From a virus: a DNA stretch of 35,750 bases. The stretch lies in IMG/VR virus record IMGVR_UViG_3300021226_000033, positions 1-35,750 of that record; one strand, 5' to 3'. The position numbers and the translations under genes were made by a program. Numbering within the stretch: the stretch's first letter is position 1; the number at the start of each line of letters is the position of its first letter. Of this stretch, positions 1-35,750 are shown in pieces. The notes under the pieces were generated by a model. That model was not told the DNA's origin, ran no database searches, and saw nothing but the letters and a program-made list of their open reading frames with translations.

Positions 1-23
1 CCCTCCCCCCCCCGCCCCCCCGC
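1..23. other. C-rich low-complexity window edge
   Basis: The first 23 bases are almost all cytosine with one T and two isolated Gs. Nothing else in the window looks like this. It could be a sequencing or assembly artefact at a contig end rather than biology. Confidence 0.5.
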
Positions 24-113
24 ATGAAGAGTCATGGCCGGGAATTCCGCATCATCAATGATGATTCCGTGGAAGCAGTGGTGGAAGACCCACGCGGAAT
101 TGGCCGCGTCTAA
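24..113 (+). CDS. Small ORF or C-terminal end of an upstream gene (29 aa visible)
   Basis: An ATG at 24 opens a 29-residue reading frame (starts MKSHGREF, ends GIGRV) that stops in TAA at 111-113. The frame is also open upstream to the window edge, so this may be the last residues of a longer protein whose start is outside or lost in the C-rich run. The stop codon is part of the TAAGGAGT ribosome binding site of the next gene, as at several true gene junctions here, which supports it being a real gene end. In related phages a portal gene often lies just upstream, but the residues do not let me assign a function. Confidence 0.45.
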   Translation: MKSHGREFRIINDDSVEAVVEDPRGIGRV

Positions 114-118
114 GGAGT
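111..118 (+). promoter_or_regulatory. Shine-Dalgarno TAAGGAGT fused to the upstream stop codon
   Basis: TAAGGAGT contains the TAA stop of the preceding frame and a strong GGAG core six bases before the ATG at 124. The same octamer occurs before the genes at 1515, 2155, 8436 and 9905. Confidence 0.75.
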
Positions 119-123
119 AACTC

Positions 124-1050
124 ATGGCAGACATCGAAAAGACCGAATTTAGGTTTCCCGACGAGAACAATGAAGTCGAGCCCGGCGCAGTTAATGCGTC
201 GGATGAGGTTGAAGTTGAGATTGTTGACGATACCCCTGACGTAGATAAGGGCCGCAAGCCCATGAAAGAGGCTCCGGCTGAAGTCACTGATGACGAGCTT
301 GAGCAGTATTCAGAGGGCGTTAAGAAGCGTATCCAGCACTTCAGCAAGGGCTATCATGAAGAACGCAGGGCTAAAGAAGCTGCTTTGCGTGAACGTGAAG
401 AAGCTATCAAGCTGGCTCACAACGTCATTGCTGAGAACAAAAAGCTCCAAGGCAGTCTCGGTCAAGGTCAGGCAGCTTTGCTTGAGCAGGCCAAGAAAGT
501 TGTCAGCAATGAGATTGAAGACGCCAAGCGGCAATATAAAACTGCTTATGAAGCTGGCGACTCTGACGCTCTTGTTGAGGCGCAAGAGGCACTTACGCAG
601 GCAAAAATCAGGGCCGACCGCGTAAATAATTTCAAACCCCCTGTACAAGAACAGGAAAATGAAGTACAACCCGCATATCAGCCGGTAAACGCTCCTGCGG
701 AAGTTCGAGTCGATAACAAAGCCAAAGCGTGGCAAGAAGCCAATACTTGGTTTGGTAGCGATGAAGAGATGACTGCGGTAGCGCTAACGGTTCACAAAAA
801 ACTTGTGGATAACGGAGTTGACCCGACCAGTGACGAGTACTACGAGAAGATCAATTCCCGTGTACATCAGCTTTTCCCTGATGCGTTCCCTCAGGCAAAG
901 CAGAAAAAATCACAGGTTGTTGCATCCGCCACGCGCAGCACAGCGCCCCGTAAGATCGTGCTGACGCAAACCCAAGTATCTATCGCCAAGCGGCTTGGAG
1001 TTCCTCTGGAACTCTACGCTAAGCAGGTTGCTGAACAAATGAGGAAATAA
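124..1050 (+). CDS. Probable capsid scaffolding / capsid assembly protein
   Basis: This 308-residue, very acidic, Glu/Lys/Gln-rich protein has a long predicted helical, coiled-coil-like middle (about residues 55-170, rich in alternating E, K, A and Q). It has no membrane segment or signal peptide. The C-terminal third has a conserved-looking block WQEANTWFG followed by a DPTSDEYYEKIN stretch and a short basic tail. An acidic, helical protein two genes before the major capsid protein is the expected position and character of a scaffold that nucleates prohead assembly and is then lost. The start is fixed by the GGAG site six bases upstream. The function is inferred from context and composition; an internal head protein is the main alternative. 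Confidence 0.7.
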   Translation: MADIEKTEFRFPDENNEVEPGAVNASDEVEVEIVDDTPDVDKGRKPMKEAPAEVTDDELEQYSEGVKKRIQHFSKGYHEERRAKEAALREREEAIKLAHNVIAENKKLQGSLGQGQAALLEQAKKVVSNEIEDAKRQYKTAYEAGDSDALVEAQEALTQAKIRADRVNNFKPPVQEQENEVQPAYQPVNAPAEVRVDNKAKAWQEANTWFGSDEEMTAVALTVHKKLVDNGVDPTSDEYYEKINSRVHQLFPDAFPQAKQKKSQVVASATRSTAPRKIVLTQTQVSIAKRLGVPLELYAKQVAEQMRK

Positions 1051-1052
1051 TC

Positions 1053-1499
1053 ATGGTTGACCGTACTCCCCGTGAACTTGACTCCCGAGTCAAGACCGAG
1101 CGTCAAAAGAATTGGATGCCGCCGCAGCTTCTTCCTGACCCCAATCCTGAGGAGGGCTATTCCTTCCGTTGGATTCGAGTCAGCACGCTCGGTAACGATG
1201 ATCCTATGAATATTTCCTCCAAGCTCCGCGAAGGATGGGAGCCGGTCAAGGCTTCCGAGCATCCCGAAATCCAATTGATGGGCAGCGGCAAGAATCGCTA
1301 CCCAGATAGCATTGAGATTGGTGGACTGATCCTGTGCAAAATGCCGAAAGAATTTACCAGTCAGCGCGACGCCTTTTACCGGCAGCAAGCTGATGGGCAG
1401 ATGCAATCGGTGGATAACAACTTCATGCGCGAGAGCGATCCCCGTATGCCTATGTTCCGCGACAGGCAGACGAAGGTTACGTTCGGACGCGGTTCTTAA
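1053..1499 (+). CDS. Conserved-type phage hypothetical protein in the head module
   Basis: This 148-residue soluble protein starts two bases after the scaffold stop. It has an N-terminal PRELDSR segment, a central FRWIRVST block, a segment GWEPVKASEHPE, and a C-terminal basic tail ending FGRGS. The middle (IEIGGLILCKMP) reads like a small beta-rich domain. I do not recognise the family. Its position between scaffold and capsid genes suggests a role in head assembly or a minor head component. No catalytic motif is visible. Confidence 0.75.
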   Translation: MVDRTPRELDSRVKTERQKNWMPPQLLPDPNPEEGYSFRWIRVSTLGNDDPMNISSKLREGWEPVKASEHPEIQLMGSGKNRYPDSIEIGGLILCKMPKEFTSQRDAFYRQQADGQMQSVDNNFMRESDPRMPMFRDRQTKVTFGRGS

Positions 1500-1502
1500 A
1501 TC

Positions 1503-1510
1503 TAAGGAGT
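1503..1510 (+). promoter_or_regulatory. Shine-Dalgarno TAAGGAGT
   Basis: A strong ribosome binding site with its GGAG core five bases before the ATG at 1515. Here the octamer lies just after the upstream stop (TAA 1497-1499) rather than containing it. Confidence 0.75.
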
Positions 1511-1514
1511 CATA

Positions 1515-2144
1515 ATGGCTATCACTAGCTCTCCCTATGGCCTCCGTCCGGTCAATTTGATCGGCGGTCAGGTCTTCGCGGGCGCGTTCCGCGAGTACAA
1601 GCTCTCCACGAACAACGCCACCGCGATGTTTGCGGGCGACGTTATCCAACTCTCCGCTGCTGGTAACCCGCAACCTCTGACCGCTACCCCGGTCGGCGGC
1701 ACCCAAACGGGCATCATCGGTGTTTGCGTTGGCGTTCGTTACGTTACCCCGGGGCTGAACCAGCCGCAATACGCTCAGTATTGCCCCGCTGGCGCTATCT
1801 CGGCTGGCTACACCGATGTGTATATCCGCGTGACTGAAGACCCGGATGCCCTGTTCACTATTCAAGGTTCCGCTGCCTTCGGTACGCTGACCAACGGTGC
1901 CCCCGGCGCTGTCGGTAAGAACGCCGCTCTGGGCAACTTCGGTGGCAACACGCTGACCGGCAACTCGACGATTAACCTCGTTGTTGGTGTCAACGGTGGC
2001 TCGCTGGTTAACACCGGTACCGTCGCTATGCGTATCGTCGATTTCGTCGAAGACACGCAGCTTGACGCTTTCCCCGACATCATCGTCAAGTTCAACTTTG
2101 GCGTGCATTCGTACTACCTCGCCAGTGGCAACACGGGTACTTAA
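1515..2144 (+). CDS. Probable capsid decoration or accessory head protein
   Basis: This 209-residue protein is rich in Gly, Thr, Val and Asn, with little charge and a predicted all-beta character. The N-terminus (MAITSSPYGLRPVNLIGG) resembles those of structural proteins encoded next to capsid genes in many environmental phages. It lies directly upstream of the major capsid gene and has an equally strong ribosome binding site, so high expression is likely. Together these suggest an outer capsid or stabilising protein. It could also be a small virion protein of another kind; the name rests on context and composition. Confidence 0.65.
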   Translation: MAITSSPYGLRPVNLIGGQVFAGAFREYKLSTNNATAMFAGDVIQLSAAGNPQPLTATPVGGTQTGIIGVCVGVRYVTPGLNQPQYAQYCPAGAISAGYTDVYIRVTEDPDALFTIQGSAAFGTLTNGAPGAVGKNAALGNFGGNTLTGNSTINLVVGVNGGSLVNTGTVAMRIVDFVEDTQLDAFPDIIVKFNFGVHSYYLASGNTGT

Positions 2145-2149
2145 GGAGT
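2142..2149 (+). promoter_or_regulatory. Shine-Dalgarno TAAGGAGT of the major capsid gene
   Basis: The octamer includes the stop codon of the preceding gene (2142-2144). Its GGAG core is six bases before the ATG at 2155. Confidence 0.8.
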
Positions 2150-2154
2150 AAATA

Positions 2155-3072
2155 ATGGCTATTTCACGTTCACAACTGCTGAAAGAACTCCTCCCGGGAC
2201 TTAACGCCCTGTTTGGTATGGAGTACAAGCGCTACGGCGAAGAGCACAAGGAAATCTACGATACGGAGACTTCTGAGCGTTCGTTTGAAGAAGAAACCAA
2301 GCTCGCCGGTTTCGCTGCCGCTCCGGTCAAGAACGAAGGCTCTGCCATCTCGTATGACAATGCCCAAGAAGCTTGGACCGCTCGCTACAGCCACGAAACC
2401 ATCGCTATGGGTTTCTCCATCACTGAAGAGGCGATGGAAGACAATCTGTACGACAGTCTCTCGGCTCGCTACACGAAGGCCCTGGCTCGCGCTATGGCTT
2501 ACACGAAGCAAGTCAAGGCTGCTGCGATCCTGAACACCGGCTTCACTGGAACGGGCAACCCGACCTATGGCGACGGCAAGGTTCTCTTCGCTACCGACCA
2601 CCCGCTGGTTAGCGGCGGCACCAACAGCAACCGTCCCACGACTGGCGCTGACCTGAACGAAACCTCCCTTGAAGCGGCTGTGATCCAGATCGCTGCTTGG
2701 ACGGACGAGCGTGGTCTGCTGATTGCTGCCAAGCCCCGCAAGCTGATTGTTCCCCCGGCTCTCCAGTTCGTCGCAACCCGACTGCTGGAAACGTCGCTGC
2801 GTGTCGGCACGACCGATAACGACATCAACGCGCTGAAGAACAACGGTTCCATCCCGGAAGGTTATACCGTTAACCACTGGCTGACGGACACCAACGCTTG
2901 GTTCCTCACCACCGATGTGCCTAACGGTCTGAAGCACTTTGTGCGGACCCCGATGAGCACGTCAATGGATGGAGACTTTGATACTGGAAACACCCGCTAC
3001 AAGGCCCGCGAGCGTTATTCTTTCGGGGTCTCTGATCCTCTCGGCGCGTTCGGCTCGCCTGGTAGCTCCTGA
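2155..3072 (+). CDS. Major capsid protein (HK97 fold, Mu gpT-like)
   Basis: This 305-residue protein has the pattern of Mu gpT-like major head subunits. The N-terminus (LLPGLNALFGMEY) is followed by an acidic helix region, a FEEETKLAGF block, the segment ISYDNAQEAWTARY, an EEAMEDNLYDSLS helix, and ALARAMAYTKQVKAA. A loop with YGDGKVLFATDHPL and the C-terminal KHFVRTPMSTSMDGDFDTGN complete it. The length is usual for the family. It builds the icosahedral shell. It carries a strong ribosome binding site and is followed by a clear terminator, consistent with a very highly expressed virion protein. No N-terminal maturation cleavage site is evident. Confidence 0.88.
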   Translation: MAISRSQLLKELLPGLNALFGMEYKRYGEEHKEIYDTETSERSFEEETKLAGFAAAPVKNEGSAISYDNAQEAWTARYSHETIAMGFSITEEAMEDNLYDSLSARYTKALARAMAYTKQVKAAAILNTGFTGTGNPTYGDGKVLFATDHPLVSGGTNSNRPTTGADLNETSLEAAVIQIAAWTDERGLLIAAKPRKLIVPPALQFVATRLLETSLRVGTTDNDINALKNNGSIPEGYTVNHWLTDTNAWFLTTDVPNGLKHFVRTPMSTSMDGDFDTGNTRYKARERYSFGVSDPLGAFGSPGSS

Positions 3073-3109
3073 TCAAAAACCCAATAGAATCAAGCACTTA
3101 GCAAGATTC

Positions 3110-3136
3110 AAGGCCCCTTCGGGGGCCTTTTCTTTT
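3110..3136 (+). terminator. Rho-independent terminator after the major capsid gene
   Basis: AAGGCCCC at 3110-3117 pairs perfectly with GGGGCCTT at 3122-3129 around a TTCG tetraloop, followed by a T-rich tract (TTCTTTT). It lies 37 bases after the capsid stop codon. Confidence 0.92.
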
Positions 3137-3141
3137 GTCTG

Positions 3142-3170
3142 TTGACAACACAAAAGATGGGATGCATACT
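3142..3170 (+). promoter_or_regulatory. Predicted sigma70-type promoter of the first HNH gene
   Basis: TTGACA at 3142-3147 is a perfect -35 box. After a 17-base spacer comes CATACT at 3165-3170, which matches four of six -10 positions. It lies between the capsid terminator and the endonuclease gene. The expected transcription start is at or next to the ATG at 3178, which would make the message leaderless or nearly so. This is a sequence prediction only. Confidence 0.55.
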
Positions 3171-3177
3171 CCATCTT

Positions 3178-3969
3178 ATGAAGAAACTGACCTTTGAAGA
3201 GTACGTTGCTAAGGCATCTATTGCTCATGCTGGGGCGTATACGTATCCAGAACAGCACTACGGTGGCAAACGTGCAATGCTGACAATCATTTGCAGATTT
3301 CACGGTGCGTTTTTGCAAAACGCGGGAAATCATGTGTACCGTAGAGCGGGGTGTCCGTTATGCGGGGCAAAAGCACAAGTAGCGAAACGCATCACGGGAC
3401 TTAAAGAGTTCATTCGCAGGGGTAAATTGTTATACCCCGGCAAAGATTTATACGACATGGCAGTTTACAAAAACACGATGACGACGCTAATTCTTTCGTG
3501 TGCTGTTCATGGCCAATACAGTATTCGCCCACACAATTACTTGAGAATGGGGCAGAGGTGTACCAGTTGTACAAAAGAGTACGGGTATACGCCCAATGCT
3601 CACAAACAGCGTGTAAACCAAAGAGAACTGGATCGCAGAAAAACGGACCCAATTTTTGCGCTGTGTAAGCGTTTACGAAAACGTCTGCGGGAATCCCTTG
3701 CTAAACATCACATCCCAAAAGACGCAACGCTGCGACAAGCGTTAGGATGCTCATATGAAGACCTACGGGACCATATAGAGAAAGGTTTTTCAGTTGGCAT
3801 GGGCTGGCACAACATGGATAAATGGCACATAGACCATCTAACACCGCTTGCTACCGCACAAACACGGGAAGATGTTTTGCGGTTAAGTCACTACACTAAC
3901 CTGCAGCCTCTTTGGGCGCAAGATAATTTGCGTAAAAACGCTAGACATGATTGGCATGATGGTGTATAA
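3178..3969 (+). CDS. HNH homing-type endonuclease with two DUF723-like zinc-finger repeats
   Basis: This 263-residue protein has two similar N-terminal units of the kind called DUF723. Each has a 'C..HG.F/Y' strand followed by a CPLC- or CTSC-like knuckle: Cys39, Cys59 and Cys62, then Cys108, Cys128 and Cys131. They probably bind zinc and DNA. The C-terminal HNH nuclease core has WHIDHLTPL (HIDH at 217-220) and LSHYTNLQPLWAQDN (Asn241, Asn250). Such free-standing HNH genes usually spread by cutting phage genomes that lack them. It sits between the capsid terminator and the next structural gene with its own predicted promoter, and looks more AT-rich than its neighbours. An upstream TTG at 3142 would add 12 residues but overlaps the -35 box, so I prefer the ATG at 3178. 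Confidence 0.85.
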   Translation: MKKLTFEEYVAKASIAHAGAYTYPEQHYGGKRAMLTIICRFHGAFLQNAGNHVYRRAGCPLCGAKAQVAKRITGLKEFIRRGKLLYPGKDLYDMAVYKNTMTTLILSCAVHGQYSIRPHNYLRMGQRCTSCTKEYGYTPNAHKQRVNQRELDRRKTDPIFALCKRLRKRLRESLAKHHIPKDATLRQALGCSYEDLRDHIEKGFSVGMGWHNMDKWHIDHLTPLATAQTREDVLRLSHYTNLQPLWAQDNLRKNARHDWHDGV

Positions 3970-4056
3970 ATAAGGCACCGGAGTTCTGCTGCGCCAAACT
4001 GTTCCGGCAGACGACATACCGATTGGCGCGGCTATCTTGTATGTAAGGAAAATGAA
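3970..4056 (+). other. Short intergenic segment with a possible gene fragment
   Basis: The 87 bases between the endonuclease stop and the next ATG contain no clear promoter. One frame reads as protein-like sequence (LLRQTVPADDIPIGAAILYV) without a start codon. It may be a remnant of a gene disturbed when the endonuclease arrived, or chance. The ribosome binding site AAGGA for the gene at 4057 is at the end. Confidence 0.3.
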
Positions 4057-4542
4057 ATGGCTATTGCAACTCACCTCGGCCCTTGGCTGCTGGGCACCGT
4101 TAAAGACACGACCGGCACCACCGCTGGCACCATCCGCAATACCGGCGCAACCATCGTTGCCCAGACCAATTCGTCGGCCTTCGGGTTTGCGGCTGTCAAC
4201 GCTAGCCTGACGGGCAATGCTGTTGTTCTGCCTGCTGGCGCATTGATTACGGCGATGCAGTTTATTACCACGGCTGCATATTCGGCTGCTGTGACGGTTA
4301 AGCTGACCATTGGCGCAACTGATATTGTTGCTGCCGCCACTGTTACCAACGCTGGCGTGACTGTGCTTAGCCCGGTTGCTTCCGCTGCCGTTGCCGCGCT
4401 GGTCAACAATGTCGGTTCGACCGATGCTGTGATCACTTACACCGCAACCGAAGCAGGCGTTTTGACTACCGGCTCGGGTACTCTGGTGATTGCCTACATC
4501 GTCCGTAACTCGGATGGGTCTAGCGTCCCGGCTTCTGCTTAA
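4057..4542 (+). CDS. Ala/Thr/Val-rich putative virion protein
   Basis: This 161-residue protein has almost no charged residues and is dominated by A, T, V, G and S, with alternating patterns typical of beta-sheet virion proteins. A segment VVLPAGALITAMQFITTAAY and a later LVIAYIVRNSDG suggest a small beta-sandwich. No signal peptide is evident. It lies between the first HNH gene and a terminator, in the head module, so a head fibre or decoration protein is plausible. I do not recognise the family, and the role is inferred from composition and place. Confidence 0.7.
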   Translation: MAIATHLGPWLLGTVKDTTGTTAGTIRNTGATIVAQTNSSAFGFAAVNASLTGNAVVLPAGALITAMQFITTAAYSAAVTVKLTIGATDIVAAATVTNAGVTVLSPVASAAVAALVNNVGSTDAVITYTATEAGVLTTGSGTLVIAYIVRNSDGSSVPASA

Positions 4543-4549
4543 GTAATCT

Positions 4550-4570
4550 CGGGGGCTTCGGCCCCCGTTT
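4550..4570 (+). terminator. Hairpin terminator with TTCG loop and short T tract
   Basis: CGGGGGC at 4550-4556 pairs with GCCCCCG at 4561-4567 around TTCG, then TTT. The stem is very stable but the T tract is only three bases, so termination may be partial. It lies between the stop at 4542 and the ribosome binding site of the gene at 4585. Confidence 0.75.
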
Positions 4571-4584
4571 AACAGGAGATTGCT

Positions 4585-4863
4585 ATGCAGCAAACTGACG
4601 TAAAAAGCGCAGCCGCCGCTGCTGGCGCTACGACTACGATCTTTGCGGGGCCTACCCGTATCAAGGGCGTTTTGATTAGCTATGCCTCAAGCGGCACGGT
4701 TGTGCTGAATGACGGCACTGGCGGCACGGCGATGTTTTCGTTTACAGGCCCAGCAGCGATTGGTTCGGTCTATGTCGCCATCCCCGGCGAAGGCATCAAG
4801 TGCAGTACGAACGTATCCGCTGTTTGCGGCGCTTCGACCACAGCGGTTGTCTTCTATGGCTAA
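4585..4863 (+). CDS. Small Gly/Ala/Thr-rich putative virion protein
   Basis: This 92-residue protein is preceded by a good AGGAG site. The N-terminus (MQQTDVKSAAAAAGATTTI) leads into a beta-rich body with GPTRIKGVLISYASSGTVVL, FTGPAAIGSVYVAIPGEGI, and an end in AVVFYG. It is the type of short, conserved, uncharacterised structural protein found near capsid genes in environmental phages. The 3' end overlaps the next gene by eight bases, which implies translational coupling. The function is unknown; a small head or head-tail surface protein is the likeliest role. Confidence 0.7.
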   Translation: MQQTDVKSAAAAAGATTTIFAGPTRIKGVLISYASSGTVVLNDGTGGTAMFSFTGPAAIGSVYVAIPGEGIKCSTNVSAVCGASTTAVVFYG

Positions 4864-5110
4864 GTCCCCAGCGTGGACCCGTAAAGAGGGAAAAGCGGAA
4901 GCTGGCGGCTTGAATGCCAAAGGCCGCGCCTCTTACAACGCCGCCAACCCGGGTAAGCCGGGGCTCAAGGCTCCTCAGCCTGAAGGCGGTTCACGCAAGG
5001 ACTCGTTTTGCGCTCGGATGAAGGGCATGAAAGCCAAGCTCACCAGCGCTAAGACGGCCAAAGACCCGGACAGCCGCATTAACAAAAGCCTTCGCGCTTG
5101 GAAATGTTAA
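4856..5110 (+). CDS. Small basic phage protein, DUF6321-like
   Basis: This 84-residue, Lys/Arg-rich protein starts MAKSPAWTRKEGKAEAGGLN. It contains the characteristic run AKGRASYNAANPGKPGLKAP, then SFCARMKGMKAKLTSAKTAK, and ends in NKSLRAWKC. I recognise this pattern as a widespread uncharacterised family in marine and freshwater phages (I believe DUF6321). The start is the ATG overlapping the previous stop; a longer frame upstream is out of phase with that gene and lacks support. Strong basicity suggests nucleic-acid or capsid-interior contact, but the function is unknown. It begins a cluster of small basic genes reaching to 6771. Confidence 0.8.
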   Translation: MAKSPAWTRKEGKAEAGGLNAKGRASYNAANPGKPGLKAPQPEGGSRKDSFCARMKGMKAKLTSAKTAKDPDSRINKSLRAWKC

Positions 5111-5113
5111 GTC

Positions 5114-5350
5114 ATGGAAATGATGATTTGGAACGCGGTTCTAAGCGTGGTACTCGGCATCATGGGCTTTGTCGTTAAAGACAAGTTCGCTGAGATTCAA
5201 CGTCTCAGCATTCTGGTCAACCGGACCCGGGAAGAGATTGCGCGTGATCACATTACCCGTGCAGAGTTCCGTCAGGATATGAAGCAGTTGTTTGATCGCT
5301 TCGACCAGATCGAGAAAAAACTGGACAACATGAGAGAACGTCATGCCTAG
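5114..5350 (+). CDS. Small membrane-anchored coiled-coil protein
   Basis: This 78-residue protein has one N-terminal membrane segment (about residues 3-22, WNAVLSVVLGIMGFVV). A long charged helix with heptad-like spacing follows, through IQRLSILVNRTREEI to FDQIEKKLDNMRER. An inner-membrane anchor with a coiled coil is the general layout of i-spanins and some holin accessory proteins, but the lysis genes are 13 kb away and no outer spanin is seen beside it. It could equally be a membrane-associated virion assembly factor. It overlaps the next gene by eight bases. The topology is seen directly; the role is unassigned. Confidence 0.7.
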   Translation: MEMMIWNAVLSVVLGIMGFVVKDKFAEIQRLSILVNRTREEIARDHITRAEFRQDMKQLFDRFDQIEKKLDNMRERHA

Positions 5351-6092
5351 TACCTCGAAGAAACAGCATAACTTTATGGCAGCAATTGCCAATAGCCCTG
5401 CCTTTGCAAAGAAGGCTGGAATCCCGCAGCGTGTAGGCGCTGATTTCATGAAGGCCGATACTGGCCGTAAATTTGCAAAAGGTGGTGATATGGCTAAGAA
5501 AATGCCGCCCTTCATGGGCAAAGAGTCCGAAGCTGAAGAGGCCAAGGAAATGAAGGTCAAGGCCAAGAGCCCTGCGATGTATCGCAAGGGTGAGAAGGCT
5601 GAAGGCATCCACGGCGAGTCTGGCAAAGAAAAGCCCACCAAGTACGCCAAGGGTGGTTTCACCCGTGCTGCTGACGGCGTTGCCCAGAAGGGCAAGACCA
5701 AAGCTAAACACTTTGCTATGGGCGGTATGCCTGTCGGCATGGCTCCGCGCCCTCGGATGGGGATGGCTAGCCCGGGTATGGTTCGTCCGTCTATGACGCC
5801 AGAAGGCAGCGCGGCAATGGTCAACGCAATCAAAGGCATGGGCGGGCGTAAATCGTCGCCAGAAGATCAAGCTCGCGGCGAACAAATGATGAAGCGGGCT
5901 GGTGTTGCCAAGCCTCAATTCAATCCTGCTGATGCTGACAAGGTTCGCGCTCGAATGAATGTTCAAATGGCACGGCAAGGCATGGCTCCTATGGGTCGTC
6001 CTACCGGCATGAAAGAAGGTGGCTGCGCCAAGACCTTCGCCAAGGGTGGCGGCTGCGAGCTGAAGGGCAAAACCAAAGGCAGGATGATCTAA
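5343..6092 (+). CDS. Lys/Gly/Met-rich basic protein with repeated [FY]AxGG motifs
   Basis: This 249-residue protein starts MPSTSKKQHNFMAAIANSPA, a beginning I associate with an uncharacterised family in environmental phages. The motif [FY]-A-[KM]-G-G occurs four times: residues 44-48, 101-105, 125-129 (FAMGG) and 233-237. The middle is Met/Pro/Gly-rich and looks disordered. The C-terminus GGGCELKGKTKGRMI is nearly repeated in the next gene. Net charge is strongly positive. There is no enzymatic motif or membrane segment. It could be a packaged DNA-binding or internal head protein, but this is inference. It joins the next gene by a one-base TAATG overlap. Confidence 0.72.
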   Translation: MPSTSKKQHNFMAAIANSPAFAKKAGIPQRVGADFMKADTGRKFAKGGDMAKKMPPFMGKESEAEEAKEMKVKAKSPAMYRKGEKAEGIHGESGKEKPTKYAKGGFTRAADGVAQKGKTKAKHFAMGGMPVGMAPRPRMGMASPGMVRPSMTPEGSAAMVNAIKGMGGRKSSPEDQARGEQMMKRAGVAKPQFNPADADKVRARMNVQMARQGMAPMGRPTGMKEGGCAKTFAKGGGCELKGKTKGRMI

Positions 6093-6523
6093 TGGCTAAG
6101 ACCAAGCGGTTCATGGACGGGGGTATGGCTACCCCCAACACATATCCTTTCGCAAACCAGAACATCCCCGATAGTTCTGTCAAGATCGGTGCGCGGCAAG
6201 AGCCGCTTGGTAACGTTATGGACAACCAACCGTCCGTCACTATGTATAAGCGAGGTGGTAAAGTGAAGAAATACGCTGATGGCGGCATCTATACCTCCAA
6301 GATGGGCCAGCCTCCTATGGATGATGAAGTCGCCAAGCCAAGCAAGAAAAAGCCTGACCCTGATGCAGACATCTTCACTGCTGAAAAGCTCAAAGGGAAA
6401 AAGGAAGCTCCCCGCGACCTGATGCCTGAAGACTTTAAGAAGCCCAAGAAGTTTGCCAAGGGTGGTTCTGTTCGCGGCAGTGGCTGTGAGCAGCGCGGCA
6501 AAACTAAAGGTAGGATGCTGTAA
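6092..6523 (+). CDS. Small basic protein with YADGGI and FAKGG motifs
   Basis: This 143-residue Lys/Pro/Gly-rich protein appears largely disordered. Its motifs are KRGGKVKKYADGGIY (YADGG at 61-65) and FAKGGS at 121-126. Its last residues, GCEQRGKTKGRML, match the end of the preceding protein almost exactly, so the two are probably partial paralogues that share a C-terminal signal. The YADGGI element also occurs in the 545-residue virion protein 23 kb downstream. It starts and ends with TAATG overlaps, implying translation in a fixed ratio with its neighbours. The function is unknown. Confidence 0.7.
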   Translation: MAKTKRFMDGGMATPNTYPFANQNIPDSSVKIGARQEPLGNVMDNQPSVTMYKRGGKVKKYADGGIYTSKMGQPPMDDEVAKPSKKKPDPDADIFTAEKLKGKKEAPRDLMPEDFKKPKKFAKGGSVRGSGCEQRGKTKGRML

Positions 6524-6771
6524 TGCGACCGTCCCGTGGAATGGGGTGTATCAGCCCCGCGAAGCAACCCCGCACAATCAAGAAGCGGGACGGTGATGAG
6601 CCTGTCAGCCTTTATAAAGAAGGCGGCGCAGTCGGGCTTTACGCAAACATTCACGCCAAGCAGCAGCGCATTGCCAAGGGTTCTGGTGAAAAGATGCGTA
6701 AGCCCGGTGCAAAGGGTGCGCCTACTGCAGATGCGTTTAAGCAGTCTGCTAAGACCGCTAAAAAGGCTTAA
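6523..6771 (+). CDS. Small basic phage protein with LYKEGG and YANIHAK motifs
   Basis: This 82-residue protein starts MRPSRGMGCISPAK. It contains KRDG, then YKEGG at 31-35, then GLYANIHAKQQRIAKGSGEK and KPGAKGAPTADAFKQSAKTA. I recognise the 'YANIHAK..RI..GSGE.MR.PG.KGAPTA' run as a recurrent uncharacterised element in environmental phage genomes. It is strongly basic and probably disordered. It overlaps the preceding gene by one base and lies three bases before the adaptor gene. The role is unknown; a minor virion protein associated with packaged DNA is one possibility. Confidence 0.75.
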   Translation: MRPSRGMGCISPAKQPRTIKKRDGDEPVSLYKEGGAVGLYANIHAKQQRIAKGSGEKMRKPGAKGAPTADAFKQSAKTAKKA

Positions 6772-6774
6772 GTC

Positions 6775-7467
6775 ATGGCAACTTCCGGCACCTCCGTATT
6801 CAACCTTGACCTAGCAGAGTTGGTCGAGGAAGCCTTTGAGCGCTGCGGAGCGGAGCTGCGGACTGGTTATGACCTTAAGACTGCACGCCGCAGCCTGAAC
6901 CTACTCTTCGCAGACTGGGCAAACCGGGGTATAAATCTCTGGACGGTGGAGCAGGGCTCCATCAATCTTGTCCAAGGCACGGCTACCTACAACCTGCCCG
7001 ACAACACGGTTGACCTGCTTGAGCACGTTATTCGCACTGGCGCTGGTAATGTTTCCACCCAAGCCGACCTGACCATCACGCGGATCAGCGTTTCAACGTA
7101 CTCGTCGATTCCTAACAAGCTGACGCAGGCTAGGCCAATTCAGGTTTACATCAACCGCCAAGCGCCGACTCCGACTGTTACCGTTTGGCCTACGCCCGAT
7201 GGCTCCATCCCCTACCAGTTCATTTACTGGCGGCTTCGGCGGATTCAGGATGCCGGTGATGGCTCGAACACGATGGATGTGCCGTTCCGGTTTATCCCCT
7301 GCATGGTGTCTGGGCTCGCGTACTACTTGGCGCTGAAGTTGCCCGGTGCTATGGAGCGGCTTGGTGTCCTCAAGGATCAGTACGACATCGATTGGGACTT
7401 TGCCTCGACGGAAGATCGTGAGAAGGCAGCAGTACGTTTCGTCCCACGCCAACAATTTTTGGGCTGA
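6775..7467 (+). CDS. Head-to-tail adaptor (P22 gp4-like tail accessory factor family)
   Basis: This 230-residue protein has the family pattern: an N-terminal helix pair with LAELVEEAFERCG, the segment ARRSLNLLFADWANRGINLW, and a beta region starting QGTATYNLPDNTVDLL. Then come IQVYINRQAPTPTVTVWPTP and a C-terminal helical part with GLAYYLALKLPGA. Proteins of this kind (P22 gp4, and adaptor proteins of SU10-like podoviruses) bind under the portal, close the filled head and connect it to the tail nozzle. The length suits the family. The second HNH gene begins one base after its stop. Confidence 0.8.
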   Translation: MATSGTSVFNLDLAELVEEAFERCGAELRTGYDLKTARRSLNLLFADWANRGINLWTVEQGSINLVQGTATYNLPDNTVDLLEHVIRTGAGNVSTQADLTITRISVSTYSSIPNKLTQARPIQVYINRQAPTPTVTVWPTPDGSIPYQFIYWRLRRIQDAGDGSNTMDVPFRFIPCMVSGLAYYLALKLPGAMERLGVLKDQYDIDWDFASTEDREKAAVRFVPRQQFLG

Positions 7468-7468
7468 T

Positions 7469-8041
7469 ATGCCCTGCAAAGACTTGGAAGCACGTAAAGC
7501 GTATGCAAAAGCGTACGCGGCAAAACATCTCTTAGAGCTGAATGTTTACCGCAAAGAATGGAAAGCGGCAAATAAAGATAAAGTGGTTGGCTACAATAAA
7601 AAGTACAAAGACAAAAAAGGTGAGTCTTTGGTTGTAGCGCAAAGAGAACGCATCGCTAAATGGCGAGAACACAATATAGAAAAAGTGCGTAAAAGCAACA
7701 GGGAACGAGCCGCACAAAAACGAGCGGATCATCCGGAGAAAATTAAAGCAGCTAAGAAGCAATACGCACAGCGTAAAAAAGATGTAGTTAATGCAGCAGT
7801 TGCACGGCGTAAGGCCATGAAGTTGCAGCGAACCCCACAGTGGCTAACTGAAGACGATCACTGGTTGATAGAGCAAGCGTATGATATAGCTGCTACAAGA
7901 ACTAAGCTGTTTGGTTTTGCTTGGCACGTAGACCATATTATTCCTTTGCTTGGTAAAAATGTATCTGGCTTACACGTGCCAAAAAACTTGCAAGTTATTC
8001 CCGGCGTAGAAAACTTACGCAAGGGGAACCGACATGGCTAA
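7469..8041 (+). CDS. HNH homing-type endonuclease, Lys-rich helical N-terminus
   Basis: This 190-residue protein has about 130 N-terminal residues that are very rich in Lys, Arg, Ala and Glu, in short helical repeats (for example YNKKYKDKKGE, REHNIEKVRKSNRERAAQK). These probably contact DNA. A C-terminal HNH core follows: WHVDHIIPL (HVDH at 153-156), then HVPKNLQVIPGVENLRKGN (Asn173, Asn182). It is unrelated in its N-terminus to the HNH genes at 3178 and 21372. It fits exactly between two structural genes, starting one base after the upstream stop. Its 3' end overlaps the next gene by eight bases and carries that gene's ribosome binding site (AAGGGGA). I chose the ATG at 7469 because an earlier start would overlap the adaptor gene by over 100 bases. 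Confidence 0.83.
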   Translation: MPCKDLEARKAYAKAYAAKHLLELNVYRKEWKAANKDKVVGYNKKYKDKKGESLVVAQRERIAKWREHNIEKVRKSNRERAAQKRADHPEKIKAAKKQYAQRKKDVVNAAVARRKAMKLQRTPQWLTEDDHWLIEQAYDIAATRTKLFGFAWHVDHIIPLLGKNVSGLHVPKNLQVIPGVENLRKGNRHG

Positions 8042-8426
8042 TCGATTTACCGCTGGCAAAAGGGCCATAAGCGAGTGCGATAGGTGCGGGTTTAGGTTTA
8101 AGCTCAAAGAGTTGCAGCATGAGGTAATTAAAACTAAGCGTGTTGCTATAAAATCATGCCCAGAATGCTGGTCACAAGATCATCCGCAGCTACAACTTGG
8201 GATGCAGCCAATTGCCGATCCGCAGGCTGTGCGCGATCCTCGCCCTGACTTCAACGCTTACTACGCTTCAGGTGTAACTGCTGACGATTCCATCGGTGGC
8301 GGCAGTCGGGTATTTCAGTGGGGCTGGGCACCGGTAGGCGGGGCTAGTAGTTTTGATAACGGGCTGACACCGAATGACTTGGTGGCAGTAGGATATGTTG
8401 GTACAGTTGCGGTAACTACCGCGTAA
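8034..8426 (+). CDS. Zinc-ribbon phage structural protein
   Basis: This 130-residue protein has an N-terminal zinc-ribbon: Cys15-x-x-Cys18 (ECDRCGFRF) and Cys42-Pro-x-Cys45 (CPECW). A conserved-looking stretch ends QDHPQLQLGMQPIADPQAVR, with DPRPD just after it. The C-terminal half is Gly/Ser/Val-rich. I recognise the pattern from many tailed phages, where it lies among head-tail connection genes, but no function is established to my knowledge. It starts inside the end of the HNH gene, whose last codons provide the ribosome binding site. Confidence 0.78.
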   Translation: MANRFTAGKRAISECDRCGFRFKLKELQHEVIKTKRVAIKSCPECWSQDHPQLQLGMQPIADPQAVRDPRPDFNAYYASGVTADDSIGGGSRVFQWGWAPVGGASSFDNGLTPNDLVAVGYVGTVAVTTA

Positions 8427-8431
8427 GGAGT
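8424..8431 (+). promoter_or_regulatory. Shine-Dalgarno TAAGGAGT fused to the upstream stop codon
   Basis: The octamer contains the TAA stop of the zinc-ribbon gene (8424-8426). Its GGAG core lies five bases before the ATG at 8436, supporting the short gene there. Confidence 0.75.
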
Positions 8432-8435
8432 TAAC

Positions 8436-8591
8436 ATGAAAAAGATGACGCTGGAAGAACACGCCAAGACGCCTGCCAAGGAAGCTCACGGCAAAAACGC
8501 CAAGGGCTTCAAGAAGGGTGGGCCTACGTCTGAAGACCGCATGAAGATGGGTCGCAACCTGTCCCGTGCCGCTAACCAAAAGACGGGTTAA
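8436..8591 (+). CDS. Very small basic protein (51 aa)
   Basis: This 51-residue frame starts MKKMTLEEHAKTPAKEAHGK, contains FKKGG at 25-29, and ends in RAANQKTG. It is supported by the strong TAAGGAGT site, by filling the gap between two genes with spacings of nine and two bases, and by composition matching the other small Lys/Gly/Met-rich proteins nearby. The FKKGG element fits the [YF]xxGG motif shared across the cluster. The function is unknown. Confidence 0.7.
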   Translation: MKKMTLEEHAKTPAKEAHGKNAKGFKKGGPTSEDRMKMGRNLSRAANQKTG

Positions 8592-8593
8592 TC

Positions 8594-8803
8594 ATGGCTA
8601 CCTATAAGACCCCGAAGCCCTACAAGAAGCCGATGGGCAACGGCTACGATGGCGACAACATCGAAACGCTCAAAGATGAGCAATGCATGGTGGTTGGTAG
8701 CGTCGCGGCTAACAAGCCCCCCGGCGTGAAGACCTCGGGCATTCAGATGCGCGGAGCCGGTGCCGCTACCAAGGGCAAGATGTGCCGTGGCCCGATGGCT
8801 TAA
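8594..8803 (+). CDS. Small basic protein (69 aa)
   Basis: This 69-residue protein starts MATYKTPKPYKKPMGNGYDG. It contains DEQCMVVGSVAANKPPGVKT and ends in TKGKMCRGPMA. The Lys/Gly/Met-rich ending with a cysteine resembles the GCE..GKTKGRM ends of the proteins at 5343 and 6092, though more loosely. It starts two bases after the previous stop. No domain is recognised; it probably belongs to the same functional group of small virion or assembly proteins. Confidence 0.68.
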   Translation: MATYKTPKPYKKPMGNGYDGDNIETLKDEQCMVVGSVAANKPPGVKTSGIQMRGAGAATKGKMCRGPMA

Positions 8804-8812
8804 GGGTAAATC

Positions 8813-9463
8813 GTGGATTACCAAGAACTTCGCACGGCGGTATCAGACTACGTAGAGAATACGTTTTCTGATACTGATTTTGCAACGATGACAAAGCTTG
8901 CCGAACAGAAAATTTACAACTCTGTTCAGTTGCCCGCGCTCCGCAAGAACGTGACGGGCACGTTGACTTCGGGTAATCCGTATCTTGCTGCGCCGACTGA
9001 CTTCCTGTCGGTGTTTAGCCTTGCTGTGTTTAGTGGGTCGGGTCCGTATACCTATCTGCTGAACAAGGATGTGAACTTCATCCGCGAGGCATACCCAACG
9101 CCGTCAAGCACTGGGACGCCGAAGTACTACGCCCTGTTTGGCCCAGCAAGCAATGATCCTAATGAGTTGACGTTGATCCTTGGCCCAACGCCGAGCGCGT
9201 CGATTTCTACTGAGCTTCATTACTTCTACTACCCGCAGAGCATTGTCGATGCAGGTACGTCATGGCTTGGGGATAACTTTGACTCCGCGCTGTTTAACGC
9301 CGTGATGGTCGAGGCTGCACGCTTCATGAAAGCGGAGCAGGACATCGTTGCTATGTACAATGCTGAGTATCAGCAGTCGCTTACTTTGCTCAAGAATCTT
9401 GGCGACGGAAAACAAAGACAAGACGCCTATCGTAGCGGGCAGCTACGCACTAAAGTTATTTGA
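8813..9463 (+). CDS. Second adaptor / head-completion protein (SU10 adaptor-like)
   Basis: This 216-residue protein starts at GTG. The N-terminal helical part DYQELRTAVSDYVENTF and DFATMTKLAEQKIYNSVQLP is followed by a beta segment with NPYLAAPTDFLSVFSLAVF. Next comes GTPKYYALFG, and then a C-terminal helix bundle, AARFMKAEQDIVAMYNAEYQ. This layout (sensor-like N-terminal helices, PxDFL, a predicted insert, a C-terminal helix) matches connector/adaptor proteins under the portal in podoviruses such as SU10. Together with the gp4-like gene at 6775 it would form the neck. Confidence 0.72.
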   Translation: MDYQELRTAVSDYVENTFSDTDFATMTKLAEQKIYNSVQLPALRKNVTGTLTSGNPYLAAPTDFLSVFSLAVFSGSGPYTYLLNKDVNFIREAYPTPSSTGTPKYYALFGPASNDPNELTLILGPTPSASISTELHYFYYPQSIVDAGTSWLGDNFDSALFNAVMVEAARFMKAEQDIVAMYNAEYQQSLTLLKNLGDGKQRQDAYRSGQLRTKVI

Positions 9464-9474
9464 TCGGGGTCTAT

Positions 9475-9894
9475 ATGGCAATCACACAATGCATGGTCAC
9501 TTCCTTCAAGGCGGAAATCCTTGGGGGTATTCAGGACTTGGACACGGACGTTATCAAGATTGCCCTGTACACCAGCGCCGCCAGTCTTGACGCAACCACC
9601 ACCGTCTACTCGACGAGCAACGAAGTTGTTGGAACCGGCTACACGGCTGGTGGTAACACTCTGGCAAGCCCGACCATTTCGACTTCCGGCACGACTGCCT
9701 ACGTTGACTTTGCTGACAGCTCTTGGACTACGGCAACGATCACCGCTCGCGGCGCACTGATTTACAACAGCAGCAAGGCCAATCGCGCAGTTGCTGTGTT
9801 GGACTTTGGCTCGGACAAGACCTCTACCGCTGGTACTTTTACTGTCCAGATGCCCGCCAATAACGCAACGGATGCGCTGATCCGCATCGCTTAA
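9475..9894 (+). CDS. Small beta-rich virion protein, paralogue of the next gene
   Basis: This 139-residue protein starts MAITQCMVTSFKAEILGG. The core has VIKIALYTSAASLDATTT, a Thr/Ser/Ala-rich strand region, ARGALIYNSSKANRAVAVLD, and an ending in FTVQMPANNATDALIRIA. The pattern (KIALYT ... GALIYN ... AVLDFG ... FTVQMP) is found in many phage structural proteins of unknown detail. The gene at 9905 has the same order of elements in divergent form. I chose the ATG at 9475 because the upstream in-frame start at 9460 overlaps the previous gene. Likely roles are a head or tail surface protein. Confidence 0.7.
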   Translation: MAITQCMVTSFKAEILGGIQDLDTDVIKIALYTSAASLDATTTVYSTSNEVVGTGYTAGGNTLASPTISTSGTTAYVDFADSSWTTATITARGALIYNSSKANRAVAVLDFGSDKTSTAGTFTVQMPANNATDALIRIA

Positions 9895-9899
9895 GGAGT
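9892..9899 (+). promoter_or_regulatory. Shine-Dalgarno TAAGGAGT fused to the upstream stop codon
   Basis: The octamer includes the TAA stop of the gene ending at 9894, with its GGAG core six bases before the ATG at 9905. Confidence 0.75.
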
Positions 9900-9904
9900 A
9901 AGAA

Positions 9905-10309
9905 ATGGCAAATGCTATTTACCCGAAGTACAAGGAAACAATCCTTGGTGCTGCTACCAATACCAACCTGCTTTCTGGCACGGTTAAGATTGCTCTGGTC
10001 GATACGGGTGTGTACACCTACAACGCTGCCCATCAGTTCCTGACCTCGCTGTCTGGCGTGGTTGGTACTGCTGCAACGATTGGCGCTACCAAAACGGTTA
10101 CCAACGGCGTATTTGACGGCGCTGACGTTACCTATACCGCTGTGACTGGCAACTCTGTCGAAGCGCTGGTTATCTATGTCGATACGGGCTCGTCAGCCAC
10201 TTCGCCGTTGGTCGCCTATCTGGATACCTCGGTTACCGGTTTGCCGGTCACCCCGAACGGCGGCGATATTACGATTACCTTCAATGCGTCTGGAATTTTT
10301 GCTTTGTAA
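9905..10309 (+). CDS. Small beta-rich virion protein, paralogue of the previous gene
   Basis: This 134-residue protein starts MANAIYPKYKETILGAATN. Elements in order: VKIALVDTGVYTYNAAHQFL, a Gly/Thr-rich loop, VEALVIYVDTG, SPLVAYLDTS, and a last strand DITITFNASGIFAL. The order matches the preceding protein, so the pair probably arose by duplication and then diverged. Such proteins often lie near tail fibre genes in tailed phages. No enzymatic residues are seen. A strong ribosome binding site suggests ample expression, consistent with a virion component. Confidence 0.7.
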   Translation: MANAIYPKYKETILGAATNTNLLSGTVKIALVDTGVYTYNAAHQFLTSLSGVVGTAATIGATKTVTNGVFDGADVTYTAVTGNSVEALVIYVDTGSSATSPLVAYLDTSVTGLPVTPNGGDITITFNASGIFAL

Positions 10310-10321
10310 GTAAGGCATCCA

Positions 10322-10954
10322 ATGACAATCGTTTACCGCGATGTCAAGGGCTCTGCGCTCTCATACTCAGAGCTAGACGGAAACTTTGCCGACCTCGCGG
10401 CAAGGACTGCATTGTCATGGTCGCAGATTGGTGGGGAACCTAATGTAGAACAAGGCTCTGCCAATGCGCCGACGCTAGACGTTTTCCGTGACGGCATCAA
10501 TGCTTGGTCATATCCCAACGGTCAACTGTCTCAAGCGTATATCACGTTTGACGTTCCTTTTGACTGGGCCGTGGGAACGGACTTGATGATCGGTATCCAC
10601 TGGTCACCCGGCGCTAGCGCAAATACTGGGAATGTCCGTTTCGGGGCTGAATTTACGTATGCTTGGTCATACGGACCCGGCGCATCCAATGTCTTTGGGC
10701 CGACTAGCACTATTTACATCAATGCCAGTCAAGCTAGCGGAACACCGTATACAAGCTACATCAACTTCAACGACCCGGCAAACAACTTTCCATCATCTTT
10801 GGTTCAGCCGAATATGCGGTTCCTAGCTCGCATCTTCCGTGATGGCGGCAATGTCGGGGATACGTTTGCAGCGCCAATCTTTATCATTGGCACGGACTTT
10901 TTCTACCAAACAAATAAGTTTGGCACCTCAACCAAAGTCCCACCCTTCGTGTAA
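10322..10954 (+). CDS. Tail-associated structural protein
   Basis: This 210-residue protein starts MTIVYRDVKGSALSYSELDG, followed by NFADLAAR. I associate the 'YRDVKGSxLxYxELDxNF' beginning with the N-terminal attachment segments of phage tail fibre or appendage proteins. The rest is an aromatic-rich beta domain with YITFDVPFDWAVGTDLMIGI, GNVRFGAEFTYAW and NMRFLARIFRDGG. It would be a short receptor-facing or baseplate-like appendage. It ends three bases before the next gene, which also looks like an appendage protein. Confidence 0.68.
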   Translation: MTIVYRDVKGSALSYSELDGNFADLAARTALSWSQIGGEPNVEQGSANAPTLDVFRDGINAWSYPNGQLSQAYITFDVPFDWAVGTDLMIGIHWSPGASANTGNVRFGAEFTYAWSYGPGASNVFGPTSTIYINASQASGTPYTSYINFNDPANNFPSSLVQPNMRFLARIFRDGGNVGDTFAAPIFIIGTDFFYQTNKFGTSTKVPPFV

Positions 10955-10957
10955 ATC

Positions 10958-11875
10958 ATGCCTATCCAGCACTTTTATACGCAGACGGTAGCAGACGGGA
11001 CCGCCACATCGTTAGTTCGTCCTAGTGACTGGAACAGCGCACACAACATGGTTTACAACCTGTCTGGCAATACGCTGGGCAGTTCACAACTTGTTGGGTC
11101 GGACATTACGCTTGTTGGCGGCAACAACATCACGCTGAGCGCGGACACTGCACTAGACAAGCTGTTCTTCATCGGCCCTGCTGCTGGCGGTGCCACGTTG
11201 AGCTTCATGGAGCCAACGCCACTTGTCGGTACATCTTTATCGTCGCTTGGGCAGAACTCTTTGTATTTCTTGCCCATCAAACTGTCGAACAACGTGACGA
11301 TGACGGCGATGAATATGTTGGTGTCGCTCAATAATGCCACCAGCGCGATCAGCCATGCCGTCAGCAATACCATCAGCTACGGGCTGTATTCGCTTGGCAC
11401 CGGGGCCAGCACCAGTCAATTGCTTCAGATGGCAACATCCAGCATGGTGATCATTGCCTCGTATACGTCCAATGCAAACGGCGGATATACGATCAGCCAA
11501 GGCACGAACAGCACGACCTATGCAAGCGCCGGTACGGGCAGCACCTCCGCATGGACCGGGCAACGGATCATGGCGTTCCCGATGGCGACTCTGCTGACTG
11601 CGGGCGGTGAGTATTACATTGGCATGGCGCAGAGCACTGCTTCAGTGGGTAACACTGGCGCCCTCCGTATATCGCACGTTGTGTTGAACAACATGACCAA
11701 CGGCTCATTTGGCCGACTCGCTCCTAACGGCAACACGGTCAGCAACGCCTCGATCATCCCCAACTTCAACGGGTTTGTGTACTCGGCTACATCAGCGGCT
11801 TGGCCGACGACTATTGGATTGTCCCAACGAAGCGTCCAAAGTAACATCCGTATGTACGTACAACTGGACGCATAA
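10958..11875 (+). CDS. Probable tail fibre or appendage protein
   Basis: This 305-residue protein has the N-terminus MPIQHFYTQTVADGTATSLV, followed by RPSDWNSAHN. The 'DGTATSxVRPSDWNSAHN' motif is a common start of phage tail fibre-like proteins. The remainder is rich in Ser, Thr, Asn, Gly and Ala with beta-strand alternation (for example FLPIKLSNNVTMTAMNMLVS and SIIPNFNGFVYSATSAAW). It has no signal peptide or membrane segment. It probably forms a trimeric appendage. The FYTQTV element near the start recurs many times in the repeat protein at 13297. Confidence 0.72.
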   Translation: MPIQHFYTQTVADGTATSLVRPSDWNSAHNMVYNLSGNTLGSSQLVGSDITLVGGNNITLSADTALDKLFFIGPAAGGATLSFMEPTPLVGTSLSSLGQNSLYFLPIKLSNNVTMTAMNMLVSLNNATSAISHAVSNTISYGLYSLGTGASTSQLLQMATSSMVIIASYTSNANGGYTISQGTNSTTYASAGTGSTSAWTGQRIMAFPMATLLTAGGEYYIGMAQSTASVGNTGALRISHVVLNNMTNGSFGRLAPNGNTVSNASIIPNFNGFVYSATSAAWPTTIGLSQRSVQSNIRMYVQLDA

Positions 11876-11876
11876 C

Positions 11877-12032
11877 ATGGCAATCGGCGATACTGGACAA
11901 GTGGTCACGCTTTACGGAGCGACGTACCTCGTGTTGGGTTCTGCTGGCGGCACGCTGGTGTACGCTATTAAGCAAGGTGAGCCTATGCCCGCCACTTGCT
12001 ACATCATCGATTTGGCTGAGGTTCCCGCGTGA
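11877..12032 (+). CDS. Small hypothetical protein (51 aa)
   Basis: This 51-residue frame starts MAIGDTGQVVTLYGATYLVL and ends in IIDLAEVPA. It begins one base after the previous stop, and its own stop overlaps the GTG start of the glycosyltransferase. The predicted structure is a few beta strands. I do not recognise it. Tight spacing on both sides and the absence of a better start support translation. Confidence 0.6.
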   Translation: MAIGDTGQVVTLYGATYLVLGSAGGTLVYAIKQGEPMPATCYIIDLAEVPA

Positions 12033-12763
12033 TTGAACCTCAAATCGTCACCACTTTTGACGCCGGGTATCACAACAAGAACCTTGGCCTTGCCGTTAAA
12101 CGCCTGGAAAAGACAGCGGCATACAAAGACCTTTCAACGATTATTGTGATCCCCGCGCTGGGGACGCTGCCAACCAAAGTGGCGGCCAGTTTCATGAACC
12201 TGTACAGCCCGCCGAACCAGAAGCGGGTTGTGCTTTGGGCGTTGGGGCAAGAGGTAGGTGAGGCGTACAGCCGGTGCATCGAGATGATTCTTGAGCACCC
12301 CGAACTCTCCAAGTTCAAGTACATCTTGACAATGGAGCATGACAACCTGCCTCCCGCCGATGGTCACCTTAGACTCTTGCAAGCTGCTGAAGCTCACCCT
12401 GAATACTCATGTATCGGTGGTCTTTACTGGACCAAGGGCGAGGGCGGGCAACCGCAGATTTGGGGCAATCCCAAGGAGCCTCTGAACTTCAAGCCACTGC
12501 CGCCTGACCCCAATGGGGGGCTGGTCGAGTGTGTCGGCACGGGCATGGGCTTCAATCTGTTTCGCCTTGAGATGTTCAAGGACAAGAAGCTGCGCAAGCC
12601 GTGGTTCAAGACCCAAGCCGACTCGGGCGGGGTTGCCACTCAAGACCTATATTTTTGGGGCAATGCCTTCAAGCACGGACACAAAGCCGCGATTGACTGC
12701 TCCGTGAAGGTGGGCCACTACGATTACGAAGGCAAGTTTGGACAGCCCGACACCATATGGTAA
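12029..12763 (+). CDS. Glycosyltransferase-like protein (GT-A fold)
   Basis: This 244-residue protein starts at GTG, overlapping the previous stop by four bases. A beta-strand STIIVIPALG (residues 36-45) is followed by NQKRVVLWALGQEVGEAYSR. The key block is KYILTMEHDNLPP (97-109), whose E-H-D-N matches the DxD-type nucleotide-sugar and metal site of GT-A enzymes. Downstream are CVGTGMGFNLFRLEMF (168-183), typical of the acceptor-side region, and TQDLYFW (204-210), with D206 a candidate catalytic residue. It would move a sugar from a nucleotide donor to an unknown acceptor in the host cytoplasm. It overlaps the methyltransferase gene by seven bases, so the two probably act together. The acceptor could be a tail protein, DNA or a host surface precursor. 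Confidence 0.78.
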   Translation: MIEPQIVTTFDAGYHNKNLGLAVKRLEKTAAYKDLSTIIVIPALGTLPTKVAASFMNLYSPPNQKRVVLWALGQEVGEAYSRCIEMILEHPELSKFKYILTMEHDNLPPADGHLRLLQAAEAHPEYSCIGGLYWTKGEGGQPQIWGNPKEPLNFKPLPPDPNGGLVECVGTGMGFNLFRLEMFKDKKLRKPWFKTQADSGGVATQDLYFWGNAFKHGHKAAIDCSVKVGHYDYEGKFGQPDTIW

Positions 12764-13287
12764 CCAAGACAATCAAGCTCGACCTTGCCTGCGGTGACCG
12801 CAGGACAGAAGGATTTATCGGCGTCGATAAGTACAAGACCCCCAGCGTGGATAAGGTTGTTGACCTTATGAAACCCAACTGGCCTTGGAAAGACAACTCC
12901 GTGGATGAGATCGTCTGCAATCATTTCTTTGAGCATATCCCCGGGCTCCAGCGCCCGATGTTCATGGAAGAGATTTACAGGATTCTCAAGAAGGGATCGA
13001 AGCTGACCATCGTTGTGCCGTTCGGCGGGTCGGTGCGGGCGGCGCAGGACTTTACTCATGCTTGGCCCCCGGTCTACGCGGAATCATTTCTTTACTTCAA
13101 CAAGAAATGGCGCGAAGATAACAAGCTGACGCATGGCCTGTACGACATCAAGTGCGACTTCGACTTTGGGTATGGCTTTGCCCTTAGTGAAGAGTGGGGC
13201 CTGCGGGCTCAGGAAGTACAATCGTTTGCGCTCAAGCATTACACCAACGTAGCCTCTGACCTCCATGTGACGCTCACCAAACGATAG
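12757..13287 (+). CDS. Class I SAM-dependent methyltransferase
   Basis: This 176-residue protein has a Rossmann-type methyltransferase core. Motif I is LDLACGD at 9-15 (the SAM-binding loop), and the acidic end of strand 2 is IGVDKY with D24. VDEIVCNHFFEHI at 49-61 is the motif often seen as 'D.i...h.lEH' in the Methyltransf_11 group. IYRILKKGSKLTIVVPFG at 73-90 is the following helix and strand. The C-terminal part (FDFGYGFALSEEW) probably forms the substrate side. It is translationally coupled to the glycosyltransferase, so sugar O-methylation or modification of the same target is a reasonable inference; the substrate is unknown. Confidence 0.82.
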   Translation: MVTKTIKLDLACGDRRTEGFIGVDKYKTPSVDKVVDLMKPNWPWKDNSVDEIVCNHFFEHIPGLQRPMFMEEIYRILKKGSKLTIVVPFGGSVRAAQDFTHAWPPVYAESFLYFNKKWREDNKLTHGLYDIKCDFDFGYGFALSEEWGLRAQEVQSFALKHYTNVASDLHVTLTKR

Positions 13288-13296
13288 GGCAGAATT

Positions 13297-15531
13297 GTGG
13301 CCGCCGCATTCCAACTAGACGCATTCCAGAACGATGCGTTTGAAGTAGCCAGCGGCGGTGGGGCGCAGAATCTTTCCCCTGCGCTGTATACAAACACAAA
13401 CACGTTCTACACGCAGACGGTAACTGCGACGTACACGCTCACGCCAGCGCTGTACACAAATACAAATACCTTCTACACGCAGACCGTTACTGCGTCCTAC
13501 GCGCTGACTCCAGCGCTGTATACCAATTCCAACACGTTCTACACCCCCACGATTACACAGGGTGGGGCAGCGCAGAATCTTTCCCCTGCGCTCTACACAA
13601 ACGACAACACCTTCTACACGCAGACCGTTGCTGCGTCCTATGCGCTTACTCCTGCGCTATACACGAACACCAATACTTTCTACACCCAGACCGTAACGTC
13701 AAGCTACACGCTGACACCGGCTCTGTACACGAACTCAAACACCTTCTACACCCAGACTGTAAGCAGCAGCTACACCCTTACGCCTGCTCTTTACACGAAC
13801 AGCAACACGTTCTACACGCAAGCAGTAAGTGCAAGCAATACGCTCACGCCTGCGCTGTATACGAACAGCAACACCTTCTATACCCAGACCGTAAGCGCTA
13901 GCTACGCGCTGACTCCGGCGCTCTATACCAACACAAACACGTTCTACAGCCCGACAGTTTCGCTGGCTGCGTACATTCTTAGCCCTGCTCTTTATACAAA
14001 TACAAACGTCTTCTATTCCCCGACGGTTACGTCTGGCGGGGCGGTGATACTGCCCGATCTTTATACAAACACCAATACCTTCTACACCCCGACAATTACG
14101 GTTGGTGCAGTTAATCTCAGCCCAGCTCTCTATACCAACAGCAACACCTTCTACGCCCAGACGGTTTCGGCGAGCTATACCCTCGCTCCTAACCTTTATA
14201 CCAATACCAACGTCTTTTACAGCCCAACGATTACCGTTGGCGGCGTAGTCATTGCGCCTGACCTTTACACCAACACCAACACCTTTTACACCCAGACCGT
14301 TACGCCGGGGGCAGTTAACCTCAGCCCTGCGCCGTACACGAACGACAACGCTTTCTACGCGCAGACTGTCACGGCGAGTTACACGCTTGCGCCTGACCTT
14401 TATACAAATACCAATACCTTCTTTACCGCAGACATTGCCAATGTCTTCGTAATACTTCCCGATCTCTACACCAACACCAATGCGTTCTACACGCAGACTG
14501 TTACAACCAGCGCAACAATTGCGCCTGCGCTCTATACCAACACCAACGAGTTCTATTCGCCGACTGTTACTGGTGCGTACAACCTTGCGCCTGCGCTTTA
14601 TACCAACACCAACAGCTTCTACTCGCCCGCAGTAACGGCGACCTATGAGCTGATCTGCGAAGACTACGTTGACCCGGGCTATGTCACTCCGGGATACGTT
14701 GAGTTCTATGCCTTCAATGTAAACGTCTTCTACACCCCGATTGTTGGGTCGAGCAACGCCTTCACAGTTACTGGAGTCCAAGGCACAGGGCAAGTTGGCT
14801 CAGTCACTGTTGCGCTTCAGCTTGATGTTCCGGTCACTGGCGTTCAAGCTACCGGCTTTGTTGGGGATGTTAGCGTCCAGCTAACGCTAGTGGTCCCGGT
14901 TACTGGAGTCCAAGGCACAGGCCAGACTGGTAATGTTTCCATCACGGCGGATGCCAATACGGCTGTTACCGGCGTTCAAGCTACCGGCGCTGTCGGCTCG
15001 GTCACGGTTGAGTTGCGTCAGGATGTGCCCGTTACCGGTGTTGTCGGCACAGGGCAGATTGGTAATGTTTCCATCTTTGAGGGCTTCGGAGTCATCGTCC
15101 CGGTCACGGGCGTGCAGGCCACAGGCGCAGTTGGAACGGTTGAAGTTACTGGAACAGCCAACGTATACCCATTGGGAGTACAGGGCGCGGGCCAAATCGG
15201 CTCGGTCACGATTGAGCTTCTCCAGCTTGTTCAGGTCACCGGGGTTCAGGCTCAGGGCTTTGTCGGGACAGTATCCATCACTGGCGGCGCTACCATAATT
15301 CCCACTGGCGTTCAAGCGCTGGGGCTGGTAGGATACGTAAATGTCTGGGGGCTTGTGCCTGATATCCAGACGCCCGATTGGGCTGATGTTGTAGACGCAC
15401 AAAGTGCTGCTTGGAGTGTTATCAGTAACGCGCAGTCATCTAGCTGGGCAACAGTTACGAATACACAAACATCTGGGTGGACGGACATTACCGACGCGCA
15501 GACGCCAAATTGGCAAGAGATTGTTGTTTAA
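13297..15531 (+). CDS. Three-domain tandem-repeat protein, probable tail fibre or adhesin-like appendage
   Basis: This 744-residue protein starts at GTG. After a short head (FQLDAFQNDAFEV) it is almost wholly repeats. Residues 25-450 hold 19 copies of about 22 residues with the core LYTNTNTFY.. followed by a T/S/V strand. Residues 451-490 are a linker with a degenerate copy (FNVNVFYTPIV). Residues 491-689 hold nine copies of a VTGVQ.TG..G.V.V unit, about 22 residues each. Residues 691-744 hold five 11-residue units with one Trp each. The first two regions look like stacked beta structure, suggesting a long fibre. It lies between the modification pair and the tail fibre gene. There is no signal peptide or sortase motif, so it is likely a virion protein. 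Codons differ between copies although residues are conserved. Confidence 0.82.
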   Translation: MAAAFQLDAFQNDAFEVASGGGAQNLSPALYTNTNTFYTQTVTATYTLTPALYTNTNTFYTQTVTASYALTPALYTNSNTFYTPTITQGGAAQNLSPALYTNDNTFYTQTVAASYALTPALYTNTNTFYTQTVTSSYTLTPALYTNSNTFYTQTVSSSYTLTPALYTNSNTFYTQAVSASNTLTPALYTNSNTFYTQTVSASYALTPALYTNTNTFYSPTVSLAAYILSPALYTNTNVFYSPTVTSGGAVILPDLYTNTNTFYTPTITVGAVNLSPALYTNSNTFYAQTVSASYTLAPNLYTNTNVFYSPTITVGGVVIAPDLYTNTNTFYTQTVTPGAVNLSPAPYTNDNAFYAQTVTASYTLAPDLYTNTNTFFTADIANVFVILPDLYTNTNAFYTQTVTTSATIAPALYTNTNEFYSPTVTGAYNLAPALYTNTNSFYSPAVTATYELICEDYVDPGYVTPGYVEFYAFNVNVFYTPIVGSSNAFTVTGVQGTGQVGSVTVALQLDVPVTGVQATGFVGDVSVQLTLVVPVTGVQGTGQTGNVSITADANTAVTGVQATGAVGSVTVELRQDVPVTGVVGTGQIGNVSIFEGFGVIVPVTGVQATGAVGTVEVTGTANVYPLGVQGAGQIGSVTIELLQLVQVTGVQAQGFVGTVSITGGATIIPTGVQALGLVGYVNVWGLVPDIQTPDWADVVDAQSAAWSVISNAQSSSWATVTNTQTSGWTDITDAQTPNWQEIVV
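13369..14646 (+). repeat. Nineteen ~22-residue YTNxN.FY protein repeats
   Basis: The units are 63-75 bases long. Each encodes a hydrophobic lead such as TLTPALYTN or ILPDLYTN, then [TSD]N.F[YF], then a T/S/V-rich strand of variable length. DNA copies differ mostly at synonymous positions. Confidence 0.9.
14767..15363 (+). repeat. Nine ~22-residue VTGVQ protein repeats with alternating types
   Basis: The units alternate between VQGTGQ-like and VQATG[FA]-like cores over much of the array, giving a super-period of about 44 residues. Each ends in a G.V.V strand. Confidence 0.88.
15367..15528 (+). repeat. Five 11-residue Trp repeats
   Basis: The units read QTPDWADVVDA, QSAAWSVISNA, QSSSWATVTNT, QTSGWTDITDA and QTPNWQEIVV. 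They place one Trp at a fixed position at the very C-terminus of the repeat protein. Confidence 0.88.
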
Positions 15532-15542
15532 GGGACTGAGAA

Positions 15543-18098
15543 ATGCCTTCTTCATACACCACCAGCCTACGCCTGACCCTCCCTGCAACGGGCGAGCTTT
15601 CGGGCACTTGGGGCACCACGGTAAACACGGGCATTACTGAGCTGACCGACGCAGCAATTGCTGGTTATGTTTCCGTTGCAATGACGGATGCAGACTACAC
15701 TTTGACGGTCGCCAACGGAGCTACTGACCAAGCTCGGCGCATGATGCTCAACATGACGGGTACGCTGACTGCGGCTCGGAACGTCATCTGCCCTACGGCC
15801 AGCAAGCTCTACATTATCAAGAACGCCACCACGGGCGGGTTCGCTATCACGCTCAAAACCTCGGGCGGGACGGGCATCTCCATCCCTAACGGCAGTTCCA
15901 TGCTGCTGATGTGCAACGGCACGAATGTCGTTGATGCCGTTACTAACTTTAGCTCCCTGACGCTGGGCTCCCCACTCCTTCCCGCCTCTGGCGGTACGGG
16001 CATTACCTCTCTCGGTACTGATGTCGCCACCTTCCTCGGCACACCCTCGTCTGCAAATCTTGCTGCTGCTGTCACCGACGAGACAGGTTCTGGCGCTCTG
16101 GTGTTCGGCACCTCCCCGACCCTCGCAAGCCCCACCATCACCGGCACCGGCACTGCTGCCTTTGGGAATTTGTCCTACACCGGCACCCTCACCGGCGGCA
16201 CGGGCGTGGTCGCGCTGGGAACGAATCAGTTCTACAAGGATGCGTCGGGCAACGTGGGTATTGGGACGGTTACTCCCAACTTCAAAATTTCTGTAAACAA
16301 TAACGCATCTACACCAAGCGCAAGTGGTTTTTCCGCCAATGAAGTAGCACTTCAAATAGTAGGTAAAGATGGTAACAATACTCGCGTGCTGTATCAGTCA
16401 TACGGCGGGGTAAATAACTTTCTTAATGCTTATGCTTATGGTGGAACACTCGCTGCTCCCAGTGCCACAGTTAGCGGGACAAATATTTTTGGTATCAGTG
16501 CAGGCGGGTACGGCGCTACTGCTTCTGTAGCTGGGCTTGCAAGAATTAGTATTAATGCCGAAAGCACGTTTACAGATACAAGCGCACCGACATATATTAA
16601 TTTTCAAACCACCCCTGCTGGGTCGATAACCGCATCAGACCGGATGCGTCTCGACTCCTCCGGCAATCTGGGTATTGGGGGGGCTCCCTCATACCAGCTA
16701 TATGTCAAGGGCACGGGACAAGACACCGCCAACCTGACAGACGCAGGGAATAAGGCCGGATCGCTGTATTTACAAGCAACGGGCGTCGGCGTTGGTTCAG
16801 GTGGCGCGGTCCTGTTTGGTACAACTTTTGGGAATTCAACTCCTTTTGCAGCAATCAAGGGCCTTGTCACTGACGGCAGCACCAACACCAAAGGAGACTT
16901 AGCGTTTTCCATGCGGACGGCGGTTGGGGATACAGCCTTGTCGGAAAAGATGCGCCTCGACGCCGCAGGCAACCTCGGCTTAGGGGTGGTGCCGAGTGCG
17001 TGGGATTCCGGCTACAAAGCCATGCAGGTCGGCAGTGCTGCGTTGTTTTCCAGTGCCACTGGTTCTGGCGGGTACTTGCTCGGGAACGCGTATTTCGGCA
17101 TCAGCGGCTACAAATATTACAACGCGGCAGCCGCTACGCGCTATGAAATGGTTTCCGGGGCGCACACTTGGTCAACAGCCCCCTCCGGCACCGCAGGCAA
17201 CGCGATCAGTTTCACGCAGGCGATGACGCTGGATGCGAGTGGGAATCTCGGGATTGGCACGGCTTCGCCGGGGGTTCGTCTTTCCGTAGATTCAGGCGCT
17301 ACTGCAACCAACACAAACTTTAACAGCACAAATGCTAGTGGCGTTAGTGTCCGTTTCCAGAACAGCAGCACATCCATCGGTGACTTGGGCTCTGGCGCTA
17401 CTTGCTTTAGTGGCGGCACTGCTGGAGATTTTGGCCTTACGTCTCGCGCCGGAAATTTGGTTTTGGGAACGGGTAGCACCGAACGCGCCCGCATCACCAG
17501 CGGGGGGAATTTGGGGGTGGGGACCACTGATGAATATGGGCGCGTAAACATTCAACGGTTTACCGGAGCGCCACAGTCCACTCTTTCAATTGGTGACTTT
17601 GCGGCTGCTGCGAACGACGTTGGCATTTATCTGCGAACCACTTCGACTGCCGGAATCAGCTGGGCAGGCGGGGCATTGGCGTTTTATGGAGGTGGTCCCG
17701 GCCTCACCGAACGCGCCCGCATCACCAGCGGGGGGGATTTGCTGGTGGGGATGACCGCCACGACGGGTAGCCTTACAAACGCTACAAAACTCGTTCCCGG
17801 CGTTGTTACGTCTTACAACGGAACAGTTTCTGCGGCAACTGGGTCCGCAACCACCATGTTTGTTGCCCCGACGACAGCGGCAAATACATATCTGGTGACG
17901 GTCAATATCGTGAGTACAGACGGGGGGGCATCCTACACGGTGCTAGGACTTCTACGTTGTGGTTCCATTACCACTGCGTATTCAAGCATAGTTACCGCAA
18001 CAAATCTAACTGTGTCATTAAGTGGCACCAATCTACAAGTCACTCAAATTAGCGGTGTTTCCCAGACCGTACAGTGGTCACTCTTGAGACTTGTGTAG
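15543..18098 (+). CDS. Tail fibre protein
   Basis: This 851-residue protein has an N-terminal module of a common phage fibre type: SYTTSLRLTLPATGELSGTW, then VNTGITELTDAAIAGYVSV, and IIKNATTGGFAITLKT. After a Gly/Thr-rich neck come at least six fibre motifs of the form 'L/I-x-x-x-G-x-L-G-I/V-G' (for example RLDSSGNLGIGG, TLDASGNLGIGT, RITSGGNLGVGT), typical of trimeric tail fibres. The C-terminus is a beta domain (AANTYLVTVNIVSTDGGASY to LLRLV). The self-cleaving S74 chaperone often found at this end is absent; a possible remnant lies in another frame just downstream. It probably binds the host receptor. Confidence 0.85.
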   Translation: MPSSYTTSLRLTLPATGELSGTWGTTVNTGITELTDAAIAGYVSVAMTDADYTLTVANGATDQARRMMLNMTGTLTAARNVICPTASKLYIIKNATTGGFAITLKTSGGTGISIPNGSSMLLMCNGTNVVDAVTNFSSLTLGSPLLPASGGTGITSLGTDVATFLGTPSSANLAAAVTDETGSGALVFGTSPTLASPTITGTGTAAFGNLSYTGTLTGGTGVVALGTNQFYKDASGNVGIGTVTPNFKISVNNNASTPSASGFSANEVALQIVGKDGNNTRVLYQSYGGVNNFLNAYAYGGTLAAPSATVSGTNIFGISAGGYGATASVAGLARISINAESTFTDTSAPTYINFQTTPAGSITASDRMRLDSSGNLGIGGAPSYQLYVKGTGQDTANLTDAGNKAGSLYLQATGVGVGSGGAVLFGTTFGNSTPFAAIKGLVTDGSTNTKGDLAFSMRTAVGDTALSEKMRLDAAGNLGLGVVPSAWDSGYKAMQVGSAALFSSATGSGGYLLGNAYFGISGYKYYNAAAATRYEMVSGAHTWSTAPSGTAGNAISFTQAMTLDASGNLGIGTASPGVRLSVDSGATATNTNFNSTNASGVSVRFQNSSTSIGDLGSGATCFSGGTAGDFGLTSRAGNLVLGTGSTERARITSGGNLGVGTTDEYGRVNIQRFTGAPQSTLSIGDFAAAANDVGIYLRTTSTAGISWAGGALAFYGGGPGLTERARITSGGDLLVGMTATTGSLTNATKLVPGVVTSYNGTVSAATGSATTMFVAPTTAANTYLVTVNIVSTDGGASYTVLGLLRCGSITTAYSSIVTATNLTVSLSGTNLQVTQISGVSQTVQWSLLRLV
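17477..17741 (+). repeat. Pair of 37-base near-identical direct repeats in the fibre gene
   Basis: Positions 17477-17513 and 17705-17741 are identical except for one base. They are in the same frame and encode TERARITSGG followed by N/D-L. The 228-base spacing is an in-frame distance, so recombination between them would delete 76 residues cleanly. Confidence 0.85.
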
Positions 18099-18148
18099 CT
18101 CTAAAAAAAGTTAATGCCCGCGTGGCATCTCTTGAAAACCAACCTTAA
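18053..18148 (+). pseudogene. Possible remnant of a coiled-coil fibre C-terminus in the -1 frame
   Basis: In the -1 frame relative to the fibre gene, the DNA is open from 18053 to the TAA at 18146-18148. It reads VTLETCVALKKVNARVASLE near its end, a heptad-like coil of the sort found at the end of fibre chaperone domains. No start codon or slippery site explains its translation. It may be left from an exchanged fibre tip. Weakly supported. Confidence 0.3.
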
Positions 18149-18153
18149 TCATC

Positions 18154-18306
18154 ATGAACGACAAAGAAATCACCCTCGTCCTGACGCTCAACGACGTCAA
18201 CCTGATCCTTGCTGCCTTGGGCAAGCTGCCTTATGAGGCGGTGGCCGACATCGTTCCGAAGATCAAGACGCAGGGCCAAGCCCAACTGACCGAACCTCAG
18301 GAGTAA
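18154..18306 (+). CDS. Small conserved phage protein (50 aa)
   Basis: This 50-residue frame starts MNDKEITLVLTLNDVNLILA, continues ALGKLPYEAVADIVPKIK, and ends in a Gln-rich tail. The pattern 'L.L..(D/E)VN.ILAAL.K.PYEAV...I..I..Q' is one I recognise as a widespread short uncharacterised phage protein, often next to lysis or tail fibre genes. It is probably a two-helix or strand-helix protein. Its last codons carry the AGGAG ribosome binding site for the next gene. Confidence 0.75.
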   Translation: MNDKEITLVLTLNDVNLILAALGKLPYEAVADIVPKIKTQGQAQLTEPQE

Positions 18307-18309
18307 GCC

Positions 18310-18564
18310 ATGCTGCCGCAACTGCCTCAAGACAAAGCGAACCATTTCATTTATGGGCTCGCTATCTTCATCGCTGTCGGCTTTGCTTTCGGCGCTCTGG
18401 CGGGGCTAGTTGCTGCTGCGATGATTGGCGCGGCCAAAGAGGTCTACGATAAAGTCTCTGGAAAGGGGTGCCCTGATGTCCTTGATTTTGTTGCCACTGC
18501 TGCTGGCGGTGTTGCTGGCTATCTTTGTACCTATATTTCTGTAGGGGGCGGGCGTGGACTTTGA
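18310..18564 (+). CDS. Small membrane protein of the lysis region
   Basis: This 84-residue protein has the N-terminal motif DKANHFIYG (residues 8-16), then two hydrophobic segments (about 16-43 and 60-78) separated by AAKEVYDKVSGKGCPDVLDF. The 'DKxxHF ... KExYD ... G.PD..D..AT..G' pattern resembles a family of small membrane proteins (YfiM/DUF2279-like) often encoded next to phage endolysins. It overlaps the endolysin gene by 11 bases. A role in lysis, as an accessory holin or membrane factor, is inferred from position; the biochemical role of the family is uncertain to me. Confidence 0.7.
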   Translation: MLPQLPQDKANHFIYGLAIFIAVGFAFGALAGLVAAAMIGAAKEVYDKVSGKGCPDVLDFVATAAGGVAGYLCTYISVGGGRGL

Positions 18565-19030
18565 TGCTGCGTTTGATATCCTTCTGAAGCACGAAGGTGG
18601 TTTTTCTAACCACAGTGCCGACCCGGGCGGGGCTACCCGTTACGGAGTTACTGAAGCTGTAGCCCGCGAAGTTGGGTACAAGGGCGATATGCGCGAGCTT
18701 CCCCTTGATCTTGCCAAGCGTATCTACAAGGACAAGTACTGGGACTCGGTGAAAGCTGAGGAACTCCCCCCTGCCTGTCGCTATGCTGTATTCGACGCTG
18801 CCGTAAACAGTGGTCCGGGGCAGTCAATTAAATGGCTCCAGCGTGCTGTCGGCGCTACAGATGATGGTATCCTTGGGCCTCAGACGTTGAAGTTTGTAAA
18901 CGCGGCGAACCCAGATTCCCTGCGGATGCGCATCCTCTCCCAACGCTTGCGGTTCATGACTAAGTTAGATGCGTTTCAGACGTTTGGCCGAGGCTGGACG
19001 AACCGCATCGCTTCTTTGATGGAGCAATAA
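18554..19030 (+). CDS. Endolysin, glycoside hydrolase family 108 lysozyme
   Basis: This 158-residue protein has the GH108 signature LLKHEGGFSNH near the N-terminus, with catalytic Glu14 in HEGG, followed by DPGGATRYGVT at 23-33. The C-terminal half (ACRYAVFDAAVNSGPGQSI, KWLQRAVG, DGILGPQTL) matches the PG_binding_3 peptidoglycan-binding part usual in this family. It would cleave glycan strands of the cell wall at the end of infection. There is no signal peptide, so it needs the holin encoded immediately downstream to reach the wall. The GTG start overlaps the previous gene. Confidence 0.92.
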   Translation: MDFDAAFDILLKHEGGFSNHSADPGGATRYGVTEAVAREVGYKGDMRELPLDLAKRIYKDKYWDSVKAEELPPACRYAVFDAAVNSGPGQSIKWLQRAVGATDDGILGPQTLKFVNAANPDSLRMRILSQRLRFMTKLDAFQTFGRGWTNRIASLMEQ

Positions 19031-19435
19031 ATGTCGCCGCTTCTGATTGGCCCCCTCCTTGATATTGGCAAGACGCTTCTCGACCGATTCGGCCCTGAAG
19101 ACAAAGCCGAGCGGGCCAAGGCAGACGCTGAATTCCTTCGCATGGCGGCAGACGGCGAGCTTAAACAAGTCATCGCCCAGCTAGAAATCAACGCCAAGGA
19201 AGCTGCTCACCCGTCTATCTTCGTCGCGGGCTGGAGACCTTTCTTCGGCTGGGCGGGCGGTGTCGGATTTATTTACGCCACGATGCTTCAGCCGATGCTG
19301 GCTTGGTGGTCTTCGATCAAGGGCTGGCCTGTGCCGCCTACGCTCAACATTGATCTTCTGTGGGTTGTCATTACCGGGATGCTTGGCGTTGCGGGGATGC
19401 GGACCTTTGAGAAGACCAAGAGCGTGACCAAGTGA
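19031..19435 (+). CDS. Holin (GTA_holin_3TM family)
   Basis: This 134-residue protein starts directly after the endolysin stop. An amphipathic N-terminal helix region and an acidic helix (ERAKADAEFLRMAADGELK) precede the family hallmark FVAGWRPFFGWAGGVGF. Hydrophobic segments lie at about residues 70-92 and 106-124. I recognise the 'GWRPFxGW' pattern of the 3-TM holins used for gene transfer agent and phage release. It would permeabilise the inner membrane to let the endolysin out. The short charged C-terminus (EKTKSVTK) is usual. Confidence 0.88.
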   Translation: MSPLLIGPLLDIGKTLLDRFGPEDKAERAKADAEFLRMAADGELKQVIAQLEINAKEAAHPSIFVAGWRPFFGWAGGVGFIYATMLQPMLAWWSSIKGWPVPPTLNIDLLWVVITGMLGVAGMRTFEKTKSVTK

Positions 19436-19442
19436 GCCGACT

Positions 19443-21314
19443 ATGCCGCTGAAAAAATTGATGTTTAAACCGGGGCTCGACCGCGAGACAACCCGGTACA
19501 CCAGTGAAGGCGGCTGGTATGAGTGCGACAAAGTACGCTTCCGGTCTGGTAGCCCGGAGAAAATCGGCGGCTGGGAGCAAGTCTCCAACGTAAACACCTT
19601 TCAAGGAACCTGCCGCTCTCTGTGGCCTTGGTCTACGTTTGCCTACGCAGCCTATCTTGGCGTGGGCACAAACCTCAAGTACTACATCATGTACGGCGGG
19701 GCGTACAACGACATCACGCCTATTCGCGGTACAGCAACGCTGACCAACCCCTTCACTGCAACCAACGGTTCCGCAATCATTGCCGTAGCTGATGTTGCTC
19801 ACGGCTGTGAAGACGGGGATTTCGTCACTTTCTCTGGTGCTACCGGTCTGGGTGGAAACATTACCGCTACGGTCCTGAACGCCGAGTACCAAGTCACCGT
19901 CATTAACGACGATTCCTACACGATCACAGCTTCTGCTACGGCCAATGCAACGGACGCTGCGGGCTCCCCGGGCGGTGGTACTGTCACTGCCGCATACCAG
20001 CTAAATGTAGGCAACGCCATTCAAGTGCCTCTCTCCGGTTGGGGCGGTGGCGCATGGGGGCTTGGGCCTTGGGGTGTTGGCTCTACGACAATCGAGACTA
20101 TCCGCATCTGGAACAACCAGAACTTCGGCGAGGATTTGGTCTTTGGCCCGAAGGGTGGCGGTATCTATTACTGGGACGTAGCCTCTGGGCTTAACGCTCG
20201 GGGTATTGCGGTGACTTCGCTCCCCGGAGCGTCTGACGTTCCTATCTACCAGAACATTCTTGTTGTCTCGGATACCTCCCGCTTTGTGCTGGCGATGGGG
20301 ACGAACGATTACGGCAGCATAGAGATTGACCCCATGCTGATTCGGTGGTCGGATCAAGAAAGCGTTGTGAGCTGGACGCCTACGGCTACCAACCAAGCGG
20401 GCAGCATCCGGCTGTCGCACGGCTCAGAGATTCTCGGCTACGCTCAGGTGCGGCAGGAAATTCTTGTCTGGACTGACACCTCGCTCTACTCTCTCCAATA
20501 CCTCGGCCCGCCTGTTGTGTGGGGCTCACAGCTTCTTGCAGATAACGTCACTATCCTGAATGACCGTGCTATGGCAACGGCTGCGGGGGTTACTTACTGG
20601 ATGGGCGAAGAAAAGTTCTACGTCTATGATGGGCGAGTTCAAACGCTCCCCTGCACCTTGCGGCAATACGTATTTGGGGACTTCAACCTTGATCAAGTTG
20701 ATCAAGTCTTTGCTTCGACCGTTGAGCGTTTCAACGAGGTCTGGTGGTTTTATCCGTCATCAGGCAGCACAACTTGCGATAGGTACGTTGTTTATAACTA
20801 CCTTGAGAAGATTTGGTACTACGGCAACATGACCCGTACCTCGTGGATTGACGCAAGCGTTGTTAGCAATTATCCGATCAGTGCCTATAACAATCAGCTT
20901 CTGTACCAAGAGGTCGGGGTTGATGACGGTGCCAGCGGGGTTGGCGTCCCTATCGAAGCGTACATCACAACGTCTGAGTTCGACATTGAGGACGGGCATA
21001 ACTTCGGGTTCGTCTGGCGTGTGCTGCCTGACATTACCTTCCGGGGCTCTACCGCCGCTGCTCCGCAGGCGCTCTTCACGCTGCTGCCCTTGCAGAACTC
21101 AGGCTCCGGGTACAACAACCCTCAGTCTGTTGCCGGGTCTAGCAGTGGCATGGTGACTCGCAGCGCTACCGTCCCAGTGGAGCAATTCACGGGGCAAGTA
21201 AACATCCGGGTTCGTGGTCGGCAGATGGCTATGCGCGTGGAGTCTACAGAGCTGGGCGTTGCGTGGCAGCTAGGCGCACCACGAATTGATATCAAGCCTG
21301 ATGGACGTAGATAG
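19443..21314 (+). CDS. Tail nozzle / packaged-DNA stabilisation protein (P22 gp10-like)
   Basis: This 623-residue protein has the family start: FKPGLDRETTRYTSEGGWYE, CDKVRFRSGSPEKIGGWEQ. A beta-rich body with repeated blade-like strands follows, for example ILVWTDTSLYSLQYLG, MGEEKFYVYDGRVQTLP, and EVWWFYPSSGSTTCDRYVVY. The C-terminus has VEQFTGQVNIRVRGRQMAMR. Such proteins form the hexameric nozzle below the adaptor and keep packaged DNA inside. An insertion around residues 95-185, rich in Gly, Thr and Ala, may be a surface domain (FTATNGSAIIAVADVAHGCE). The third HNH gene follows directly. Confidence 0.85.
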   Translation: MPLKKLMFKPGLDRETTRYTSEGGWYECDKVRFRSGSPEKIGGWEQVSNVNTFQGTCRSLWPWSTFAYAAYLGVGTNLKYYIMYGGAYNDITPIRGTATLTNPFTATNGSAIIAVADVAHGCEDGDFVTFSGATGLGGNITATVLNAEYQVTVINDDSYTITASATANATDAAGSPGGGTVTAAYQLNVGNAIQVPLSGWGGGAWGLGPWGVGSTTIETIRIWNNQNFGEDLVFGPKGGGIYYWDVASGLNARGIAVTSLPGASDVPIYQNILVVSDTSRFVLAMGTNDYGSIEIDPMLIRWSDQESVVSWTPTATNQAGSIRLSHGSEILGYAQVRQEILVWTDTSLYSLQYLGPPVVWGSQLLADNVTILNDRAMATAAGVTYWMGEEKFYVYDGRVQTLPCTLRQYVFGDFNLDQVDQVFASTVERFNEVWWFYPSSGSTTCDRYVVYNYLEKIWYYGNMTRTSWIDASVVSNYPISAYNNQLLYQEVGVDDGASGVGVPIEAYITTSEFDIEDGHNFGFVWRVLPDITFRGSTAAAPQALFTLLPLQNSGSGYNNPQSVAGSSSGMVTRSATVPVEQFTGQVNIRVRGRQMAMRVESTELGVAWQLGAPRIDIKPDGRR

Positions 21315-21315
21315 A

Positions 21316-21344
21316 TGTACAAGGTACACAGCAAGATGTACAAT
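21316..21344 (+). promoter_or_regulatory. Predicted sigma70-type promoter of the third HNH gene
   Basis: TGTACA at 21316-21321 (four of six -35 positions) is separated by 17 bases from TACAAT at 21339-21344 (five of six -10 positions). It lies right after the nozzle stop codon and 28 bases before the chosen start. As at 3142, a TG directly abuts the -10 hexamer. Prediction only. Confidence 0.5.
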
Positions 21345-21371
21345 ACAGACTTCTTCATTTTGGAGTCTGTC

Positions 21372-22007
21372 ATGGGACGTTTTGTTGATCGAGTTGGGCA
21401 AGTGTTTGGGCGTTTGCGGGTGCTTGATCGCGCCGGAACAGACCAAAACAAAAAAGTTGTTTGGCGTTGTGCGTGTGAATGCGGCAATGAAGTTGTGGTC
21501 CCATCTGGTAGCCTTGCAAATGGCAACACTATGTCATGCGGTTGTTATTTTTTAGAGCGCGTTACAAAGCATGGCGGAACTAACAAAGGCTCTTACAACA
21601 CTTGGCGCGCCATGATGCGACGTTGTTATAAGACTCAAGATAAAGACTATTTGCGCTATGGTGGCAAAGGCGTTACTGTGGATGAGCGTTGGCATGATTA
21701 CGCCAGCTTTGCCGCCGATATGGGAGAGCCAAGCGGCGAAGAGACACTTGACCGTATTAATACATACGGAAATTATGAGCCAAATAACTGTCGCTGGGCC
21801 TCCCTACAAATCCAAGCGCGGAATATTCGCACACCAAAATCCAATAAAGCCGGTGTAACTGGTGTTATTATGGTTTATGCTGGCAAATGGATGGCATCAA
21901 TAACAGCAAATAGAAAAAGATACTACGCCCCAGTTCGTGGTACTCTTTCTGAAGCGGCCTCCGACCGAAAAGAACTTGAGCTTTTGCACTGGGGATCGGT
22001 GCAATAA
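21372..22007 (+). CDS. HNH-type homing endonuclease with zinc ribbon and AP2-like domain
   Basis: This 211-residue protein has an N-terminal MGRFVDRVGQVFGRLRVLDR with a Cys-rich knuckle (Cys33, Cys35, Cys37, Cys56, Cys58). A central nuclease-like segment follows: SYNTWRAMMRRCYKTQD, RYGGKGVTV, and ETLDRINTYGNYEPNNCRWA (residues 124-143), whose D-R-I-N and G-N-Y-x-P-x-N-C-R-W are the hallmark of this HNH variant. A C-terminal AP2-like DNA-binding segment (GVTGVIMVYAGKWMASITAN) completes it. The ATG at 21372 has a GGAG site six bases upstream; an earlier ATG at 21315 would overlap the predicted promoter. It joins the next gene by TAATG and differs in architecture from the other two HNH genes. 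Confidence 0.85.
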   Translation: MGRFVDRVGQVFGRLRVLDRAGTDQNKKVVWRCACECGNEVVVPSGSLANGNTMSCGCYFLERVTKHGGTNKGSYNTWRAMMRRCYKTQDKDYLRYGGKGVTVDERWHDYASFAADMGEPSGEETLDRINTYGNYEPNNCRWASLQIQARNIRTPKSNKAGVTGVIMVYAGKWMASITANRKRYYAPVRGTLSEAASDRKELELLHWGSVQ

Positions 22008-23383
22008 TGTCTGTCCTAACAACGCTCATCAAGCGGTTCACCGCCCCGTCGCTGCCGAACCCGCCGCAGGAATTCGACCAGAAATATTTTGACAAGTTCA
22101 ATAGTGTCCTGCGGCTTTACTTCAACCAACTCGACCAACTCTTGGGGCAGCTTGTGAGCGGAACTACTGCGGTACCGATTACGTTCCCGATCAATGCGCT
22201 AGATGCTTTTGGTCGGCTGGTTACCACGCAGCCCTATACGTTGTTTGACAGTCAAAACCGCTACGCCGCAGACGATCAGTTTGATACCGGGCTAACTGGC
22301 GGGGGCACTACAACGTATCTGCCCAATGAATCTTCCGTACAGCTAAATGTCGGCACCGCCAGCGGGGATCAGGTTGTCAGGCAGTCATTCCGAACCATGC
22401 CGTATCAGCCCGGGAAGGGGTTGACGTTCCTTGCTACCTTCGTGATGGCAACGGCGAAGACGAACCTTCGGCAACGCGTTGGGTACTTCAACACGGGAAA
22501 CGGCGCTTTTTTGCAGCAAAGTGGAACCACTGTTTCTTTTGTTCTGCGCTCAAGCTCACTGCCCACCCCCGGCACGCCAAGCGATATCCGAACGGTAAAT
22601 CAAGCCGACTGGAACGTAGACAAGATGGACGGCACAGGCCCAAGCGGTCGAGTGCTTGACCTGACCAAGAACCAAATCCTGTACATGGACTTTGAGTGGC
22701 TTGGAACGGGCGATGTGCGCTGCGGGTTTTATGTAGACGGAAGTCCTCAGATTTGCCACATTTTTCACAACGACAACACGCAGACGGCTGTTTATATGCA
22801 AACCGCCATCCTGCCGGTACGCTACGAAATCACGAACACAGGCATTACCGGCTCATCGTCTGCGATGAAGCAAGTATGTTCTTCCGTCATTAACATGGGG
22901 GGTTATCAGCAAACTACGGTTGACCACCTCGCCCGAAGAACAGCAGTCCTATCGACTATCGGCAATACATTCCTGCCGCTGGTGTCAATCCGCTTGAATT
23001 CTGCTGCGCTGGGTGCGGTGGTGTTGCCGAACAAGATTGAAGTTCTGCCCACGACCAGCCAGAACTATGAAGTGGCGTTGGTTAAGAACCCAACCCTTAC
23101 CGGCGCTTCGTGGGTGTCCGTGCCTTCGGACCCAAATGTTCAGTACGACGTAAGCTCTACAGCGGTATCAGGCGGAACGCTTGTGTACAACAACTACACG
23201 ACTGCCAGCGGCAGTGGCGGCTCCAACGTGCTGGCTGATCCCCCCGGATACAAATGGGACTTGCAGCTTGGGGCATCCATTGCAGGGGTTAGCGACGTTT
23301 ACACTGTGCAGATTCGTACCGTATCTGGAGCCACTACCGGCGATGCGTTTGGCACGTTTACCTTCTACGACCTGACGATTTAA
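22007..23383 (+). CDS. Virion structural protein, putative tail or head surface protein
   Basis: This 458-residue protein has a short helical start (EFDQKYFDKFNSVLRLYFNQ) and the block LDAFGRLVTTQPYTLFDSQN, followed by RYAADDQFDT. I recognise 'DAFGRLR(V)..PYTLFDSQxRY' as a recurrent motif in large virion proteins of environmental phages. The middle is a jelly-roll-like beta domain (ILYMDFEWLGTGDVRCGFYV). The C-terminal part is again beta-rich and ends in GTFTFYDLTI. It might be a receptor-binding or capsid surface protein; the exact role is unknown. It starts with a one-base overlap to the HNH gene. Confidence 0.72.
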   Translation: MSVLTTLIKRFTAPSLPNPPQEFDQKYFDKFNSVLRLYFNQLDQLLGQLVSGTTAVPITFPINALDAFGRLVTTQPYTLFDSQNRYAADDQFDTGLTGGGTTTYLPNESSVQLNVGTASGDQVVRQSFRTMPYQPGKGLTFLATFVMATAKTNLRQRVGYFNTGNGAFLQQSGTTVSFVLRSSSLPTPGTPSDIRTVNQADWNVDKMDGTGPSGRVLDLTKNQILYMDFEWLGTGDVRCGFYVDGSPQICHIFHNDNTQTAVYMQTAILPVRYEITNTGITGSSSAMKQVCSSVINMGGYQQTTVDHLARRTAVLSTIGNTFLPLVSIRLNSAALGAVVLPNKIEVLPTTSQNYEVALVKNPTLTGASWVSVPSDPNVQYDVSSTAVSGGTLVYNNYTTASGSGGSNVLADPPGYKWDLQLGASIAGVSDVYTVQIRTVSGATTGDAFGTFTFYDLTI

Positions 23384-23385
23384 TC

Positions 23386-25953
23386 ATGGCAATCTCAAGA
23401 GCAAAAGGCGTTACAGAAGAACGAGAGCCTGCGTACCGTGGGTCTAGGATAACTACGCCCGTTGCGCCCCCTCCTGTTATTGCCGCACCTGTTGCCGCAC
23501 CCGTAGCCCCGTTTAATTTTGCGGGGCTAAACCTCGCCGGGTTAGCCAGTCTTGCAGCGAAACCTGCTGCGCCTGCGGTTGTCGCGCCTCCTCCGGTAGT
23601 TGCACCCGCCCCCACACCCGCTGGTATTCCTACGGAATATTCCGCGAAACCGATCAATATTGATCTTGCGAAGTACGGGCTTACACAGCAGGATGTGGCT
23701 AGAGAAAGTCTTGCTTCCCCCTATACCGCTCCTCCTGCTGTAGCTGCGCCCGCCCCTGTAGCTGCGCCCGCTCCGGTCATCCCTAAGTTCGATCCGGCAA
23801 TGTTGGCGAGCCTTGCTGCCAAGTATGCGCCTGCGGCACCCGCCACGACCCAAGCCATTCAAGCGGCAATAGCTCCTCCACCTCCTCCCCCGCCTGTTGC
23901 TGCGCCAGCCGCTCCTGCGGTAATGCCTACGATTCAAGACTATCTTAAACAGAAGGAAGCAGCGTTTAAGCCAGAACAAGTTGGGGGCGATTTCTGGTCC
24001 CCACAATACAGCGCTTATGATTCTGCTAAAGATATTTCCGAATACAAACGCCTATATGGAGATAAAGCGAATCCTTGGGATATTGCTGTTGCAGAAACTC
24101 CGGGACAGCTAATTGGGTTTTCTGGTGGGTTGGGCGGAACCCCAACATACTCCACCACCAGCCGCGAAGAATTACAAAATGCCTACCTTCGTGGCGAAGG
24201 GGCGGTTAAACCAAGTGATGCATACACTGCCGCACTAGATCCGCAGTTCAAAACACGATTGAATCTACGTGACCAACTACTGGCTCAAGGTAGTCAGTAC
24301 GGGGTGAACTACAAAGGCAAAGCCCAAAATGCTGCTGGAAATGCTGCCGAGATGGCGCGTCTACTTGAAGCGGGCGGGATTACCGATTTGTCGCAACTTA
24401 AAGTAGTGGATGGCAAGCTGGTTAACAGCGTTACAGGCAAGCCGTTTGAAAATAAATACACTGACCGAAAAGATCGGTTTGGCTACAGCGCTTTAGGTTC
24501 AGGACAAACAGACTACAAATATACGGTTGATGCCAATGGCAATCCGGTCTTCTACCCGCAGTGGCGCAGTAGTTCTACCAATCTTGGATTCGTTGGTAAG
24601 ATACTGCCAGTAGCTTTGAGCTTTGTTAACCCGGCTCTTGGTGCAATTGCCTCCGGGGCGGTAACAGCTATTCAAGGCGGAAATATTGGCGACATTATTA
24701 AGTCTGGTGGAGCATCTTATCTTGGCGGGAAACTGGGCGGATATGCTGGCGATCTAGCAGGAGGATCACAAACTGTATTGGGAGGAGCGGCTCAAGGCGC
24801 TACTCAATCTGCCGTTAAGGGGATTGCCTCAGGAAACCTTAACCTGAAGGATGTCGCTACAGGCGCACTTGCTGGCGGAGCCACATCTGGCATAACTTCC
24901 TTGCTAAAAGATGTCACTCCCAAAGATTTAACTGGCATTAAAGCAATTGATACTGGCTTGGCTAGTGCTGGCGGCCGTGCGGTCGGCAACATTATTCGTG
25001 GACAAGATGTTGGCGATGCGCTTGTTGGTGCCGGAAGCGGGCTTATTGGCTCTGCGGCTGGCGCGGAAGTTGGAAAGCTATTACCTGACGATGTTAATGG
25101 CACCATCTACGACGTAGTTACTGGAGCCACAAAGGGGGCAGTTACTTCTGGCGTGCGCGGCGGGGATATATTGGAAGGGTTGGTTGGTGGCGGTATTCGG
25201 GGCGGGGCGCAAAGTCTTCAGGACATCCTCAAGCCCGACACAAAAACCACTTTAACGGGCGGGTACAGCCCTGCGGATTTGGAAGAAGGCTCTTTCCCCG
25301 ATGTTGAGCTTGAGAAGGTGTTGACTACGGGCAAGTACGATAACGATTTTGATAGCTACGACCTTCAGGATATCGTAGGCCCAGCTCCTGCTCCGGTTCT
25401 TGCTGCGCCTCCTCCTGCGGATGAGTTGCCAAAGGTAGATGTTGTTCAAAAATACCTTGGTGATTACGACAACTATGACTTGCAGGATGTTATAGACCAG
25501 CCATCCCCACCAAGCAATGCGCCCGTAGTTAGTATCCCAAGAGTTGAAGTTTCCGGCGAAAGACTCCCGGCAGAAGAGCCGATTGAAGAAATGACGCCGG
25601 AAGAGCGAGCGATTTATATGCCGCCTCCTGCGGTTGCGCCCCCCGCCATTGCCGCCCCAGCGCCCGCCGCACCGGCTCCAGCACCTGCCGCACCGGCTCC
25701 TGCCGCACCAAGCCCAGCACCAAGCCCAGCCCCAGCGCCTCGTATGGCGGATGAGGATATGAGCTGGTTACTAGCTATGCTGGCGCAGCAGGAAGAAGAA
25801 GCTCCGTATGTACAAAGACTGTATGATCCGGGTAGGCAATTTGATGTAAGCGAACTATTTACGGCCACAAGCCCAAGAGCATCTAGTCAGCGGGGTCAGT
25901 ACGCGCAGGATCAATACGCGCAACTGGTGCAAATGCTGAGCAACCGGAGTTGA
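23386..25953 (+). CDS. Large putative internal virion (ejection) protein with Pro/Ala linkers
   Basis: This 855-residue protein has Pro/Ala/Val-rich segments at about 25-75, 105-185 and 745-800, which look like extended flexible linkers. Between these is a charged domain (YSAYDSAKDISEYKRLYGD) and then a long Gly/Ala-rich, moderately hydrophobic region (about 400-610, for example LPVALSFVNPALGAIASGAV and GALAGGATSGITSLL), suited to membrane insertion. A short motif, YDLQD followed by I/V, occurs twice (FDSYDLQDIV and YDNYDLQDVI). Position after the nozzle gene and before other giant proteins supports an ejection role, by analogy with podovirus internal proteins. No sequence family is recognised. 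Confidence 0.7.
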   Translation: MAISRAKGVTEEREPAYRGSRITTPVAPPPVIAAPVAAPVAPFNFAGLNLAGLASLAAKPAAPAVVAPPPVVAPAPTPAGIPTEYSAKPINIDLAKYGLTQQDVARESLASPYTAPPAVAAPAPVAAPAPVIPKFDPAMLASLAAKYAPAAPATTQAIQAAIAPPPPPPPVAAPAAPAVMPTIQDYLKQKEAAFKPEQVGGDFWSPQYSAYDSAKDISEYKRLYGDKANPWDIAVAETPGQLIGFSGGLGGTPTYSTTSREELQNAYLRGEGAVKPSDAYTAALDPQFKTRLNLRDQLLAQGSQYGVNYKGKAQNAAGNAAEMARLLEAGGITDLSQLKVVDGKLVNSVTGKPFENKYTDRKDRFGYSALGSGQTDYKYTVDANGNPVFYPQWRSSSTNLGFVGKILPVALSFVNPALGAIASGAVTAIQGGNIGDIIKSGGASYLGGKLGGYAGDLAGGSQTVLGGAAQGATQSAVKGIASGNLNLKDVATGALAGGATSGITSLLKDVTPKDLTGIKAIDTGLASAGGRAVGNIIRGQDVGDALVGAGSGLIGSAAGAEVGKLLPDDVNGTIYDVVTGATKGAVTSGVRGGDILEGLVGGGIRGGAQSLQDILKPDTKTTLTGGYSPADLEEGSFPDVELEKVLTTGKYDNDFDSYDLQDIVGPAPAPVLAAPPPADELPKVDVVQKYLGDYDNYDLQDVIDQPSPPSNAPVVSIPRVEVSGERLPAEEPIEEMTPEERAIYMPPPAVAPPAIAAPAPAAPAPAPAAPAPAAPSPAPSPAPAPRMADEDMSWLLAMLAQQEEEAPYVQRLYDPGRQFDVSELFTATSPRASSQRGQYAQDQYAQLVQMLSNRS

Positions 25954-25955
25954 AA

Positions 25956-28814
25956 ATGAGTAGCTTTTACACCGATGAAGACGGGAATGTTGTTTATTTT
26001 GACCCTACAACCGGGGAAGATATCGACACATCTGGCGGCACGGGCGCTACTTATAACCCTGCTGATCGTTACGCAAATACTCCATACGATCCCAGTCAAG
26101 GTACAGGGCAAGGTACAAGTTTTACTTATGACCCAGTAACTGGTGAAAGAGACTATTACCAAGCAAGTTCCGTTGGTAGTGGCTTCTATAACCCAAGCGC
26201 ATTTAGTGGTGATGGCGGCGGAAGTAGCGGGATTGCAAGTACGCTATCAAAGTTTCTTGGCAACCTCAAGAAAGAAGACATCGCAAAGATGCTCGCTGCA
26301 GGATGGACCATTAAAGACATCCTTGCTGGTCGCAAAGCCCGTCAAGCATCTGTTGTTCCCGCAGGTAAGTGGACAACGCCCATGCTGACGGCAACACGCA
26401 GTCAAATTGCACAGGCGCCTTCTGCCCCGGGGCAAGCCGCTATGGGCCAACAACGCTTTACACCGACCACTTACGCTCCAAAGGCGGCTCAAGGCGGGAT
26501 CATGGGCCTAGCCGCTGGCGGCCTGCGTGATGGTGCGTTTGTCATCCCTGCTGATGTTGTGTCTCACTTCGGCAATGGCAGCAGCGAAGCCGGTCTTGAG
26601 TTTCTAGCTAACAAGCTGGGCGCTACCCCGATCAAGGGTAAAGGCGACGGCATGAGCGACTCGATTGATACAACCATTGAAGGTCAGCAGCCTGCCAAGG
26701 TTGCCAATGAGGAAGCGATTGTGTCCCCTGAAAAAGTTGCTGCGCTCGGAAAAGGTGACCCCAAGAAGGGGGCCAAAGTTCTGTACGCCATGATGGACCG
26801 TGTTCGTCAAGCGCGAACTGGCACCAAGAAGCAAGGTAAGCAAATCAAACCGGATAAGTACGCCCCGGGTGGGATTGCCGGTTATGCCAATGGTGGAGCT
26901 GTTGCATTTGTTGAGGGCGGGGCTACTACTCCTGTTGCGGGCACGCCAATCAACACCAACATGGCTGCGTGGGCTACCCCTTACGTAGAAGACTACGTTT
27001 CCAAAGGCTTTGCTCAGGCAAACAAGCCTTATGAGGCGTATACAGGAACCATCGCCGCTGGTCAGTCGGACCTGCAAAAGAAAGCATTTACTGGATACGA
27101 TAATTACGCGACCCCAACAGGCATAGGTACTGCCGGTACGGAAATTGGCAAGATTGCCACTAAAATGGGTGACCTTGGGTATACCGGTACAACCTTTGGG
27201 AGTCAGTATTCTGCTCCACCGCAATATCAGACCAGCCAATTTGGAACGCAGTTTCAAGCGCCGACCGCTTTTCAAGCTAACCAGTTTACAAACCAGTTTC
27301 AAGACCCCGGCGCATATCAAGCCAGTCAGTTTGCCAACCAATATACCGGCACAGGCGCATATACCCCCACTACGGCAACCTCCGGGTTTAATGCCCCGGG
27401 CGCATACCAAGGCGTAGACTTTACGACTGGTATTGCCCCACAAGCATATCAAGCTGGTCAGTTCGCAAATCAATTCCAAGGACCGGAAGCATATCGAGAG
27501 AGGCAATACGCAACTGGTCTTGGAGGGGTTAAGTCTGTTGAAGAGTACATGACGCCCTATCTGCAAGGCGTTACCGGCATTGAAGCTAGAGAAGCACGCA
27601 GGCAGTCTGAGATTGACCGCATTGCTGCAGCCTCACGACTGGCTCAGGCGGGTGGATATGGAGGTAGCCGACAGGCAATTATGGAAGCGGAAGGCGCTCG
27701 TAATCTGCAAACTCAGATCGGCGACATCCAAGCCAAGGGCTTACAAAGCGCATATGACCGGGCTCAAGCGCAACGTCTTGCTGAGTCTCAAGCCAGCATG
27801 GAAGCGCAAAGAGCTGGTGAGGCATCTCGTCAGTTTGGCGCTCAACAGGGCATGACTGCCGCGCAGCTTGCTGCTCAGTACGGCACCACTGCTCAACAGA
27901 TGGGGGAAGAGTCCCGTCAATTTGGCGCTACCCAAGGGATGCAGGGTTTGCAAATGCTGCTAGATGCCCGTAAAGCTGCGGAAGCATCTCGTCAGTTTGG
28001 TGCTGGACAGGCAATGACTGGGGCACAGACCGCCGCTCAATACGGCCTTCAGGCTCAACAACAGACCGCTCAAGAGCGGCAGTTTGCAGCACAGAGAAAG
28101 GCTGAGGCCGAACAACTTAGCGCCCAATATGGCTTGTCTGCACAACAAGCTGCCGAGGCGTCTAAACAGTTTGGTGCTCAACAAAAACTTTCTGCCGCAC
28201 AAACCTCTGCTCAATATGGATCAGAAGCGGCGCGAGCTGCTGAGGCTTCCAAACAATTCCAAGCCCAACAAGCTCTTGCTACTGAACAAGCAAAAGCTCA
28301 ATACGGCTTGGCAGCGCAACAAGAAGCCGAACGGTCTAAGCAGTATGGCTACGGCCAACAAATGTCTGCGGCAGAGCAGGCTGCTCAATACGGCCTTGCG
28401 AGTCAACGTGAGACAGAGGCATCTAAACAGTTTGGTGCGAGGTACGGGCTCGACGCCCTTTCTGCTCAAGCTGGAGCGCAAAAAGATGTTGGCAACTTGG
28501 CTGCTCTAGAGTCTCAAGTCGGCCTTGCTGGTCTTAGTGCCCAGCTTTCTGCGGGCGCTACTCAGCGTGATATTGAGAAGGAAAAGGTTGCTGCTGACAT
28601 GGCTCAGTTTAATGAGCAACGAGCTTACGACCTCAAGATGCAGCAGTACAAACAAAGTCTTTTGACTGGACTTCCAATTGAGCAAGGCCCTGCAGCTCCT
28701 GCTCCTACGCTCAGCACCGAAATGATTCAAGGGCTTGCGGGTCTGGCTAAATCGTACCCGGAACTTAAGAAGTATTTCGAGGGTATGTACGGCGATATTT
28801 TTGGCGCTACCTAA
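25956..28814 (+). CDS. Large putative internal virion protein with 15- and 29-residue repeats
   Basis: This 952-residue protein starts MSSFYTDEDGNVVYFDPTTG. Residues 180-189 read GGIMGLAAGG, and 302-314 read YAPGGIAGYANGG, both of the shared GG motif type. A conserved-looking stretch lies between them (FVIPADVVSHFGNGSSEAGL ... VANEEAIVSPEKVAAL). Residues 424-512 hold six 15-residue units of the type YQASQFANQFQDPGA. Residues 622 onward hold eight units, mostly 29 residues, of the type EASKQFGAQQ...AAQ..AQYGL.AQQ, predicted as long helices or coiled coil. The ATG at 25956 is preferred to an in-frame TTG two codons earlier, with GGAG just upstream. It is probably part of the injected or scaffolding complex inside the head. 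Confidence 0.72.
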   Translation: MSSFYTDEDGNVVYFDPTTGEDIDTSGGTGATYNPADRYANTPYDPSQGTGQGTSFTYDPVTGERDYYQASSVGSGFYNPSAFSGDGGGSSGIASTLSKFLGNLKKEDIAKMLAAGWTIKDILAGRKARQASVVPAGKWTTPMLTATRSQIAQAPSAPGQAAMGQQRFTPTTYAPKAAQGGIMGLAAGGLRDGAFVIPADVVSHFGNGSSEAGLEFLANKLGATPIKGKGDGMSDSIDTTIEGQQPAKVANEEAIVSPEKVAALGKGDPKKGAKVLYAMMDRVRQARTGTKKQGKQIKPDKYAPGGIAGYANGGAVAFVEGGATTPVAGTPINTNMAAWATPYVEDYVSKGFAQANKPYEAYTGTIAAGQSDLQKKAFTGYDNYATPTGIGTAGTEIGKIATKMGDLGYTGTTFGSQYSAPPQYQTSQFGTQFQAPTAFQANQFTNQFQDPGAYQASQFANQYTGTGAYTPTTATSGFNAPGAYQGVDFTTGIAPQAYQAGQFANQFQGPEAYRERQYATGLGGVKSVEEYMTPYLQGVTGIEAREARRQSEIDRIAAASRLAQAGGYGGSRQAIMEAEGARNLQTQIGDIQAKGLQSAYDRAQAQRLAESQASMEAQRAGEASRQFGAQQGMTAAQLAAQYGTTAQQMGEESRQFGATQGMQGLQMLLDARKAAEASRQFGAGQAMTGAQTAAQYGLQAQQQTAQERQFAAQRKAEAEQLSAQYGLSAQQAAEASKQFGAQQKLSAAQTSAQYGSEAARAAEASKQFQAQQALATEQAKAQYGLAAQQEAERSKQYGYGQQMSAAEQAAQYGLASQRETEASKQFGARYGLDALSAQAGAQKDVGNLAALESQVGLAGLSAQLSAGATQRDIEKEKVAADMAQFNEQRAYDLKMQQYKQSLLTGLPIEQGPAAPAPTLSTEMIQGLAGLAKSYPELKKYFEGMYGDIFGAT
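27225..27491 (+). repeat. Six 15-residue YQAxQFxNQF protein repeats
   Basis: The units start at Tyr or Phe and end in an Ala (YQTSQFGTQFQAPTA, FQANQFTNQFQDPGA, YQASQFANQYTGTGA, a divergent fourth, a 14-residue fifth, YQAGQFANQFQGPEA). The register is constant. Confidence 0.85.
27819..28502 (+). repeat. Eight ~29-residue helical EAS[RK]QFGAQQ repeats
   Basis: The QF-to-QF distance is exactly 29 residues in six intervals and 25 in one (a four-residue deletion). The last copy keeps only the first third. Confidence 0.88.
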
Positions 28815-28823
28815 GGATTGGTA

Positions 28824-30461
28824 ATGTATCAACAAACTCAATTTGATCCCGCCCTCCTTAGCTTGATGCAGGTTGCCAAGAGGGTAACTCCTCAAGGGGG
28901 ACGGACCGTCGCTGATAGCGTGATGGCTAAAGCTGGAGTCCCTCCTCAGGAAATGCCCCCCGGCGCTCCGCAAGGAATGCCACCGGGGATGCCGCCGCAA
29001 GGCCCTCCGCAACAAGGTCTGCCTGATCTTCTGCAACAAGCTCAGCAAGCAGCACCTAGCGTTGCCCAAAATATGCAAGAGCAGCAGAACGCTCAGATGC
29101 TGGCGCAAGCGCAACCTCAACCTCCCATGATGGCTGAAGGCGGTATCGCTTCCCTGCCTATTGATGATTATGAATATGCTGACGGCGGCATCATTGGGTA
29201 TGCAGGGCCGAATGGTAGTGAGGTTAACTTTGGTGGCGTTTCCGGCATTCCTTACTATTCTCCCGGTGAAAGCGAAGAAAGAGAAAGGTTAAACAGATTG
29301 CCGCTTGATGTCATTGAAAAGCTCATTGAAGCCATGCGCGTCGGCGGGAAAAGGCTTGTGCGCGGGACCACTTTTGATCCGCTGACAAAACGAACAGAAG
29401 CATCAGATGAAGCCAAGTTGTTTCAAAATCTTGACTTAATCAACGCAGAAAAGGCAACACAAAGCGAGCCAGCACCTTCAGCCCCTCCCTCTCAACCGGA
29501 GCGTGCCGCAGAACGCCCTCCTGTTATTCGACCAGAGGGAGTTGGCATTGCTGGGGTTGCGCCTCGCCAAAATATGGGCGGAGCAGAGTCTATGTACCGC
29601 GATCAGTTGAAAGCCATTGAAGAGCAGCGTAAAGGCATTCAAGCCCCAAGGTCTATTGATCAAATCCTTCAAGAAGAGCTTGCCGCTCGTCGTGCTAGAG
29701 GATTGCCCGAAGACCCAAGTCAATTGGCTAAACAACAACTAAGTGGTATTGAGGCAATTGATGCAGAGCGTCAAGCAATGATGGCTGCACAGAAAGCTCC
29801 TAGGCTGCAAGCCGGGATGCTGGAAGGTTTGCTTGCGCCGGGTGCAATGAACCTTGGTCAGCTTTTTGCTGGGTCTGCCCGTGGAATCATGAAGGCTGAG
29901 GAGGCCGGTCGGGTTGCTGACATCGAAGGGCTTGATAAGAAGCGAGCAGTCACTGTCGCTAACAATGCAATTCGTGAAGCCATTCAACGCGCTGAGTACG
30001 CTGAGCTTGAAGGCGATATGGCAACCGCCAAGGCCGAGCGCGAGAAGGCTGAGGCTATTAAGCAAGCTCTGTTTACTGCACAGCAAACGCTTACCACTGG
30101 TCGCCGTGGCGAAGTTGCAGCAGAAGATAAAGAGGCTCGTAACAGGGCGACTCAACTTCAGATTGCGAGGATTCAGGCTGAGGCACGGCTTAATCCTGCA
30201 GCAACAGACAAACAGGACTTGGCTGAACTTGCAAAGTTGCAAACTAATTTGACTAGCCAACTTGAAAACCTCACGCTTCCAGCAGACCGAAGGGCTCAAC
30301 TTCAAGGAATGTTGGATCAGGTCACCGCAAGGTTGGCTACAATGTCTGGCATCAGTTCAACCGGCCCTACTGGGGCTTCGGTGAAATATGCCAGCAACCC
30401 GAAGACTGGTGAACGCATTATGTCTACGGACGGTGGTCAAACGTGGAAACCGGCGCAGTAA
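28824..30461 (+). CDS. Putative internal virion protein with GG motifs and helical C-terminal half
   Basis: This 545-residue protein starts MYQQTQFDPALLSLMQVAKR. A Pro/Gly/Gln-rich stretch (about 40-100, PPGMPPQGPPQQG) leads to MMAEGGIASLPIDDYEYADG at 102-121, continuing GIIGYAG. These are the GG motifs also found in the preceding gene and in the small basic genes. The second half is long, charged and helical (RAEYAELEGDMATAKAEREK), and the end (KTGERIMSTDGGQTWKP) resembles a short beta motif common at C-termini of phage proteins. I chose the ATG at 28824 with AAGGA six bases upstream over the TTG two codons earlier. It is likely an internal virion protein; no enzymatic motif is seen. Confidence 0.72.
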   Translation: MYQQTQFDPALLSLMQVAKRVTPQGGRTVADSVMAKAGVPPQEMPPGAPQGMPPGMPPQGPPQQGLPDLLQQAQQAAPSVAQNMQEQQNAQMLAQAQPQPPMMAEGGIASLPIDDYEYADGGIIGYAGPNGSEVNFGGVSGIPYYSPGESEERERLNRLPLDVIEKLIEAMRVGGKRLVRGTTFDPLTKRTEASDEAKLFQNLDLINAEKATQSEPAPSAPPSQPERAAERPPVIRPEGVGIAGVAPRQNMGGAESMYRDQLKAIEEQRKGIQAPRSIDQILQEELAARRARGLPEDPSQLAKQQLSGIEAIDAERQAMMAAQKAPRLQAGMLEGLLAPGAMNLGQLFAGSARGIMKAEEAGRVADIEGLDKKRAVTVANNAIREAIQRAEYAELEGDMATAKAEREKAEAIKQALFTAQQTLTTGRRGEVAAEDKEARNRATQLQIARIQAEARLNPAATDKQDLAELAKLQTNLTSQLENLTLPADRRAQLQGMLDQVTARLATMSGISSTGPTGASVKYASNPKTGERIMSTDGGQTWKPAQ

Positions 30462-30464
30462 ATC

Positions 30465-33400
30465 ATGGCACTACCTGCTGGATTTGTTCTTGAAGAGCCC
30501 TCTACGGGCATCAGTCTTCCACCAGGGTTTGAGCTTGAAGAAGCTCCAAAGCCGCCTGAGCAACAGAGCGCCTTCCGTCAAGTTGCTGACGTACCGCTAG
30601 GCGTGGCCAAGGGCGCAGTCCAAGGCGTCCGAATGCTGGCTGATGTATTCGGCGCTGGGTCCGAAACATCTAACACCATCAGGTCAGCAGAGACTTATCT
30701 TGCTGGGTTGATGTCAGCTCAAGCCAAGAATGATCAGCAAGAAATTGCACGGATCATGAAAGAGGCTGAGGACAAGGGTGTTCTTGATCAAGTCAAGGCT
30801 GGTATCAAGGCGTTCACCATTGCGCCTGTTGACACCTTGTCTAGCGCCTTGGGCACTGCTGCGCCTGTAGTTGCTGCAAGTCTTGGGGCTACGGTACTTG
30901 GTGCTCCCGCTGTTGTAGGTACTGGTGTCGGCGCATTGCTTGGCGCTGGCATGGGTGCTGGTGTAGTCAAGGGCTCTATCTACGAAGAGACAAAGAAAGC
31001 TCTCATTGAAGCTGGGGCCGCTGAGCCGGAGGCAGAACAAAAGGCTCAACTTGCTCAGTCATATGGCGGCAAGAACCTTGACCAGATTCTTTTGGGTACG
31101 GCCCTTGGTGGGGTTGCTGCTGTTGGTCCGCTGGAAAAAGGTGCCGCTGGTATCCTTGCCCGCAACATTCTTGGCAAGGCCGGAGTTGAAGAGGCTGCAG
31201 AAACAGCAGGCGAACAAGCTGTTAAGGGCGCTCTGCGTAGACGGGCCGAGGCTGGATTGCTTGAAGCAGTTCCCGAAGCAGTGCAGGCCGGTCAAGAACA
31301 AGTTGCCCAAAACATTGCCCTTCAACGGGAGGGCTTTGATGTACCTACATTCCGGGGCGTTGCAAGCGCGTCCACCCTTGAAGCAATTGCTGGTGGCGGA
31401 CTGGGTGCAACCGTTGGTGGTGGCGCTCCTGAAGTAGCCAAGCCTGAAGTGGAAACAATTCCACCTGTTGCGCCAGAACCAGTTGCTACTAAAGCTGCTG
31501 CGCCAGCGGTGGTAACAATTCCACCTGAGCCGCCAGAAGTTCCTGCAATTACCTACAGTCCCGATCCGCTGATTTCGTTCCCTGACGGGACGGTTGCTCG
31601 GAAGGGAGAGTACGAAACTTTTATTGCCAGCCTTCCTGAAGAGCAGCAAGTAGAAGCCCGCGCAAAGATGCTTGGCATGGGGCAAGAGGCTGTTGAGATT
31701 AAGCCTGAGATGCTTATTAGCCTTGGCATCAGGCCAAGGGCTCCAATCGTTCAGCGTCTTGCTGGATTAGAAATAAACGACCCGAAGGTTGTTGAAGAGT
31801 TGACTGAGTTTGCAAAACAGCCTTACGCCCCCCCTCAAACAAGAGGAAACATCTTTGGCTTCCTTGCGACCATTAAGCCAAAGGAAGTTGAGGAAGCGCC
31901 GCCCGCTCAGATTGAACAGCCGACTGTTGCAGAGCCAATCGTTCAAGAAGCTCCCGCCATACAGCCGACTGTAGAGGTTCCACAACCTCCGGTTAGCGTT
32001 GAGCCTAGCGTTGCGGAAGATATTGAGCCCGCAGTCGCGCCAGCAATTGAGCCCGCTGAAATTTCTTCTGCTGCGCCTGCTGTAGAAACGCCTCCCGCCA
32101 TACAAGCGCCTAGCATCATTACCGCACAAGTGCTGACCGACCTTGGCGTAAAGCCTGGGGCAGCGATTGTGAAGCGGTTAGAAGGCAAGCCGATTGACGA
32201 TCCTGAAGTTGTAACTCAGCTAGAGAGCTACGCCAAACGATACGCGCCCGCCGAAATCAAACCGGCAATTACTAATTTTGTTCAAACCATTGCAGCGCCC
32301 AAGGCTGAGCCAGTTGCTCCACCCCCGTCGCAAAAACAGGCTCCTCAGAGCGGCCTATCTGGCACGGCGGTGGGTGGGGCTCCTGTTGTTTCTACTCCAG
32401 AAGCTGCCGCGCCTGCGCCGAAACCGCAACCTTCAACCGGAGATGTTGCAAGTAAGAAGTTTCCCAAGACGGTGATGGGTTCAACCCTTCTCGCCGCTGT
32501 TAATAGAAGGCTTGGCGGTCTTGATCCATCATTGATCAGCGAGTTTTCCACTCGCTTTGAGACAGCTCGGATCGGACGCAATGGCAAACCAATTGTTCAG
32601 TATAGAAATCCGCTTACACCGGATGGCAAGCTATTTAGAACTGGCGGTACGCTCGACTTCCAACTGATTGCTGAAGCACTTGAGGATGAAGGTTACTTGC
32701 CATCCGGCTCTGTTGCCGCTGACTATAAAGAAGCTGGCGAACGCGCTAAACAACTTATCAATGCCGCCCTTAACAGGCAGGAAGTTGAGAAAGAAGAAGA
32801 TAGCGCAGAGCAGATGCTTGCCCGCAGGGCTGAAATGGAGCAGATGGACGCCGAGGAATTGGCTGCTGCTCAAGAAGCTCAAGATGAAGGCCTATATCCA
32901 GGGCTGGACGAAGAGTCAATTATTGAAGCGGAACGTGAGCGCGAAGCAATCATTGCCGAATCAGACATTGATATGACCGTGCTTACGGATGACGATATCA
33001 ATTTCTTCGGCGAAATTGCCATTCAATCCGATGAGGAATACGCAGAAAGCCTGCGGCGTGGCTTGGGCCTTAACGATGAGGAAGTTGCAAATGAAATCAA
33101 AGCTCGCGCAGCGGCAAGAAGCGCTGAAGAAGATGGCAGGGCTCGGGCCAGAGAAGCTAAAGAAGCTGGTGCGGCTAGAGAAGCTGCGCCGGGGATTGCC
33201 AGCTACACCCCTGAAGAAGTAACACGAAAGCAAGAAGAACAAGAAAAGGCTTCTGCCGCCGAGAAAAAATCAAAGGCTGCTGAACAAGAGCGTCTTCGCA
33301 AAGAACAGCAATCCAAGGAAGAAAAGGTCCGCGCAGATGAGTCCGTGAAGGGCTTTGAGCTTGGCAAAACCGCTGAAGAACAGATGACCGGTATGGGTGA

Positions 33401-35750
33401 TCTGTTTGCGGAGCCGCCTAAGCGCGAGCCCCGCCAAGGAACTCCGAAGCAACTGGAAACGGCAGACAAAATAGCAAAACTATTTGGCGCTACCGTTGTT
33501 TATCAAGACGGCGATCTTGCGCTGATGCGCGGTTTTAGTGAAAAAAATGGTCAGCCAGCATACATGATAAGCAACGGCGTTTATTATCATGAGGCAGAAA
33601 TTGAATCTAGTCGTGTGCCAAAAAACCTTGTTACGCCTGAGCAAAAAGCTGATCTTATAAAAATCAAGAAAGAGCTGGAGGCTGAAGATAAGGCAAAGTT
33701 TGATAAGCAGCCAAGTATTAAATTTACTGACGGGCTTGCAACATCAACGAACATTAGTCCAGAGATTGCTGGAATTGTTCGTGGATGGAAAGAATTGCTT
33801 GGGCTTAAGCCAAACCTTTATGTCACTACGATTGATGATGCAGTCGCCGACCGGAATAAATTTACCGGGCCGCAACGGGCAATTGGTTCTGCTGGGCTAG
33901 ACGAAAGAGAAGCTGGCGTAGTCCGCAGGCTTCCCGATGGAAGCTATTACATTGCGTTCAAGAAGAACACCAGCAAAACCAAGATGCTGGAAGTGCTTGC
34001 TCACGAACTTGGGCATATGCATGAGCGTGAAGTGTTTAGTAGCGCTGATGCTGAAACCAAAAACAAGATTCGCGCTGAGCATGACAAGTGGCTAGCCTCC
34101 CAAAAAGGCAAGACTGCGCGTGAACTGATTCAATCGCTGAGGGCAAAGACCAGCGGCAAAACTACCCGCGTTGAAAAGGGACTGCCTGCCGACCAACTTA
34201 CCCCGTATTGGAAGAGTTTTGGTGAGTGGTACGCTGATCAAGTTTCACGATGGGCGGTTACCTCAGAGAAGCCAGTTGGTGTAGTCGAGCAGTTCTTTAG
34301 CCGCTTGGCTCAGGCGTTGAGGTCTTTTTATGCAAAGATTAAAAATGCTGGTTACCTGCCTAACGAAACATTTGCACAGTATCTAGATAAAGTAGCCATC
34401 AGTACGGATGTTATTTCTACTGATGATGACTTTTCCCAGCAAATGCTTAGCGAGGCAAAGGGGATTGCAGAGAAAGCCACCGCCAAAGCCCAGCAGCTCC
34501 TGCAAAAGCAAAAGGTTCCCACCACTGGCCTTGATCACATCCCTGAAAACTTGCGTGCAATGACGCAGCCTATCTTCTTCCCGCAGAACAAGACGGTCCT
34601 AGACCGTATCGACGGGATGAAGGATAAGTTCTGGCAGCGTGTTGCTCAAGGTGTTGCTGACCAGTACCGCACCATCAAGGATTACAGCCCTGTTGCTTAT
34701 ATGCAGGCCCGCATTTCCAAGTCCATTGATGGGGCACTGGAAGGGCTGATGCTGCACGGCCATGTGTTTAACGATGGCGGCGCTTTGAACATTAGAGCAA
34801 ACACAAAGGGGATGCTTAAAGTTCTTGAGCCCGTTGGCAAGGAACTCGATAGCTACCTGATGTGGGTTGCGCTCAACCGTGAATTCAAACTGCCAGAAAA
34901 GAAGCGCAGCAAAATCCAGAATATGGATAAGCTCGTTGCTAACCGGGCGCAATTTGCAGCCGGTGAGCTGAACGGCAAGCCGCGTATCGATGTGTACGAA
35001 GCAGTCGCAAAGGAAATGAATGCGCTGAATAAGTCCGTTCTTGATGTTGCCCTACAGAATGGGCTGATCAATGAAGAGGGCTACAAGAACTTCAGCTCTA
35101 ATGTTTACTACATCCCCTTCTACCGGAGGATGGAGAACGGTGACTTGGAGGATGTTCAAACGTCATCGGGCCTGACGAGTCAAGAGTTCTCCAAGGAACT
35201 GAAGGGTGGCGAAGCTCCGTTTGGCGACCTGATGGAAAACGTCCTGCGGAACTGGAGTCACATCCTTTCCGCTTCGATGAAGAACCAAGCCGCAACGACT
35301 ACGCTTGAAGCGGCGATGAAACAGAACGCTGCCGTTCCTAATCTTGAGCCTGGGCTGGAGTGGAAAGATGGCAAGGTTTATTCCATCAAGAGCGGAGAAC
35401 TTGTTCCTGAGAAAAAGGACAAGGACGGTAAGGTTCTTTATAAGGAAGGCGAGCTTAGCCCTGACCTTACTAAGAAGGAAGCTGGCATGGCAAAGATCGT
35501 CAAGGACGGTCAAGTCATGTACTTTAAGGTGACTGAACCTCTTCTCATGGAAGCCATCAGTTCTATTGGCTACCTTGGCCCGAAGAGTAAGTTCCTTGAT
35601 GTAGCCCGCAACTTCAAGAACATCCTGCAGTTCGGAGTTACCCTGTCGCCTACGTTCAAGGTAAACAACCTTGTCCGTGACTCCGTTGCGGCAATGGGTG
35701 TTAGCGCGTTGAAGAAGGCGCCAATATCAAACCTCAGTCAGGGCATTAGC
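30465..35750 (+). CDS. Giant virion protein (at least 1762 aa, 3' truncated) with HELGH zincin motif and LPD38-like C-terminus
   Basis: The frame is open from the ATG at 30465 to the window end with no stop, giving 1762 residues so far. The N-terminus has twin motifs LPAGFVLEE and LPPGFELEE. Gly/Ala-rich hydrophobic stretches lie at about 124-170, 209-232 and 303-321. A Pro/Ala/Glu/Val linker holds two copies of a ~55-residue unit (416-471 and 556-611). A very charged helical region follows (about 755-1010). Residues 1100-1260 look like a zinc metallopeptidase: LAHELGHMHERE with His1180, Glu1181 and His1184, and FGEWYADQ with Glu1254 as likely third ligand. From about 1366 the sequence resembles the large polyvalent protein-associated domain LPD38, with TLSPTFKVNNLVRDSVAAMG. 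It would be packaged and ejected, and could cleave the cell wall or host proteins; these roles are inferred. Confidence 0.78.
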   Translation, partial: MALPAGFVLEEPSTGISLPPGFELEEAPKPPEQQSAFRQVADVPLGVAKGAVQGVRMLADVFGAGSETSNTIRSAETYLAGLMSAQAKNDQQEIARIMKEAEDKGVLDQVKAGIKAFTIAPVDTLSSALGTAAPVVAASLGATVLGAPAVVGTGVGALLGAGMGAGVVKGSIYEETKKALIEAGAAEPEAEQKAQLAQSYGGKNLDQILLGTALGGVAAVGPLEKGAAGILARNILGKAGVEEAAETAGEQAVKGALRRRAEAGLLEAVPEAVQAGQEQVAQNIALQREGFDVPTFRGVASASTLEAIAGGGLGATVGGGAPEVAKPEVETIPPVAPEPVATKAAAPAVVTIPPEPPEVPAITYSPDPLISFPDGTVARKGEYETFIASLPEEQQVEARAKMLGMGQEAVEIKPEMLISLGIRPRAPIVQRLAGLEINDPKVVEELTEFAKQPYAPPQTRGNIFGFLATIKPKEVEEAPPAQIEQPTVAEPIVQEAPAIQPTVEVPQPPVSVEPSVAEDIEPAVAPAIEPAEISSAAPAVETPPAIQAPSIITAQVLTDLGVKPGAAIVKRLEGKPIDDPEVVTQLESYAKRYAPAEIKPAITNFVQTIAAPKAEPVAPPPSQKQAPQSGLSGTAVGGAPVVSTPEAAAPAPKPQPSTGDVASKKFPKTVMGSTLLAAVNRRLGGLDPSLISEFSTRFETARIGRNGKPIVQYRNPLTPDGKLFRTGGTLDFQLIAEALEDEGYLPSGSVAADYKEAGERAKQLINAALNRQEVEKEEDSAEQMLARRAEMEQMDAEELAAAQEAQDEGLYPGLDEESIIEAEREREAIIAESDIDMTVLTDDDINFFGEIAIQSDEEYAESLRRGLGLNDEEVANEIKARAAARSAEEDGRARAREAKEAGAAREAAPGIASYTPEEVTRKQEEQEKASAAEKKSKAAEQERLRKEQQSKEEKVRADESVKGFELGKTAEEQMTGMGDLFAEPPKREPRQGTPKQLETADKIAKLFGATVVYQDGDLALMRGFSEKNGQPAYMISNGVYYHEAEIESSRVPKNLVTPEQKADLIKIKKELEAEDKAKFDKQPSIKFTDGLATSTNISPEIAGIVRGWKELLGLKPNLYVTTIDDAVADRNKFTGPQRAIGSAGLDEREAGVVRRLPDGSYYIAFKKNTSKTKMLEVLAHELGHMHEREVFSSADAETKNKIRAEHDKWLASQKGKTARELIQSLRAKTSGKTTRVEKGLPADQLTPYWKSFGEWYADQVSRWAVTSEKPVGVVEQFFSRLAQALRSFYAKIKNAGYLPNETFAQYLDKVAISTDVISTDDDFSQQMLSEAKGIAEKATAKAQQLLQKQKVPTTGLDHIPENLRAMTQPIFFPQNKTVLDRIDGMKDKFWQRVAQGVADQYRTIKDYSPVAYMQARISKSIDGALEGLMLHGHVFNDGGALNIRANTKGMLKVLEPVGKELDSYLMWVALNREFKLPEKKRSKIQNMDKLVANRAQFAAGELNGKPRIDVYEAVAKEMNALNKSVLDVALQNGLINEEGYKNFSSNVYYIPFYRRMENGDLEDVQTSSGLTSQEFSKELKGGEAPFGDLMENVLRNWSHILSASMKNQAATTTLEAAMKQNAAVPNLEPGLEWKDGKVYSIKSGELVPEKKDKDGKVLYKEGELSPDLTKKEAGMAKIVKDGQVMYFKVTEPLLMEAISSIGYLGPKSKFLDVARNFKNILQFGVTLSPTFKVNNLVRDSVAAMGVSALKKAPISNLSQGIS
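31710..32297 (+). repeat. Duplicated ~55-residue unit inside the giant gene
   Basis: The two copies (31710 to about 31877 and 32130 to about 32297) share LG[IV]+P.A.IV+RL.G..I.DP.VV..L...AK+YAP. The segment between them is Pro/Ala/Val/Glu-rich. DNA identity is low, so the duplication is old or selected at the protein level. Confidence 0.75.

Follow-up and report, generated by a model that had tools for sequence, protein, structure and literature searches.

A candidate phage tail appendage with YTN, TGV and tryptophan repeats in a common 22-residue frame

The repeat gene and its surroundings

The window analysed here, an IMG/VR virus record of 35750 bases, carries a gene for a long repeat protein inside an SU10-like tail cluster with the order adaptor, repeat gene, fibre, lysis and nozzle. 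The features on which the analysis relies are listed below by their positions in the window.

8813..9463, + strand: SU10-type adaptor (PF24175, E 3.2e-22), which marks a short-tailed tail cluster
12029..13287, + strand: glycosyltransferase-like and methyltransferase-like genes
13297..15531, + strand: repeat protein gene, GTG start, 744 aa
13297..13356, + strand: N-terminal peptide (V/M)AAAFQLDAFQNDAFEVASG with aromatics F5, F10 and F15 spaced 5,5; proposed dock; patterned in 63/110 distinct relatives
13363..14644, + strand: 19 YTN units, consensus xLxPxLYTNTNTFYxPTVTxx; predicted beta-solenoid
14653..14751, + strand: non-repeat element ICEDYVDPGYVTPGYVEFY with C454, then a degenerate YTN unit AFNVNVFYTPIV; conserved in L002-L006
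14767..15342, + strand: nine TGV units, consensus VTGVxATGxVGxVTVxGxANV; predicted beta-solenoid
15343..15528, + strand: C-terminal Trp module VWGLVPDIQTPDW...DAQTPNWQEIVV, three 22-residue units; proposed coupling module
15543..18098, + strand: tail fibre gene, N-terminal domain SLRLxLPATGExSGTWGxxVN; proposed partner of the Trp module
19443-21314: nozzle protein gene (profile 9nwi, E 9e-31; 8zkk 'nozzle gp16', E 1.6e-15)
20037..20075, + strand: nozzle loop GWGGGAWGLGPWG, residues 199-211, with W200, W205 and W210 spaced 5,5

The first-pass annotation had described a 744-residue protein with 19 YTN and nine TGV units, and both counts were confirmed on the open reading frame at 13297-15531. 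The YTN motif, YTNxNxF[YF], recurs at a spacing of 22-25 residues, mostly 22, and the TGV units follow each other at 22 or 24 residues; neither motif occurred in 1000 shuffles of the protein. The tryptophans at 684, 695, 706, 717, 728 and 739 lie exactly 11 residues apart, so that the Trp array is real and the five Trp units of that description correspond to the five intervals between six tryptophans. The arrays dominate the chain, as had also been stated, with two further stretches outside them, the N-terminal peptide AAAFQLDAFQNDAFE and a conserved element CEDYVDPGYVTPGYVEF around C454, the only cysteine of the protein. The composition is marked by the absence of lysine, a single arginine, 31 aspartates plus glutamates and 18.7% threonine. 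At the DNA level, TRF resolved the YTN part into 66- and 204-207-base arrays. The unit-to-unit identity of 63% for protein and 64% for DNA, together with 1240 synonymous codon differences summed across the pairs of units, argues that the array is not a recent duplication. An antisense open reading frame of 352 codons (13735-14793, - strand) opposite the YTN array is probably a shadow of repeat codon usage.

The major capsid protein encoded in the window shares 73% identity with those of the Planktothrix/Synechococcus phages Pag-Yong1 and MinM2, and 63-64% with those of DSL-LC04 and the pelagiphages HTVC023P and HTVC027P. The window also encodes two phrog_644 proteins, an endolysin and a holin. 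In a synteny survey of about 150 viral contigs, a phrog_644 protein was found upstream of the repeat gene at 123 of 124 loci, the adaptor upstream at 92 of 105, and the fibre no more than 300 nt downstream at 90 of 104, which supports the earlier placement of the gene right before a conventional tail fibre gene. Three endonuclease genes (HNH or endonuclease VII-like; 3142-3969, 7346-8041 and 21315-22007) lie inside the structural cluster, and an open frame (30465-35750) runs off the window end after at least 1762 codons; the matching part of MinM2 contains a very long ORF.

Searches of Pfam, NCBIfam and PDB sequences with the repeat protein and its profiles returned no match, and a literature search for the motifs as text found none. 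The Pfam matches of some TGV relatives (e.g. to Spt5 CTD) look like low-complexity chance and were rejected. PHROG matches were weak, the one to phrog_8501, 'minor tail protein', having an E-value of 4.3e-4 and aligning residues 213-285 to positions 43-115 of the 133-position model. The combination of arrays is thus that of no named fibre or adhesin, as had been suggested, although it is not unique: all three arrays occur in the same order in ten distinct sequences, the window protein included. Most likely, the repeat protein is a tail appendage of an aquatic, SU10-like podovirus and belongs to no described family.

A common 22-residue frame and the predicted fold

Each of the three repeat systems had been assigned a period of its own. 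We found instead a single 22-residue frame running through the YTN, TGV and Trp regions. Among 91 distinct Trp tails, two tryptophans were present in 4, three in 2, four in 42, five in 1 and six in 42, giving an even number in 88 of the 91, and the spacing was 11 residues in 336 of 348 intervals, with kinship of the sequences inflating all frame counts. Because odd counts were nearly absent and the residues flanking odd and even tryptophans differed, the Trp unit comprises 22 residues with two tryptophans. The last YTN motif was separated from the first TGV motif by 22 or 24 residues in aligned register, and the last TGV motif from the first tryptophan always by 12 residues (junction distances for L007, L010 and L019 were counted by eye, as the script took a neighbouring match). 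The degenerate YTN unit behind the C454 element holds the 22-residue phase up to the first TGV unit. Comparison of the YTN and TGV profiles placed its best register at that of the junction, with a score for YTN-TGV homology no better than that of shuffled columns (p 0.14).

Structure prediction, proposed with the first-pass annotation as a check, was carried out on monomers and gave all-beta, solenoid-like models of limited confidence. AlphaFold2 modelling of the whole protein yielded short strands in a 22-residue rhythm at a mean pLDDT of 57.7; residues 477-744, modelled with 56 aligned sequences, reached a mean pLDDT of 69.7, with most TGV units forming coils of three strands and the Trp tail left without predicted structure. 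About three strands in most 22-aa coils were common to both models. The nearest structural neighbours were HxuA, a right-handed beta-solenoid (Z 14.2, rmsd 3.1 over 212 residues), and SufD, also a right-handed solenoid (Z 14.0, rmsd 3.2 over 187 residues), whereas the left-handed helices of LpxD and GlmU, which aligned only at an rmsd of about 12 compared to about 3 for the right-handed ones, were rejected as models; a Foldseek search against the PDB gave nothing significant (E above 0.1). The repeat arrays are predicted, with low confidence, to form a beta-solenoid. Alternatively, they may form a trimeric beta shaft, the models covering monomers only. Together with the synteny, the all-beta models support the earlier view of a shaft- or fibre-like tail protein.

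Modular relatives and a shared aromatic pattern

A first scan of IMG/VR viral contigs returned 79 relatives; a second, run with a C-terminal profile, gave at least 584, and 80 of these, selected for a Trp or TGV motif, were kept. Isolate and assembled phage records gave matches only in Pam2 and DSL-LC04, BFVD contained likely relatives of at most 30% identity as uncharacterised proteins from uncultured phages of the Caudovirales, and bacterial genome contigs, scanned twice for a clue to the host, yielded no relative. The relatives started with an AFQ-, GWG-, FxPF- or LLL-type N-terminus or with a 250-aa domain, contained YTN repeats, TGV repeats, both, or unrelated repeats (e.g. L063, L066), and carried or lacked the Trp tail, indicating that N-terminal peptide, repeat body and Trp tail recombine in many combinations. 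The shortest scale of this architecture is represented by L064, a 106-aa relative in which both ends are kept with one TGV unit. Homologues of the glycosyltransferase and methyltransferase genes were present only at loci with an AFQ-start repeat protein (10 loci, including L079 and L080 with an unrelated body). The DNA identity between L079 and L084, about 80% up to the AFQ peptide, dropped to about 51% immediately after it, which looks like a recombination junction. In L078, L079 and L080, the AFQ peptide is fused to another repeat family, GxLVGPGSxxxGxA, of about 21-22 residues.

The C-terminal module was associated with the following gene. Among distinct cases with enough following sequence, the fibre N-terminal domain stood directly next for 81 of the 91 that had a Trp tail and for 1 of the 23 that had none; a hand count of the first scan alone gave 20 of 26 and 0 of 21, respectively. 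The association is seen with TGV, YTN and mixed bodies as well as with unrelated ones. On a tree of a neighbouring gene, the Trp and fibre traits change 4-5 times only, too few for a phylogenetically controlled test, and the second scan, which contributes to the larger counts, was selected for the Trp or TGV motif. The Trp module also ranks among the most conserved parts of the protein. The C-terminus is indeed Trp-rich, as the description 'Trp-rich tip' had it, while its role as a receptor-binding tip is doubtful: the conservation of the module, its occurrence on several unrelated bodies and its co-occurrence with the fibre gene directly downstream are more in keeping with a coupling module than with a host-specific tip.

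At the opposite end of the protein, three aromatics exactly 5,5 apart were found in 63 of 110 distinct N-termini, compared to 2.8 expected by shuffling, and the patterned sequences fall into at least three dissimilar styles (AFQxDAFQNDAF, GWGRGTWGSGTW and FGFSPFAGAPF). Relatives with LLL-type or 250-aa N-domains have no aromatic peptide, and some chains carry several triplets, as in the DSL-LC04 protein and in HTVC027P gp68, which has three. The same spacing recurs in the internal loop of the nozzle, GWGxGxWGxGxWG, in which G199, W200, G201 and G211 were invariant and W205 and W210 nearly invariant in 20 aligned sequences. Among ORFs of at least 100 codons, a strict version of the pattern, an aromatic followed by glycine three times at intervals of five, was detected in 27 of the 52 that encode nozzle proteins and in 49 of the 152 for repeat proteins. 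Of the 4910 other ORFs two had it, those for the repeat-bearing tail proteins HTVC027P gp68 and CRP-902 gp53. A distant nozzle homologue in L077 (around 8001-8066) carries AFQLDAFQNDAFQ, an AFQ version at another place.

In phage SU10, the dock loop of the nozzle presents Trp839, 847 and 857 in pseudo-threefold symmetry, and each of these tryptophans contacts one chain of the short tail fibre (PMC9509320). The SU10 gp17 loop resembles F5/F10/F15 of the repeat protein and W200/W205/W210 of the window nozzle in carrying three aromatics on one chain, but differs in their spacing, 8 and 10 instead of 5,5; in a weak alignment it falls near residue 480 of the window nozzle rather than at 199-211. 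The published dock loop of Mu gp48 (PMC11915804) lacks the 5,5 pattern and was discarded as a second example. Based on the aromatic pattern common to N-termini and nozzle loops and on analogy with the three-Trp loop of SU10, we propose that the N-terminal peptide may act as a docking peptide. A broader generalisation, which we regard as rather unlikely, is that the nozzle loops and the ends of modular 22-residue-coil cable proteins in aquatic short-tailed phages share a linear code, three aromatics at five-residue intervals, by which trimeric fibres would be docked with one repeat per subunit. The cables would then be exchangeable tethers that vary in length between 106 and about 900 residues and in some cases bear several docks on one chain.

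Possible roles and comparison with known phages

As a tentative reading, which we favour at somewhat less than even confidence, the repeat protein would be carried as a tail appendage on the virion of an SU10-like short-tailed phage, its gene occupying the slot of the SU10 proximal long tail fibre. Most of the chain would form a single beta shaft with 22 residues per coil, its surface formed first by YTN, then by TGV and finally by Trp coils. In analogy to the dock loop of the SU10 nozzle, the three-aromatic peptide would be a linear dock in which every chain of a trimeric partner meets one aromatic, and the Trp module would couple to the fibre of the adjoining gene at that fibre's N-terminal domain. 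The repeat protein would then link this fibre to the tail at a distance set by the repeat number.

The position among fibre genes, the all-beta repeats and an N-terminus that is exchangeable between bodies, as in fibre anchors, would also be expected of a conventional homotrimeric tail fibre anchored at its N-terminus to the adaptor or nozzle, with a trimeric beta shaft, a Trp trimerisation cap or receptor-binding tip, and the adjoining fibre as a separate appendage. This alternative is possible, yet we consider it the less probable one, because a C-terminal module conserved across different bodies, and presumably hosts, is unlike a host-specific tip and because such a trimer would present nine aromatics compared to the one-per-chain dock in SU10. 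An accessory protein on the surface of tail or head, decorative or adhesive, that binds host glycans or debris through a Thr/Asn/Tyr-rich or Trp surface and is dispensable for holding the fibre, appears improbable: the strict position before the fibre gene speaks against it, and the almost shaftless L064 keeps both ends, so that the ends rather than the repeats seem essential, even though the Lys-free, Thr-rich composition and the restriction of the glycosyltransferase-methyltransferase pair, which may glycosylate the repeat protein, to AFQ-type relatives would suit such a function. Finally, it is highly improbable that the 11-residue Trp repeats belong to an ejected internal protein or to one of tape-measure type, and kinship with tape measure proteins was rejected, since the tblastn hits of the Trp module to 11-periodic tryptophans of tape measure proteins were insignificant (E 0.1-0.6), the SU10-type adaptor and nozzle denote a short-tailed phage, and most Trp units contain proline, with no predicted helix.

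With at least 584 relatives in a single scan, the family ranks among the more common tail proteins that lack an explanation in environmental virus sequences, and it has no Pfam, NCBIfam or structural entry despite this abundance. If the docking reading is true, a short pattern would mark fibre-holding tail proteins of podoviruses from the sea and from freshwater, pelagiphage relatives among them, and the exchange of modules would show how such phages swap appendages.

Individual parts of the protein are recognisable in known systems. About 73 residues of the YTN array match phrog_8501 (E 4e-4; 4e-9 in Pam2_68), a match that spans only a few repeat units of the whole window protein. Pam2_68 of Pseudanabaena phage Pam2 (UQS94948.1), encoded in the tail gene region, shares the YTN-type array (35% identity over 48%) without the TGV or Trp module, and an annotated distal tail protein nearby points to a different tail type. 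The hypothetical protein WJZ48131.1 of DSL-LC04, a phage known from a metagenome assembly, shares the TGV repeats, the Trp tail and aromatic triplets in a 381-codon open frame, and has the adaptor upstream and the fibre downstream as in the window, but has no YTN array. In cultured Roseobacter phage CRP-902, gp53 (L166, 17961-18887) combines TGV-like repeats and a GWGNNAWGNGTWG end, both fused to a domain that resembles, by eye, the protein at 8034 of the window.

In Pelagibacter phage HTVC027P, the hypothetical protein gp68 (QGZ17849.1) occupies the same slot, with a phrog_644 protein before it and a fibre after it that has the same N-terminal domain as the window fibre. It carries three aromatic triplets, GTWNTGSWGQNQW, GWGRQEWGLQGWG and GWGRLQWGINDWG, and a C-terminal W...GW, whereas its body repeats have diverged past blast detection, YTN units are missing and the tail has only two tryptophans. 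SU10 gp12 and the repeat protein match by blastp at chance level only (E 0.49). The gene order of SU10, adaptor, long fibre gp12 and gp13, holin/lysin, gp16 and nozzle gp17, is paralleled in the window, and gp12 lies between adaptor and distal fibre in the very slot of the repeat gene.
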